A stretch of 37,170 nt of DNA. It comes from a virus. The notes beneath the pieces were generated by a model. That model saw only the letters and a list, made by a program, of their open reading frames with translations, did no database searches and was not told the DNA's origin. This document shows positions 1-37,170 of the stretch, in pieces; the stretch's first letter is position 1, and every line of letters starts with the position of its first letter. The translations under genes and the position numbers were made by a program. The stretch covers positions 1 to 37,170 of the IMG/VR virus record IMGVR_UViG_3300009137_000103; one strand, written 5' to 3'.

Positions 1-100
1 CAAGGATAGCATGGGCATGGACATGGTCCCCGTTTACGAAGAGGAGGCCCAGGGGGCTTCGACCATCACCATCGACCCGGTGACGGTGCGTAAAATTCAG
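1..100 (+). pseudogene. Efflux RND periplasmic adaptor (CusB-like), 5' part interrupted by prophage
   Basis: Frame 2 (from base 2) reads GMDMVPVYEEE followed by ITIDPVTVRKI. The first motif is the end of the heavy-metal-binding domain (the CGMDLVPVYEE type) and the second is the start of the adaptor core in CusB/CzcB-family proteins, which link inner and outer membrane parts of metal efflux pumps. Homology to the family stops at about residue 32, and the frame meets a TGA at 119-121 after about seven unrelated codons. Only this fragment is in the window. I infer disruption by prophage insertion. Confidence 0.75.
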
Positions 101-102
101 TG
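96..102. other. Predicted host-prophage junction
   Basis: Efflux-gene homology ends near base 97 and the sequence from 101 begins TG. Mu-family elements begin TG, end CA, and duplicate about 5 bp of target; the candidate duplication is the 5 bp at 96-100 (TTCAG). The matching right end is not in the window, so the exact base is inferred. Confidence 0.5.
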
Positions 103-181
103 CCATTTGCTACATAGTTGAATAGGTTTGATATCGTTTTGGCCTTTCGTACCCTCCCGGAAGACCTCCTGCGGGGCCGTT

Positions 182-412
182 TCAGAGGGGTAGCAGACGA
201 TTCAACCAGCGTCGGCGGGCTTTACAGTCGTCGCACTCCGCCAGCTTCGTTCCGAGCATCGAATCGATCAGTTTTACCCCCGGCCGAAGCATCTTTTCAA
301 GCACGTCGCCAGCCCCCCGAATTTGCCCCAGGTTTGAGCCCGGATTTTGGGCCGGCGCTGAGCCCGTTTTCGGCGTCGGGATTTGGCCGTATCGGACGAT
401 CGGGAAGCGCAT
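182..412 (-). CDS. Small late protein with C-terminal CxxC motif
   Basis: A 76-aa protein, last gene of the late unit, starting 6 bp after the stop of the 1253-aa gene. A Shine-Dalgarno GGAGG lies 10 bases before the ATG and overlaps the end of the upstream gene, which supports translational coupling. The C-terminal half has an amphipathic segment followed by CDDCKARRRWLNRLLP, a CxxC-plus-basic pattern that I recall from small phage proteins of unknown function. Placement next to the large tail protein suggests a virion or assembly role. Function unknown. Confidence 0.6.
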   Translation of the reverse strand: MRFPIVRYGQIPTPKTGSAPAQNPGSNLGQIRGAGDVLEKMLRPGVKLIDSMLGTKLAECDDCKARRRWLNRLLPL

Positions 413-417
413 GGTTT

Positions 418-3400
418 TTAGACCTCCGAGATGATCAAAAATGCACCCTGTTCAGCGATCAAATCCAGCCTCGTGGCTGAGCTCGCCAGGTTCCCGCAAA
501 ATCCCCCCTCCGGAATGGCCCCCGTGCGGCCGATTTTGAGATCGCTCGGGAGCAGTGGCGGGGCCTCCAAAAGCCCGCTTTTCACGAGCACGCATTCGAC
601 GGTTTCAACGACCTCATCGACCCAGCGAAATGCCTGGCCATCGTTGATCCAAAACGGCGGGCCGCTCGGCGGATCTGTCGGGCAGCGATCAGCATCATCA
701 TCGCTGACGGCCTCGCGGCGTTGGCCGACTTGTTGGATGGTGCGCACGGCCAAAAATCCAGTGCTGCCAAGATTGACCAGGTCCAGAATTTCCACGGGCA
801 CGGCGAGCCAAAAGTCCGGATCAATCTCCGCGCGATACTCAGCGTCACTGCGCACGATAGCCAGAGCGTAAGGGCACCCGACCAATTGCCCGGTCTTGCT
901 CGCGCCGATCGTGGTCCATGTGGCCCAGTCACTCGGAGAATCTTCGTTTAACGTGCTCGCGACACCGCTCAAGCCATCGCCATAGGCTTTGCAGGTGCCG
1001 ACCGTTGTGCAATTGGTGCCATCCAACTCGGTCAGAGCCACCGCGCGATCGTCACGATAATCGTACGTGCGAAACTTGAAAACCATCGGCAGATCGAGGC
1101 GGACTTTGTCCAGCAGGTTGACCGCTTTAACCAGGCGATTGAACAGCTCCGCGTACATGATCGAATTGGGCAATGGCCCGAAGCCCGATGCATCGATCCG
1201 TTTGGCGAGCGGGAAACATCCAATCTCGCGGCCTTTGAACGCATCGAAACACAAATTCTCGAATCGATAATCGTAGAGGTTGCCCTCGCCGGTCCGGCAG
1301 GTGATGTCTTGTGAAGTGAGCCCGTCCACGAACCCTTCGCACATGGCGCGGAGATAAATCTCGGCTTGCAACATCGAATCGATCACGGCGCGGGTGTCGT
1401 GGGATTCCATCACGTCATTGTTGTCTTCGTAAACTTCGGGGAGCAAATGGCAGAAGAAAAAGTGCGGGTAACAACATCCGAATGGATTATCCGGCAAACC
1501 GTCAACGCCACTCGCAGTGCCACTGTCGCCGGTCTTGACGCTGCATTGTTTGGTGGGATCAGCCTGGTGCAGGACGTATTCCCGGACCGTGTTGTCGTCG
1601 GTGCGATAATCCTCATTGATCTCCGGGTCAGTGGCATACTCGTTGCGGAGCTGCTGCACCTCATCTGCGGACCACGTGCTCGGGTCTTTGTTCACCGCGG
1701 CCGGCGCATCCGGGTGCGATCGGAGCCGCTGCTTTAGCGTCACCTTGATGATCTGGTCAGGCGCCCAGTCGTCCACAACGCAGCTCTCGATCTCATAGGG
1801 CGCCTCATACACGCGGCAGCTCGAATAGAAGTTGTCGCTGCCGTAGCTGCGATTGGCGCCGAGCGTGTAGTTGTATTGGTCCGGCGCTTCCGGCGCGATG
1901 AACTGGAATTGCACGCTCATCGGGTTGCGGATCGGCATGAACGTATCGGCGTCCAGGCCGATGTTGTAGTTGTAGGAAACGTGCCGGCGCAACGCCGGCG
2001 GGGCCGTGCCACTGAAGAAATGGCAGCGCTGACACCAGGTGAAATAATCGCTGTACGCGTCGGGCTTCCAGATTGAGGTTTCGCTGGGATGATACCGTTT
2101 GGCTTCGATGAACAGCACCCATTCGTTGGTGAATCCTTGTTTGAGCGCGGCGTGTCGGATGCCGTCGTGGACGAAGATCTGGGCGTCGCCGGTGGCTTGG
2201 AAGCTGCCTGGCGAGTCGCCACGCCGGACAGGCGGGTCGCCTGTGCTACCGAGGGCGACGAAAGTCTGATCGTTGCCGTAGAGGTTGCCGGCATAGGCGA
2301 TCTGGCCGTTGGTTGTGCGGACGATGTAGGTCTCTCCTTCGATCAGCTCCCCACTGGCCACTGGATCGAGCGGCGGGGCGATGTTCGCAAACATATCGGC
2401 TCGAGTGTTGTTCAGGCCGAAGGCAAACCGTTTGAAGCGTAGGATGCTTTTGCCGCCGTTGACTTCGTAGCAAATCAGGTTCTGCCGGCGAACGATGCGC
2501 GCATGATCGCGGCTGAGGCGCCGTGCGGCGTCATAGACCGGATTGTCATTGACCCATTCGGCGATGTCGCGCACGGCGGCCACGCCCGTCCGATTCACAA
2601 CGCAACCATTGGTGAAGAAATCATCGCTGATCTCCTGCGCTTGCGCGTAATCGCGTCCGCGGCCGTCCACGCCGGCGCCGAAGGCCGTGCCGCCGGCCGT
2701 GGCGGCCAGGCGGCTCAACAAATATGCGTCCCAAGGTTGCGGCTTATATTCGAGCTGCTCGGTAAACTCGACGCTGATCGAGCCAATGCCGCTAAAGCGG
2801 GCTGGAGTCGCCAGGCGCACTGTGAGCGGGGCCGGCGTGGGACAATCCTCCAGCCAAAGCATGGCCTCGGCGGCGCCGTTTGCGTCCGGCTTGAGCCTCA
2901 GAGACCCGATCACCTTTGCGCCATCGACGATTTCGACACGCGCGGGTTCATGCAGATTTTTTGCCTTGGCGAACATCCCGGCCAAGACAAAGCCGGCGCG
3001 ATAGAAAAGCTGCGTCTCGCCGTCGGTAAAACGGGCCACGGTGCCATCGGGCACGAAGCTGCCGGCAAATTCGGCGCGCGGATAAAGCGCGAAGAGAAAG
3101 TCGCCGACCGCCACCCCAAGCGCGGGCGACAGATAATATTGGCGGTTGTAAAAGGCTTCGTTGTCGAAGGCGATCTTCTCGATGTCGAACGTGTCAGGGG
3201 TGCGCTGCATTGGTGTGCCGCGAAAATCCACAGCGAACGCCCACAAGGCGCGGGCCAGGTGATTGCCGTTAGCGTGCGCCAGGCGTCCGACTCCTTCGTA
3301 GGGGCCTTCAATCCAATCGGCCTTGAGGAACATGTCCAGGTTGTAATCGCACTCGCCTGTCCCAGTGCCGACGAACACGTAGTAATTAAATGGCCCTTCC

Positions 3401-4179
3401 CAGATCCCGATTACGTGCCCGCTGGCATGTTCGTCGGTGCCGCACGGACAGGAGCCGGCGTAAGTGATTCTCGGTTTGTCATCGACCGTGCTCAACGTGC
3501 CGTGATGCGCAGGCACTACGACGTCCGATCGGAGGCCACCGAAAAAGATTTCGTAGCTCGGTTGCCCGAGTCCGGTCTCCTCGGTCGAGCCGCAATCGGC
3601 CAGCAGCTCGACTGGCGTCGGGAAAAACCCCCCGTAACTCTTGCCGTGCGGACTGAACCACGGCTGCACGACCCGGAAAAAGTCCTGCGCTGCATCGAGA
3701 GCGGGGGTGCTCTGGGCGAATATGTCCGGGTCGTAAGCGCCGCGCTGTTTTTTGCCCAGTTCCCAAATACTTTCCAATGGCGGCAACTTTGGCGGCGGGA
3801 GCAATTCGACGCGTTGACTGAGCCGCTCATTCTCCGGCTCCATGCCGGGATTGCCGAACACGAAAGCCATCATTGGATTCGCCAGATTCGCGCCTTCAGG
3901 CTCGCCTGGGCCGCTCACCGGCCAGGTCGTACCGGCGTGGTATTCGGGATCCAGATGTTGATAGATATCGAAGAACTCCGCCTGCGGCGGGAAGACGTAT
4001 CCGCCTTCACCCGGATTACGGACCTGGCGCCACAAATTGAACCACCACATGATGACCCGCCAGGGGACCATCTGAAAGGCGCGCAGCCGATCGTTGAACG
4101 CACGCGCCAGCTTGTTGTGCTGGGTGCTGGTGATTGGATCGCCGGGAATGACTTCGAGCGCTTTGGTGAAGGAAAGCAT
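418..4179 (-). CDS. Large tail/baseplate-like protein, 1253 aa
   Basis: The largest gene in the window. The start is taken at MLSFTKALEV, 7 bases after the histidine kinase stop; a longer frame to 4257 would overlap the kinase end. No family is recognised with certainty. The position at the end of the late unit, after tape measure and distal tail genes, and the size suggest a tail tip, baseplate or receptor-binding component. The sequence is rich in aromatic residues, Asp/Asn and cysteines (for example CPCG near residue 250 and clustered Cys near residues 710 and 900), which may mean disulphides or metal sites. A palindromic repeat lies in frame at 2208-2250, coding a short Gly-Asp-Pro-rich stretch. 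It could also be an exported or effector protein carried late. Confidence 0.7.
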   Translation of the reverse strand: MLSFTKALEVIPGDPITSTQHNKLARAFNDRLRAFQMVPWRVIMWWFNLWRQVRNPGEGGYVFPPQAEFFDIYQHLDPEYHAGTTWPVSGPGEPEGANLANPMMAFVFGNPGMEPENERLSQRVELLPPPKLPPLESIWELGKKQRGAYDPDIFAQSTPALDAAQDFFRVVQPWFSPHGKSYGGFFPTPVELLADCGSTEETGLGQPSYEIFFGGLRSDVVVPAHHGTLSTVDDKPRITYAGSCPCGTDEHASGHVIGIWEGPFNYYVFVGTGTGECDYNLDMFLKADWIEGPYEGVGRLAHANGNHLARALWAFAVDFRGTPMQRTPDTFDIEKIAFDNEAFYNRQYYLSPALGVAVGDFLFALYPRAEFAGSFVPDGTVARFTDGETQLFYRAGFVLAGMFAKAKNLHEPARVEIVDGAKVIGSLRLKPDANGAAEAMLWLEDCPTPAPLTVRLATPARFSGIGSISVEFTEQLEYKPQPWDAYLLSRLAATAGGTAFGAGVDGRGRDYAQAQEISDDFFTNGCVVNRTGVAAVRDIAEWVNDNPVYDAARRLSRDHARIVRRQNLICYEVNGGKSILRFKRFAFGLNNTRADMFANIAPPLDPVASGELIEGETYIVRTTNGQIAYAGNLYGNDQTFVALGSTGDPPVRRGDSPGSFQATGDAQIFVHDGIRHAALKQGFTNEWVLFIEAKRYHPSETSIWKPDAYSDYFTWCQRCHFFSGTAPPALRRHVSYNYNIGLDADTFMPIRNPMSVQFQFIAPEAPDQYNYTLGANRSYGSDNFYSSCRVYEAPYEIESCVVDDWAPDQIIKVTLKQRLRSHPDAPAAVNKDPSTWSADEVQQLRNEYATDPEINEDYRTDDNTVREYVLHQADPTKQCSVKTGDSGTASGVDGLPDNPFGCCYPHFFFCHLLPEVYEDNNDVMESHDTRAVIDSMLQAEIYLRAMCEGFVDGLTSQDITCRTGEGNLYDYRFENLCFDAFKGREIGCFPLAKRIDASGFGPLPNSIMYAELFNRLVKAVNLLDKVRLDLPMVFKFRTYDYRDDRAVALTELDGTNCTTVGTCKAYGDGLSGVASTLNEDSPSDWATWTTIGASKTGQLVGCPYALAIVRSDAEYRAEIDPDFWLAVPVEILDLVNLGSTGFLAVRTIQQVGQRREAVSDDDADRCPTDPPSGPPFWINDGQAFRWVDEVVETVECVLVKSGLLEAPPLLPSDLKIGRTGAIPEGGFCGNLASSATRLDLIAEQGAFLIISEV
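2208..2250. repeat. R5 palindromic repeat inside the 1253-aa gene
   Basis: A GC-rich repeat of the form GCGAGTCGCC ... GGCGGGTCGCC.G.GCTACC. On the minus strand it encodes GSTGDPPVRRGDSP, nearly the same peptide as the copy in the portal gene (GSAGDPPAVAGDSP), so both copies are inserted in the same orientation and frame. Confidence 0.8.
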
Positions 4180-4186
4180 TTTGCGC

Positions 4187-5686
4187 TCAGGCCCCGCATA
4201 CTTGTTGCAGCTTGCTGAGGAGCTGCTCGGCGCTGAAAGGTTTGCCCAGGGCAGCATCGGGTTTGGCCGCCGCCACTTCCTCGGCGTTGCTGCCGGCGCC
4301 AGTAATGCAGAGGATTTTCACCTCCGGCTCGATCGCGCGGAGCTGCCCGATTAACGCCACGCCGCTCATACCCGGCATCATCAGATCTGTGACGACGACG
4401 GTGATCGCATCGGCATGATCCCGATACAATGCCAACGCGACTGAGGCGCTACGCGCGGCCAGGACATGATAGCCGTAGCTTTCCAGCAACGTCCTGGTCA
4501 GCTCGCGCATGCCGTCCTCATCATCGACCAGGAGCAATGTCCGGCCATTGCCATGCGGCGGGATCGGCGCGGCCTTTGCCTCGTGCGTCCCGATGACGCG
4601 TGTCGGCGCCGGCAACAGCACGCTGAATTTGGTGCCAATGCCTGGGATGGTGACCAGGTCGATGTAGCCATTGTGCCCCTTGACGATTTTCAGGACATTC
4701 GCCAGACCCAGGCCGGTGCCGCTCTTTTTGGTCGTGAAGAACGGCTCGAAGATTCGCGCGGCAATCTCCGGCCTCATGCCTGGTCCGTTGTCGGCCACGC
4801 TGATGTGGACGTAGCGGCCGGAGACAATCTCACCGTTAGACAAGCGATGATCGCGCAGCTCGATCGCGTCCGCGATGATATCGATCAGGGGCTTGGCGGG
4901 CGCGGGCCCCATGGCAAGCATCGCATCACGCGCGTTGATACACAGATTCAGGATGACCTGCTGCAACTGGGTCGAGTTGCCGGAAATGTCCGGCAGATTG
5001 GCCTTGATACTGTGCCGAAGCTCGATGCTTTTACCGATCGTATGCCGAAGGAAATCCAGCAGTTGCCCCAACAGTTGGCCGAGCGCAATTGGCCGCTGGA
5101 TGCCGTTTGTGCCGCGCACGAATTCGAGGAGCTGCTCCAGCATTTCCGCTTGCCGTTGGAAGGATTGTTCGATCGCGTCCAGTAGCCGCCCCTGTTCTTC
5201 GGATAAGCCCGGCCGTAGCATCGAGACTGCCAGCGTGCCGGGGCCGACGGCGTTGTTCAGATCGTGCACGATGCCGGAGGCGAGCGCGCCGATATCTTCC
5301 ATCCGCTGGGCGCGGAGCAATTGCAGTTTGTCCTGGCGCTCCCGATGCGCGCGTTGCACCGCAATGGGCAGCAGTTCCCAATCCGCTTTTCCGATGTAAT
5401 CAGTGGCGCCCGCCTTGATCACCTCGACGGCTTTGGTGACGGTGATTGTGCCGGAGAAGACGATGATCGGCGTTTGCGGCGCGCGTTCCAGGGCCAGCTT
5501 GAGGGCTTCATCGCCGTTGAGCTGGGGCAAACTGAAATCGAGCATGATAATGTCCCAGGGCATGCTGAGCGCGTTCCGGAATTGATCCCGTGATGATGCG
5601 CGTTCTACGGTCGCCAGCTCGCGCAGCGCCCGCATCACGAGGAGGGAATCGTCGTCGTTGTCTTCGAGCAGTAGGATTTTTAGCAT
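4187..5686 (-). CDS. Soluble hybrid histidine kinase, REC-HisKA-HATPase-REC
   Basis: A 499-aa protein. Residues 1-110 are a receiver domain with acidic pocket (LLLEDNDDD) and phospho-acceptor D50 in MLDFSLP. Residues 125-200 hold the dimerisation/phosphoacceptor domain with H141 in GIVHDLNN. Residues 240-360 are the HATPase domain with N box ([11 protein letters not shown]), G1 (DNGPGM), F box (FEPFFTTK) and G2 (GTGLGL). Residues 380-499 are a second receiver with DDE at 388-390, D434 in VTDLMMP and K482 in GKPF. All catalytic positions are present and no membrane segment is seen, so it should be an active cytoplasmic kinase. The start at MLKILLLED avoids an upstream palindromic repeat. It ends 7 bases before the next late gene, so it is probably co-transcribed with the tail genes. 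Confidence 0.93.
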
Positions 5687-6139
5687 TGGGGTAGCGCGGG
5701 CGGCATGGCACGTGCCCAATCGGTCTGGAAGCGCAGCGAGGCTGTTCGGCGAGTCCCGACTCGGAGTCGGGACCGAGTCGGTCGCGCTACCCGTTGGCAT
5801 TCGATTTGCAGCATCGATTTGTTGCTCGTTTTTTCATCTGCGTGCAATCCCACCGCGGGACGCGTGCCTTGCTTCACAGTCGCCTGCCAAAATCGCGTCC
5901 CGCACTTTATTTATAGGCCGATCAGTTGCGTTTGACAGATCGGCGGGCGCGGGACCGAAACGCCGGAGTTACCGCGCCCGCCATGCCTGGCGGTGCCTCA
6001 ATCTTTGTCTCAGTCTTATTCACACTCGTACTCTTAACTCTTACTCCCGCTGGCCCCGACATCGGGATGTCGGGGGCTCACAGAGCCGCGTTCCGGAGCG
6101 CGAGTCTGCGACTCGCAGCAACTTCACACAAACCGCTCC
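5687..6139. repeat. Repeat-rich spacer with R5, R3 and R4 copies
   Basis: About 450 bp between the small gene at 6140 and the kinase. It holds an R5-like hairpin repeat (5748-5793), inverted GCGGGACGCG/CGCGTCCCGC segments near 5855-5905, an R3 palindrome (6054-6076) and an R4 half copy (6078-6095). No convincing gene is seen. The open frames across it on either strand are GC-driven. It is the largest gap inside the late unit and could contain a separate promoter for the kinase, though I see no clear -35/-10 pair. Confidence 0.6.
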
Positions 6140-6334
6140 TCACGCCCAGCGGGCGACACGGCCGCGGCCGCCGCGACTTCCGATTTGCGGCATGGGCCGG
6201 CGCGTCACCCCGCGCGTGGTATGGCTCGTCAGGAGCCCGGCTGTCTTCTGCGGAGTCAACGAGTTCAGCTTGGTGCGCAAATCGCGCAGATGCATCGCGA
6301 TCCGGCCGCTGGGCAATGGCATTGGGAGGTTCAT
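6140..6334 (-). CDS. Possible small tail-region protein
   Basis: A 64-aa frame starting MNLPMPLP, basic (pI clearly high), with a short amphipathic stretch HLRDLRTKLNSL and a Gly/Arg-rich end. It sits 32 bases after the distal tail gene in the same direction. Small proteins at this position occur in some phages, but no family is recognised. An overlapping 93-aa frame (6078-6359) runs through repeats and is less likely. Low confidence. Confidence 0.35.
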   Translation of the reverse strand: MNLPMPLPSGRIAMHLRDLRTKLNSLTPQKTAGLLTSHTTRGVTRRPMPQIGSRGGRGRVARWA

Positions 6335-6366
6335 ACACACGGATTTCACCGATTTTCACGGGCGGG

Positions 6367-7197
6367 TCATGTGGCGAATTGGTAAATCAAGGGGTCGAAA
6401 TTGTAGAATGACCAGTACTCCTGGATGATCTGGAACTGGCCCCGCGCTACCTGGTCAACCTTCGGCTTTTTCTTTACCCAATAAGTCTCGGCGTCAGGCG
6501 GCACAGTGTTCAACCCGGCAGCATCGAGCAGCTCAGCGGCGGGCAAGCTCGGCTCGGCGGCGACCAGTTGAGCGTAACGGAAAACCTTGCCCGCGTTCGC
6601 GTGAGCCGCTTTCAGAGCTGACTTGTTGCTGACGGTTTCGGTTTTGCGCAGAACGTAGTTGTCGAGCTCAAACGCTTCGATGCCGCGGAGAAGGCGATTG
6701 TAAAGGATTCCCGCCGGGCTCTCGTCATCGTACGGAAACGCCGGCGACGGCGGGTCGTCGGACAAGTAGGCATTGAGATCCTTGCGGATCATGGCCAAGT
6801 CTGCGTTGGACAGAAACGCAAGTCCAACCTGAGTAAATCCTGTACTATCTATGTATCCGTTCTGGAGTTTGGGCAGAGCCCAAAGGCTGATCTCATTATG
6901 ATTCGGGTCCATGGTCCAGACCGTCGAAATGGGATCGGCTGGCTTGATCGCCTGGTCGCCGGTACCGCCTTCGACCCCATACGTGACTTCGATCGTGGCT
7001 TTCACCCCTTCCTCAGTGATTTCGTAACTGAGAAAGTCCGGCGCCAATATTTCCAGGAGGACCAGGAATTCGTCCGCGCGGGATCGCAGCCCGCTCCAGG
7101 TGCGGACGACATAAAAGCCTTCCCCGCGGTGGAACCGGCGCCGTAGCGGCTGTTCGGTGAAACTGACATCACCGATGCATTGGGTCGTGTTGCTCAC
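6367..7197 (-). CDS. Distal tail-like protein, 276 aa
   Basis: It starts with an ATGA overlap with the tape measure stop, so the two genes are translationally coupled. The protein is mixed alpha/beta with no signal peptide or membrane segment. In siphovirus gene order, the gene after the tape measure encodes the distal tail or first baseplate protein, which is the basis of this call. I do not recognise the family by sequence. The C-terminal part (residues 200-276) is aromatic-rich. Confidence 0.55.
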   Translation of the reverse strand: MSNTTQCIGDVSFTEQPLRRRFHRGEGFYVVRTWSGLRSRADEFLVLLEILAPDFLSYEITEEGVKATIEVTYGVEGGTGDQAIKPADPISTVWTMDPNHNEISLWALPKLQNGYIDSTGFTQVGLAFLSNADLAMIRKDLNAYLSDDPPSPAFPYDDESPAGILYNRLLRGIEAFELDNYVLRKTETVSNKSALKAAHANAGKVFRYAQLVAAEPSLPAAELLDAAGLNTVPPDAETYWVKKKPKVDQVARGQFQIIQEYWSFYNFDPLIYQFAT

Positions 7198-8330
7198 ATC
7201 GTTTCATTCACGGTTGCTGTTAACTCTTCGATCCTGGCTTTGATGGCTTTGAGTTCGGCCACGCTCTGTCGGTTCAATTGCAGCGTTTCGAACGACAGCT
7301 CACCAGTGCCGTGGCTGAGGAACAGCCCCATACGGGCAAAAGGATCCTGCCGAATCGGAGCGAACCCTTTGGCGGCGGCCGTCTGCTGTTCCAGTGCCCG
7401 TTGGAGAGCCGCCAATTCCGCAAACTTTTTGCGCGCATCTCTGGTCGCCTGGCGTTGCTCCAACCGTAATGTCAGTCTCCCGATACCTTCATCGCCGCTG
7501 CCTTCCTTCTCCAGTTGCCGCGTGGTCAACGCATCGATCTGGGCGGCGCGCACGGCCGGGATGATGCTCAAAGGGCCGACCGCCGCTGAGCCGATCAAGG
7601 CTGACCAGCCACGGAAACCCTGGGCGAGCATATAACCAAGTTTGCTGATCACGCTGCCGATCGTGGTTTTGCCTTCTTTGAATTGTTTGCCGATGGCCAG
7701 CGCGGCCTCACGTTGTCCTTCACTCGGCGCCAATAGCGAGCCCTCGAATCCGGCCATTTTGCCTGCCAATCCTTTCTGAAACGCCACCTGCAGATTCGAC
7801 CAGTCTCGGCCAAAGAGCCGTGACGCAGCGGCAAATTGTTCGGCGCTCAGCGAGCCCGCTTTGAGTCTTTCCGCCAGTTCGCGGAACAGTTCGAAATGGG
7901 ATTTCTCCTGCAAGTCCTTGAGCTCTATCCCGAGCGCTTGAAAGGATCGGATCAGGGCTTTGTTGCCCATCAGCGCGTTGCCTTGCGCACGCCGGAGGAA
8001 GTTCAATCGCGCAACCAGCTCTTCCGGCTCGGCCCCGGTGGCGCGGCCGCCAAAGGAAAGCGCTTCGGCTTCCGGCACCGAAATGCCGGCGCGAATGGAC
8101 ATGCGTTTGACTTCGGCTGCCTCGCTCACTGCGGAACGAACCAGCAGCGTGACGCTGGCCAAAGCCGAAGTAAGGAAACCAATGGGCGAAACAACGAACC
8201 TTTGAATCCTCTGAACCAATCCGCCGATCGGGCCGAAGGCGGGATTGTTAAGCTCCTGGACAAGGGCCTTGAGTTCCCCGCCGACCTGCTTCGCATCGGC
8301 AGTGATCCGCAGTTTATATTCACCAGCCAT
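7194..8330 (-). CDS. Short tail tape measure protein, 378 aa
   Basis: It begins MAGEYKLRITADAKQVGGELKAL, a pattern typical of tape-measure N-termini (a short strand, then 'TADAKQV...EL'). A hydrophobic segment follows at about residues 48-68 and another region at 235-265, then a long charged helical C-terminal part that probably forms coiled coil (residues 285-378). The length would predict a short tail, roughly 55-60 nm at about 0.15 nm per residue. The gene lies between a chaperone-like gene and the distal tail gene, as in siphoviruses. Confidence 0.75.
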   Translation of the reverse strand: MAGEYKLRITADAKQVGGELKALVQELNNPAFGPIGGLVQRIQRFVVSPIGFLTSALASVTLLVRSAVSEAAEVKRMSIRAGISVPEAEALSFGGRATGAEPEELVARLNFLRRAQGNALMGNKALIRSFQALGIELKDLQEKSHFELFRELAERLKAGSLSAEQFAAASRLFGRDWSNLQVAFQKGLAGKMAGFEGSLLAPSEGQREAALAIGKQFKEGKTTIGSVISKLGYMLAQGFRGWSALIGSAAVGPLSIIPAVRAAQIDALTTRQLEKEGSGDEGIGRLTLRLEQRQATRDARKKFAELAALQRALEQQTAAAKGFAPIRQDPFARMGLFLSHGTGELSFETLQLNRQSVAELKAIKARIEELTATVNETM

Positions 8331-8346
8331 TTAGATTTTGCGATTT

Positions 8347-8367
8347 CCCCGACATCCGATCTCGGGG
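8347..8367. repeat. R3 palindrome (CCCCGACATC-type)
   Basis: An imperfect 21-bp palindrome between the tape measure and the gene upstream of it. It is the same family as copies at 6054, 11234, 15587, 16720, 20943 and 22708. Confidence 0.8.
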
Positions 8368-8369
8368 GT

Positions 8370-8987
8370 TTACAATCTGGGATTTGAAGGCGCTGGGCCC
8401 GGTTCACCATTGGTCTTTTGTGAGCGCTGCCGCCTCAGGTGCGCGGCGGCGGCCGTTGCGAGCCGCTCGGCGTCGCTGACAACGTCCATTTTCTCGAGCA
8501 ATTCCCAGCAACAGGCGTACTCCCACAGGGCCGCTGAAAGAGGCGTGCCCAGCGCTTGCGGATCGGTTTTGCCCAGATGCATGACGTGGGTGAGCTTAAC
8601 GGCGAGCAGAAATGGCGTGCCCATCGCGCGACTGCCGCCCCGCCCGTTCCAGGTCTGCGGCCCGCGCTGGAACGCTTTTACGTAATCCTGGAATTGGGCG
8701 ATGCCAGCGAGCTGGGTGGCCTGATCGAGCAGCCAGGGGCGCTGAAAGTTGAATGACCAACGTCCAATGCCCAATGACCGACGCCGAATGAATTCCAGGG
8801 CTCGCGGGTAAGTGCGCCGGCACAGAGCCAGAGCCAGCTTCAGATCCCCGCGGCCAGGAAGCCGGGCGAAGGTCATGAAAGGGCTTTCCAATCGTTCCAA
8901 AAGCATTGCGTGCCCGAGCGTGAAGGCTTCCATGCGAATGCCGAGCACCCGGTATTCGTCGGGATAGAGTTCGCGGAGGTAGGACAT
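8370..8987 (-). CDS. Tail assembly chaperone-position protein, 205 aa
   Basis: It lies directly before the tape measure, where siphoviruses carry tail assembly chaperones. The protein is helical and basic with no membrane segment. The opening (MSYLRELYPDEYRVLG) and the Leu/Ala-rich middle resemble small phage proteins of this position, but no family is certain. I see no ribosomal frameshift site. Its C-terminus (about 20 residues) runs through proline-rich sequence into the R3 repeat, which may have altered the natural end. Confidence 0.5.
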   Translation of the reverse strand: MSYLRELYPDEYRVLGIRMEAFTLGHAMLLERLESPFMTFARLPGRGDLKLALALCRRTYPRALEFIRRRSLGIGRWSFNFQRPWLLDQATQLAGIAQFQDYVKAFQRGPQTWNGRGGSRAMGTPFLLAVKLTHVMHLGKTDPQALGTPLSAALWEYACCWELLEKMDVVSDAERLATAAAAHLRRQRSQKTNGEPGPAPSNPRL

Positions 8988-8995
8988 CGGGAGGC

Positions 8996-9067
8996 TTTAC
9001 GCGAATTGTCGCGACTGGCTCCCGCGAATTTCCCGATTCGCGTTCCTTAGCGTCAATTCGCGTAAAA
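8996..9067. repeat. R1 intergenic palindromic repeat, copy a
   Basis: A roughly 72-bp element starting TTTACGCGAATTGTCGCG and ending TTCGCGTAAA, with an internal GATTCGCGTTCCTTAGCG block. The termini are inverted repeats. It fills the gap between two late genes. Confidence 0.85.
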
Positions 9068-9074
9068 AGTTCGG

Positions 9075-9491
9075 TTACGCCGCCGGATTACCCGCTTCGG
9101 TGACGATCACTTCCACGAGACTCGCGGCCGTGTCGGACTGGAACCGCAGCTTCGGATAACCGCCCGACTGGGCCGGCATGCGCACCGGCCCCCACGGTTC
9201 GCCTGGGAGCATGATACCGGCGTCAGTGTCCGTGGGCGTGACGTCCTTGCGAAGTTTGACGGTCACGAAGTTCGCCGAAGCCCGGTTGATCAGCAGGACG
9301 CAGTACTGTTTGGTCAAATCCACGTCCCCGGTCGCGACGTCTTCCGCGGCTCCGTTACCAACGGACTGCAGATCATGATGCATCACGGAGAGCGCGGCTT
9401 CCATCGTCTGCACCTTCGTCGTTACCAGTGGGCCGACTGACACGTTGTTCTTCGTCGCCTTCAGCGACGCGATGAATGTGATTTCGTTCAT
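9075..9491 (-). CDS. Tail-associated protein, 138 aa
   Basis: The start MNEITFIASLKATKNN lies 20 bp after the preceding gene. It is a beta-rich protein with no signal peptide and ends IVTEAGNPAA. Its place between a tail tube candidate and the chaperone-position gene suggests a virion protein, for example a tube or minor tail subunit. The residues are low in Cys and rich in Thr/Val, as in tail-tube proteins. Family not recognised. Confidence 0.55.
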   Translation of the reverse strand: MNEITFIASLKATKNNVSVGPLVTTKVQTMEAALSVMHHDLQSVGNGAAEDVATGDVDLTKQYCVLLINRASANFVTVKLRKDVTPTDTDAGIMLPGEPWGPVRMPAQSGGYPKLRFQSDTAASLVEVIVTEAGNPAA

Positions 9492-9511
9492 TTTTCTGTT
9501 TGGGTTTGGGG

Positions 9512-9952
9512 TTATCCGTTGACCAGGGCCAGGGCGGTCGGCCCAGCGGCGCCGACCTTCTGCCAGAGGTTGAGCGTGAACCGGTGATACGCGCCATTGG
9601 CGCCGTTGTAGCGGCCGCCTTCGTAGTTCCAACTGCCGTCCAGATCGGCGATGCCGCTCTGATCGATCGTCACCAGGCCGAACATGTCTGCCGGCAGGTT
9701 GGTCTTCGCGAGCGCTTCGGCCTCAGTATCGCCAGTGAAGATGACTTCCACCGATGCGGTCCGAACGCGATTGTGGCCCGCGCGTCCGATGATGTTGCCG
9801 CGGCCATCCATGAAATCCTGTTTGGTGAAGTCGTCTGTGAGATCGTGGCTTTGCGGCACATTGGCCGACACTACCACGCCGTCGTAAGCGAGCGTCGCCT
9901 TCACGCCGAAAGCGGCGGCGGCGCCGATGAGTCTCAGTGTTGGTATTGACAT
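9512..9952 (-). CDS. Tail tube candidate, 146 aa
   Basis: A beta-rich protein of 146 aa starting MSIPTLRLIGAAAAFGVKAT, with alternating hydrophobic strands and Gly-rich turns (for example DGSWNYEGGRYNGANG). Position and size fit a siphovirus major tail protein or a second tube protein. No family is certain. The upstream spacer is filled by an R2 repeat. Confidence 0.5.
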   Translation of the reverse strand: MSIPTLRLIGAAAAFGVKATLAYDGVVVSANVPQSHDLTDDFTKQDFMDGRGNIIGRAGHNRVRTASVEVIFTGDTEAEALAKTNLPADMFGLVTIDQSGIADLDGSWNYEGGRYNGANGAYHRFTLNLWQKVGAAGPTALALVNG

Positions 9953-9972
9953 GTTTTTCCTTTCGGTTTGTT

Positions 9973-10043
9973 TGAACAGGAGGCAACGGAGAGAACAGAG
10001 AGTTTGAGGGTCTTACTCCGTTTCCTCTGTTTGCTCATGTTCA
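9973..10043. repeat. R2 palindromic repeat, copy a
   Basis: The element begins GAACAGGAGGCAACGGAG and ends CTGTTTGCTCATGTTC, an imperfect inverted repeat of about 70 bp. Read on the minus strand it encodes a hydrophobic stretch with a lipobox-like end (LSVLSVASC), but no gene is evident here. Confidence 0.8.
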
Positions 10044-10055
10044 AGGTTTTTTGGT

Positions 10056-10547
10056 TCATTCGATTTCTTCTACGCGGATGATTGTGTTGGTCTGGAAAGT
10101 GACGTCCCATTCCACTGCCTCTTTGAAGGCGGCGCCCGCTTCGGCCGGCGGCGGAGCGACGGGCTCGGCGCCCTGGAGAATGAAGCGCGTCCATGGTCCG
10201 GTCTGCCAGCCATCGAGCAACCCGGTGCTGGCGGCCGCCAGGTCAGATGCGCGCACATTCGAGCCGGTTGAGCTGCGATTTTTTATCGTGTTTTCCGCGA
10301 TGGCGATCACGATCGTCACCACGATTTCACCGGTCCGTTCGCCTTTGGCGATCTTCGGGGTCAGGACAGCCAGGCCGATGCCGACCTTGCTCAGCCGTTG
10401 ATTGAGCGCAGCCAGCACGTCGCCGATGTCTTCGGTCAGGATCTCCAATCCTTCACGTCCGGTGAATTGGTCTATTGCCTTCAGGCGCTTGGCGGTCTCA
10501 GCCTGCAGGCTGGTGATCAAGTTGAAACCTTGGATTGGATCGCTCAT
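10056..10547 (-). CDS. Tail completion/terminator-like protein, 163 aa
   Basis: The start is taken at MSDPIQGFNLIT because a longer frame runs into an R1 repeat. It has a helical N-terminal half, then a strand-rich core (GEIVVTIVIAIAENT). Small proteins between the gpG-like protein and the tube gene usually join head and tail or terminate tail polymerisation. The assignment is positional; the sequence alone does not fix the family. Confidence 0.5.
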   Translation of the reverse strand: MSDPIQGFNLITSLQAETAKRLKAIDQFTGREGLEILTEDIGDVLAALNQRLSKVGIGLAVLTPKIAKGERTGEIVVTIVIAIAENTIKNRSSTGSNVRASDLAAASTGLLDGWQTGPWTRFILQGAEPVAPPPAEAGAAFKEAVEWDVTFQTNTIIRVEEIE

Positions 10548-10561
10548 TTCAGGAACGGAGG

Positions 10562-10632
10562 CTTCACGCGAATTGTCGCGAATTGTCGCGAACATCCAGA
10601 TTCGCGTTCATTAGCGTGAATTCGCGTAAAAA
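10562..10632. repeat. R1 palindromic repeat, copy b
   Basis: The same family as the copy at 8996, with the GAATTGTCGCG unit doubled at the left. It fills the spacer before the tail completion gene. Confidence 0.85.
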
Positions 10633-10650
10633 GGTTCGGTGAGTTAGCGT

Positions 10651-11211
10651 TCACGCCAGGCCCTTTCTCAGGAGGAATTCATCGGTGGTTTTGATCAGTT
10701 CGGCGTTGATCTTCTCGTCGGGCGGCAAGGCCGTGGGATCTTTCGGATGCTGGACGCTCTTGTACAACTTCCAGAGCACAACCAGCGCCCCGCCTTCTTT
10801 GATCGCGAGCTTGTTCGTGCCTTTGATCTTGAATACGCCAGGGATCAGATGCGCGCTCGGGCGCGTGCCGGCCACGCGCGGGTCCACGGGCACGGCCAAT
10901 GCCTGCGCTTCCTTCGGATAGATCGGGCCACCCTCAAGCCGTTTGATGAAGCGCGGATCGGCGATGGTGACGGTCGCTTCGCTGTCCGTCGCGCCGGTGA
11001 ATGCGGTTGCGTTGCGGATCTGCGCCCAGAGATGGCCTTTGGGCCAGCCGGCGCGTTTGGGCGGTTCAGCTTCCTTGTTGCGGAAATGGGTGCGCAGGAT
11101 GCCTTCGACTTTTTTGCCCAGCACAGTCAGCAGTGGCCGCGGCGGATCGACCTTGCGGATCATCTCGCGCAGCTCTGGGCTCGCGGTGTCTTTGATGATG
11201 GTGACGGGCAT
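10651..11211 (-). CDS. Mu gpG-like virion morphogenesis protein
   Basis: A 186-aa basic protein. Its pattern of a helical N-terminus, a middle with strand-rich DSEATVTIADPRFIKRLEGG, and an end rich in charged helix with HPKDPTALPPDE resembles gpG-type tail-completion or neck proteins of Mu-like phages. It lies next to the gpF-like head gene, as G follows F in Mu. Moderate confidence on family, good confidence that it is a neck or tail-completion protein. Confidence 0.55.
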   Translation of the reverse strand: MPVTIIKDTASPELREMIRKVDPPRPLLTVLGKKVEGILRTHFRNKEAEPPKRAGWPKGHLWAQIRNATAFTGATDSEATVTIADPRFIKRLEGGPIYPKEAQALAVPVDPRVAGTRPSAHLIPGVFKIKGTNKLAIKEGGALVVLWKLYKSVQHPKDPTALPPDEKINAELIKTTDEFLLRKGLA

Positions 11212-11219
11212 GGGGGATT

Positions 11220-11294
11220 TTTACGCGAATTGTCCCCCGACATCGGATGTCGTGGGCCCCAGCTTCGCGTTAATTGGCGTCAATTCGCGTAAAG
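11220..11294. repeat. R1 palindromic repeat, copy c, with nested R3
   Basis: An R1 element whose centre is replaced by an R3 palindrome at 11234-11256, so one repeat family has inserted into another, or the two have recombined. It lies in the spacer between the gpF-like and gpG-like genes. Confidence 0.8.
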
Positions 11295-11300
11295 GCTTTT

Positions 11301-12107
11301 TCATGTTTCCTTCCACTCCGCGGTATCGCCTTCGATCTTCACGCGGTCGCCGAACCATTGGCTAAGTTTGCCGGCGAGGTCCTCGCCCAGGCTCGACACG
11401 TCCGCGTTGAGGTTTTTGTTGAAATCTGCGTCCTGGGCGAGCGGTTGTTGATCAGGGGCGATTACGCCCAGCGCTTCTGCCTGGTCGCGATCGATATCTT
11501 CAAGGCCCATCCCGCTGCCGAAATCGAACGGGGGCCAGGGCCGGCCGAATCGGCTGAGCTTGGTCCAGACCGGATCGTTTTTCAGCGCGATCATCCTGCC
11601 GTCGAAGAAGCGGCCGCCGGCCTCCTGCCAGCGCGCGGGCCAATCCTCACGCGGCATGCGGCGGGATTCGATGCGGAGAAATTCCTGAGCCGGGAACGCA
11701 TCGAGCAGCTCGGGGTCCTGGCCGATCTTCCAGCGGCCGAACTCGCCGGCGTCCTGAGTCTGGAAATCGTAGATCAACTCCAGCCGGCGCCGACTGGTGA
11801 TGTCGGTGATGTCGCCGGTATCGCCTTCGACCGCGCCGATGGCGTCGCGCATCTCGGACACGAATTTGGACTTGTCCATGAGCGCGCGTTCCGGATTATC
11901 CCGGCCGAGCGTGGCCCATTCATTGAGCTTGTCCTGCAACGTTTGGACGGTGCGCAGATCATCGATGCCGGCGGAGAAGAAAGCTCGATCGCGGATGGCC
12001 ACGGGGACGTCAGCCCAATCCGCGGTGCGCAGCTTGGAAGCGATCGCGGTTTTGGTGCCTAGCCGATCCACGGCTTGCGCGATTGGGTTGGTGATGAGTT
12101 CAGGCAT
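11301..12107 (-). CDS. Mu gpF-like head morphogenesis protein
   Basis: A 268-aa protein. The block RFGRPWPPFDFGSGMG followed by an Asp/Glu-rich helix is the kind of sequence I associate with the C-terminal part of phage head morphogenesis (minor head) proteins of the gpF/SPP1 gp7 group, which help head assembly and DNA ejection. In Mu this gene follows the portal; here it has moved downstream of the capsid and fibre genes. Start MPELITNPIAQAVDRL. Confidence 0.6.
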   Translation of the reverse strand: MPELITNPIAQAVDRLGTKTAIASKLRTADWADVPVAIRDRAFFSAGIDDLRTVQTLQDKLNEWATLGRDNPERALMDKSKFVSEMRDAIGAVEGDTGDITDITSRRRLELIYDFQTQDAGEFGRWKIGQDPELLDAFPAQEFLRIESRRMPREDWPARWQEAGGRFFDGRMIALKNDPVWTKLSRFGRPWPPFDFGSGMGLEDIDRDQAEALGVIAPDQQPLAQDADFNKNLNADVSSLGEDLAGKLSQWFGDRVKIEGDTAEWKET

Positions 12108-12120
12108 TGGGATCTGGGGC

Positions 12121-12134
12121 TTTACGCGAATTTG
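12121..12134. repeat. R1 half copy
   Basis: Only the left end TTTACGCGAATTT of an R1 element remains, directly at the 3' end of the 290-aa fibre gene. It may be a truncated element. Confidence 0.6.
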
Positions 12135-12135
12135 C

Positions 12136-13008
12136 TCATGGTATGATGGCGCGGTTCATGTCCGATTGGTATTGTTGAACGCCGTGATAATAAAATGTTT
12201 GTCGGGTTGGCGGAATGGCTGTGCCAAAGGTGTAATAACTGAGAGTCCTGCTCGTGGGACTATTCAACGAACCCGATGCATTGATCCCGTGAACGAACTG
12301 GGAATTGCCGTCGATGGCTGGTGTGGTCCCAACGTCCGTGCTACTACTCAATATGGATGAGCCATTCTTGTAGAGTGTGCGGCTTGATTGCCCGTTCTTC
12401 ACTGCAAGATAAAATCCGGTGCGCGGCGATGCATCGGCAGCACTGATTTGAGAAGCAGCGTCGTCATAATACATGTAACAGTTGCCATCTATCCAACCCA
12501 TGAGGAAATAGTTGACGAATCCGCCTGCTGCCGTGCTACCAATTATTCCGCCAACCTCCGCCTTGTTCGTCCGCACGTAAACACCCTGGTGAATATTGGT
12601 TGCCGTGCAATAGGCGCTTGACGCAACACCAGTGCCGAGGAACTTCGTAAGACCATCCCCAGTTAGCCCCGTCGTCTCACTGTAATCCGCCGCCACGAAA
12701 GCTGTGAACGTATCCGTCGTGTTTCCCAATGCGGAGCCACCAGGATACTTATTGATGAGCGGGCAAACGAGTGCGTTAGTCGTATTGCCAGCGTACGCCC
12801 CTGCTCTCGCAATTCGCTGGCGCAAATCATGTGTCTTGGTAAAGATGACAAGGCGCGTGGCTGCGTTATAGGAATGTGCGGATACCGTACCGCCGTTTGC
12901 CGGGACACGTATCTTGGCCCAGTTATAGGCGTCTGAATCCCAGGCGTTGAAAAATCCGAATGCTTGTGCGTTCAGATGGCAGACGAGTAGGAGAGCGAAG
13001 GATTTCAT
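12136..13008 (-). CDS. Fibre-like exported protein, LamG-type beta fold likely
   Basis: A 290-aa protein with an ATGA overlap with the upstream 712-aa gene. The N-terminus (MKSFALLLVCHLNAQA) looks like a Sec signal peptide with cleavage after AQA. The rest is a Ser/Thr/Asn/Gly/Tyr-rich beta protein with an arrangement like concanavalin/LamG folds (FTAFVAADYS ... FYLAVKNGQSS). Paired with the long repeat protein upstream, it could be the receptor-binding tip of a fibre. Base composition is visibly lower in GC than its neighbours, suggesting recent exchange. A signal peptide is unusual for a phage fibre. Confidence 0.6.
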   Translation of the reverse strand: MKSFALLLVCHLNAQAFGFFNAWDSDAYNWAKIRVPANGGTVSAHSYNAATRLVIFTKTHDLRQRIARAGAYAGNTTNALVCPLINKYPGGSALGNTTDTFTAFVAADYSETTGLTGDGLTKFLGTGVASSAYCTATNIHQGVYVRTNKAEVGGIIGSTAAGGFVNYFLMGWIDGNCYMYYDDAASQISAADASPRTGFYLAVKNGQSSRTLYKNGSSILSSSTDVGTTPAIDGNSQFVHGINASGSLNSPTSRTLSYYTFGTAIPPTRQTFYYHGVQQYQSDMNRAIIP

Positions 13009-15143
13009 TTGTGCAGATTGCCAGCCATCGTACCGTGAACGAGTGAGTTGGTGAAGGCGCTCGTGATGAACTCGAAGTAGGAGACAGCGTTCGCGTTAGT
13101 ATCCGCTATGGGCATATCTCCACCCGCCCAGCTAAAGGCTGCGTTGGTGAAAGTCAACGCCCATGTTCCGGTAGAATCCTGCTGCACTTCCAAATGAACC
13201 TTCTTCGGATAGGCTGGAATATTAGATGGTGCTGGCATTTGCGCTGTGTTGGTCAGGCTGAGCTTGAACCATGCATCACGCGTGTCGCCGAGCGAGAGGT
13301 CCATTGCAGTCAAATTAGTCCCACTGTAGGTAACTGTATTCCACGAGAGTGTTGAGTGGTTAGCCTGCATGTTCGTGCTTGCTCCGATGGCCCAGACGAT
13401 GTCGGCAGTATCCTTGAAGTTCGGATTTGAGACGCTGGTGCCATTTTGATAAACACTCGTCCCGCCACCAGCCGCAGCCGCATAAGATGGATCGGCCCCA
13501 CTGCCACCAGACGTCAGAACGTATCCAGATGTGCCTGGTGTCAAAGCAGCCCAACCACTTGCTCCGCGATATAGAATTGAACCGCGAGTACTTCCGATCC
13601 AGTCAAGAATCTGCGTTCCAGTTACTTCCTCCGGATCGCCTGAGCCTGCCGTGTTACGCCCGATGGCCCTAGCCGTGGCGCTAATGTTCTGCATCTTCGC
13701 ATAAGTGACCGCGTCGTTAGCGATGGTGGCCGCTGTACCGGATGTCGTGACATCTCCCGTCAACGCCTGCACGTTGGCGGTCCAGTTTGACGTGCCGTTG
13801 AAGGCCCACTTCAACGTCGCCGTGTCCTGGATGTTCGCCTCCGGCGCGGTGTTCGTCGCGTTGATGTGGAGGGCGGGAACATTCTTGCCAGCGACCTTGA
13901 CCGTCGTCGCGTTAATCACGGTCGTGTTGATGTTCGTGATCGTCGCCTGATCGATGTTCGTGGTCCACGTCGGCACGCCGTTGGAGATCACCATGATGAA
14001 GCCCTCCGGGCCTTTGGGCAGCCGCGTGAAGTTGGTGCCGTCGTACCAGAATAGATCGCCCGCCACGCCGGTGATGTTGCTCAGATCCTTGACCAGTGTC
14101 GGCAGCCGGTTCGACGAGACCGTCCCGCTCGTCAGGTCTGAGGCGCTGCGCGTGGCCAGGTCAGCCAGGCTGCTGCCGGTCTTGTCGATCTTGGACCACC
14201 CGATCGCCGCCGAGCTGCTCACCTGCGCGTCTGCGACTTGAGCATAGCTCTGGTCTCCGCGCAGGAAGGTAGTGCTGTTGGCCGTGCCGCTGCCGAGCCT
14301 TGCCGTGGCCACAGTGCCACTGGACAGGTCCGAAGCGCTGCGCGTGGCCAGGTCAGCCAGGCTGCTGCCGGTCTTGTCGATCTTCGACCAGCCGATTGCC
14401 GCGCCGGAGGCCACCTGCGCGTCGGCCACCTGCTTGTAGGTCTGATCGCCGCTCAGGAAAGTCGTGCTGTTGGCCGTGCCGCTGCCGAGCCGCGCCGTCG
14501 CCATTGTGCCGCTGGTGACCTTAGAAGCGCTGAGTGCCATTACATTGGCCGACGCGTTTGTGCCGGACAGGCCGAATGCAATCTCAGACGTGTCCTGGAA
14601 ATTCAAAATCGGCGTGTTGGTTCCGTTGATGCTTGCCGAGCTGACATTGTATCCGTTACGAGTGAGTGAGGACGAAAAAGCGCCCCCGACAGCAGTAATC
14701 AACCCGATGCCTGAAAACGTCGCATTGCCAGTCGCGGCCTCCAGCGAGATTGTTGTTCCAAATCCGCCACTATGCAGATCAAGGCTCTTTGTCGAGTTGT
14801 TCCATTGAAGGCCAATGTCAAAGCCGATCGTGTTTGTGCCGGTTGAGAAAGGGATTCGATTGGCGAAGTAAGCCGCGCTTTGGCCGAAGTGGATTTGGCC
14901 TCCAGACTTGACGATGCCGCGACCGACGCCTATCGCGTCGCTGAGTGCGGCGGAGTTCGACGGCCAGAAATTCAGCGGCGCGACAACCTGGCCGTTTGTA
15001 TCGGCACTGACGCTGCGGATCTGGGCAACGGCGCTGCAGGCGGTCTGCAGGAGGAAGAAACTGAACAGGAGGGAACGGAGAAAACCGAGGGTGCGCTTCT
15101 CTGCCTCTGTTCTCTCTGTTTGCTCCTGTTGAATTAGGTTCAT
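13005..15143 (-). CDS. Long repeat-containing fibre-like protein, 712 aa
   Basis: It starts with an ATGA overlap with the 145-aa gene. The first about 40 residues (after MNLIQQEQTERTEAEKR) include a hydrophobic segment LRSLLFSFFLLQTACSAVAQ, a signal-peptide-like region with possible cleavage after VAQ, and are partly coded by an R2 repeat. The body is Ser/Thr/Gly/Asn-rich with two near-identical 64-aa repeats (SGTVATARLGSGTANSTTF type) and phrases like TGTQILDWIGSTRGSILYRG, common in tail-fibre or collar proteins. The C-terminal 120 residues look like a beta-sandwich head. Function inferred: fibre shaft. Confidence 0.7.
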   Translation of the reverse strand: MNLIQQEQTERTEAEKRTLGFLRSLLFSFFLLQTACSAVAQIRSVSADTNGQVVAPLNFWPSNSAALSDAIGVGRGIVKSGGQIHFGQSAAYFANRIPFSTGTNTIGFDIGLQWNNSTKSLDLHSGGFGTTISLEAATGNATFSGIGLITAVGGAFSSSLTRNGYNVSSASINGTNTPILNFQDTSEIAFGLSGTNASANVMALSASKVTSGTMATARLGSGTANSTTFLSGDQTYKQVADAQVASGAAIGWSKIDKTGSSLADLATRSASDLSSGTVATARLGSGTANSTTFLRGDQSYAQVADAQVSSSAAIGWSKIDKTGSSLADLATRSASDLTSGTVSSNRLPTLVKDLSNITGVAGDLFWYDGTNFTRLPKGPEGFIMVISNGVPTWTTNIDQATITNINTTVINATTVKVAGKNVPALHINATNTAPEANIQDTATLKWAFNGTSNWTANVQALTGDVTTSGTAATIANDAVTYAKMQNISATARAIGRNTAGSGDPEEVTGTQILDWIGSTRGSILYRGASGWAALTPGTSGYVLTSGGSGADPSYAAAAGGGTSVYQNGTSVSNPNFKDTADIVWAIGASTNMQANHSTLSWNTVTYSGTNLTAMDLSLGDTRDAWFKLSLTNTAQMPAPSNIPAYPKKVHLEVQQDSTGTWALTFTNAAFSWAGGDMPIADTNANAVSYFEFITSAFTNSLVHGTMAGNLHK
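14143..14526. repeat. Two tandem 192-bp coding repeats
   Basis: Two adjacent near-identical 192-bp units within the 712-aa fibre gene (64 codons each; about 14143-14334 and 14335-14526). Such units lengthen fibre shafts and can change in copy number by recombination. Confidence 0.85.
15061..15132. repeat. R2 palindromic repeat, copy b, in the 5' end of a gene
   Basis: An R2 element beginning GAACAGGAGGGAACGGAG and ending CTCCTGTTGAA. It covers codons about 5-28 of the 712-aa protein and encodes the hydrophobic core of its predicted signal peptide. Confidence 0.8.
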
Positions 15144-15577
15144 GCTTCTCCTGGGATGGCGATGTCGAATTGTTCCATGCCAGCCGGGCCGATCAGGCGG
15201 ATGGTGTGCCAGAGGCCGGTGTCGATGTTCTTGAGCTGGAGATAGCCGCTTTTGATCCGGAAGTTCTGGCCCACTTGCGTGATGGTCGGGGACACAAACT
15301 CCGGCGCTTCCATGAGTGTCGTGATGTCCGCTTCATCGGGGCTGTCCGGGACTGTGATGCGGAATTCGTCGCGCGGATTGTTCCCGACGCTGACCAGATA
15401 AACGCCTTGCTCGAGCTCCACGCTGATCTGGCCGTCGTCATCGGTGACGGTGCTCACGACGATGGCGGTGAGCACGCCGAGGGCGTCGGGCTGCGGATTG
15501 GACTCGGGCAGGAACCGCACGCGGACCTTGGCACGCAGGGCGTCCATGGCATCGCGGAATGTGCCGATCACTGTCAT
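15140..15577 (-). CDS. Virion-associated protein with transthyretin-like middle, 145 aa
   Basis: Residues about 40-85 (STVTDDDGQISVELEQG then YLVSVG) look like a small prealbumin/carboxypeptidase-regulatory-type beta sandwich, common in phage decoration and fibre-anchor proteins. The C-terminal part (YLQLKNIDTGLWHTIRLIG) is a second beta unit. The gene is coupled by ATGA overlap to the fibre gene, so it may be a collar or fibre-attachment protein. No named family is certain. Confidence 0.55.
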   Translation of the reverse strand: MTVIGTFRDAMDALRAKVRVRFLPESNPQPDALGVLTAIVVSTVTDDDGQISVELEQGVYLVSVGNNPRDEFRITVPDSPDEADITTLMEAPEFVSPTITQVGQNFRIKSGYLQLKNIDTGLWHTIRLIGPAGMEQFDIAIPGEA

Positions 15578-15586
15578 TTACGATTT

Positions 15587-15682
15587 CCCCGACACCGATG
15601 TCGGGGAGTTGGAGCGCGGCTCTGTGAGCCGCAGCGTTGTGGCTCGGTGGCGATGATGCTGCGGGTCACAGACCCGCGCTCC
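15587..15682. repeat. R3 and R4 repeats between late genes
   Basis: An R3 palindrome (15587-15606) is followed by a full R4 element (15611-15682). R4 starts GGAGCGCGGCTCTGTGAGCC and ends with its near complement GGGTCACAGACCCGCGCTCC. Confidence 0.85.
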
Positions 15683-15691
15683 GGAGCAAAT

Positions 15692-16114
15692 TCAGACGCC
15701 ATCTTGGTCGCCTGGCTGGAACTGGTTGGCCTTCTCTTCCACCGATGGCTTTTGCGGTTGCACAATGTCACCGGATGAATCGCTCACGGCCGATTCGCCT
15801 TTGGCAACGCCTTTGAGGAATTTCTCCGCATCGTCGGCGGCGGGCTTGCGTTGGTCCTGGCTGGCGGTCTGGACGCGTTTGCAGAGTCGATAGATCGCGA
15901 TGTCAACGGCGGCGTTGAGCACTTCGGGCGGCAGCCCAGCGGCATCGAGCGGGACTTGTTTGCCCACAAAGCCGCGCACGTAATCGGTCGTGCGCGCCAG
16001 AATGCCCGGCAACGGATCGGCCTGTGAATCGGCGACGATCTCGCGGTATTTTTCGACCTCGGCGTTATTCAGTTCGTCGAGGACTTGGGCGTCGGTGAGG
16101 AGGAGCCAAGCCAT
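15692..16114 (-). CDS. Mu gp36-like head-tail connector (DUF1320-type)
   Basis: A 140-aa protein starting MAWLLLTDAQVLDELNNAEV. The block of an N-terminal helix, then LARTTDYVRGFVG and LPPEVLNAAVDIAIYRLCKR, matches the layout of DUF1320 proteins such as Mu gp36, which sit at the head-tail neck. It follows the capsid genes as in Mu. The last 30 residues are acidic and Gln-rich and probably disordered. Confidence 0.75.
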   Translation of the reverse strand: MAWLLLTDAQVLDELNNAEVEKYREIVADSQADPLPGILARTTDYVRGFVGKQVPLDAAGLPPEVLNAAVDIAIYRLCKRVQTASQDQRKPAADDAEKFLKGVAKGESAVSDSSGDIVQPQKPSVEEKANQFQPGDQDGV

Positions 16115-16140
16115 GCAGATTCAGAGTTCGGGTTTTTGCG

Positions 16141-16208
16141 GGAGCGCGGCTCTGTGAGCCGCAGCATGTCGGCGAGCGCGCTTGCTGCGGGTCACAGACC
16201 CGCGCTCC
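16141..16208. repeat. R4 palindromic repeat
   Basis: A full R4 element of 68 bp, nearly the same as the copy at 15611. It lies in the spacer between the gp36-like gene and the exported 158-aa gene. Confidence 0.85.
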
Positions 16209-16217
16209 GTGAGTTCT

Positions 16218-16694
16218 TTAATTGTGCACCGACCAACTGATGCTGTTGGTGATGATGTTGGTGTTCGCCGTAACGATCGTGCCCAGGCGCCAATACAACA
16301 CATTGTTCAACGTCGCGGGCGGGAAGTTCGTGAACGCGATGTAGTTGGTCCCGACCGCCACCAGGTTTACCGTGAGGCTGAAGGGCGTGGCGGAGGCCCA
16401 ATTGGTATTGTCGTTGGACACCTCGAAGTTGAGCGTGGCCACGTTGGTGACCGCAGCCGGTTTCAACTGTGCCAGAATTCCCAAGCCGCGATCTTTGCGC
16501 ACGAGCACACCGGTCGAGTTGACGGTGTAGGTCGTGGCCGCGGCCAGCGGGCTGGTGGTCGTGATGGTGCCGCCGGTGGTGGGATTGACTTGCGCGTGCA
16601 CGGGCAGCGGGTCCGGCACGAACGGGAGCAACGCGAGCAATGCAAGCGCTGAGACAATCAGCAGCACGATCGGATTTCTGAGGAGTGTTTTCAT
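16218..16694 (-). CDS. Exported or membrane-anchored protein beside the capsid gene
   Basis: A 158-aa protein starting MKTLLRNPIVLLIVSALALL, a clear signal peptide or N-terminal anchor, with possible cleavage at VHAQ (residues 32-35). The mature part is Thr/Asn/Val-rich with a beta-sandwich look (TYTVNSTGVLV ... NTNWASATPFSL). It follows the major capsid gene in the late unit. An export signal on a protein coded among head genes is unexpected; it may be a surface or superinfection-exclusion protein, or a decoration protein with a hydrophobic N-terminus. Confidence 0.6.
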   Translation of the reverse strand: MKTLLRNPIVLLIVSALALLALLPFVPDPLPVHAQVNPTTGGTITTTSPLAAATTYTVNSTGVLVRKDRGLGILAQLKPAAVTNVATLNFEVSNDNTNWASATPFSLTVNLVAVGTNYIAFTNFPPATLNNVLYWRLGTIVTANTNIITNSISWSVHN

Positions 16695-16719
16695 GTGGTC
16701 GTTTGATTTGGTTGGTCTG

Positions 16720-16740
16720 CCCCGACATACGATGTCGGGG
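16720..16740. repeat. R3 palindrome with shared tail
   Basis: A 21-bp R3 palindrome followed by CAGCACCTTG, the same 10-base tail as the copy at 20943, so the repeat unit is longer than the palindrome. Confidence 0.8.
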
Positions 16741-16750
16741 CAGCACCTTG

Positions 16751-17692
16751 TTAGCTGAGGTCGATCCGCTTCGCGGCGATGGTGCTGGTTTGTGCGATGT
16801 GTTCGCTCCAATCGATCACGTGCGCGTCGTAGAAGCCCGAGGGCGCCATCCACGAACGCACCGATTGCACTCCACCCGGCCCGACGGTGAAGTTCTTGAA
16901 TGCGCTCGGATCGTACTGCGTGGGACTGGGCAGGGCGTAGGTGACGAGCACCTGGCCGGCCAACAAACGCGCTTTGCTCTTCGCCTGGCCAAGGGCCGCG
17001 GCGTTGTAGGTAATGGCGTAAGCGGCCACGTCCACCGGAATAGCCAGGATACTGATGAGCTGTTCGAGTGTGATGCCGCCGACCTGCACGCCCACTGCGC
17101 GGGCTTTGGTCTTGGGATGATTGCGCAGCGTGCGCCAGGCCGTGAGGCTCATGGTGACCTTGATCCCTTCAGTACTGCCGCAAGCGGTCGCCAGGTCATC
17201 GATGATCTTGTCGAGCTGATCGATCGGATCAACGTCCGGATTGCTCCAGACACCGATCGGCGCGGCTTCGGCCGTGAGCGCCGCGAGCACGATGTCGCAC
17301 ACATTGCGGACATGGCTGAGCGCGGTGACGTTGAGGAGGGCGCGGATTTTCCCTTCATCAAGCAACTGTTGGCTGACCGGGTTGTCTGGGCCGGCCTGGT
17401 TGCGTTCTTCCTTATCGACGGTGACTTCCAGCGCCTGCGGTTTGCAGTTGTAAAACGCGTCAGTGGCCGTGAACTCGATGCGTTTGGCTTCGCCGCCCAG
17501 AGCGCGTGCGGTGGCGTAGGTTTGGAAGGAATTGAGGTCGTCGAACTTTTTGTATTGGCCGGTCGAGCCGCCCACGGTGACGGTGGGGGCGAGCCGCTCG
17601 GCCAGTTCCATCGTCCGGCGCAGATCGTTCATGTGCCCCTGCGCGAACGTGGTGAGCTGCTGATTCATTGTTGCGGTAGCTTCTCGTGGCAT
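16751..17692 (-). CDS. Major capsid protein
   Basis: A 313-aa protein. It sits after the gpI-like protease and decoration genes, the place of Mu gene T. The pattern of a helical N-terminal region (about residues 10-35), a strand-rich E-loop-like segment (TGQYKKFDDLNSF), and a long mixed domain with AVGVQVGGITLEQLISILAIPV fits an HK97-fold capsid protein of Mu-like phages. There is no signal peptide. An internal start (residue 9, MNQQLTTF) is possible because neither start has a strong ribosome site. Confidence 0.75.
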   Translation of the reverse strand: MPREATATMNQQLTTFAQGHMNDLRRTMELAERLAPTVTVGGSTGQYKKFDDLNSFQTYATARALGGEAKRIEFTATDAFYNCKPQALEVTVDKEERNQAGPDNPVSQQLLDEGKIRALLNVTALSHVRNVCDIVLAALTAEAAPIGVWSNPDVDPIDQLDKIIDDLATACGSTEGIKVTMSLTAWRTLRNHPKTKARAVGVQVGGITLEQLISILAIPVDVAAYAITYNAAALGQAKSKARLLAGQVLVTYALPSPTQYDPSAFKNFTVGPGGVQSVRSWMAPSGFYDAHVIDWSEHIAQTSTIAAKRIDLS

Positions 17693-17732
17693 AATTATTT
17701 GTTGGTTGCTGGTTGCGTGTTGCTGGTGGGGG

Positions 17733-18125
17733 TTACGGCAGGATCATGGGGGCAAATGTCGCCGCTTCGAACAGATCGCCGGCCGCGGCGGCTTCGAGGG
17801 CCACGCCCACAACTACGCGCGCGGTGCCGGCTCCTTCATCGGCCACGACAGTGCCGTCGTTCTTTTGCTCGAGCCGATCGAATTGCGAGATCGCGCCGCC
17901 GGCTTTGAGCCGGACCGCGCCCGGTAATGCGCCGAGGATGCCGACGCTGGAGTTTTTCGCCGCCGCCGCGGCGTCGAGGATGACGCCAAAGGCCGGGACG
18001 GTTTTTGAATCGTTGAGCGCATGGACGCCGGCAGCGGCCTTGATCAGGTAGCCTTGCTTGTCGGCGTAATTGACGCCCGTGACGGGCACGACCGCGTCTT
18101 GTCTTGTGAATAGTGCAGAGCCCAT
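17733..18125 (-). CDS. Capsid decoration protein-like, 130 aa
   Basis: The start is taken at MGSALFTRQDAVVPVTG. It is an Ala/Gly/Val-rich beta protein of 130 aa between the protease/scaffold and the capsid gene, where many Mu-like and lambda-like phages carry a small head decoration or stabilising protein (gpD or DUF2190 type). The sequence is consistent (GVALEAAAAGDLFEA near the end is typical of DUF2190-like proteins), but the family is inferred. Confidence 0.6.
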   Translation of the reverse strand: MGSALFTRQDAVVPVTGVNYADKQGYLIKAAAGVHALNDSKTVPAFGVILDAAAAAKNSSVGILGALPGAVRLKAGGAISQFDRLEQKNDGTVVADEGAGTARVVVGVALEAAAAGDLFEAATFAPMILP

Positions 18126-18156
18126 AATCGTTTTGTTGGTTACTGGTTGCGGGTTG

Positions 18157-18678
18157 TTAGTTGGCTGGAATGCCGAACAGCTCCGGTTTGTCGCGGCGGA
18201 TGGCGTTCCAAGCATCGTCGTAAGAGCAGCGGTTGCGGAGTTGATACTCGCGCACGGCGCTTTCGCGTTCCTTGGCGGTCTTGGCTTCCTCCGGTTGAGT
18301 CGAGTCCCCAGGCGGTTTGCTATCGGCGCGATTGAGCAGCGCCTTGTCGGCTTTGTTCTTGTCGCTCGCCATTCCGGGTTTGGCCACGACGTCTTTGAGG
18401 AAGGCGACGCGCTCCTCGCGATTCTTCATCGCGGCGAGCACCGGCTTGAGCCTGGCGCGTTTGCCGTCCTCTTTGATCCCGTGCGTGTCGAGATCGGCAT
18501 CGATCTGCGCAGCGAGGAGTTCGCCGTTGGTTTTCTCCAACTCGGTGACTCGGTTTTTGAGCGGGATCACTTCGGCTTTAAGGCCGTCCCGTTCGGTGAT
18601 GAGCTTTGTCAGTTCCGCGAGGACGGCGTCGTCGCTGGCCTCGGCGGACAGACCCAGTCTTGTGGCTACACTGTTCAT
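18157..18678 (-). CDS. Nested scaffold protein, Mu Z-like internal start
   Basis: An in-frame ATG at 18678 (MNSVATRLGLSAEASDD) is preceded by GAAAGGAACC, a good ribosome site, inside the protease gene. It would give a 173-aa scaffold identical to the protease C-terminus, as with Mu I/Z. The coiled coil at residues 20-65 supports a scaffold role. The product is inferred from the start signal. Confidence 0.6.
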   Translation of the reverse strand: MNSVATRLGLSAEASDDAVLAELTKLITERDGLKAEVIPLKNRVTELEKTNGELLAAQIDADLDTHGIKEDGKRARLKPVLAAMKNREERVAFLKDVVAKPGMASDKNKADKALLNRADSKPPGDSTQPEEAKTAKERESAVREYQLRNRCSYDDAWNAIRRDKPELFGIPAN

Positions 18679-19218
18679 GGTTCCTTTCGGTTTGTTGTGT
18701 CGGGGTGACTGCGTCCTGTCGGGGGCTGGTGGCCCGTCCGGCGAGGACCGATTGCTGAGAGGCACCATGCCTCTCAAATTGGGTGTGTTCGTGAGTCCGG
18801 CGCTGTCCAGGCGCAATGGCCGGAGCCGATCTTTGCCGAGCGATTCGGTATCCCGCGGGAGCCAGACCGGTGAGAGAAACCGATAGCGTTTGTTCTTCAC
18901 CGCGGCTTCGCCAAGGTCGGTCCATTCGACCCGGCCCCAGAGACCGTCCTCGCGTTTCTGGACTTCAGCGAGCCAACCAAACGCTTCGCTGCTCCGGTCC
19001 AGCTCGTAGCTCCAATGTTCCTGGTCGATCAGGAGTTTGGGTCGGAAATTGTTTACCATCGCTTCGAGCGCACGATCGTCCAGGATCTGGATGCGCGTGG
19101 TCACTTTGCCGGCCGTGTTCTTTTCCCGGAGCGGATACTCGCCAAGTGGAACCAGGTGATACCAATTGTCGGCCGGGAGCGACCCATCGCGGTTGAGTAG
19201 TGGCGTGAGATTATTCAT
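18157..19218 (-). CDS. Mu gpI-like prohead protease with C-terminal scaffold
   Basis: A 353-aa protein. The N-terminal 170 residues hold the protease: LLIDQEHWSYE near residue 60 is the Asp-x-Glu-His type motif of the gpI family, followed by GLWGRVEWTDLG and a conserved RYRFLSPVW. The C-terminal half (from about residue 181) is a charged coiled-coil scaffold ending in an Ala/Lys-rich tail. In Mu the I gene encodes both protease and, from an internal start, the scaffold Z; the same layout is seen here. Cleavage of scaffold and capsid during head assembly is the known role. Confidence 0.8.
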   Translation of the reverse strand: MNNLTPLLNRDGSLPADNWYHLVPLGEYPLREKNTAGKVTTRIQILDDRALEAMVNNFRPKLLIDQEHWSYELDRSSEAFGWLAEVQKREDGLWGRVEWTDLGEAAVKNKRYRFLSPVWLPRDTESLGKDRLRPLRLDSAGLTNTPNLRGMVPLSNRSSPDGPPAPDRTQSPRHNKPKGTMNSVATRLGLSAEASDDAVLAELTKLITERDGLKAEVIPLKNRVTELEKTNGELLAAQIDADLDTHGIKEDGKRARLKPVLAAMKNREERVAFLKDVVAKPGMASDKNKADKALLNRADSKPPGDSTQPEEAKTAKERESAVREYQLRNRCSYDDAWNAIRRDKPELFGIPAN

Positions 19219-19288
19219 TATGCTCCTTTCTCTGCGTTGATCGGACTTAACGCGGAGGCGCGGAGAACGCGGAGTTGCGCGGAGTGGG
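19219..19288. repeat. Short spacer with GCGGAG direct repeats
   Basis: Seventy bases between portal and protease genes hold ACGCGGAGGCGCGGAGAACGC, several overlapping GCGGAG units. It has the look of a decayed repeat related to R2. No gene. Confidence 0.5.
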
Positions 19289-20899
19289 TCATATCAGAGT
19301 TGTTTTCTTGCGCAGTTCATCGACCACAGCGCCGGTCATGGCGTCGGCCATCATTTCCTGGAGCGCTTGCGCGTACTCGGGCCGGGCGCGGACCTGGTCG
19401 GCCAAATCCGGCACGTCTTTGAGGAGTTGCTGCAGCTCGCGTTGGAGTTGGGCGGGATCATCGATCTGCAGCAGGGTATCCAGACGCTGCAGGATGGGTT
19501 GCAGACTGGTTGCGCGGGCGCGGAAAACTTTTTGGAGCGCGGGTCTGCTCACAGAGCCGCGCTCCGCTCGGTTGCGTAGTCCCAGTGTTGCAGGCGAGTC
19601 GCCTGCAACGGCGGGCGGGTCGCCCGCGCTACCCAAGAGGATCTGCGGCTTCAGCTCGAGGGTGTAACCGGTCTTCTCGGATAATTCCGCAGCATCGCGT
19701 TGATAGCCGGCCTGGGCAAGCGTGAGGGTGTTGTCCGCTTCCTCTTTCACGTCCGCTTCGTCGCGCGGACGCAGATGGAAGTACGCCAGCGCCGGTTCGC
19801 CCGAATGCTCGCGCGCCAGGATATCGGCGTCGAATTGGGCCTGGAACACTTCGTTGATCTCGGCGGCTTCGCCTTCGGCGATGTCGTCGAACGTGTCTTC
19901 GTGCGCGCCGCCGGCCAATGTGCCGCTGCCGCTCTCAGTGAGCATCGTCAGCTTGCCGCCTGTGCCGGCCAGCACCAGCTCTTCGTCCTGGTAGCGGATA
20001 TGGTCGCGGAACGGATTGATGCCGCGCGGTTGATCGTTGGGCTTGTAATCGCTGCCGGCCGGCAACGCGCCGCTGCCGCCGCTGGCGATACGGGAAGCGG
20101 CATCTTCGTAATCTTTTTCTTTGCCTTGCTGGATGTTGCCGGGCATCACGACCACGCCGCTGGGGATCCCATAGATCTCGATGAAGGCGTCCCAGTCTTT
20201 TTGGGAGAGGTTCTTGCGCAGGTAACAGAACAGTCCGATCTCGTCGATGGGCATGTCGCACTCGCGAATGATGAAGCCGGCCGGGTCGATGACCTGGCCT
20301 TTAAGCACGTCGAATGTGACCTGGCGACTGTCCTTGTTGTACGCCCATGGCCCGTAAAGGCCGTCGCGGACCCAGGTCCATTGATCGAGCGGCTCGAGGT
20401 GCATCACGTCGCCGTCCGGGCTGCGCTGCTTTTGGAGGTGGCTGAAGCCGCGGAACTCGGCCAGGGCAAGAAACGCGATCGCGCCACGGAGGTTGTCCAG
20501 GGCATCGTAGGCGGCGCGGAGGGTTTGTTTCTGGGCATCGGCCTGGGCCTGGGTGGCGCCGGGGGGCAGCTCGGCCACGGTCTTGATGTCCCAATCCAGC
20601 TTTTGCAGGGCGGCCCGGCGCCGGATGATCAGGGCGCGGTGGGTCGCGTTGCGTTTCTCGACAAGGCGGAAAAGCCATTGGAGATCAGCGAATTCACCGC
20701 GTTGGCCGGCTTCCAGGAGGCTCACCGAGCGGGCGACGGTCAGGCCGCGGAGCGGGTTGTACCATTCGCGCCACCGGTTTGTTCCCCGGACCAGCCGCTC
20801 CATATCCACTGCGGTGCCGGGCAAAGCGGCCTGGACGCGGTTCAGGAGCGGCCAGGCGGCGCTGACCAGGGCGGTGCGGAGGTTGCGGAAAAGGGTCAT
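19289..20899 (-). CDS. Portal protein, DUF935 (Mu gp29) type
   Basis: A 536-aa protein. The order NRWREWYNPLRGLT (residue 40), RNATHRALIIRRRAAL (residue 84), LDWDIK and GVVVMPGNIQQG (residue 250) followed by INPFRDHIRYQDEELVLAGTGG is characteristic of DUF935 portal proteins, which form the dodecameric DNA gateway and dock terminase. It is coupled by ATGA to the zinc-ribbon gene upstream. R5 and R4 repeats (19534-19635) are inserted in frame near residue 425-455, in the C-terminal region after the core, adding about 35 residues. Confidence 0.85.
   Translation of the reverse strand: MTLFRNLRTALVSAAWPLLNRVQAALPGTAVDMERLVRGTNRWREWYNPLRGLTVARSVSLLEAGQRGEFADLQWLFRLVEKRNATHRALIIRRRAALQKLDWDIKTVAELPPGATQAQADAQKQTLRAAYDALDNLRGAIAFLALAEFRGFSHLQKQRSPDGDVMHLEPLDQWTWVRDGLYGPWAYNKDSRQVTFDVLKGQVIDPAGFIIRECDMPIDEIGLFCYLRKNLSQKDWDAFIEIYGIPSGVVVMPGNIQQGKEKDYEDAASRIASGGSGALPAGSDYKPNDQPRGINPFRDHIRYQDEELVLAGTGGKLTMLTESGSGTLAGGAHEDTFDDIAEGEAAEINEVFQAQFDADILAREHSGEPALAYFHLRPRDEADVKEEADNTLTLAQAGYQRDAAELSEKTGYTLELKPQILLGSAGDPPAVAGDSPATLGLRNRAERGSVSRPALQKVFRARATSLQPILQRLDTLLQIDDPAQLQRELQQLLKDVPDLADQVRARPEYAQALQEMMADAMTGAVVDELRKKTTLI
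19534..19635. repeat. R4 and R5 repeats inserted in frame in portal gene
   Basis: An R4 half element (19534-19565) and an R5 element (19588-19635) lie side by side. On the minus strand they encode GSAGDPPAVAGDSPATL and RAERGSVSRPAL, with no stop and no frameshift. Confidence 0.85.
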
Positions 20900-21336
20900 A
20901 AAGGTGCTTCCGGCATCTTGCCGGAAGAAGAATTGAGTGCAGCCCCGACATCCGATGTCGGGGCAGCACCTTGGGGGTGCGGGCTCAAGGGCGGGGGGCT
21001 ATGGTCATCCGTCCTTAGCGTAAGAATGCCTGTAAAGGCCGTGCCGCGCGCAAATTTAGCCCTTCCCGTCGAGCCTGTGACCAAGGAATCGGATATGGGC
21101 GGGTGGTCCTTTTTCCAGCGCCTGGTCCGGCACAAGTTCCCGCAAAATGCGGCTCCCGGAGTTTTTGGAATGAATCGATGGCCGCATTCGACGCAGTTCC
21201 TTGGGCCTGGGCGGAACTGGCGCGGCCGTCTCAGGGTCCATGCTTGGACCCGGCAATCATCCGAGCAAAATCGTTTTGTCGCGCGCTTCGGCGTGAAGGC
21301 CGTTCCGCAGACCGGGCATGGGATCGGTTGCTTCAT
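20896..21336 (-). CDS. Double zinc-ribbon protein between TerL and portal
   Basis: A 146-aa protein. Two Cys4 units are clear: CPVCGTAF...RFCSDDC (residues 7-28) and CVECGHRF...AAFCGNLC (residues 48-69), each CxxC-x12-CxxxC, typical of small zinc-binding proteins. The C-terminal 60 residues are Pro/Ser-rich and run through an R3 repeat in frame (APTSDVGAAL). It overlaps TerL (ATGA) and portal (ATGA), so it belongs to the packaging operon and may bind DNA or aid terminase. Function not known. Confidence 0.65.
   Translation of the reverse strand: MKQPIPCPVCGTAFTPKRATKRFCSDDCRVQAWTLRRPRQFRPGPRNCVECGHRFIPKTPGAAFCGNLCRTRRWKKDHPPISDSLVTGSTGRAKFARGTAFTGILTLRTDDHSPPPLSPHPQGAAPTSDVGAALNSSSGKMPEAPL
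20943..20963. repeat. R3 palindrome inside zinc-ribbon gene
   Basis: A 21-bp R3 palindrome with the CAGCACCTTG tail, inserted in frame in the C-terminal part of the zinc-ribbon gene. Confidence 0.85.
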
Positions 21337-22829
21337 CCCGCCAAACTCCTTTCACGGCGCTCGGCGAGCACCTGGTTGCGATGGCTGTCCGGCACGATGA
21401 TCCGGCCGATCGCCGACGGGAAACTGCCGGCATGAACGCATAGCGCCAGGCCGTTGGTCCGATCGGCGTGGCCATCCTCGGATTGCGGCGCGCGATAGGT
21501 GACGCTGCCCGCCGCGGTAACGACCCGCTGCATGCTGTGCAGGTCTTCACGCACCAGGCGGTTGATCGGGATCCGAAGCTTGCGGCTCTCGAAGGCCATC
21601 TTGAGTTTGGGGAAAATCTGCAGCTTGAATTGGTTGGTCATCACGCACAGCTCGATCTTGCCGAACAGGTCCGCATCCGGTTTCCATTCGCCGAATTCCT
21701 TGACCAGGTAATCGCCCATACCGATGCCCGGCCCGGTATAATCGAGCGCAACACGCCGCGCTTTGCGGATGCGCGGGCGGAGGTTGTCGATCTGGTCCGG
21801 GGTGCTCATGTTTTGCAGCTCGAGCACTTCGCGTGTGGCCTGCACGTCGCCGATCATTTCGGCAGCCCAGGAGACGGTGAGGTTTTTCTTGCGGCCGTAA
21901 TCGATGCCCAGGTCAACCGGGAAAGGCGTGGTCGATTCCCAAAATTCGGCTGGCGCGGCCGTGTGCGCCTCCGGACTTTCGCACAGGGCAATCAGGTCAT
22001 AGGGCAACAGAACCGAAGCGGCATCGAGGAATTGACATTCGAATTCCTGCGCCCAGCCGTCGGGATCATTGAGCGCTTCCTTGAGCTCCTCGATATTGAC
22101 GGGCAAGCCTTCCTGCACGGCGCGATAAATATCCACGTAATGACAGCTCCATTTGGCTTTGGGCTGTTGATAGTTCTTGCTCCAGAGTTCATGGAACTTG
22201 TTGCCGATGCCGTTCGGGGTCGAGATGAGCCGGACCCGTTTGACCCCGCCGCGGAGCGGGTTGGTGATGCTGGGCAGGATCGCGCGCCAGGTGGCATCCG
22301 GATTTTCGAAGAAGGCAAATTCGGTGAGCAAAATGTTAGCGGAGAAACCGCGCACGGTGTCGGGCTTGCCGGGCACGGCAATGACGCGCGAACCGTGCGG
22401 GAAAATGATGGTGCCGGATTTGAGCAGGGCCTCGGCGCTCTTGGTTTCGCGTTCTTCGAGCACATCGGCAATGGTCAGTTTGTAGGCTTCAGCCCAGTCT
22501 TTCCATTTGTTGAGTGACTCGAGGGCCTGGCGTTCGGAGGGGGCGCCGATGAGCCAATCGACTTTGTTGTTGTCCAGCTCGTGCTGGACGCAATCGCGGA
22601 TGCCTTCTTCGCCGCTGGAGAAGTCTTTGCCGACCTGGCGGCTCATGAGGCCGATCTTCCAGCGGGCATCGTCATCGGCCCAGGAGCGCTGGTAGGGCAG
22701 AAGCAGACCCCGACATCCGATGATGTCGGGGCGCTCCGGAGCGGGACCGGCGGGGCCGGCATTGGGGCTGTGCGCATCAGCCTTTCTGCCGGTCCCACCG
22801 TCAGTGTCGCTTGTTGAAAATGTGTCCAT
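21333..22829 (-). CDS. Terminase large subunit (TerL), Mu gp28-like
   Basis: A 498-aa protein. The ATG overlaps the last base of the small subunit stop (TAATG). The ATPase core begins near LLPYQRSWADDD (residue 43), with a Walker A-like SRQVGKD (residues 63-69), a Walker B-like ILLTEFAFF, and a coupling segment RVRLISTPNG. The nuclease part has VDLGIDYGRKKN and a late Asp-rich block. It packages DNA by headful-type translocation and cleavage. The N-terminal 42 residues are low complexity and contain an R3 repeat in frame. Confidence 0.85.
   Translation of the reverse strand: MDTFSTSDTDGGTGRKADAHSPNAGPAGPAPERPDIIGCRGLLLPYQRSWADDDARWKIGLMSRQVGKDFSSGEEGIRDCVQHELDNNKVDWLIGAPSERQALESLNKWKDWAEAYKLTIADVLEERETKSAEALLKSGTIIFPHGSRVIAVPGKPDTVRGFSANILLTEFAFFENPDATWRAILPSITNPLRGGVKRVRLISTPNGIGNKFHELWSKNYQQPKAKWSCHYVDIYRAVQEGLPVNIEELKEALNDPDGWAQEFECQFLDAASVLLPYDLIALCESPEAHTAAPAEFWESTTPFPVDLGIDYGRKKNLTVSWAAEMIGDVQATREVLELQNMSTPDQIDNLRPRIRKARRVALDYTGPGIGMGDYLVKEFGEWKPDADLFGKIELCVMTNQFKLQIFPKLKMAFESRKLRIPINRLVREDLHSMQRVVTAAGSVTYRAPQSEDGHADRTNGLALCVHAGSFPSAIGRIIVPDSHRNQVLAERRERSLAG
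22708..22731. repeat. R3 palindrome inside TerL N-terminus
   Basis: A 24-bp R3 copy with an extra GAT in the centre. It encodes RPDIIGCRG just before the conserved ATPase core of TerL. Confidence 0.85.
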
Positions 22830-23374
22830 TAGCTCATGCCGAAGATGGCGCGCAGGCGATGTTGTTTCTCTTCGGGCGAAAGTGCCTTGTCGCTGATGGT
22901 CACCTCGGCTTCCTCGGCCTGCCTGGCTTTCTGTTCCAGTATCGCCACACGGCGTTCTTCCAGGTGCCGGTCGGCGCGTTGCTCCTGCACTTTCAGATAG
23001 GTCATCACCGGGGTCATGGCTTTGGTGGCGACCTTGAGCAGTTCCGGGTTGGCTGTGGCCTGCAGGCTCAGTTGCATGATCAAGACCCGATGCAGTTTGA
23101 TCAGCGTCTCCACTTCCGGCGGCGCGTCCTTGGCGAATTGTTTCTCGACCCGTTTCACGGCCTGAGCGCCCGTAGCGATCTTCTCCAGGACGCGGTCCTG
23201 AAGGCGTTGTTGCTGGCGTTTCTCCCACCAGTCCGACAGCAGCGAGGGCGAGACTGAGAGCGAGTAAAGATTCTGCAAGCGGGCGCGGGCATCGTCCAGG
23301 GTGAGGTTGTCGGCGAACCAGCGCTCCAGCTCCGCGCTGTACGGATCGAGCTTGGATTTTTTCTGTTTGCGCAT
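22829..23374 (-). CDS. Terminase small subunit, DUF3486 (Mu gp27)-like
   Basis: A 181-aa highly charged helical protein starting MRKQKKSKLDPYSAELERWF. The helix-turn-helix-like start (LTLDDARARLQNLYSLSVSPSLLSDWW) and long coiled coil follow the DUF3486 layout, where Mu gp27 recognises DNA for packaging. It lies directly before TerL with a one-base overlap. An R1 repeat separates it from the gene upstream. Confidence 0.75.
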   Translation of the reverse strand: MRKQKKSKLDPYSAELERWFADNLTLDDARARLQNLYSLSVSPSLLSDWWEKRQQQRLQDRVLEKIATGAQAVKRVEKQFAKDAPPEVETLIKLHRVLIMQLSLQATANPELLKVATKAMTPVMTYLKVQEQRADRHLEERRVAILEQKARQAEEAEVTISDKALSPEEKQHRLRAIFGMS

Positions 23375-23383
23375 TCACTGAGG

Positions 23384-23455
23384 CTTTACGCGAAGGGTCG
23401 CGAATGGCCGCGGATTTCCCAGATTCGCGTTCCTTAGCGTTAATTCGCGTAAAAA
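23384..23455. repeat. R1 palindromic repeat, copy e
   Basis: A full-length R1 element of about 72 bp, in the spacer between terminase small subunit and the 85-aa gene. Confidence 0.85.
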
Positions 23456-23457
23456 GT

Positions 23458-23715
23458 TCACAGTTGCTTGGCTTTGTGCTGGCCCTTGGGCGTCAGGGTC
23501 CAGCTCTGGTCTTTGGTCATTGAATCTTCGGTGCCGTGGATCCATCCGTTCAGCGATTGCTCGCGGATCGCCGCGTTGATGTCCCCTTCGGGCGGCGGAC
23601 TCGGTTGCATGGCGGCGCGCACGGCCTGGAGCAACGCTGCGTCCGGCAGCGGCACGCCATCGGCCGCTTCCAACGCGCGCAGGATGAATTGTTTGATCTC
23701 GGATTTGCGGCTCAT
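23458..23715 (-). CDS. Small protein with winged-helix-like layout, 85 aa
   Basis: An 85-aa protein: MSRKSEIKQFILRALEAADG then a second helix (DAALLQAVRAAM) and a C-terminal beta hairpin (DQSWTLTPKGQHKA) like a winged-helix wing. It lies between the receiver gene and terminase small subunit, where Mu has gp26. It may bind DNA. It is bounded by two R1 repeats. No family is certain. Confidence 0.55.
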   Translation of the reverse strand: MSRKSEIKQFILRALEAADGVPLPDAALLQAVRAAMQPSPPPEGDINAAIREQSLNGWIHGTEDSMTKDQSWTLTPKGQHKAKQL

Positions 23716-23722
23716 GCGGGGG

Positions 23723-23795
23723 CTTTACGCGAATTATCGCGAATTTCCGCGACCGGTCCTAATTGGTCTTCATTCGCGTGAATTCGCATAAAAAA
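23723..23795. repeat. R1 palindromic repeat, copy f
   Basis: A slightly diverged R1 element (end TTCGCATAAA instead of TTCGCGTAAA) between the 85-aa gene and the receiver gene. Confidence 0.8.
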
Positions 23796-23810
23796 GTCCG
23801 GAGTGAAAGT

Positions 23811-24263
23811 TCATGGGGTGTGATGGTTTGAGCGGCTCATTTGGGCGGTGTCATGGGCGATCCGGGCGGCTTGCTTCAGGTTCAGCAGACTTTGCTTGTG
23901 CAATACTGCCCGGCTGATGGCGCCGAACATTTGTTCGCCATCCCGATCGTCGCGGCCTTTGACCAGGTACCCGGAGGCGCCTTCAAGGATATGCTGGGCC
24001 ACGGCGCCGGGTCCGTCCCGTCCGGTGATGATCACGATCGAGGCCGCGCGCGTGATGGTGGAAAAGGTCTTGAGTGTCTCGCTCCACTTCGAGTCCGGCA
24101 AAGATAGATCCAGCAGGATGCACCAGTAACTTTTGCTGAGGGCTTCGTTGATCCCTTCGGCGAGCGTGCCGACTGCGTCCATGATACAGAACGGCGCCAG
24201 GCGCTCCTGCAATGCCTCGCGGTAAAGCGGGTCGTCTTCGATCAGTAAAACGCGTTCTCTCAT
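23811..24263 (-). CDS. Stand-alone response-regulator receiver protein
   Basis: A 150-aa single receiver domain. It has the acidic pair in LLIEDDPLY, phospho-acceptor D52 in LLDLSLPDS, a Thr in IITGRDG and the Lys in GYLVKGRD. About 30 residues of helical tail with no output domain follow. The start MRERVLLIED overlaps the upstream gene by ATGA, so it belongs to the late unit. It may take phosphate from the hybrid kinase at 4187-5686 or from host kinases. Such single-domain receivers act by binding partners. The fit is very good for the family and unexpected for a phage. Confidence 0.9.
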   Translation of the reverse strand: MRERVLLIEDDPLYREALQERLAPFCIMDAVGTLAEGINEALSKSYWCILLDLSLPDSKWSETLKTFSTITRAASIVIITGRDGPGAVAQHILEGASGYLVKGRDDRDGEQMFGAISRAVLHKQSLLNLKQAARIAHDTAQMSRSNHHTP

Positions 24264-24616
24264 TTGCGCCGGCTCATCTCGATGCGGGTCAAATGCACGA
24301 GCACTTCGCTGATGCGGGTATGGAGTTTCTCCGCCCGCGCCTCGGCGGCGGCATTGGTAATTTCCTTGTCGTGCGCGAGCTCGCGCCGAACCTCGACAAC
24401 CGATTCGCGCAGCTCGCCGGCCAGCCCATCGACTTCCTCGCGCACCTCCTTCCATTCGCTGCGGGTGACGTAATCGCCTTTGACCTGGTACGTGTCCCGT
24501 GGCGGCGGGTGTTCTTTGAACCGATCGAGCAGGCGCATGACCTGGTTGATGCCCATGACGACCCCGACCAGGCATCCGAGCCAGCCAGCCAATTCCAGTG
24601 GTGTGGGTGTGGGCAT
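24260..24616 (-). CDS. Membrane-anchored coiled-coil protein, Mu gp25/DUF2730-like
   Basis: A 118-aa protein with one N-terminal membrane segment (LAGWLGCLVGVVMGINQVM, residues 9-27) and then a long charged helix (residues 50-118). The layout fits DUF2730 proteins such as Mu gp25 and also resembles inner-membrane spanins. It is followed by the receiver gene with ATGA overlap. I favour the gp25-like call by position. Confidence 0.6.
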   Translation of the reverse strand: MPTPTPLELAGWLGCLVGVVMGINQVMRLLDRFKEHPPPRDTYQVKGDYVTRSEWKEVREEVDGLAGELRESVVEVRRELAHDKEITNAAAEARAEKLHTRISEVLVHLTRIEMSRRK

Positions 24617-24628
24617 TCAAACGGGTAG

Positions 24629-24665
24629 CGATTCGCGTTCCTTAGCGGTAATTCGCGTAAAAAGG
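24629..24665. repeat. R1 right half
   Basis: Only the right part of an R1 element (GATTCGCGTTCCTTAGCG to TTCGCGTAAA) remains, upstream of the coiled-coil gene. Confidence 0.75.
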
Positions 24666-24726
24666 TCCCCTCCGCCAGTGATGTTCTCACCCCATTTCCG
24701 GCGGAGTCGCGTTGCGCTTTGGGAAA

Positions 24727-24921
24727 TCATTCGATTTGCCATTCCGGGCCTTTGAACTGGCCATCGGCGCGGGTCTTCAACGATTGATAACGGCTCAAGA
24801 CGCGCTTTTGTTCCTCGATGCTGATCTCACCCCTGAGCCTGAGCCGCTCCACTTCCGGGATGAGCGCTTCGACCAGGGCGAGGCCGGCGTTAAGGGCCTG
24901 GATTATTATTTGCGGGGCCAT
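24727..24921 (-). CDS. Small helical late protein, 64 aa
   Basis: The start is taken at MAPQIIIQALNAGLALVEAL, 32 bases inside the end of the lipoprotein gene. It is a mostly helical protein with a charged C-terminus (ISIEEQKRVLSRYQSLKTRA). No membrane segment or known family. Its place in the lysis/packaging region and its typical codon pattern support a real gene. Confidence 0.55.
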   Translation of the reverse strand: MAPQIIIQALNAGLALVEALIPEVERLRLRGEISIEEQKRVLSRYQSLKTRADGQFKGPEWQIE

Positions 24922-25387
24922 ATTTTGTGAGGTGCGCGGTGGCTTCAGCGAGCGCCTGGCGTATGACGCGCAGCGCGTCATTCAACGCGGTGCGGTTGTC
25001 CGGAGTCGGGCTGGCGGCATACGCCTCGCGCAGGCGCGTGGCGGCATCGGTCCATTCTTCGGCGTGGCGCCGGATGTTGTCGGCGGCTTGTCTGATCTCC
25101 GGGATCGCGGCCAGTGCTGCGCGATTGTTCCGTTCCCAGCTCACGAACACTTTGAACAGGTCGTAACCGGTGACGATGGATTGGTCCGCTTCGAACAGGA
25201 GCTTGGCTGCGGTGGGATCTGTGGTGAGCCCTTTGTCGCCGAGGTACGGGCTGGGATTGTCCGGCGTGCCTTTGCTCAACGTGCCGCAACTGGTGATGCA
25301 CAGGAGCACACTGAGGGAACAGAGGTGGAACCATCGTCGGTTAACTCCGGTTCCTCCGCTTCCTCCTGTTAAAAAAGTTGGGCTCAT
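24890..25387 (-). CDS. Late lipoprotein, outer-membrane spanin candidate
   Basis: A 165-aa protein. The N-terminus has a hydrophobic stretch LCSLSVLLCITSC ending in a lipobox (ITSC, Cys about residue 34). After a Pro/Gly linker the mature part is helical (about residues 65-165). It follows the holin-like gene with an ATGA overlap, so it could be an o-spanin or a lysis-related lipoprotein, though it is longer than most o-spanins. Its signal peptide is encoded by an R2 palindromic repeat (25300-25370). Confidence 0.6.
   Translation of the reverse strand: MSPTFLTGGSGGTGVNRRWFHLCSLSVLLCITSCGTLSKGTPDNPSPYLGDKGLTTDPTAAKLLFEADQSIVTGYDLFKVFVSWERNNRAALAAIPEIRQAADNIRRHAEEWTDAATRLREAYAASPTPDNRTALNDALRVIRQALAEATAHLTKYGPANNNPGP
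25300..25370. repeat. R2 palindromic repeat, copy c, coding a signal peptide
   Basis: An R2 element (CAGGAGCACACTGAGGGAAC ... TTCCTCCTGTTA) that lies within codons about 6-30 of the lipoprotein gene and encodes the hydrophobic core of its signal peptide. Confidence 0.75.
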
Positions 25388-25632
25388 TTTGTTTGATCGG
25401 TTGCAGGCAGTGTGGCTTGGATGGCTTCAATGTGTTCGTGCACGTGTTCCAGTGCTTTGTCGGTCTTCGTCACGCCCATGCGCAGGAAGGTGAGCCCGAG
25501 GAAACCGAACATGCCCATGATTTCTTCACTGGGGTTTTTGCCGGTGAATTGGCAGAGGGCCAGGTAACCGATCGCGGCGCCGGCGACCAGGTAGGTCTTT
25601 TTGCCGGAGAAGAATTGGAGCACTTCGTTCAT
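25384..25632 (-). CDS. Holin-like small membrane protein, 82 aa
   Basis: An 82-aa protein with two predicted membrane segments (TYLVAGAAIGYLALCQF, residues 13-29, and IMGMFGFLGLTFLRMG, residues 38-53) and a hydrophilic, His/Glu/Lys-rich tail, as in class II holins. It is the first gene of the tightly packed late unit. No endolysin gene is recognised nearby. Function inferred from topology and position. Confidence 0.6.
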   Translation of the reverse strand: MNEVLQFFSGKKTYLVAGAAIGYLALCQFTGKNPSEEIMGMFGFLGLTFLRMGVTKTDKALEHVHEHIEAIQATLPATDQTK

Positions 25633-25642
25633 GGGCAGACTT

Positions 25643-25710
25643 TTTTACGCGAATTGACGCCAATGAACGCCAATTGGGGGGGAGGTTAATTCGCGATAAT
25701 TCGCGTAAAG
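25643..25710. repeat. R1 palindromic repeat, copy h
   Basis: A diverged R1 element with the block order altered (TTTTTACGCGAATTGACGCC ... TTCGCGTAAAG), just upstream of the holin-like gene and therefore in the leader of the late unit. Confidence 0.8.
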
Positions 25711-25729
25711 CCTCGGTTTGAGAACAGCG

Positions 25730-25773
25730 GGCTCGGACAGGGGCGGATCGGTTGGAGAGCGCCTGTCCGAGCC
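25730..25773. repeat. Perfect 12-bp inverted repeat upstream of late genes
   Basis: GGCTCGGACAGG and its exact complement are separated by 20 bases, a strong hairpin. There is no U tract after it in either direction, so it is probably a repeat or a structured leader, not a terminator. Confidence 0.65.
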
Positions 25774-25841
25774 GCATGCCCCGGTAGGAGTGGTCGGGGC
25801 GGACCCCTTGTTGGGGAAAGTGGATTTGGTCTCAGCCAACA

Positions 25842-25859
25842 TGCGAGACTAGTCTCGCA
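25842..25859. promoter_or_regulatory. Perfect 18-bp palindrome, operator candidate
   Basis: TGCGAGACTAGTCTCGCA is an exact palindrome without a loop, between the 83-aa gene and the late unit leader. Perfect two-fold symmetry of this length suggests binding by a dimeric protein. No protein can be named, and it may also be a repeat-family remnant. Confidence 0.4.
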
Positions 25860-25913
25860 CGGGGTAAAATCCGACCGGCGGGAATTGCTCCTCGGACGCT
25901 GCGGCGCCTCTAT

Positions 25914-26165
25914 TTAGAGGAGGTAACCGAGGGGCGATAAAATTTCATCGCGGTTGAAATCTTGCGGCCCATGAGCGAGGGGGAAATGGGTGAGGCGATT
26001 GTCGGGCAGCTCGTCGCTGTGGAGAATCACCTTGGAGCCGTCACGGTGTTGGACGGTGATGGTCCAGAGGTGCGGCGCGAGGCGCGGCCGGTAAACGCGG
26101 CCGTGCGGCTCAGGCTGGAATGGCAAGGCGGCGCGTTCCAGCCGGCGCCGCGCTTTGGCGCGCAC
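25914..26165 (-). CDS. Conserved-looking small protein, 83 aa, GTG start
   Basis: The start is chosen at a GTG (26165) preceded by GGAGGG eight bases upstream. A longer frame to 26297 would cross into the cassette array. The protein is basic at the N-terminus and has a beta segment (LWTITVQHRDGSKVILHSDE), then ends HFPLAHGPQDFNRDEILSPLG. No family recognised. It is the last gene before the attC array and runs in the late direction. Confidence 0.5.
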   Translation of the reverse strand: MRAKARRRLERAALPFQPEPHGRVYRPRLAPHLWTITVQHRDGSKVILHSDELPDNRLTHFPLAHGPQDFNRDEILSPLGYLL

Positions 26166-26248
26166 CTGATTTGCCCTCCAACGATAGCGCGCTGAACGGT
26201 ATGCGTTTGTCGATCTCACCGGCGTTCGTCTAATCCAATGTTCGGGGC

Positions 26249-26572
26249 TTACAGGTCTCCATCGTCGAGGCTGCGCAATCCGTGTTCGGTCAGCCACGTT
26301 TTGCTCTTACGCCGCAGTTCGATTGGCAGATTGAGCGCACCCGTGATGGCTTTATGGACTGCGCCCCAAAATACTTCTGGGTCTGCTGGCATCTCTCTTT
26401 CATTCCACTTTCGGAACATTGCTCGTATCCGTTCTTCGTCCAAGGACATCAGCGCCTGATCACGTTCACGGTTAAATTCCGCGAGTTCTCGGCTGAGCCT
26501 TTCCGCTTCCGACGTTCGCCCCGAACCATGCGCTCCAGCGAACCCGGCTTCTGCGGTTTGTTTATTGTCCAT
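26249..26572 (-). CDS. Cassette 1 protein, 107 aa, unknown
   Basis: It starts MDNKQTAEAGFAGAHG inside attC site A, so its N-terminal 20 residues are coded by the recombination site. The middle is a charged helix (SRELAEFNRERDQALMSLDE) and the C-terminal part has FWGAVHKAITGALNL and KSKTWLTEHGLRSL. Its stop lies in the core of the cassette boundary at 26240. No family recognised. Confidence 0.6.
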   Translation of the reverse strand: MDNKQTAEAGFAGAHGSGRTSEAERLSRELAEFNRERDQALMSLDEERIRAMFRKWNEREMPADPEVFWGAVHKAITGALNLPIELRRKSKTWLTEHGLRSLDDGDL

Positions 26573-26628
26573 GATGTTCAGGTTTGCCCAACGTCCCGGT
26601 GGCCGGGTCGCTGAGCTTTGCGTTATGT
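26520..26628 (+). other. attC-like site A
   Basis: Left core CCCGAAC, right core GTTATGT. Left arm GCGCTCCAGCGAACCCGGC pairs with right arm GCCGGGTCGCTGAGC, with an extra A in the left arm. The left core matches the start of its own cassette (GTTCGGGGC at 26240). Confidence 0.75.
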
Positions 26629-26840
26629 GGCTCGATCTCGTAGTCATTCACACCAAAACTGTTGTCCGTGATCGCTTCGTGAGATACCCAGTAATCCCAG
26701 TTGAATCTCCTGCTGTTCCGATCACCAATGGCCCGAATGATAAGCACGTCTCCTGGCTCACAGCAGTAGCCGCCGATTCCATCCTCGGTCAGTCCATTGT
26801 GACAGGCCACTTTCGCCCTCACCTTTTGGCCCGCCCACAT
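26562..26840 (-). CDS. Cassette 2 protein, 92 aa, beta-rich
   Basis: It starts MWAGQKVRAKVACHNG within site B. It is beta-rich, with GYCCEPGDVLIIRAIG and FNWDYWVSHEAI, which suggests a small SH3-like barrel. The C-terminus (HNAKLSDPATGTLG) is encoded by site A. It overlaps the start of cassette 1 gene by 11 bases. Function unknown. Confidence 0.6.
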   Translation of the reverse strand: MWAGQKVRAKVACHNGLTEDGIGGYCCEPGDVLIIRAIGDRNSRRFNWDYWVSHEAITDNSFGVNDYEIEPHNAKLSDPATGTLGKPEHHGQ

Positions 26841-26946
26841 AACACTGCGCTGCAGGCGACGGCGGGGAGCCGGTTGGGTTAATGCCGTTGCTCTTCTGGT
26901 CGTTCATTTGTCAGTTGCCCGCCGCGCCTGAGCTTGGTCGTTCGGT
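26837..26946 (+). other. attC-like site B
   Basis: Left core ACATAAC is the exact complement of the cassette start GTTATGT at 26622, and the pairing extends to 9 bases. Arms are GCTGCAGGCGACGGCGGG and CCCGCCGCGCCTGAGC, with one extra A in the left arm. Right core GTTCGGT. This is the best site of the array. Confidence 0.8.
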
Positions 26947-27221
26947 GACTCTGGTTCTTCACACTCTTTGAGCAGAGCCACCATTTGCTCGCGAGAAACG
27001 TTTGGAGCACGACTATGGAAGTATCGCCAGAATTTCTCGGGGTCGTGCTTGTGAGCTTCGATAGGATGCGCGTTGCAGAACATTTGCCACGCGATGTCTT
27101 TGCATTGGTCTTTACTTTCGTGTCCGGTCAGAGCGATGCCCGTGAGCGGACAATTCGGTAGACCGACCGGCGAGGAGCCGGTTGGTTCCACTTGCGAAGT
27201 CAGTTGTTCGCCGTCGGTCAT
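26904..27221 (-). CDS. Cassette 3 protein, 105 aa, Cys/His-rich
   Basis: It has a Cys/His-rich centre (CPLTGIALTGHESKDQCKDI then MFCNAHP) that may bind zinc, followed by a helical part REQMVALLKECEEPE. The last residues (SPNDQAQARRATDK) are coded by site B. Function unknown. Confidence 0.6.
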   Translation of the reverse strand: MTDGEQLTSQVEPTGSSPVGLPNCPLTGIALTGHESKDQCKDIAWQMFCNAHPIEAHKHDPEKFWRYFHSRAPNVSREQMVALLKECEEPESPNDQAQARRATDK

Positions 27222-27235
27222 GTCAGCCGTTCGGG
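27145..27235 (+). other. attC-like site C, degenerate
   Basis: Right core GTTCGGG. The left core is degenerate (AGCGGAC) but 7 of 10 bases still fit the complement of its cassette start. Arms GACCGACCGGCG and CGCCGTCGGTC have one unpaired base in the left arm. Confidence 0.5.
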
Positions 27236-27492
27236 CGCTTAAGTTCTTCTGGTCGGCATCGGCGAGCGGATTCTATTAGGAGTCGCCACGGTATTTTGAT
27301 GTGCGATACGTGCCTCTTTTTCCCGTTATCATCTTTACACCAGTGGATGATTTCGATTTTGCCGCGCCGCTCATAGTACCACGTCGTATCTTTCTGCACC
27401 AGTATTCGAGTTCCGCTGGGCCGCGCCCGAACCATGCGCTGCACCGAACCGCTATTCGCTTTCCGGTTGGACTTGGAGTCAGAGGTTTTCAT
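27223..27492 (-). CDS. Cassette 4 protein, 89 aa, beta-rich
   Basis: The N-terminus (ANSGSVQRMVRARPSG) is coded by site D. The core TRILVQKDTTWYYERRG and IEIIHWCKDDNGKKRHV is beta-rich, followed by a helix WRLLIESARRCRPEEL. The C-terminus runs into site C. Possibly a small nucleic-acid-binding domain, but no family is recognised. Confidence 0.6.
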   Translation of the reverse strand: MKTSDSKSNRKANSGSVQRMVRARPSGTRILVQKDTTWYYERRGKIEIIHWCKDDNGKKRHVSHIKIPWRLLIESARRCRPEELKRPNG

Positions 27493-27530
27493 TGTCGCGG
27501 TGGGCGGTCGGTGAGCTTGGGTCGTTCGGC
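27426..27530 (+). other. attC-like site D
   Basis: Left core CCCGAAC, with CGCCCGAAC complementary to the cassette start at 27229. Arms CTGCACCGAACCG and CGGTCGGTGAGC, with an extra A in the left arm. Right core GTTCGGC. Confidence 0.75.
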
Positions 27531-27781
27531 GGCTTCGCCTTTTTGATGGTGACGACCACTCGAAAATCCGTCCCGGTGTATTCCACCCGATTGAGTTTTT
27601 GCGTTCTCAGTTCTTTCACGAGGCACGACGCTAAGAACATGGGCATTGTAAACGGCTCGTCTTCCGATGCGTCCTCAATGGCCTTTGCAATCTCGACGCG
27701 CGACATCCGCCGCCGAACAATCTCACTGGAGCCAACCGGGATAGCCGTTTCAGTAGTGCCGTTGCTCGCTGGTTCGTCCAT
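27479..27781 (-). CDS. Cassette 5 protein, 100 aa, unknown
   Basis: A mixed protein: SRVEIAKAIEDASEDEPFTM then MFLASCLVKELRTQ and a beta hairpin YTGTDFRVVVTIKKA. N-terminal PVGSSEIVRRR is coded by site E and C-terminal PPNDPSSPTAHRDN by site D. No family recognised. Confidence 0.6.
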   Translation of the reverse strand: MDEPASNGTTETAIPVGSSEIVRRRMSRVEIAKAIEDASEDEPFTMPMFLASCLVKELRTQKLNRVEYTGTDFRVVVTIKKAKPPNDPSSPTAHRDNENL

Positions 27782-27816
27782 ATCAGTTGGCCGGTGGCTC
27801 AGTTCGGGCGTTCGGC
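27712..27816 (+). other. attC-like site E
   Basis: Left core GCCGAAC; CCGCCGAAC is complementary to the cassette start at 27524. Arms ACTGGAGCCAACCGG and CCGGTGGCTCAGT, with two extra bases in the left arm. Right core GTTCGGC. Confidence 0.78.
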
Positions 27817-28103
27817 TTCGCTCGTTTTGCTTTTACGGGACCGATGCAAACGATGCTGGTTCCCTTTGCGTCTGGATACTCTTCACGGAATTTCTTGCGA
27901 GCGGCCTTCTCATCGACCGCTTCACATGTGTCGGCCAGATGATAGACCACTCGGTGCAGTTTTCGCGGGAAGCGGAAGTCATTTTTAGATTCAATGAACA
28001 TCTGCCGACCGTGCCACTGCCACACGAACAGACCGGCGCCAGCCGAACAATCCGGCTGGAGCAATCCTCGGGATTGCGGTTTAGTTGATGGTTTCTTGCT
28101 CAC
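27783..28103 (-). CDS. Cassette 6 protein, 106 aa, unknown
   Basis: It starts MSKKPSTKPQSRG. Its N-terminal DCSAGAG is coded by site F, and the C-terminal PNARTEPPAN by site E. The core has MFIESKNDFRFPRKLH and VVYHLADTCEAVDEKAARKK and ends SIVCIGPVKAKR. Mixed alpha/beta, perhaps a small nucleotide or RNA-binding fold; no family is claimed. Confidence 0.6.
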   Translation of the reverse strand: MSKKPSTKPQSRGLLQPDCSAGAGLFVWQWHGRQMFIESKNDFRFPRKLHRVVYHLADTCEAVDEKAARKKFREEYPDAKGTSIVCIGPVKAKRAKPNARTEPPAN

Positions 28104-28140
28104 AAATCTTTTGCCGGTTTGCCCGGTCGCTCATCGTCTT
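28042..28140 (+). other. attC-like site F, left half clear
   Basis: Left core GCCGAAC, with AGCCGAAC complementary over 8 bases to the cassette start at 27810. A perfect hairpin GCAATCC/GGATTGC lies inside. The right half (CCCGGTCGCTCATCG region) is degenerate and no canonical right core is visible. Confidence 0.45.
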
Positions 28141-28275
28141 GATTGTCAATATATTTTCATGTTTCTTTGCGTGTCCGCCGAACTGATCCGGAGCGTTCTG
28201 CCGACTCGGGCGTTCCGGGCATCTTCGGGATTGTTCAAGCCGGGCTTCGAGTTTTCTTATCGGGTCGGTTTTCAT
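28081..28275 (-). CDS. Cassette 7 protein, 64 aa, basic
   Basis: A short, very basic frame (MKTDPIRKLEARLEQSRRCP ... KHENILTIKTMSDRA) overlapping the start of cassette 6 gene by 23 bases. It could be a nucleic-acid-binding peptide. It is short and less certain than its neighbours. Confidence 0.4.
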   Translation of the reverse strand: MKTDPIRKLEARLEQSRRCPERPSRQNAPDQFGGHAKKHENILTIKTMSDRANRQKICEQETIN

Positions 28276-28308
28276 CGCCGTTCCGGTGCCTCAGCTTGGG
28301 CGTTCGGT
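28180..28308 (+). other. attC-like site G, right half clear
   Basis: The right part CCGGTGCCTCAGCTTGGGC followed by core GTTCGGT is clear. A matching left arm is not certain (GCCGAACTGATCCGGAGC near 28178 is a candidate). Confidence 0.4.
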
Positions 28309-28542
28309 GCTTATCAGGTTTGCTCGGCATAATTCAATGGCGAAGCGTTCGATGGCTTCAGGGTTGGGGAAGATTTTACGGAGCTTGCCCCGATGGAGCA
28401 GGTCAACGGCCCGATCGACGTTGATCGTCGGGCCGCCGGTCATCAAGCCGTACTGCCGCGCTGCATCCAGTACGAGGCAACCATGTGCAGCGTCCACTGC
28501 GTCTTGCCATTCTGCTGGTGTCTTTGGCCATCGGTGTTTCAC
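28291..28542 (-). CDS. Cassette 8 protein, 83 aa, helical
   Basis: It starts MKHRWPKTPAEWQDAVDAAHG. Helical, with LVLDAARQYGLMTGG and IFPNPEAIERFAIELCRANL. The C-terminal LISTERPS is coded by site G. No family recognised. Confidence 0.6.
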   Translation of the reverse strand: MKHRWPKTPAEWQDAVDAAHGCLVLDAARQYGLMTGGPTINVDRAVDLLHRGKLRKIFPNPEAIERFAIELCRANLISTERPS

Positions 28543-28578
28543 AGGAGCAAAACGGATTTACGATTGGGGTATCGGCCT

Positions 28579-29301
28579 TCACTTCGCTGGCCAAAGATGC
28601 TTTTTGTCTGAGTCAGTCAGCTCGATATAGGCAAAATCGTTGTTGATGATCCGCCAGACGCCTGTGACGTGATGCTTTTTCGGATCGAAAATTTCGCCGT
28701 AATCATAGGCTTGAACGGTGCGCTGGGCGCCGAGCACGGATGCGTATTGATAGCGTCCAATCGGCACTGCGAAGACGGAGATTGAGGCGTTATCGAGCAG
28801 CGAATCCTGGTCTGGATGGCGCTTGAGCATGACGGTTTCATCCCCTGATCTGAGCAGCAAACCATCCTTGAGCACTTGTCGCACTCTGCCTGTGATCTGA
28901 GTGAAGGCTCGTGCCTCTGAAAACTCGCGTTCTCTCTGGCCTGCGATTGCCAGGCTCAGATCGTAGAGGTCCCCGTCGACGATACGCAGTGGTGTTACCG
29001 GTCCAAAATCTTCAGGCATCCGGTAAAAGGAGCTGCCTGGAATCTGGGTGACTTTGCGCGCCGCCTCTTTTATTGCCGCTTCATCTAGAGCAACTTTTTG
29101 GCGTTCGCGAATTCGGCGCCACTCCTCCGGTGTATGACTCTCTGCAGCGGCGGCCGTTGCAGCCTCTTGACGCATCTCGGCTTGTTTTTCGGTGCCTGGC
29201 CTATTCCGGTAACGCTGCGCAGTTTGAATCTGGGCCGGCGTCTGGCTCTGGGTTTGGATCGTGGCCGTGAGGATCACGGCCATCAGTATGATTGTCTTCA
29301 T
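28579..29301 (-). CDS. Secreted or lipid-free periplasmic protein, 240 aa
   Basis: The start is taken at MKTIILMAVILTATIQTQSQ, a Sec signal peptide (residues 1-20). A Gln/Arg/Ala-rich helical region follows (residues 25-75), then a beta-rich C-terminal domain (residues 95-235) with KDGLLLRSGDETVML and VTGVWRIINNDFAYIE. It lies between the cassette array and the switch, in the repressor direction, and may be the last cassette or a lysogenic conversion gene. No family recognised. Confidence 0.65.
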   Translation of the reverse strand: MKTIILMAVILTATIQTQSQTPAQIQTAQRYRNRPGTEKQAEMRQEAATAAAAESHTPEEWRRIRERQKVALDEAAIKEAARKVTQIPGSSFYRMPEDFGPVTPLRIVDGDLYDLSLAIAGQREREFSEARAFTQITGRVRQVLKDGLLLRSGDETVMLKRHPDQDSLLDNASISVFAVPIGRYQYASVLGAQRTVQAYDYGEIFDPKKHHVTGVWRIINNDFAYIELTDSDKKHLWPAK

Positions 29302-29485
29302 TCTTAGAATCAGCAGGTTTTGTGCTTTTCGCATCGTTCAAAATGTAGGCGCCAGTCTGTTGCACTGTTGCGAGGTTCGCGCATTTGTTGGCCCGTGCAT
29401 GGGGACTGTTTTCAATTCTGGGAAGGGTTGTCGCCACTGGGGAAATTGGAACTGGTAGCACAGCTTGAGGAAGAGGTGGTTCATA
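29302..29485. other. Spacer without clear gene
   Basis: About 180 bp upstream of the secreted protein gene. A 48-codon minus-strand frame (MNHLFLKLCYQFQFPQW start near 29483) is open but shows no coding pattern. I see no clear repeat or promoter. Confidence 0.4.
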
Positions 29486-29782
29486 TCAAAGCTTCCGTTT
29501 TTGCGGAGCTTTGCGACTCAAAATCAGCTTCTTGGCTTCAGTCACTTGATCCGAGCCGCGCACGACTGAACTAGGGACAGAGCCGTAGCGGATCGGCGCC
29601 TGCTTAAGCTCCAACGGGATATCCACACCCAGTCTTTCGAGCTTTTCGAAAATGGCGTCACGAATGAACTGGGATTTGTTGGCAATGTGATTGCGGCGCA
29701 AGCCTTCGTTTAGACGGCGCTCAAACTCCTCATCGACAGGAAATGCGATCAACTTCTGGCCCTCAGCTCTTTTATTCGGCAC
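29486..29782 (-). CDS. Ribbon-helix-helix repressor candidate, leaderless GTG start
   Basis: A 98-aa protein with a ribbon-helix-helix domain at residues 9-52: strand KLIAFPVD, helix EEFERRLNEGLRRN, then SQFIRDAIFEKLERLG. It is transcribed away from the early genes, so it takes the place of the Mu c repressor. The predicted transcript starts at the GTG, giving a leaderless mRNA like lambda cI from PRM. The C-terminal 40 residues are basic. The other regulator at 29878 ends its domain the same way (REKLARMG), so the two are probably paralogues. Confidence 0.75.
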   Translation of the reverse strand: MPNKRAEGQKLIAFPVDEEFERRLNEGLRRNHIANKSQFIRDAIFEKLERLGVDIPLELKQAPIRYGSVPSSVVRGSDQVTEAKKLILSRKAPQKRKL

Positions 29783-29788
29783 TCATGG

Positions 29789-29817
29789 TGTATAGACTGG
29801 TTTTCTCCGTTTTGCAA
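29789..29817 (-). promoter_or_regulatory. Leftward promoter of the RHH repressor
   Basis: Read on the minus strand: -35 TTGCAA (29817-29812), 17-base spacer, -10 TATACA (29794-29789). The expected start is about 7 bases on, at the GTG of the repressor. The -10 lies inside the operator half TGGTGTATAG. Confidence 0.65.
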
Positions 29818-29842
29818 CTTTGAAAAATTCCTTAACTTTTTG

Positions 29843-29871
29843 TTGACTCAAAGCTAGAGTGAAGCTATACA
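29843..29871 (+). promoter_or_regulatory. Rightward early promoter
   Basis: -35 TTGACT (29843-29848), 17-base spacer, -10 TATACA (29866-29871), close to the sigma-70 consensus. The expected start falls at or next to the ATG at 29878, a leaderless transcript for the first early gene. Confidence 0.7.
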
Positions 29872-29877
29872 CCAATC

Positions 29878-30072
29878 ATGCCAGCGAGATCGGGCACAGG
29901 CAGGACGCGGAAACGAAAACTGATGACCATCTGGGTCGCACAGGAGGCTTTCCCTTACATCGATCTGGGCGTGCGGATCGAAGACGTTGACCGCTCGAAA
30001 TTTGTTCGGCGGGCGGTGCGCGAGAAACTCGCACGCATGGGAATCAAGATGACTCCGGCTGCTGCGGATTGA
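29878..30072 (+). CDS. Second ribbon-helix-helix regulator, Ner/Cro-position
   Basis: A 64-aa protein: basic start (RKRKLMTIWVAQEAF), helix, then DRSKFVRRAVREKLARMG. The strand-helix-helix layout is RHH, similar to the divergent repressor. As first gene of the early unit it holds the place of Mu ner, which turns down early transcription; the DNA-binding family differs from Mu Ner. Leaderless ATG start predicted. Confidence 0.7.
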   Translation: MPARSGTGRTRKRKLMTIWVAQEAFPYIDLGVRIEDVDRSKFVRRAVREKLARMGIKMTPAAAD

Positions 30073-30117
30073 CCTATGTATCACCTGATCACAAGGGGAG
30101 AAAGGGAAAGGGGCGTG

Positions 30118-30189
30118 ATGAAGATAATCCTCAGCGCCTCTGAACGCCGTGACTTGCTTAGTCTAGGTCTTTCTGAAGGGGCGCGATGA
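30118..30189 (+). CDS. Possible 23-aa early peptide
   Basis: ATG at 30118 has a purine-rich ribosome site (AGGGAAAGGGG) and encodes MKIILSASERRDLLSLGLSE plus three residues. The stop overlaps the next ATG (ATGA), which suggests translation to couple the next gene. It may be only a coupling peptide. Confidence 0.45.
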   Translation: MKIILSASERRDLLSLGLSEGAR

Positions 30190-30350
30190 ACGGCGGTTTG
30201 TCAGCTCGCGGGTTGCGGCGCGCGTATGAGCGCGGGCGCGGGCTCGCGCGCCGGATCTCCCAGGCCAATATCGATCGGATGAAGCAGAACGTCGTGGCCG
30301 AACTGCGCAAGGATCGCGCGGCGAAGAAGAACTGGCGCGGGTCGCGCTGA
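30186..30350 (+). CDS. Small basic early protein, 54 aa
   Basis: MNGGLSARGLRRAYERGR then a helix IDRMKQNVVAELRKDRAAKK; strongly basic, no Cys. The ribosome site GAAGGGG lies 6 bases upstream and the start overlaps the 23-aa frame. It could be a DNA-binding accessory protein. No family recognised. Confidence 0.55.
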   Translation: MNGGLSARGLRRAYERGRGLARRISQANIDRMKQNVVAELRKDRAAKKNWRGSR

Positions 30351-30653
30351 TCCCAATCGGAAATCGTGAATCGTAAATCGAAAATGGAATTTGGCTGGGG
30401 TAAGGAGTCGGTGATAAACCGGTCGTGCGAGTCCTTGGCCGCGTCGCGGGCCAACTCACGGCGCAGTCAAGATTTCACTGGACTTTCTCCCAGCCCAATT
30501 CGTTTTGCCCCCCAACCGAAGCGCCCTGGCGAGCCACGTTCCGCGCGGCCTCACGCCGCGCGTAACGGGAGGCTTTACGCGAATTTCGCGAATTATCGCG
30601 AAGGGCCCCGATTCGCGTTCATTGGCGTCAATTCGCGTAAAAAATACGGCGCA
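30351..30653. repeat. Spacer with R1 copy i and a CGCGCGG hairpin
   Basis: A GC-rich hairpin CGCGCGGCC/CGCCGCGCG (30541-30562) is followed by a complete R1 element (30573-30645). The frame of the next gene runs open through all of it from 30366, but I take the start at 30654. Nothing else is evident. Confidence 0.6.
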
Positions 30654-30866
30654 ATGACTTTCGCGATTCCAGGCGCGTGCGACACGGTGCTCGATGGCAA
30701 GCCGGAGTTCTTTTTGAGCGCCGCGCTGGGCGTGCTCAGGCTTAGGCCATGCACGCGCGAAGGCCTTGAGGTGGCTCTGCCAGCCACGCGTGGCTTTGGT
30801 GTGTTGTTCGGCAGTCGGGCGGACAAAGTGAAGCAGTTGGCCGTCAAGTTTTTTTCGTTCAACTGA
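30654..30866 (+). CDS. Small early protein, 70 aa
   Basis: MTFAIPGACDTVLDGKPEFF then two beta segments (EGLEVALPATRGFGVLFG) and a basic end. The stop overlaps the next start (TGATG), supporting a real coupled gene. Function unknown. Confidence 0.5.
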   Translation: MTFAIPGACDTVLDGKPEFFLSAALGVLRLRPCTREGLEVALPATRGFGVLFGSRADKVKQLAVKFFSFN

Positions 30867-31342
30867 TGAATTGCCCCAGCCAGGACTCAGCGCGCGGGTA
30901 TCAACGGCTCTGCGCCAGCTTGCGCGCTGAGTTTCTCCGCTTCGACCTGGGCAAACGTCAGCATATCCTGGCTGAGACGTTGCTGGAATTGTCTTTTGGC
31001 TGGGGTAACCCGAGCGTGCTCATCCCTACCTGGGAGGTGTTGGCGGAGCTGACCGGGCTGACGGCGCCGAACATCCATACCAGCCTGACGGATCTGCGCG
31101 AGATGCGGATCGTGCGGGTCAAAAAGGCCGATCGCGGTCTGGAGTTCAGTCTCCAGCCCAATTCGGATAATTGGCAGTGTCGGCCGCGTCAGTCCCGCGC
31201 GCAGATTGAGCAAGCACTCGAGCTGGTGCGCCGATTCAATCCGCCCACAAATCAACCCACCGCTAACCCATCCCAGGACGGGAACGGCGATTCAGTGCTT
31301 TCTGTGGATTTCGTTTTCCCGCCCCAGGCGAAGTGCTCATGA
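30866..31342 (+). CDS. Winged-helix early protein, replication-protein-like
   Basis: A 158-aa protein. Residues 20-90 form a helix-rich winged-helix unit: RQHILAETLLELSFG, then PTWEVLAELTGLTAPNIHTSL (recognition helix region) and a wing DLREMRIVRVKKADRG. The layout resembles the N-terminal DNA-binding domain of lambda O-like proteins or small regulators. The C-terminal 50 residues are Pro/Gln/Asn-rich. It may be an early regulator. Confidence 0.6.
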   Translation: MNCPSQDSARGYQRLCASLRAEFLRFDLGKRQHILAETLLELSFGWGNPSVLIPTWEVLAELTGLTAPNIHTSLTDLREMRIVRVKKADRGLEFSLQPNSDNWQCRPRQSRAQIEQALELVRRFNPPTNQPTANPSQDGNGDSVLSVDFVFPPQAKCS

Positions 31343-31689
31343 ACACCATTGTCCTGTTGCTCTTGGCGCTGCTGACAATCGCGATCAGTTCGATCTTGTT
31401 TGGCTTGATCCGGTTTTTCCGGCGCGTCTTGCCGCGCCGCTGGCAAGATGCCGATTACGTCCCGCTCCTTTCCATCCTGGAGCCTATGCCCGATGAGCAA
31501 GCGGCCACGGCGCTGCAAAGGTTATGGCGCCATCCGGGGCCGATCAAAGCCGACAAGCTGCCGCCAGGTGAGCTGGGGCGCTTGCTCTGCATCAAACGGC
31601 CGCGCTGCGTGGAGCGCTTTGGGAAATCAGATTTTAGGGAAGCGGCCGCGCTGGAAGGCGGGCCGGTCCGGGGCAATTGGCTTGTATGA
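31339..31689 (+). CDS. Early membrane protein, 116 aa
   Basis: Starts by ATGA overlap. One membrane segment (TIVLLLLALLTIAISSILFG, residues 3-22) is followed by a basic FFRRVLPRRW cytoplasmic anchor and a charged C-terminal domain (DYVPLLSILEPMPDEQAATA). Possibly a host-takeover or exclusion protein. No family recognised. Confidence 0.6.
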   Translation: MNTIVLLLLALLTIAISSILFGLIRFFRRVLPRRWQDADYVPLLSILEPMPDEQAATALQRLWRHPGPIKADKLPPGELGRLLCIKRPRCVERFGKSDFREAAALEGGPVRGNWLV

Positions 31690-31725
31690 AATTCCAACCA
31701 GCAACAAAACCAACAAACTGATTTA

Positions 31726-31782
31726 ATGCCTTTCGATTCAAAACAATCTGCTGCGAAAACGAGTCTCAGCCTTTTTGATTAA
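31726..31782 (+). CDS. Possible 18-aa leader peptide
   Basis: ATG at 31726 encodes MPFDSKQSAAKTSLSLFD and stops at 31780-31782, two bases before the ATG of the next gene. There is no strong ribosome site. The close spacing may reflect a leader peptide, but it could be chance. Confidence 0.3.
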   Translation: MPFDSKQSAAKTSLSLFD

Positions 31783-31783
31783 G

Positions 31784-32350
31784 ATGACCATTGAGCGACC
31801 AATTCAACGCACTCTGGATCTCCGCGCGGCGGATGGGTCGCGCCTGGCGTTCCTCAGGCCGATGCTCGGGATCGAGTCTGTCAAAGCGGTCCTCGATGTG
31901 AGCGAGGATGAGGTGCTCGAGTTGCTTGCTGGTGGGGCGCTGCGCTGGGGGTGGGATCTAAAGGCCGAAGGTGGCGGGGCGCGCAGTTTCGTCCGGGTCT
32001 GGAGCAGATCGGTGACGTGTTACTTGCATCCGGGACATCAGCCGGCTGAGCCGGAGGAGATCGAGGATGTGATCGGGCTGCTGCTGTCCGCGGAGCGCGG
32101 CTCCGTGAGCCGCAGCGCGGTGGCTGGCGACATTGCTGCGGGTCACAGACCCGCGCTCCAATCAGGCAGTGTCCCTGCAATAGCGCTGCAACGAATTTTC
32201 AACGCCAGTTCCGGGCATGTGCTCAATCTGATCCGGGCCGATGCCCTCGAGTTGACCAAAAGTAGTCAATGGCGACGCGGGCCGGGCGGATCGCCGGAGG
32301 TGACCAGGGCAAGCGTGGTGGAGCTGCTCAAGGCGAGGAGGATTTTATGA
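31784..32350 (+). CDS. Early protein with in-frame R4 repeat, 188 aa
   Basis: MTIERPIQRTLDLRAADGSR start. The N-terminal 90 residues are helical (VKAVLDVSEDEVLELLAGG). Residues about 104-126 (ERGSVSRSAVAG and AAGHRPAL) are encoded by an R4 repeat. The end (LTKSSQWRRGPG then TRASVVELLKARRIL) looks DNA-binding. The N-terminal block has a helix-turn-helix-like pattern. Function unknown, possibly a regulator. Confidence 0.55.
   Translation: MTIERPIQRTLDLRAADGSRLAFLRPMLGIESVKAVLDVSEDEVLELLAGGALRWGWDLKAEGGGARSFVRVWSRSVTCYLHPGHQPAEPEEIEDVIGLLLSAERGSVSRSAVAGDIAAGHRPALQSGSVPAIALQRIFNASSGHVLNLIRADALELTKSSQWRRGPGGSPEVTRASVVELLKARRIL
32092..32159. repeat. R4 palindromic repeat inside early gene
   Basis: A full R4 element of 68 bp without stop or frameshift in the 188-aa early gene. 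Confidence 0.85.
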
Positions 32351-32562
32351 GCGAGCAGTTTTCAGTGATCAGTAGTCGGTTGGCCAGGCTCGGGGTGATG
32401 CCAGATGAGGAAAATGTGCTGCGACCGGAGGTGGCGCAGAGATTGGTCCGCTACGGGCTGCGTCATGGGTTGTTGCGGCGTCGCGGTTTGTTCAGCCAGC
32501 AACCCACCCTAGCCCCCTCCGAGGAGGAGGGGAATTGGAGAGAGGAGTTTTATGAACCCTGA
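32347..32562 (+). CDS. Small early protein, 71 aa
   Basis: ATGA overlap with the previous gene. MSEQFSVISSRLARLGVMP then a helical RPEVAQRLVRYGLRHGLLRR. The end (PTLAPSEEEGNW) is encoded by a C/T-then-G/A-rich hairpin repeat (32505-32535). No family recognised. Confidence 0.5.
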   Translation: MSEQFSVISSRLARLGVMPDEENVLRPEVAQRLVRYGLRHGLLRRRGLFSQQPTLAPSEEEGNWREEFYEP

Positions 32563-33481
32563 CAAAGAGAAAGAGGAAGCCGCTGTGCACTCAGGAAAAC
32601 GTCCGCCAGACGATGACTCCGAGACCAAGCAGCATCCCCCTCAACAACTTGAACGTAGCCGTTCACCGGAGAATTGCAAGAACCGAGCCGTGATGGATGC
32701 GGTCGAGACTGTGGAGATCGCAACCCGCCTGGAGGAGATGTTTCACGACGCCCAGATGGGGCTCTGCCGCTTCATCGCCTTCGGCCTGTACGCCTACGAG
32801 GTCAAAGAGCTCAGGCTCAACCACGGCCAGTTTGGCGAGTGGATCAAGCAGCATTGTCAGCGTATCCCGTGGCGCACAGCCAATCATTATATGGCTCTGA
32901 CCAAGGGACTTCTGTATGCGTGCGGCTGCAAAATCGAGGACTATATCCAAATTCGCAAACGTTGCGAATTTGACCACGGCGGGGAGTTGATCCTCAAGGA
33001 CCCCTCTGAGCTTCCCGATTCAGCGCAGCCGCTCGCAATCAAGATGCGAGCGATGGTCGAGGGCAAGACGGCGCGCCAGTTGTTCCTGGAATTCAAGACG
33101 GCCGAGGATGTGAACGGTGAGCTGATGGTCCGCCGACCAGGCATCGGTGATGCCGCCTGGGAGAAATGGATGTGGGAATACCACCCGAACCTGATCAAGG
33201 AAGGCAAGGTGCCCGGCCGGCAGCATGTCAAGGCGGCGATCAAGAAGGAGTTCGACGCGTTCTGCCTTGAGCGGCAGCGGCGCAATCATGATCCGATCGC
33301 CGAAGCGAAAGCCAAACAGAAGTTCGCCGACGATCTCTGGGATGGCCTGGCGCAATCGCTTTGGAGGTGCCGGGATAAGTTGCACCTGTTGTCCGATCAT
33401 GTGCGGGATCAGGTGCTCGACGCGTGCGTGGAGACCAGTAATGCGATCCGGGCGATGAAGAAGGGGGGGAAACGATCATGA
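32552..33481 (+). CDS. DUF3102-like early protein, 309 aa
   Basis: The start has a good ribosome site (GAGAGGAG). After a disordered N-terminus (residues 1-50) the unit FGEWIKQHCQRIPWRTANHY (about residues 92-111) has the pattern of DUF3102, found in phage and plasmid proteins that may regulate host or replication. A charged C-terminal helix follows. It is coupled to MuA by ATGA. Confidence 0.6.
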   Translation: MNPDKEKEEAAVHSGKRPPDDDSETKQHPPQQLERSRSPENCKNRAVMDAVETVEIATRLEEMFHDAQMGLCRFIAFGLYAYEVKELRLNHGQFGEWIKQHCQRIPWRTANHYMALTKGLLYACGCKIEDYIQIRKRCEFDHGGELILKDPSELPDSAQPLAIKMRAMVEGKTARQLFLEFKTAEDVNGELMVRRPGIGDAAWEKWMWEYHPNLIKEGKVPGRQHVKAAIKKEFDAFCLERQRRNHDPIAEAKAKQKFADDLWDGLAQSLWRCRDKLHLLSDHVRDQVLDACVETSNAIRAMKKGGKRS

Positions 33482-35451
33482 GTTCCGAATTGAGTCCCGA
33501 TGTTGAAGGCGGGTGGCCTTCAACTGCGCCCGAGTCGGGCGCGCTACCCGAAGGCGCGGGCGCGCAGCCCTACGAAATTCCGCAGGCGGATGCGGCTGAG
33601 TTCGGCGCCTTGCAGGAAGGAGTGCGCGAGGAGGTGCTGTCATTGCTCGATGTGCTGAAGCAGATCGAGGCAAGGAAGAAAGTGGATGAGTCGTGCAAGT
33701 TTTTCGCCGCGGGTCTGCATCGGTCGTGGCATCGGTTGCGCGCGCAGTTTTATGCGTATCGGAAAACCCGCGATTGGCGGGTGTTGGTGAACCGTGTCCG
33801 GGCAGGCTTGTCGGAGCGGGATGAAGGATTGGCCCCGGCGTTTGTCGAGTTCTGGAAATCGCTCCTGGAGGAGAACAAGCGTAAGGATCAACCGGCCTGG
33901 CGCACGCTGATCTATATCTGGATACATCGCCGGCATCCGACCACGGGCAAGGTGCTGCGCGAGATCCCAGGGTATGCGTCCTGGCCGACGGCTGTTCCGC
34001 GCACGCGCCTGCCCAAGGGCTGGACGTACTCGAACCTGCGCAATTACGGGTTGACATTGTTCGAGCGGACCGCGGCGCGGATCGGGCGGAGCGCGGCGGC
34101 AGCGCATCGGCCGCTGGTGTTGATGACGCGGGCCGATCTGTGGGTCGGGTCGCATTACATGATCGATGACTTGTGGCACGATCATTTCGTGAATGTGCTC
34201 GATACCAAGAAGACGGGCCGGCCGCTGGAGTTCGGCGTGTTTGATCTGTATTCGGCGTGTAAATTTTCCTGGGGTATGCGGGTGCGGACTGAGAATGACG
34301 CGACGGGCCGGATGGAGGGGCTCAAGGAGGAGATGATGCGCTATTTGCTGGCCAGCGCGTTGATGGAGTACGGTTATTCGCCACGTGGCACAATCCTTGT
34401 CGTTGAGCACGGCACGGCGGCGGTGCGGGATGAGCTGGCCAAGGTGCTCTATGATTTGAGCGGGGGCAAAATTGTCGTGGCGCGCTCGGGCATCGATGGT
34501 GGCGGGGATGCGCTCGGGCTTTATGAGGGGCGTGGCAAAGGCAATTTCCGGCTCAAGGCCGCTTACGAGTCTTCACACAATCTGACGCATAATGAGTTTG
34601 GCGCGTTGCCGGCCCAGACCGGGCGTAGCGTCGAGACGCGGCCTGAAGGCACGCACGGTGTGCTCAAGCGCAATGATGCGTTGCTCAAGGCGATGATCGC
34701 CTTGGAGGCGGAGCGGCCGGAGCTGATGAAGGAGCTGCGGTTCGATGTGTGTGAGTTTGGCTGGTTCCTCGCCTTCGCGATGGCGGTCTATGAGCGGATC
34801 AATTCGCGCACCGACCATGAGCTGGAGGGGTGGGCGGCCAATATCACGATGGAGCATGGCCTGGCGCGGCGGTTGTCGCCCAGGGAAGTGTGGGCGCGCG
34901 GGCGGCGTGAGTTGATTCGGTTGTCGCCGGCCGCGATCGCGATAGTGCTCGGGCCGGATCTTGGGTTCGAACGGCGCGTGCTGGGCAATATTATCGAGGT
35001 GGCGCAAAAGGAAGTGTCGTGTGACCCGCTGTTTTTCGATGCGCATGAGTTGAAACCGGATAGGTACCGGCTGGTGCTCAATCCGTTTCGGCCGGATCGG
35101 TTGTTTGCCTTCAATGCGCGCGGCGGATTTGTGGCGGAGTGCCCGCGGCTGGATCGGGTGAGCCGGCTGGACCCGGAAGGGTTGCATCGGGCGAACGGGC
35201 GGGTGAAGCGGCTCGAGGGCGAGCTGCTCGCGCGCACGTGCGGGCGCAATGGGGCGGCGATGAAACAGCACATCGAGGATGCGCGGCATAACGCGGCATT
35301 GTTGGCCGGCGCGATTGAAGGGCCTGCGGCGCCGCTGGTCAGCAGTGAGGCCACGCTGGAGGATTTGCCTGACGTGGATTTAGGCGAGGAGTCCGGCGCG
35401 GATGCGTCGGTCGCCGATGATCAGTTGCGGGCATTGGAGGAGTTACTATGA
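33478..35451 (+). CDS. MuA-like DDE transposase
   Basis: A 657-aa protein with an ATGA overlap with the DUF3102-like gene and the MuB-like gene. The catalytic RNase-H-like domain spans about residues 215-400: the first acidic position is in YMIDDLWHDHF (D230/D231), the second in VVEHGTA (E310), the third in AAYESSH (E364). The D-to-second spacing (about 80) and the final gap of 54 fit MuA (67 and 56). In MuA the second residue is Asp; here it is Glu, so either the family uses D-E-E or my alignment is off. A beta-barrel region follows (about residues 490-560). An R5 hairpin lies in frame near residue 10-24. Confidence 0.85.
   Translation: MSSELSPDVEGGWPSTAPESGALPEGAGAQPYEIPQADAAEFGALQEGVREEVLSLLDVLKQIEARKKVDESCKFFAAGLHRSWHRLRAQFYAYRKTRDWRVLVNRVRAGLSERDEGLAPAFVEFWKSLLEENKRKDQPAWRTLIYIWIHRRHPTTGKVLREIPGYASWPTAVPRTRLPKGWTYSNLRNYGLTLFERTAARIGRSAAAAHRPLVLMTRADLWVGSHYMIDDLWHDHFVNVLDTKKTGRPLEFGVFDLYSACKFSWGMRVRTENDATGRMEGLKEEMMRYLLASALMEYGYSPRGTILVVEHGTAAVRDELAKVLYDLSGGKIVVARSGIDGGGDALGLYEGRGKGNFRLKAAYESSHNLTHNEFGALPAQTGRSVETRPEGTHGVLKRNDALLKAMIALEAERPELMKELRFDVCEFGWFLAFAMAVYERINSRTDHELEGWAANITMEHGLARRLSPREVWARGRRELIRLSPAAIAIVLGPDLGFERRVLGNIIEVAQKEVSCDPLFFDAHELKPDRYRLVLNPFRPDRLFAFNARGGFVAECPRLDRVSRLDPEGLHRANGRVKRLEGELLARTCGRNGAAMKQHIEDARHNAALLAGAIEGPAAPLVSSEATLEDLPDVDLGEESGADASVADDQLRALEELL
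33502..33550. repeat. R5-like hairpin repeat in MuA N-terminus
   Basis: GTTGAAGGC and GCCTTCAAC form a 9-bp hairpin, followed by GAGTCGGGCGCGCTACCC, the R5 end. It encodes VEGGWPSTAPESGALP in frame. Confidence 0.75.
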
Positions 35452-36509
35452 CTGAGCAGGAGCGACCGCGTGAGATCAATTTGTCCGGGGATACGGTGAC
35501 GCTCAAGACGGCCGATTATCCGGATGAGCATCGCAGCTTGTTGCGTTGGCTTTTTGCCTGGGCCAAGGAGCGGCAGTGGTCCTGGCAGGAGGCTGAGCAG
35601 GAAACAAAATTGTCGGTGACCACGCTCTATCGGATTTGGACGGGCAAATATCGGTACCAGGATAAGCATCCGAAGGCCGGTGAGTTGATTCCGCTGGATG
35701 GCATCTGCGAGCGGATCGCCCATTTCAAAGAGCTCGCTGAGGAGCGGGCCAGTTTGCGGCGATTGCCCTTCGTCGTCGAGACGAGCGTGTTCCGCAAGAT
35801 CGAGAAGCTGTGTCGGGAGACTCTGGTGATGCAGTCCATCTCGATGATCTACGGTGAATCGCAGATCGGCAAATCCGCCGCGCTCAAGGAAGTGGCCCGG
35901 CGCAATAATCACGGGAATACCACGTATGTGCTGACGCCGGCCAGCGCGGGTGTGCAGGGGTTGATCAAGGCGATCGGCGCTGCCTGCCATATCGCAGGCC
36001 ACACCAGTTACGATGTGTTGCGTGAGCGAGTGGGGAATTACCTGGATGATTCCAAGTTGCTGATCATCGATGAAATCCACGAGATTTTCGTTTCCTACTT
36101 TCGCGATTCGCGGCTGCGTTGTCTGAGTGTGTTGCGCCAGATGCAGGAGATGTCCGGGTGCGGCCTGGTGCTCTGCGGCACAAATGTGTTCCGGCACGAG
36201 CTTGAGCAGGGCGAGTTCGCGCAGTCCCTCAAGCAGCTCCGCAAGCGCGGGATTCTTGAGCTGCAACTTGAAAGTGTGCCCAGCGCGAAGGATATGGAGT
36301 TGATCGCTGCGCATTACCGGCTCGGGGCGCCCACCGGCGAGGCGGCGGAGCTGGCGAGCTGGATCGGCAAGGAGTTCGGGCTCGGCAAATATACGCGGTT
36401 CCTGGCGCGAGCGTCCCAGCTCGCCACCAAGAAGGGTGAACGGTTTGGCTGGCGGCATTTTTGTGATGTAGTCGCCATCGCCAATCGCATGAAGCAGGAG
36501 GCCAAATGA
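35448..36509 (+). CDS. MuB-like target-capture ATPase
   Basis: A 353-aa protein. The N-terminal 60 residues carry a helix-turn-helix (SWQEAEQETKLSVTTLYRIW), as in Mu B. The AAA+ core has Walker A IYGESQIGKSAAL (about residues 133-145) and Walker B LLIIDEIHEIF (about residues 203-213), then a sensor-like VLCGTNVF. MuB binds target DNA and activates MuA. It overlaps MuA by ATGA. The C-terminal part has the small helical domain. Confidence 0.85.
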   Translation: MTEQERPREINLSGDTVTLKTADYPDEHRSLLRWLFAWAKERQWSWQEAEQETKLSVTTLYRIWTGKYRYQDKHPKAGELIPLDGICERIAHFKELAEERASLRRLPFVVETSVFRKIEKLCRETLVMQSISMIYGESQIGKSAALKEVARRNNHGNTTYVLTPASAGVQGLIKAIGAACHIAGHTSYDVLRERVGNYLDDSKLLIIDEIHEIFVSYFRDSRLRCLSVLRQMQEMSGCGLVLCGTNVFRHELEQGEFAQSLKQLRKRGILELQLESVPSAKDMELIAAHYRLGAPTGEAAELASWIGKEFGLGKYTRFLARASQLATKKGERFGWRHFCDVVAIANRMKQEAK

Positions 36510-36802
36510 AAGTCCAAAGGCCAAAGGCTCAAGGCTCAAAGAACGCTTTTTTGTGCGTCGCAAACCGCGAGAAGGTAGTCGGTAGTCTCGGCAGGAAAGG
36601 AACAGCCTGCAGGCAGAGGCGGACATCACCCTCAGGCGCGTTCATGGCCGCAAGTCACATGCTCTCCATGATTACGCGCTGCCTCCGAAGCTGGGTCGGA
36701 AACCAGTTTTGCGGCGCACAAATCCTCAATGAATTGGCGCGGTTAAACAGACGGACCCCAACAACGTGTCCGTCGGGATGTTGGGCATCCTCTTCCTTAT
36801 GA
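36506..36802 (+). CDS. Doubtful 98-aa frame after MuB
   Basis: It overlaps the MuB stop by ATGA but begins with a simple CCAAAGG/CTCAAGG repeat. The translation has a high content of Arg/Ser/Cys and no clear domain. It may be a spurious frame in a region with no real gene. Listed for completeness. Confidence 0.25.
   Translation: MKVQRPKAQGSKNAFLCVANREKVVGSLGRKGTACRQRRTSPSGAFMAASHMLSMITRCLRSWVGNQFCGAQILNELARLNRRTPTTCPSGCWASSSL
36750..36774. terminator. Hairpin after MuB, possible terminator
   Basis: GACGGAC and GTCCGTC with an 11-base loop. No U tract follows, so an intrinsic terminator is only a possibility. Confidence 0.3.
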
Positions 36803-36996
36803 AAACTCCCGCCGTCAAACCCTCGGTGCGACTGCTCAGTGAAGCGGCGCGATACGAAATCCTCGCGCAGCAGGCTGCCCTTCGTGCGGTCCTCGGCGAT
36901 CGCGAGAACCGCGCGTCAGAAGAATGCCTGGCGCACGATCACATGATTCGCTCGGAGACTTACAAGGCGGCCGCGAGCCTGGTCGATCTTTTCTGA
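36799..36996 (+). CDS. Small protein, first copy of a tail-to-tail pair, 65 aa
   Basis: It starts MKTPAVKPSVRLLSEA. The core has LGDRENRASEECL and HMIRSETYKAAASLVDL. The same core is coded in the opposite strand by the second copy. No ribosome site is obvious. A family of unknown small proteins. Confidence 0.5.
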   Translation: MKTPAVKPSVRLLSEAARYEILAQQAALRAVLGDRENRASEECLAHDHMIRSETYKAAASLVDLF

Positions 36997-37170
36997 AGGA
37001 AAGATCTACCAGGCTCGCGGCTGCCTTCTTAGTTTCCGAGCGAATCATGTGCTCGTTCCCCAGGCATGCTTCTGACGTGCGGTTCTCGCGATCGCCTAGG
37101 TCCGCACGACTGGCACCCTGCTGCGCGCGCGTGTCGTATCGCGCCGCTCGACTCGTCACCTGCGCCGAGG
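36821..37170. repeat. Large diverged inverted repeat, about 171-bp arms
   Basis: Arm 1 is 36821-36991 and arm 2 is 37000-37170, with an 8-base loop. By hand I count about 28 mismatches and no gaps in 171 positions. Both arms hold the same small coding frame. The repeat reaches the edge of the window and may go on. Confidence 0.85.
36836..37159 (-). CDS. Diverged second copy, tail-to-tail, start beyond or at GTG
   Basis: The frame encodes RAARYDTRAQQGASRA, then LGDRENRTSEACL and HMIRSETKKAAASLVDL, and runs on into the first copy's antisense before stopping at 36836. The real start may be beyond 37170. Most differences from the first copy are amino-acid changing, so at least one copy may be decaying. 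Confidence 0.4.
   Translation of the reverse strand: MTSRAARYDTRAQQGASRADLGDRENRTSEACLGNEHMIRSETKKAAASLVDLSFRKDRPGSRPPCKSPSESCDRAPGILLTRGSRDRRGPHEGQPAARGFRIAPLH

Follow-up and report, generated by a model that had tools for sequence, protein, structure and literature searches.

The question raised by this locus is what a complete hybrid histidine kinase is doing among the structural genes of a virus, and whether it has a partner there. The window (the whole stretch of DNA analysed) is the 37,170-base IMG/VR virus record IMGVR_UViG_3300009137_000103. MuA-like and MuB/TniB-like genes lie on its plus strand, and a long minus-strand run contains terminase, portal, head protease, major head protein and tape-measure-like genes. 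Because of this gene content the phage is classed as Mu-like; it has both the MuA/MuB-type transposition genes and the Mu-type portal and head genes of a Mu-like transposable phage. In a genome scan with a portal alignment the bacterial-genome relatives of the portal were Verrucomicrobiota MAGs in five cases out of five, and Verrucomicrobiota are the bacteria infected by this virus.

The two transposition genes are far from the rest of the window in codon use (z 15.1 and 6.6), and the transposase is only 35% identical to that of the otherwise close relative G001, MuB being 86% identical. The right contig end (36821-37170) forms an inverted repeat of two 174-nt arms, 83% complementary and separated by 2 nt; it may have arisen by fold-back during assembly or be a genuine feature of the terminus. 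Repeats of the form TTTACGCGAATT...AATTCGCGTAAA are dispersed through the window in 7-9 copies per family and in both orientations (at 8990-9069, 10557-10633, 23379-23456, 23718-23795, 30568-30645 and other sites), as if a mobile repeat had spread between genes. A tandem pair of 192-nt copies, 83% identical to each other, lies at 14119-14502 within a 712-aa tail-fibre-like gene.

A sequence-only reading had described the kinase as a full REC-HisKA-HATPase-REC protein with all catalytic residues, H141 among them, with no membrane segment and with 7 bases between it and the next tail gene. All of this was borne out. Pfam domains, taken from a longer ORF (P0001), comprise two REC stretches (best E 2.4e-33), HATPase_c (3.3e-21) and HisKA (1.7e-8), all above cut-offs. 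The residues read from the sequence are E8/D9, D50 and K100 in the first REC, H141, N247/N251, D299 and GTGLGL at 323 in the core, and D389/E390, D434 and K482 in the second REC. The single chain thus carries HisKA with its phosphoacceptor histidine, the N, G1, F and G2 boxes of HATPase_c, and REC, as a hybrid histidine kinase does. In an alignment of six phage kinases H141, D50, K100, N247, N251, D299, D434 and K482 are invariant. A Kyte-Doolittle scan for membrane segments found none, the best 19-residue mean being 1.73, within the C-terminal REC. The start was taken as the ATG at 5686 because homologues begin there, an in-frame ATG being present also at 5800; the next gene begins with an ATG at 4179, after the 7-nt gap. 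The coordinates of these and other features are collected in the table.

Table. Features of the window discussed in the text (positions are those of the window).
Feature	Position	Strand	Basis or remark
1253-aa tail-region protein directly downstream of kinase	418..4179	-	75% identical in G001, 37% in G005
Hybrid histidine kinase, 499 aa, REC-HisKA-HATPase_c-REC	4187..5686	-	ORF call, Pfam, alignment
C-terminal REC, D434, K482	4208..4534	-	Pfam, residues read
HATPase_c catalytic domain	4604..4978	-	Pfam
HisKA dimerisation/phosphoacceptor domain, H141	5102..5287	-	Pfam, residues read
N-terminal REC, about residues 1-113, D50, K100; proposed input receiver	5348..5686	-	Pfam (two REC stretches), alignment
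Hairpin following the noncoding element	5853..5904	-	Arms differ from G001 and still pair (by eye, two sequences)
88-column noncoding element, predicted hairpins	5915..6001	-	95% identical to the same place in G001
64-aa gene	6140..6334	-	Similar small ORFs at the equivalent site in G001 and G005
Terminase large subunit (ORF as listed)	21333..23378	-	ORF list, match
181-aa gene in the place of a small terminase subunit	22829..23374	-	Adjoins TerL, conserved
Standalone receiver, 150 aa, D52, K102, predicted 37-residue last helix	23811..24263	-	Whole-window REC scan, model
118-aa protein, one hydrophobic stretch and a helix-rich tail	24260..24616	-	Stop overlaps receiver start (ATGA, 4 nt)
165-aa lipoprotein-like gene of putative lysis cassette	24890..25387	-	Homologue follows kinase in L119; putative lysis role
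82-aa holin-like gene	25384..25632	-	Putative function
MuA-like transposase and MuB/TniB-like ATPase	33478..36509	+	Marks phage as Mu-like

The closest known counterpart at the input end is bacterial. Over the first REC and the core (residues 3-359) the best PDB sequence match is LvrB (8vc9, E 1.3e-33), and the Pfam and PDB matches place an N-terminal REC, as sole input, joined by a helix to a HisKA/HATPase core, as in LvrB. In the model of the phage kinase a helix (100-157) runs on from the REC, at low confidence (local pLDDT about 50, pTM 0.39). Phosphorylation of the N-terminal REC activates LvrB of Leptospira, whose downstream partner, LvrC, carries an anti-sigma factor domain, a further point of difference (PMC13269768). 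Whereas the chain of LvrB ends after the catalytic domain, that of the phage protein goes on to a C-terminal REC, so the phage kinase may work like LvrB at the input, yet it is not an LvrB. Matches to CckA/VirA-like NCBIfam families are strong, those shown all falling below the family cut-offs; the HisKA-HATPase-REC core is common to these hybrid kinases and the phage protein, but the latter has an N-terminal REC in place of PAS or transmembrane input.

The placing of the kinase within a late operon, as originally proposed, needs one qualification: tight coupling is seen on its downstream side alone, towards the tail gene; this 1253-aa neighbour had no match in PHROGs or Pfam. Upstream, 680 nt separate the kinase from the stop of a 276-aa gene, and this region holds the 64-aa gene and a structured element. 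A search for a sigma-70-like promoter of its own, a weak test, found none. The element is 95% identical between the window and G001, against about 66-73% for the kinase DNA where this is alignable, and of 15,269 aligned stretches of 88 columns in the comparison of the two phages only 7 come up to this level. It folds into hairpins in both phages, with a 211-nt stretch giving z -2.0 (7 of 200 shuffles as stable). In the hairpin that follows, both partners differ between the two phages in 4 of the 10 pairs, as counted outward from the loop by eye; the pairs are out of register in the column alignment, and these paired changes are no more than suggestive. The element is, on comparison and folding of the sequences, conserved, structured and noncoding. 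Three possible identities for it were considered and discarded: a known RNA (no Rfam match above the gathering score, nor any in the whole window), a host repeat (0 of 387 Verrucomicrobiota genomes, in a search run without a positive control) and a widespread phage element (the exact core was found in one viral contig, that of G001).

Complete kinases had been said to be rare in phages, in agreement with a tblastn search of 50,697 phage records in which 34 gave partial matches and none matched at least 80% of the query. The nearest relative, G001 (42.4 kb), is collinear with the window from the tail gene to MuB; identities are 75% for the tail gene, 50% for the kinase, 83% for the portal, 93% for the major head protein and 63% for a second signalling protein, the standalone receiver, and kinase and receiver occupy the same places as in the window. 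Two further contigs, G003 and G004, give percentages equal to those of G001, carry the receiver and do not extend to the kinase site; judged from these comparisons they are pieces of that phage. G002, more distant but also Mu-like, has different head and tail genes and a portal of the same kind (PHROG 113). Its kinase is 46-48% identical and lies inside a tail operon, with gaps of 4 nt to a 305-aa gene upstream and 7 nt to the gene of a tail assembly protein downstream. In G005 (portal 50%) the flanks of both sites are present without kinase or receiver, and a 120-aa ORF stands where the kinase would be. The kinase is thus kept at this place in G001 and within a tail operon in G002, and most relatives lack it.

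Full-length kinases at 34-36% identity were also found in L003-L006 and L119, those of L004, L005 and L006 being identical over the part used in the tree. The kinase of L003 begins 3 nt after a holin-like gene, that of L006 overlaps a lipoprotein-like gene by 4 nt, and that of L119 is followed by a lipoprotein-like gene homologous to the 165-aa gene of the window (25%, 7e-10). Tail-fibre pieces are common to the window and L003, L005 and L006: these unrelated kinase-bearing phages repeat portions of two tail genes, of 712 and 290 aa (12136-15143), which are unlike the rest of the window in codon use (z 6.1 and 7.7). They read as a module exchanged between phages, perhaps together with the kinase.

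The kinase tree (54 rows) groups the window with G001 and G002 in one clade (100/100) and L003-L006 with L119 in another (100/99). Both lie within a set (100/99) that also contains nine closely grouped Verrucomicrobiota kinases and L137, and the core of the window kinase is about 40-43% identical to host kinases. A close host donor was sought in 387 Verrucomicrobiota genomes and none was found, the best full-length match being 38% (L137), with no recognisable phage gene in the 4.5 kb examined around it. Absence from relatives, recent insertion, a promoter of its own and host-type codon use had been named beforehand as findings that would refute the original reading of the kinase. The first was observed in most relatives. 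A recent insertion from the host was rejected on the synteny with G001 and on codon use that is ordinary for the window (z 1.7); furthermore, the three kinases of window, G001 and G002 fall in one fully supported clade and the gene is therefore not a recent arrival.

A whole-window scan for REC domains found one gene besides the kinase. On one side it is flanked by the putative lysis cassette, to which we assign the 82-aa holin-like gene, the 165-aa lipoprotein-like gene and the gene of the 118-aa membrane/coiled-coil protein; on the other come an 85-aa gene and then the two terminase genes, of which the presumed small subunit (181 aa) gave no family match. With an acidic pair, a phosphoacceptor Asp, a Lys and no output domain it has the features of a single-domain response regulator. 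The last helix of a REC domain usually has about 15 residues, and here it carries an extra 20-30: in the AlphaFold model (mean pLDDT 84.6) the REC ends in a 37-residue helix (109-145). This model fits 6oaq, a REC-bearing dual sensor histidine kinase, over 147 residues at 2.4 A (Z 16.2), which is among the best full-length fits, although many generic RECs score as high or higher in Z over about 120 residues and the fold search as a whole returned mostly generic REC relatives. The three standalone receivers group together in the receiver tree (86/76), and they cluster with the N-terminal and not the C-terminal RECs of the kinases (100/99). The receiver of G002, 34-36% identical, lies before the presumed small terminase and overlaps that next gene by 4 nt. 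Among 387 Verrucomicrobiota genomes a close cellular relative was seen in one, as a 549-aa frame at E 1e-14.

A search with the receiver alone returned 12 loci, namely G001, G003, G004, G002 and eight others. In three near-identical contigs (L152-L154) such a receiver is the last part of a fusion protein, preceded by two hydrophobic stretches and a segment that looks helical, the fusion gene lying in a phage late region (at 9542-10387 in L153); the terminase and portal of these contigs are related to those of L119 (33% and 35%). L157, a 5.2 kb contig, has a 147-aa receiver at 1546-2363 between genes read by eye as terminase-like and portal-like, and this receiver shares 4 nt with the gene of a 125-aa protein that has a single hydrophobic stretch. 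The remaining four (L155, L156, L158 and L159, 209-236 aa) look like ordinary response regulators and were set aside. Receivers therefore adjoin, overlap or are fused to small membrane or helical proteins in several phage groups. These membrane proteins are weakly alike (20-25% outside G001), the 118-aa partner in the window has no family match, and in G002 another gene separates the membrane protein from the receiver. HATPase_c matches were also found in two of the eight further records (G465 and G466) and in none of L152-L154, whose receiver without a kinase shows that a partnership of the two is not obligatory.

The joint distribution of HATPase_c and REC was assessed in a census of 50 records (44 portal relatives, 2 tail-gene relatives, G001, G002, G005 and G052), from which G003 and G004, as copies of G001, and L115, with a weak portal match, were left out. 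Many of these records are fragments, in which a single absence is no proof. HATPase_c was present in four (G001, G002, G052 and G015) and REC in three (G001, G002 and G052); a standalone REC was present in two, G001 and G002, which are the two with a full kinase of the window clade. Nearly all others had neither kinase nor receiver. G002 and G052 had been found by kinase searches, so that the one feature of theirs not tied to the route of discovery is the receiver of G002. The G015 match was rejected as a phage kinase of this kind, being a HisKA ORF without REC, cut by the contig end, with an N-terminus that by eye is PAS-like; it is probably host flank.

Kinase and receiver, then, are both present and conserved, and we infer phosphotransfer and a target for it: the best reading is a REC-controlled phosphorelay that the phage encodes and that is tuned to lysis or packaging. 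That the two genes together make up a two-component circuit resident in the phage and employed along with its late genes is a tentative proposal, to which we give somewhat less than an even chance. The two occur together in three Mu-like lineages (window, G001 and G002); against the pairing, these three are the only ones, G002 was found through its kinase, and the genes are 18 kb apart in the window. In L003-L006 and L119 no standalone REC was seen in the partial records that carry the kinase. In the proposed circuit the N-terminal REC would be the input, as in the REC-controlled LvrB. Since there is no other sensor domain, this input would be phosphate delivered to D50, whose state may be set by a host kinase or a small phosphodonor and would switch autophosphorylation of H141. 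Phosphate would then pass to the C-terminal REC, the standalone receiver or both. Given its grouping with the N-terminal RECs and its long last helix, the receiver could accept phosphate from H141 or else associate with the kinase's own input module. Its coupling to a membrane protein suggests an output at the membrane, within the lysis/packaging cassette: the long helix would alter the state of the adjacent protein, and lysis or packaging would be timed to host physiology.

Other readings of the locus must be weighed against this phosphorelay. The kinase could rewire host signalling, as had been suggested from the start, acting as a kinase or phosphatase on host response regulators with the receiver as phosphate sink or adaptor. 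Cross-talk is plausible for a protein whose core lies in the Verrucomicrobiota clade, and the kinase occurs without the receiver in other phages; this reading leaves unexplained, however, why the receiver sits beside lysis and terminase genes, why it is coupled, or in another phage group fused, to a membrane protein of the phage and why it tracks the kinase in the Mu-like relatives, and we consider it unlikely, if a serious competitor. Rather less probable still is a moron-type cargo, a host signalling gene that benefits the lysogen and is expressed from the prophage and not in the lytic late programme. Separate expression could be driven from the 680 nt upstream, whose conserved structured element the two syntenic kinase-bearing phages share, and the absence of the gene from most relatives, with the 120-aa ORF in its stead in G005, would suit such cargo; the tight spacing to the downstream tail gene (on both sides in G002), the negative result of the weak promoter test and the position of the second gene, the receiver, within the late region close to the terminase do not.

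Packaging of the kinase as a virion component, or as a tail-associated enzyme delivered with the DNA, draws on its position, which in the window, G001 and G002 is among tail genes. The homologous kinases of L003 and L006 adjoin holin-like and lipoprotein genes instead and no recognised targeting feature was seen in the kinase; we judge this reading very improbable. That the gene is host DNA, brought in by contamination or a chimeric contig, is hardly credible: host genes may be present on some kinase-bearing viral contigs, as is likely at the end of G015, but the gene order around the window kinase recurs in a relative that was assembled independently, and the kinase is present also in a distant phage, in tail operons with conserved flanks.

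It is already known that phages inhibit or borrow single bacterial signalling proteins, and phage histidine kinases are in print. The AgrC of phiCDHM1 is encoded and transcribed by the phage, but belongs to a host-derived quorum-sensing cassette, has no identified receptor domain and is not accompanied by a response regulator in the phage (PMC3901668). A pelagiphage histidine kinase lies in a phage gene cluster beside curli (T8SS) genes; it is part of that curli cluster, and the section of the source on which we rely mentions no paired receiver (PMC9599517). A receiver fold is also present in the divergent REC (cREC) of jumbo phages, which is described as always absent from histidine kinase systems and is linked to NAD and cyclic nucleotide enzymes (PMC7824862); in the window, by contrast, there is a kinase, and the REC residues conform to the ordinary phosphoreceiver type. 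Searches of open-licence PMC papers gave no account of a kinase and a receiver conserved as a pair among the late genes of phages.

If a conserved kinase and receiver are kept as a pair with the late genes, the virus would be running a phosphorelay of its own. A bolder form of the proposal, which we hold to be rather doubtful, is that this phosphorelay governs the exit of the virus itself: a soluble REC-gated kinase, made with the virion proteins, would read host phosphorylation and, by phosphorylating the phage receiver, signal through it, as a separate coupled subunit or a fused domain, to a membrane protein of lysis or packaging. Were this true, it would be an input to lysis timing distinct from holin clocks and arbitrium-type peptide systems, and the occurrence of kinase only, receiver only and both would represent modular use by several unrelated phage groups. 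The overlap and fusion of REC and membrane protein provide a concrete, testable target, and a further regulatory feature open to testing is the conserved element that precedes the kinase. If right, the proposal would allow a direct test of the idea that phages time lysis or packaging by sensing host physiology through the flow of phosphate, here in Verrucomicrobiota, a phylum whose phages are little studied.

Follow-up and report, generated by a model that had tools for sequence, protein, structure and literature searches.

Small hairpin-forming repeats in frame within the portal, terminase and transposase genes of a Mu-like phage

Genes and repeat copies in the phage genome

The window, meaning the whole 37,170-nucleotide stretch of DNA analysed here (IMG/VR record IMGVR_UViG_3300009137_000103), belongs to a Mu-like phage from an environmental sample and carries small hairpin-forming repeats in frame within its portal, terminase and transposase genes. 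Pfam and PHROGs support the portal gene (19289-20899, minus strand; Portal_Mu at residues 75-411), the terminase large subunit gene TerL (21333-22829, minus strand, start at 22829) and MuB, and the MuA-type transposase gene (33478-35451, plus strand) corresponds to phrog_310. The repeats are referred to as R3, R4 and R5; units of 21-27, 46 (R5) and 68 nt occur among them. REPs, the class to which R4 and R5 are assigned below, are short hairpins that bear a tag and move in single-stranded form through the action of a RAYT transposase (Y1, HUH-type) provided in trans.

The portal gene contains both an R4 copy, a GGAG-tagged REP at 19544-19565 (minus strand, with its partner arm reaching about 19537; in frame, residues 445-455), and an R5 copy, a 46-nt two-hairpin GTAG REP at 19587-19632 (minus strand, 70.6 bits; in frame, residues 423-438). 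The palindrome R3 occupies the poorly conserved C-tail of a zinc-ribbon-like ORF (20896-21336, minus strand) at 20943-20963, residues 125-132 of 146, and recurs with a loop 3 nt longer in the N-tail of TerL at 22708-22731, residues 33-41. A further R5 copy with a partly decayed second hairpin lies in frame at 2204-2249 (minus strand, 62.3 bits) and encodes residues 670-685 of an ORF at 418-4257 (minus strand). This ORF measures 1279 aa from its first ATG; the 1253 aa given in an earlier note on this DNA implies a later start. The R5 copy it placed there is present. In MuA, R5 at 33502-33547 (minus strand, 62.3 bits) is reversed relative to the gene and falls in the N-tail, residues 9-24. A head-to-head R4 pair, which is REPIN-like, is in frame at 32092-32159 within an early ORF (31775-32350, plus strand). 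The remaining gene assignments of the earlier note, namely R3 in TerL and the zinc-ribbon gene, R4 and R5 in portal, R5 in MuA and R4 in an early gene, all agree with these coordinates.

R4 and R3 are found for the most part outside the major genes of the window. Intergenic head-to-head R4 pairs are found at 15611-15682 and 16141-16208, both absent from the corresponding locus of the nearest related phage (locus L001, genome G001). R3 lies beside a degenerate R4 unit outside the major genes at 6054-6094, and is intergenic at 8347-8367, at 11235-11256 (within an R1-type hairpin), at 15587-15606 and at 16720-16740, the last again absent from L001.

R3, R4 and R5 are all present beyond chance. 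The R4 pattern with up to two mismatches matches the window 8 times, where 100 shuffles gave 0.00 on average, and the R3 pattern has 4 matches against 0.00, a count that leaves out the TerL copy with its 3-nt insertion. It had also been claimed that the copies introduce neither stop nor frameshift, which is true of all the named copies. Taken alone this is weak evidence because the repeats are open in four to six of six frames anyway: six for R3, five for the R4 unit, four for the R4 pair, five for the portal copy of R5 and four for its MuA copy.

The repeat sites in related phages

Comparison with related phages reveals insertions in four genes. In TerL, 27 nt including R3 are absent from G001 (L001) and from L004. 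The 1279-aa gene lacks a net 33 nt including R5 in L007 (G001) and L008 (G004), the early gene of G001 lacks the R4 pair (net 48 nt), and the zinc-ribbon gene of G001 (L001) lacks R3. These gains bear out the view that the repeats are extra in-frame sequence in linkers and tails. The proposed alignment of TerL, portal and MuA to repeat-free relatives succeeds for TerL, whereas the portal and MuA genes of the nearest phage carry R5 copies of their own; the expectation of empty sites in all phage relatives was dropped for these two genes. R5 was found at none of 18 other MuA loci searched. Of 27 loci, 9 were left out of this count: three are G001 copies, and the rest are duplicates, loci closely similar by match, or a fragment.

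At the portal site, the R5 of the nearest phage has identical junctions and identical length and different letters, and its stems, like those of the window, are fully complementary. The encoded peptides differ between the two phages while the pairing is kept. L001 has no palindrome at the portal R4 stretch, which it carries in a version shorter by 6 nt; relative to that phage this R4 is not a clean insertion. Residues 420-450 have pLDDT below 50 in an AlphaFold2 model of the portal, and the segment with the repeats is predicted to be disordered. Across portal genes at large, an excess of hairpins is unconvincing: perfect 8-bp hairpins occur in 11 of 64 genes against 7.65 expected from codon shuffles, which is not clear enrichment. 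Perfect hairpins of at least 9 bp are found only in the portal genes of the window and G001. The portals of L060 and L061 contain GGCG-type cores at linker positions.

Repeat architecture, covariation and host copies

Both R4 and R5 begin with a G(T/G)(A/G)G tag followed by a 7-bp hairpin. R4 copies in the window are tagged GGAG, those in host relatives mostly GTAG; the tag of R5 varies across copies between GTAG, GGAG and GTGG, so defined strictly as GTAG the tag is present only in R5 of the window and in host R4. R4 occurs mostly in head-to-head pairs (15611/15661, 16141/16187, 32092/32138). R5 measures 46 nt without gaps in nine copies and forms two hairpins; its copies within phage genes stand singly, forward relative to the portal and 1279-aa genes and reverse relative to MuA. 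No tag adjoins the R3 copies in the window, and R3 with up to one mismatch is found in 0 of 100 genomes. Having neither the GTAG-type tag nor the host copies that define REPs and REPINs, R3 is regarded here as another inserted palindrome and is assigned to no family.

The stems of R5 covary. In the second hairpin, the outer six base pairs vary in most copies and pair in nearly all, and every stem change between the window and the nearest phage at the portal site is compensated. In a simulation, eight random substitutions left a 10-bp stem paired in 59 of 2,000,000 trials. Among phage R5 copies 97.4% of cells are paired, compared with 77.1% after shuffling, and 28 cells are double changes, compared with 8.4; neither value was reached in any of 500 shuffles. 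Among 44 distinct host copies of R5, pairing reaches 98.8% and double changes occupy 129 cells. Full pairing at 7+10 is seen in 33 of 39 host copies (drawn from 63 matches, mainly by dropping duplicates and overlapping stretches).

Relatives of the phage are found in Verrucomicrobiota. A model built from the phage R5 copies alone matches 15 of 100 genomes, in one Verrucomicrobiota family, with 61, 58, 50, 30, 21 and 12 R5-like copies in six of them, many as plus/minus pairs. R4-like REPs occur in 16 of 100 genomes, with 81 copies in G525 and 52 in G518 against 0-1 for a reversed control, and inverted pairs of both R4-like and R5-like units are present in host-family genomes. It took relaxed patterns and a structural model to obtain these matches: searches of 387 Verrucomicrobiota genomes for R4 and R5 in exactly the form they have in the phage gave none. 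The many copies are near variants, in genomes of this one family. Y1 transposase (RAYT-type) genes are present in all four host genomes tried and in neither of two phages, the window and G001 lacking any RAYT gene. In G525, G166, G544 and G091, R5-type REPs stand on the flanks of Y1_Tnp genes, and no RAYT is tied to R4. In one host valS gene, a REP lies in frame between two domains.

Origin of the repeats and comparison with known systems

With tag and palindrome, inverted pairs, many copies as near variants and, for R5-type REPs, flanked RAYT genes in relatives, R4 and R5 are REP/REPIN-type elements. It is highly probable that they originated as REPs of the Verrucomicrobiota which this phage infects, got into the phage genome and were kept where permissive. 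A host RAYT is the likely mover because neither the window nor G001 encodes one, and the transfer would have run from host to phage. Judging from position, frame and the structure model, copies in frame and in disordered linkers or tails would survive while others were purged, and the survivors would be translated as short, presumably neutral spacers rich in Gly, Ala, Pro and Asp. The hairpins appear to be kept at the DNA level, both arms changing together almost without G-T pairs, either through arms being recopied from one another during replication or mobilisation or through selection on DNA-level pairing. Weighing against this reading are the absence of the exact phage forms from the 387 genomes, the portal R4 that is no clean insertion, the lack of a tag and of host matches for R3, and the unconvincing hairpin excess across portal genes. 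The presence of R5 in both portal and MuA of two phages could also mean that the element is useful to them.

A role as RNA structures in phage mRNAs, acting in pausing, stability or translational control, would make the hairpins functional rather than tolerated, and could explain both the pairing kept at the portal site despite a changed peptide and the R5 copies in the MuA tails of both phages. It is nevertheless improbable, since R5 can run either with or against the gene, is missing from the 18 other MuA loci and from most portals, and has few of the G-U pairs that RNA tolerates (2 of 153 phage cells, 6 of 743 host cells). Far less credible still is native protein sequence that looks palindromic from its GC-rich Gly, Ala and Pro codons. 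The portal linker does have the same length in L001 and low-complexity linkers are common in this family, but exact 22-mers turn up in different genes, between genes and in phage contigs that are unrelated, and the stretch is missing from relatives in TerL and the 1279-aa gene. Native sequence should leave the same peptides in repeat-free homologues, and the peptides differ.

True Rickettsia-type palindromic elements, which form a selfish family of their own adapted to coding regions, would account for in-frame insertion and stop-poor frames. The earlier note had drawn this likeness, which holds for the in-frame effect; R4 and R5 instead match the definition of REPs and REPINs in tag, hairpin, head-to-head pairs and RAYT association. 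The Rickettsia elements are about 150 bp (PMC10969869), longer than any of the phage units, and the copies of R4 and R3 lying mostly outside major genes also make membership very hard to sustain. More tentatively, and with somewhat less than even confidence, R5 may be a self-rewriting hairpin: the outer six base pairs of its second hairpin would vary yet pair because one arm serves as template for the other while the DNA is single-stranded, during replication or RAYT movement. On this reading the two phages show such change after insertion, at one fixed portal site, and the linker would be continually rewritten by hairpin copying rather than by ordinary mutation, with the phage as a vehicle between hosts.

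The assignment of R4 and R5 to host REPs takes intragenic REPs beyond bacterial genes into phage virion and transposition genes, and suggests phages as REP carriers between bacteria. The copies mark naturally where portal, terminase and MuA accept insertions, and provide a covariation data set for DNA-level pairing, that is, for how REP hairpins stay perfect as their letters change.

In-frame REPs in Verrucomicrobiota host genes are already known. GTAG REPs of Opitutus terrae were described in 2013 as tagged hairpins occurring as singles and dimers and in frame within genes (Di Nocera et al., PMC3733652). In the present case, by contrast, a phage carries the repeats, within genes for portal, terminase and transposase; R5 comes as a fixed unit of two hairpins, and R4 is GGAG-tagged in the window and GTAG-tagged in host relatives. 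Rickettsia palindromic elements likewise insert into unrelated genes and are translated in frame with them, but host, size, tag and RAYT association all differ (PMC10969869); the phage repeats resemble them in effect and are not members. The literature searched, with subscription papers outside its scope, yielded no earlier report of REPs in phage genes. REPINs and RAYTs share head-to-head REP pairs and REP-flanked RAYT genes with the present elements, and compensatory changes in REP hairpins are stated to be common (Bertels and Rainey 2011, PMC3116915; Nunvar et al. 2010, PMC2817692). Here, however, phage genes are hit, and the variable yet complementary part is the outer six pairs of each unit's second hairpin. 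The new part is phage head genes as carriers, together with this always-complementary variable stem.

Palindromic repeats within phage genes

By domain or family matches, the genes of this 37,170-base IMG/VR virus record include a Mu-type portal, TerL, head protease, major head protein, MuA and MuB. The earlier note's proposal that palindromic repeats lie in frame within phage genes is confirmed for the R3, R4 and R5 families; R3 (4 matches) and R4 (8 matches) exceed chance, each against a mean of 0.00 in 100 shuffles, and of the three families only these two also have intergenic copies. The elements are stop-poor in an open-frame test, but neither 46 nor 68 nt, their unit lengths, is divisible by three. 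The frame is therefore not kept by the unit itself, and would be kept by junction bases and selection.

Insertions were assessed against G001, the nearest phage relative (portal 83-84% and MuB 86% identical), and more distant phages. TerL carries 27 extra nt including R3, in the tail ahead of its conserved core, that are missing from L001 (the G001 piece with this gene) and L004. The 1279-aa gene (418-4257, minus strand) has a net 33 extra nt including R5, missing from G001 and G004. The early gene holds an R4 pair versus a short CTATCGCC repeat in G001 (net 48 nt), and the zinc-ribbon gene tail of G001 is without the R3 of the window. Repeat-bearing sequence that relatives lack is seen in these four genes; in portal and MuA, G001 has its own R5.

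The window contains other repeats. An additional family of hairpins (TTTACGCGAATT..., about 75 nt) gives 15 pattern matches, with intergenic copies at 8990-9070, 10557-10634, 11214-11297, 23379-23457, 23718-23796, 24618-24665, 25632-25714 and 30568-30645, and no matches in G001 pieces and other contigs checked. A 72-nt repeat with self-complementary ends (9973-10044 and 15062-15133) has one intergenic copy and another at the N-terminus of ORF 13005-15143, which also contains a 192-nt tandem duplication (14119-14502, 83% identical). The inverted repeat at the contig end (36821-37170; 174-nt arms, 145/174 positions matching) is either a phage end or an assembly fold-back.

Structure and history of R4 and R5

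In R4, GGAG and C precede a 7-bp hairpin whose loop has 3 nt; three of the places with R4 in the window are head-to-head pairs. Two phage contigs (L148:9087-9108 and L151:6437-6524) share an R4 site within a gene, occupied by a single copy in one and by a head-to-head pair in the other. Nine R5 copies (three each from the window, G001 and other phage contigs) align without gaps over 46 nt, comprising tag plus C (5 nt), a 7-bp hairpin (17 nt), 1 nt and a 10-bp hairpin (23 nt). In the second hairpin the inner four pairs are almost invariant, and the outer six differ, mostly on both arms. Overall, 97.4% of cells are paired (37-51% in slid controls), with double changes at 10 pairs (28 cells). Pairing or covariation scores were reached by 0/500 shuffles, a figure that is not a probability because the control ignores kinship among copies.

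The L001 portal R5 equals that of the window in junctions and length. Its second hairpin differs by three double changes and an altered loop, with no uncompensated stem change; the first has double changes too, plus one G-T pair. In simulation, a 10-bp stem stayed perfect after eight random substitutions in 59 of 2,000,000 trials. Most simply, the site would have received R5 once in an ancestor and then undergone paired change, the alternative being that another R5 copy was swapped in. For MuA, two separate acquisitions are likely from sequence comparison: R5 lies in the N-tail in both phages, but the window MuA (33221-35454) is only 34-38% identical to that of G001, and the nearest MuA found (L234, 58% identical) has no R5. 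The divergence of MuA versus the 86% identity of MuB suggests that the MuA gene was exchanged.

Most of the portal R5 and R4 peptides map to residues 420-450, between the Portal_Mu core (75-411) and the C-terminal helical region, where pLDDT is below 50 in a predicted model (25 aligned sequences, pTM 0.54) that was read locally alone. This agrees with the suggestion that repeats occupy linkers or tails. As would be expected if tolerance sets position, unrelated repeats fall in this linker, with two REP-like hairpins in the portal relative L061 and a different repeat in L004. Other phage contigs also carry R4 or R5 in frame: L150 in a portal/head ORF, L153 in a portal and L152 in a head-morphogenesis gene.

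Related elements in Verrucomicrobiota

Portal relatives were found in five Verrucomicrobiota genome contigs. Exact phage forms of R4/R5 were found in 0/387 genomes of this phylum. Allowing 2 mismatches, R5-like tags occur in 9/132 genomes of one order (reversed control 5/132, in different genomes) and R4-like copies in 16/100 genomes of one family (reversed control 0-1 per genome), with 44+37 and 26+26 copies in two of the latter. An R5 model made from phage copies alone (E up to 0.001, E-values being rough) matches 15/100 genomes of the R4-bearing family, the largest counts being 61, 58, 50, 30, 21 and 12 per genome; because no more than 62 candidates were scored in each, the large counts are lower bounds. 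Host copies read GGAGC, 7-bp hairpin, N and 10-bp hairpin, with outer six pairs that most copies do not share; among 39 copies listed, 33 are fully paired. Forty-four distinct copies have 98.8% of cells paired (129 double-change, 6 G-U) in an alignment that was fitted to the R5 model and is biased towards it. Y1 transposase genes, some flanked by R5-type REPs, are present in 4/4 R5/R4-bearing host genomes tried and 0/2 phages searched. An in-frame REP separates the catalytic and anticodon domains of host valS, encoding GSAGVPPA versus GSAGDPPA in phage portal.

In five Verrucomicrobiota genomes, alanyl-tRNA synthetase is a single open frame, and the stretch covered by its catalytic domain model holds a Y1/RAYT-type transposase domain and R5-type REPs: L223:718-4098 (G525), L224:683-4174 (G166), L225:371-3805 (G544), L227:44-3484 (G507; Y1 match slightly below cut-off) and the partial L226:447-2636 (G091). 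Four frames are about 1,127-1,164 aa and the fifth is cut by the contig end. When 100 genomes were searched with this RAYT, these five alone gave matches of high identity (66% or more), and a limited literature search found no published account of the arrangement. In a 731-aa open frame (L183:1983-4175, G091), two creatininase-like stretches enclose, in frame, a RAYT flanked by REPs.

Comparison with known REPs

Reports of REPs within virion genes of phages did not turn up in a limited literature search. Published work describes REPs lying in frame within genes, most of all for the GTAG class in Opitutus terrae (PMC3733652), and compensatory hairpin changes as common in REPINs (PMC3116915). 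REP-like hot spots are described as insertion sites of P. aeruginosa Mu-like phages (PMC5977238), a possible point of contact of these phages with REPs. Leaving R3 aside, R4 and R5 are elements of a known kind whose setting is new, and their covariation signal at the DNA level is unusually clean.

Follow-up and report, generated by a model that had tools for sequence, protein, structure and literature searches.

A virus that most likely infects Verrucomicrobiota has a late gene for a small receiver protein and, in its tail region, one for a hybrid histidine kinase. Do these two proteins work together, and if so, on what? Both proteins are intact, and the pair is found at the same two places in three phages. 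We conclude that these viruses probably have a signalling system of their own.

The sequence that we analyzed (the window) is a virus record of 37,170 bases. It comes from a Mu-like phage and encodes a Mu-type portal, a Mu I-like protease, and a TniB-like ATPase; a 657-aa gene occupies the position of the transposase. Relatives of the portal are located in the genomes of Verrucomicrobiota, which is why we consider that phylum to be the most likely source of hosts. Three genes serve as landmarks:

418 to 4179, minus strand: large protein of the tail region, encoded just downstream of the kinase (74% identity with the protein from a sister phage)
19289 to 20899, minus strand: Mu-type portal (PF06074, from Pfam), the phage marker in our comparisons
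21333 to 23378, minus strand: ORF for the large subunit of the terminase (PF03237)

We considered the receiver first:

23811 to 24263, minus strand: stand-alone receiver (REC) of 150 amino acids, with a complete pocket and a long α5 helix

This ORF encodes an intact single-domain receiver that stands alone and has no output domain. (The plus-strand reading is interrupted by stops.) Residues 5-107 match Response_reg (PF00072) with E = 3e-10 and 40.6 bits, as compared to a cut-off of 30.2 bits. No other Pfam domain was found, and the rest of the protein is a long helix. The active site includes the acidic pair E9/D10, the phosphoacceptor D52, T80, and K102, so the first-pass annotation was right to describe an intact phosphorylation pocket and the lack of an output domain. 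T80 is replaced by serine in the sister phage, while E9, D10, D52, and K102 are invariant in an alignment of three phage orthologues in which most other positions vary. An AlphaFold2 model has the (βα)5 fold (mean pLDDT of 84.7), with α5 spanning residues 109-145, and response regulators from PDB match the model at E of about 1e-8. Between the window and the sister phage, dN/dS for the receiver is about 0.20, which is a rough ratio, as dS is near saturation. Given the Pfam score, this conservation, and the fold of the model, we can exclude a chance similarity. In cultured phages, we found no close relative of the receiver, just a single match at 28% identity. We also considered whether a C-terminal motif, AARIAHDT, which resembles the H-box of the kinase (GIVHDLNN), is the remnant of a phosphoacceptor site, and rejected this idea because the histidine is replaced in a more distant phage (G444, described below).

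The receiver gene lies among several small genes, including those of a TM/lipoprotein cassette:

23458 to 23715, minus strand: conserved 85-aa gene between the receiver and the terminase (homologues in the sister phage, G444, and G005/G006)
24260 to 24616, minus strand: 118-aa TM/coiled-coil (TM-CC) protein, with a TM segment at the N-terminus (9-27) and then a helical, coiled-coil-like stretch
24727 to 24981, minus strand: 84-aa small cassette protein (homologues in the sister phage, G450, and G455)
24890 to 25387, minus strand: lipoprotein-like protein of 165 amino acids, whose lipobox cysteine is invariant in four phages
25384 to 25632, minus strand: small hydrophobic protein of 82 amino acids, holin-like by size and position only

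The TM-CC gene, which lies in what we take to be the position of Mu gp25, overlaps the receiver gene by ATGA, as had been noted from the sequence (the junction is CGC AAA TGA over ATG AGA). This overlap is not conserved: in the sister phage there is a gap of about 14 nt instead. In the sister phage, the receiver and the 85-aa gene are also separated by an additional gene of 170 aa (L014:6533-7045), which is missing from the window. The lipoprotein-like protein is a candidate o-spanin-type protein. The 82-aa protein falls below the hydropathy cut-off, so its assignment as a holin is weak. We did not recognize an endolysin among the window's ORFs that were scanned, and a search for the lipoprotein cassette across the phylum Verrucomicrobiota, which had no positive control, found nothing.

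The record also contains several repeats. Seven intergenic copies of a sequence near CGCGAATTNACGCTAAGGAACGCGAA are at 9037, 10601, 11264, 23424, 24632, 25648, and 30612, while none are expected from shuffled sequences. Two copies of this type flank the unit of TM-CC and receiver genes, and the other loci that we fetched have no exact copy. A second dispersed family (GGAGCGCGGCTCTGTGAGCCGCAGC ... GTCACAGACCCGCGCTCC) is found on both sides of the genome, at 15611-15682, 16141-16208, and 32092-32159. At 36821-37170, a 174-nt inverted repeat (arms 83% complementary and 2 nt apart) finishes exactly at the end of the record; it is possibly a fold-back artefact of assembly or a terminal structure. 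Within a 712-aa fibre-like gene (13005-15143), there is a tandem duplication of 192 nt (83%) at 14119-14502.

The other member of the pair is the kinase:

4187 to 5686, minus strand: hybrid histidine kinase, REC-HisKA-HATPase_c-REC, about 499 amino acids (the ORF is open from 5800, and 5686 is the best start)
5384 to 5677, minus strand: N-terminal receiver of the kinase
5102 to 5287, minus strand: HisKA dimerisation and phosphoacceptor domain, with the H-box
4604 to 4978, minus strand: HATPase_c catalytic domain (from Pfam)
4208 to 4534, minus strand: C-terminal receiver of the kinase

Matches to PF00512, PF02518, and PF00072 are all above the Pfam cut-offs, and the H, N, G1, F, and G2 motifs can be read in alignments. 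In other words, this protein has HisKA with the H-box histidine, HATPase_c, and an attached receiver with its aspartate. Pfam did not recognize any sensor or TM domain in it. (A structure model of the kinase is of moderate confidence, 76.5 with a pTM of 0.39, and we do not build any argument on it.) Matches to the kinase in cultured phages are partial only, at 25-31% identity. About 7 nt separate the end of the kinase gene from the next gene of the tail region. As the first-pass annotation had stated, the kinase is 18 kb from the receiver in the same unit: the two genes are on the same strand, and the late genes between them all run in one direction.

For the kinase, dN/dS between the window and the sister phage is 0.28, and for the capsid, portal, and cassette genes it is 0.08-0.23; these ratios are rough, as dS is near saturation. 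Even so, dN/dS is well below 1 for both the kinase and the receiver, which excludes neutral decay. Together with the intact active sites, the low ratios argue that both proteins are likely to be functional.

Are the two genes found together in related phages, as the first-pass annotation had proposed to check? They are in three phages, but neither gene is always accompanied by the other. The sister phage (G001) encodes a receiver that is 62% identical to the window's and has the same neighbours, and a kinase that is 51% identical and is flanked by the same tail genes. (Records G002 and G003 represent parts of the sister phage and are identical over the shared stretch.) The third phage with the pair, G444 (36 kb), is much more distant: its capsid shares just 22% identity with that of the window. 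For the kinase, the identity between G444 and the window is 49%, and for the separate receiver of G444 (175 amino acids) it is 34%. The gene order in G444 is a TM/coiled-coil gene, a gene similar to the 85-aa gene, the receiver, a 198-aa gene, and a large terminase-like ORF. In both G001 and G444, the receiver lies in the interval from the TM-CC gene to the terminase, with the kinase in the tail region; across the phages with the pair, the two genes are 16-20 kb apart. Since the window and G001 are sisters, the independent support for co-occurrence comes mainly from G444. G444 was recovered by a search with the kinase, and its receiver played no part in that search, which makes this second case unbiased.

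Among 46 other virus records with related portals, 17 of which are 30 kb or longer, none has a receiver domain. Just one of the 46 has a match to HATPase, which is at the end of the contig and looks unrelated. In the prophage regions of Verrucomicrobiota genomes that we sampled, we saw neither REC nor the kinase.

Other phages have just one of the partners. At least five have a kinase and no separate receiver: kinases from the same clade of N-terminal receivers are found in G007, G448, and G449; related kinases are found in G445-G447; and G450 has a shorter REC-kinase alone. (Some of these kinase-only records are short.) Conversely, G454-456 encode an in-frame fusion of a receiver with a TM/coiled-coil segment, 281 amino acids long, and no second receiver. 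The fused receiver matches the profile of the receiver family at 99.5% (hhalign), and profile comparison found no kinase in the record for G455. We did not detect any homology of the 118-aa protein to the TM portion of the fusion in G455, so this arrangement is only analogous. Overall, the linkage of kinase and receiver is strong in one arrangement, and the coupling is not obligate.

To see where the signalling genes lie relative to potential lysis genes, we scanned for lipoboxes. In G444, G448, G449, G450, G455, and G007, a signalling gene is 0.8-2.4 kb from a lipoprotein-like ORF. As compared to random positions, P is 0.057-0.095 for each record, or about 0.002 for the six records combined. 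The scan is crude, though conservative, since it overlooked the lipoprotein of the window itself; G007 was scanned only in part. The kinase adjoins lipoprotein genes in G448, G449, and the L218 record, some of which have a TM gene on the other side. This proximity suggests a link between signalling and the lysis cassette, if, as we presume, the TM/lipoprotein cassettes function in lysis. Judging from its genomic position and from the G455 fusion, the receiver perhaps affects the timing of lysis.

Several of these loci have other unusual features. In G450, which is not Mu-like, the REC-kinase (G450:23381-24484, or L275:9381-10484) has 367 amino acids and lacks the C-terminal receiver; its gene overlaps a 119-aa gene by ATGA and adjoins a homologue of the window's lipoprotein. 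In G455, a 167-aa protein whose N-terminus is similar to LuxR-type helix-turn-helix domains (G455:44224-44727, or L283:8464-8967) is encoded two genes before the TM-receiver fusion and could be its output partner. Also, phage REC-HK-REC kinases are repeatedly found just after fibre-like genes (L217:9079-11539, L221, L232, and L218), so proximity to the tail module recurs beside the link to lipoproteins.

Where did the two proteins come from? In trees of receiver domains, which have just 125-126 columns and many unresolved forks, the N-terminal receivers of the phage kinases group with those of two cellular REC-HK-REC proteins (support of 100/99). The cellular kinases are up to 38% identical to the phage kinase over its full length, and Verrucomicrobiota genomes contain many kinases of this group. 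In several loci, a sensor kinase and a small Rcp1-like receiver are encoded next to them. We considered whether the phage receiver derives from these small receivers, but it is on a different branch. Instead, it falls among receivers that precede kinases and joins the receiver from G444 with mixed support (98/57). It is only about 30% identical to cellular receivers, the nearest of which are the receivers of REC-HK hybrids.

How might the pair work? The first-pass annotation proposed a phage-coded phosphorelay. Both proteins are real, and their genes are co-inherited in three phages, but scanning the window's ORFs against Pfam did not identify an HPt domain, so direct transfer from kinase to receiver fits better than a full phosphorelay. 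(HPt domains diverge quickly, and a host HPt is possible.) Our preferred explanation, to which we assign a probability of just under one half, is a split two-component module in which the kinase feeds a receiver that acts at a membrane protein, so that late events follow the state of the host. The sensor-less kinase would autophosphorylate on the histidine of the H-box, gated by its N-terminal receiver, which is probably fed by a sensor kinase of the host. Sensing of the host's state is plausible because no sensor domain was recognized in the kinase, and the genes of its closest cellular relatives lie next to one for a sensor kinase. The kinase would then hand the phosphate to D52 of the stand-alone receiver, though the kinase's C-terminal receiver might compete for it. 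Once phosphorylated, the stand-alone receiver would act by protein contact, most likely on the TM/coiled-coil protein from the overlapping gene, and late membrane events (lysis, or its delay) would thereby follow host state. The domain content, the intact active sites, the purifying selection, and the joint inheritance at two fixed positions in three phages are all observed, and gene position supports a link with the TM/lipoprotein cassette; the phosphotransfer, the host input, and the lysis target are steps that we infer. In a narrower form, a dedicated two-component system of Verrucomicrobiota phages would set the timing of lysis, with the kinase tapping a host sensor pathway and the receiver gating the membrane protein of the lysis cassette; we view this form as rather doubtful.

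The main rival to the split module is that the kinase and the receiver feed separately into two-component pathways of the host, and have no dedicated phosphotransfer with each other. The receiver would be a phosphate sink or decoy, and the kinase would be an extra kinase or phosphatase. This could account for the phages with just one of the two genes, and it fits with the closest relatives of the kinase being cellular, with adjoining sensor kinase and receiver genes, and with the many such kinases in Verrucomicrobiota genomes. On the other hand, the pair is at the same slots in three phages while receivers are absent from the 46 other portal relatives, and a decoy would not need to stay beside the TM/coiled-coil gene. 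Interference with the host is a serious competitor, yet we consider it unlikely.

Alternatively, the two genes might be unlinked cargo from the host (morons) that are co-inherited by descent and have no joint function. Such kinases are widespread in the phylum, and the recent shared descent of the window and G001 explains one of the two co-occurrences. But the positions are conserved in the far-diverged G444, and the low dN/dS and intact pockets are not what we would expect from cargo, which makes this explanation improbable. Finally, the receiver is immediately upstream of the terminase genes and might be an accessory for structure or packaging that has the receiver fold but is not phosphorylated, but this is very hard to reconcile with E9, D10, D52, and K102 being invariant among otherwise variable orthologues.

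Phages read the state of their hosts via repressors and peptide signals. If the split module is correct, then this pair would be a direct wire from the host's two-component signalling to late phage functions. More broadly, the kinase and the receiver are concrete proteins for asking if a phage makes decisions of its own by His-Asp phosphotransfer.

Among known systems, the window's receiver is most similar in type to single-domain response regulators such as CheY, Spo0F, and DivK, which also have one domain, an intact aspartate pocket, and no output domain. Like them, it is expected to work through protein contact; unlike them, it is encoded by a phage, in a late operon, with translational coupling to a TM/coiled-coil gene, and its α5 is extended to residue 145. 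The phage kinases share their domain order and the clade of their N-terminal receiver with the cellular REC-HK-REC kinases of Verrucomicrobiota, but the phage has the hybrid kinase without the sensor kinase, and its stand-alone receiver is from another branch. Among phages, phiCDHM1 encodes a histidine kinase, AgrC, that has been proposed to act in signalling within the host (PMC3901668). That is a membrane kinase for quorum sensing, encoded with AgrB and AgrD, and no response regulator was identified in phiCDHM1. Pelagiphages also encode histidine kinases, which adjoin curli genes (PMC9599517); in the parts of that report that we draw on, these are tied to a curli secretion cluster, and no paired stand-alone receiver is described. 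BFVD includes annotated phage receivers that are small and have the receiver fold (for example, A0A6C0R1B8 from Alteromonas phage vB_AmeM_PT11-V22 and A0A6J5RMP2 from an uncultured phage), but they are just 13-16% identical to the window's receiver. Among the open-access papers that we searched, we found no description of a phage kinase and stand-alone receiver in conserved positions. Phage-coded parts of two-component systems are already known; here, they are organised as a conserved split pair.

Follow-up and report, generated by a model that had tools for sequence, protein, structure and literature searches.

An integrase-less attC cassette array in a Mu-like phage, with small genes antiparallel to the attC sites

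The window analysed here spans an entire IMG/VR virus record (IMGVR_UViG_3300009137_000103; 37,170 bases). This linear record terminates in an inverted repeat; the phage genome is therefore incomplete. Genes for terminase, portal, protease, capsid and tape-measure proteins lie on the − strand. A MuA-type DDE transposase and a MuB-type ATPase accompany these head and packaging genes, so the phage is Mu-like. No tRNA genes and no Rfam matches were found in the window. The following phage genes are referred to below.

16751–17692, − strand: major capsid protein (phrog_1005)
19289–20899, − strand: portal protein (phrog_113)
21333–23378, − strand: terminase large subunit (phrog_2)
25384–25632, − strand: left flanking phage gene, 80% identical in a sister phage
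28579–29334, − strand: right flanking gene; the sister phage has a relative in the corresponding position
33478–35451, + strand: MuA-type transposase (phrog_310, modest score of 37 bits)
35448–36509, + strand: MuB-type transposition ATPase (phrog_296, TniB)

Integrons are bacterial gene-collecting devices, and the genes collected include resistance genes; their sites spread antibiotic-resistance genes. A preliminary description of the window had read positions 26240 to 28308 as an integron-type cassette array with five good and two partial attC-like sites. R′ boxes lie at both ends of this range (GTTCGGG at 26240, GTTCGGT at 28302). The five good sites, A to E, were matched by our attC covariance model R1, but the two partial ones fell below its threshold.

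26240–26246, + strand: the array's left edge, an R′ box (GTTCGGG) that is complementary to the R″ box of site A (from the sequence and the cassette-end rule)
26520–26628, + strand: attC site A (R1, 48.5 bits, E = 1e-9)
26837–26946, + strand: attC site B (R1, 59.4 bits, E = 3e-12)
27145–27235, + strand: attC site C, degenerate, without AAC in R″ (R1, 29.8 bits, E = 3e-5)
27425–27530, + strand: attC site D (R1, 59.6 bits, E = 2e-12)
27712–27816, + strand: attC site E (R1, 51.9 bits, E = 2e-10)
28023–28123, + strand: partial site F, a remnant (best-stretch arm score only 11; under the R1 threshold)
28177–28308, + strand: partial site G, right arm and R′ box GTTCGGT (28302–28308) only (right-arm direct repeats; under the R1 threshold)

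R″ and R′ boxes (RYYYAAC and GTTRRRY) flank imperfect arms, and AAC and GTT were intact at sites A, B, D and E. The variable bases of the boxes deviate in the window (GTTCGGC, GTTATGT), and deviations are also seen in bacterial sites linked to integrases. Sites A, B, D and E do have the extra left-arm A noticed earlier, and R1 alignments of these four sites showed the unpaired extrahelical left-arm bases that set polarity.

R1 was trained on 53 attC sites adjoining bacterial integron integrases, none of them from the window, and its stems covary (179 double-sided changes versus 68 in shuffles). A search with an attC model was the check proposed in the preliminary description, and R1 returned five sites in the window, all on the + strand and all inside the claimed region, with no other match below E = 1 in the 37 kb. 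At E ≤ 0.1 it gave no match in 344 kb of Verrucomicrobiota DNA (prophages and their flanks) surrounding relatives of the MuA gene. R1 did recover class 1 integron attC sites, those of Escherichia phage P1 MH445380, and can thus be regarded as a general attC model; it was weak on Vibrio and Shewanella attC sites. A proteobacterial attC set was aligned, and the single model R1 was kept because it already matched class 1 sites. By a cruder arm-complementarity score, four sites within 1.3 kb reached at least 16.8, a level seen about 0.4–0.6 times per 37-kb strand in shuffles.

As a search probe we used the exact left-arm motif AACCATGCGCTSCASCGAAC, derived from the window sites. It occurred in 31 viral stretches; bacterial genomes, chiefly those of Verrucomicrobiota and Planctomycetota, yielded at least 117 stretches with it. 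An integron integrase (TIGR02249, E ≤ 1e-40) was found in 18 of 30 motif-bearing genomes (16 above the curated cut-off) and in 0 of 14 controls. On several contigs the integrase lay within a few kb of the motif and was transcribed away from it, which fixes the polarity of the sites. In the window record, itself incomplete, TIGR02249 had no match anywhere, in agreement with the earlier reading. Five sites of the same polarity within 1.3 kb and no integrase match give the region the form of a CALIN rather than of a complete integron.

The array is part of a phage locus. Three near-identical records (G451, G452, G455) are sister phages, collinear with the window (capsid protein 94%, MuB 86%). In them a thymidylate kinase gene and a 90-codon ORF occupy the position of the array, between relatives of the same flanking genes, and no attC was found at this locus; the earlier statement that phage genes lie on both sides was correct. 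Elsewhere, the sister phages carry a single attC, flanked by MuB and a Mu Gam gene. G032, a more remote Mu-like relative that was identified by its transposase and not by attC, had 13 sites downstream of MuB. One attC lay downstream of MuB in G457, and two lay inside the genome of G063, which has MuB, portal and head genes. In G032, G063, G457 and the sister phages, attC was antiparallel to the resident genes, as judged from ORF calls or the direction of MuB. The array DNA of the window had no relative among phage or plasmid collections. Of 388 genomes in the phylum to which a Pedosphaera genome belongs, 31 had MuA relatives; together with the occurrence of this attC type, these indicate that the host is probably a member of Verrucomicrobiota.

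Excision at G|TT followed by circularisation gives a cassette whose R′ and R″ boxes match at its two ends; after insertion, the matching ends sit in two different sites. In the viral arrays, cassette ends matched perfectly in 94 of 110 informative cassettes, whereas the boxes within one site matched in 2 of 110 (this count leaves out four contigs with mainly parallel genes). The cassette-end mean was reached by none of 2000 shuffles. Bacterial integrase-linked arrays showed the same fingerprint, with 28 of 32 end matches. In the window itself, the informative perfect end matches were only A to B, C to D, and the left edge (26240) to A, the last read directly from the sequence. Perfect matches at cassette ends imply that the cassettes moved as circular units.

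The fingerprint bears on whether the sites are plain intergenic hairpins (REP-like, terminators or regulatory elements) that merely resemble attC. The sites are near-palindromic, and in antiparallel arrays gene starts and stops fall inside them, both of which such hairpins would explain. However, neither the cassette-end fingerprint nor the link to integron integrases would be expected of them, translational coupling at the sites was not above chance overall, and R1 matched only inside the array, not genome-wide outside cassettes as a common repeat would. We consider hairpins extremely improbable. R1 matches, the recombination fingerprint and synteny support the reading of an attC cassette array without an integrase in this Mu-like phage.

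The array could have been mobile once and its genes be fixed now, with the attC sites as relics: the record has no integrase, site C lacks AAC, and the two right-hand sites fall under the model. Judging from the sequence, site C and the two partial sites are decaying and the window array may no longer be active. On the other hand, A, B, D and E keep their boxes, arms and unpaired bases, and the A to B and C to D end matches are perfect. We take the relic state to be less likely than not.

The cassettes, previously put at about 290–380 bp, have confirmed lengths of 286–318 bp. One small gene per cassette had also been described; an ORF is indeed present in each, but its strand, opposite to the polarity of attC, had been overlooked. 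All genes of the array lie on the − strand and all attC sites on the + strand, unlike a typical cassette, whose gene is parallel to its attC.

26249–26647, − strand: cassette gene, probable start (MDNKQ...) at 26574, within the site A loop (ORF and coding score)
26562–26840, − strand: cassette gene, 92 aa (coding score; 39% relative in viral record G048)
26904–27221, − strand: cassette gene, 105 aa (ORF and coding score)
27223–27492, − strand: cassette gene, 89 aa (ORF and coding score)
27479–27781, − strand: cassette gene, 100 aa (ORF and coding score)
27783–28103, − strand: cassette gene, 106 aa (ORF and coding score)
28081–28275, − strand: possible small gene in the decayed end, 64 aa (ORF and coding score)
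28291–28542, − strand: gene at the right edge, 83 aa (ORF and coding score)

With the phage's own codon usage, the − frame ranked top of the six for each of the 10 ORFs tested in or beside the array. The same frame test called 25 of 26 phage genes right when each was held out in turn.

The orientation of genes between neighbouring sites was called in four sets and rests on ORF prediction. Among bacterial arrays of this attC type, 101 cassettes were parallel and 6 antiparallel (55 and 4 in integrase-linked arrays, 46 and 2 in others). In viral contigs found with the motif, 13 cassettes were parallel and 62 antiparallel; in those found by an integrase search, 7 and 41. Two probes and a single attC model underlie these viral sets, which consist of metagenomic records and may include misassigned contigs. 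At the level of contigs, 39 viral ones were antiparallel and 5 parallel, versus 0 and 33 bacterial ones (Fisher's exact test, p = 8e-17, with contigs treated as independent). Exceptions with parallel genes among the viral records included L030, L274 and virus Rctr41k (GenBank KX853513); the last has an IntI-like gene and three R1 sites parallel to its genes.

The two kinds of array also differed in compactness. The median period was 319 bp for antiparallel viral cassettes (motif set) and 527 bp for parallel bacterial ones. In bacterial arrays, genes started and stopped just beyond the sites, at median distances of 9 and 4 bases. Genes of antiparallel viral arrays started a median of 57 bases, and stopped a median of 34 bases, inside a site; the arms of attC thus appear to be translated. 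Translational coupling in the attC loops was considered: it looked attractive in the window and was rejected, as it did not exceed chance overall.

The inversion would be an artefact if the polarity of a palindromic site, or the coding strand, had been misread. GC-rich DNA does yield long antisense ORFs, and one of the four window cassettes was undecided in the strand call. Nevertheless, R1 matched on one strand only, and in viral contigs with an integrase nearly all attC were divergent from intI, as in bacteria. The same pipeline gave parallel calls for bacterial arrays. The contrast was repeated by calls from ORF length alone (p = 3e-22) and from codons (p = 2e-36), and the held-out frame test argues in the same direction. 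Misreading is therefore very unlikely.

G046 and G048 each encode an integrase. Both integrases matched the integron integrase model best (254 and 231 bits; cut-off, 265), with the presumed catalytic residues and the integron-specific insertion conserved. In both contigs the relation of intI to attC is the usual one, the reversal being confined to the cassette genes. When 83 integrases were placed in a tree, those of inverted arrays were scattered among bacterial ones (a quick tree, with many weak forks). This result gave no support to a single origin of inverted arrays by integrase descent and suggested that the layout goes with the viral setting more closely than with any single integrase lineage.

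Alternatively, the phage might have captured part of a chromosomal integron from a bacterium, which would make the array an ordinary CALIN such as those reported in phages. Its attC type is that of Verrucomicrobiota integrons, captured host integrons are among the published phage integrons, and L030, with parallel genes and long cassettes, is probably one of these. The window shares its attC type, boxes, arms and end fingerprint with the chromosomal integrons of Verrucomicrobiota and Planctomycetota (Lacipirellula limnantheis is an example), but there the genes are parallel, the attC mostly intergenic and the cassettes longer. The window and most viral arrays are antiparallel, and neither taking a segment nor inverting a whole array can alter the orientation of genes relative to sites. 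The antiparallel genes thus set the window array apart from a captured bacterial integron, and we regard capture as unlikely. We hold it highly probable that the region is a CALIN in a Mu-like phage, probably of Verrucomicrobiota, and a phage-type array in which each small gene is antiparallel to the polarity of attC.

Arrays of this kind without an integrase are not new. The accessible text of Qi et al. 2023 (PMC9892861) reports 17 integrase-less attC arrays in phages, so the earlier belief that no described phage carries one does not hold; five of six phage attC sites tested there recombined with IntI1. These phage CALINs resemble the window in having attC arrays without an integrase in phage genomes. 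They differ in that antiparallel genes are not described in that text; the window belongs to a Mu-like phage and has a compact, inverted array. R1 found no sites in two of these phages, TJE1 and P12002L. Our literature search, which was light on preprints and subscription papers, found no description of the inverted layout; as far as could be found, including in the accessible text of PMC9892861, this type is undescribed.

There are occasional reports of integrons in phages, and some of these are captured host integrons. Three temperate phages with complete integrons, Vibrio phage MK672802, Shewanella phage MZ568829 and P1 MH445380, resemble the window in carrying integron parts. They hold host or class 1 integrons with intI, and their genes run away from intI as in bacteria, whereas the window has no intI and its genes are antiparallel to attC. 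In Treponema integrons (PMC3607928) the orientation is likewise unusual: intI shares a strand with the cassette genes. The flipped element there is intI itself, which is transcribed toward attI; in G046 and G048, by contrast, intI has its normal position with respect to attC, and it is the cassette genes that are reversed.

The likeness of the window to Mu and Mu-like transposable phages lies in the MuA-type transposase and the MuB-type ATPase, with Gam in the sister phage. To our knowledge, transposable phages with cassette arrays have not been described.

We read the window array as a mobile phage stock of cassettes that would be served by an integrase of the host or of a co-infecting phage. 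An integron integrase acting in trans, from a chromosomal integron of the host or from a phage such as G046 or G048, would recombine the folded bottom strands of attC, and cassettes would thereby be gained, lost and reordered. They would be transcribed from the phage operon and not from an integron Pc promoter. The preliminary description further proposed that transposition would spread this stock; MuA- and MuB-type genes are present in the record. In integrase-bearing phage integrons the genes run toward attI and intI, so new cassettes would join the downstream end of the operon.

Taken jointly, the arrays allow a wider reading, to which we give an even chance. Phages would own a form of integron with a pool of short cassettes whose genes face attI. 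Polarity would keep the phage and bacterial pools functionally apart, a phage cassette being silent in a bacterial integron and vice versa. The inverted layout would have arisen or been selected repeatedly, because integrases of viral inverted arrays are scattered among bacterial ones in the tree. Arrays in G038, G048, G054 and G033, a small, hand-picked set, lay beside or near RecT- or Erf-like annealing proteins and exonucleases; single-stranded DNA from these could feed the folding of attC. The compact inverted type in most viral records examined, together with the fingerprint of movement as units, would make phages a separate user of the system. The known rule that a gene is parallel to its attC becomes a testable question: why is it reversed in viruses?

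The cassette proteins of the window had no Pfam match and no convincing PHROGs match, and for the one whose phage relatives were searched for, none was found. A PADLOC match of 26249–26647 to a type III restriction profile (E = 4e-4) was discarded, as it covers 60 residues of a 973-residue profile. The AlphaFold model of the 26562–26840 protein had a mean pLDDT of 43. Cassette exchange would offer a testable route by which small phage genes, perhaps for host takeover or counter-defence, pass between unrelated phages. This same 92-aa protein has its 39% relative adjoining an attC site in G048, an unrelated phage, and a cassette gene common to the two suggests a shared pool.

At the locus of the array, the sister phage G452 carried a thymidylate kinase gene (L367, positions 27699-28433 of G452). 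This suggests that the array locus, lying between the early and late regions, is a spot of exchange.

The locus 3′ of the gene for the MuB-type transposition ATPase, which carries attC in relatives, was absent from the window record, and an inverted repeat of 306 bp (86%) occupied positions 36843-37148, the right end of the record. Because that downstream locus was missing, we think that the record was probably cut or folded back at this end.

Relatives of integron integrases were encoded by about 60 viral contigs (L274-L333), with attC arrays directly upstream of the integrase relative in many of them. Such relatives are apparently commoner in viral contigs than the published count for phages. 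In the GenBank phage record KX853513 (virus Rctr41k; L354), a gene annotated as xerD was an integron-integrase relative, and three attC-type sites, parallel to the genes, were found 3 kb from it.

Several other features were detected in the window:

4187-5800, two-component hybrid protein with HisKA, HATPase_c and response-regulator domains
23811-24620, another protein carrying a receiver domain of the response-regulator type
about 8990-9072, 10557-10640, 23380-23459, 23717-23801, 25638-25718 and 30566-30649, copies of a dispersed repeat of ~80 bp
15611-15683, 16141-16209 and 32092-32159, copies of a dispersed repeat of ~70 bp
14119-14340 and 14311-14532, tandem repeat of ~190-220 bp (81%) within one large ORF

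The ~80-bp repeat, which separates phage genes at six or more places, had no relation to attC; the second dispersed repeat had three copies. The two-component hybrid gene sits among the tail genes of the phage, and a relative of its product (33%) was encoded by G054, a viral record with its own attC array.
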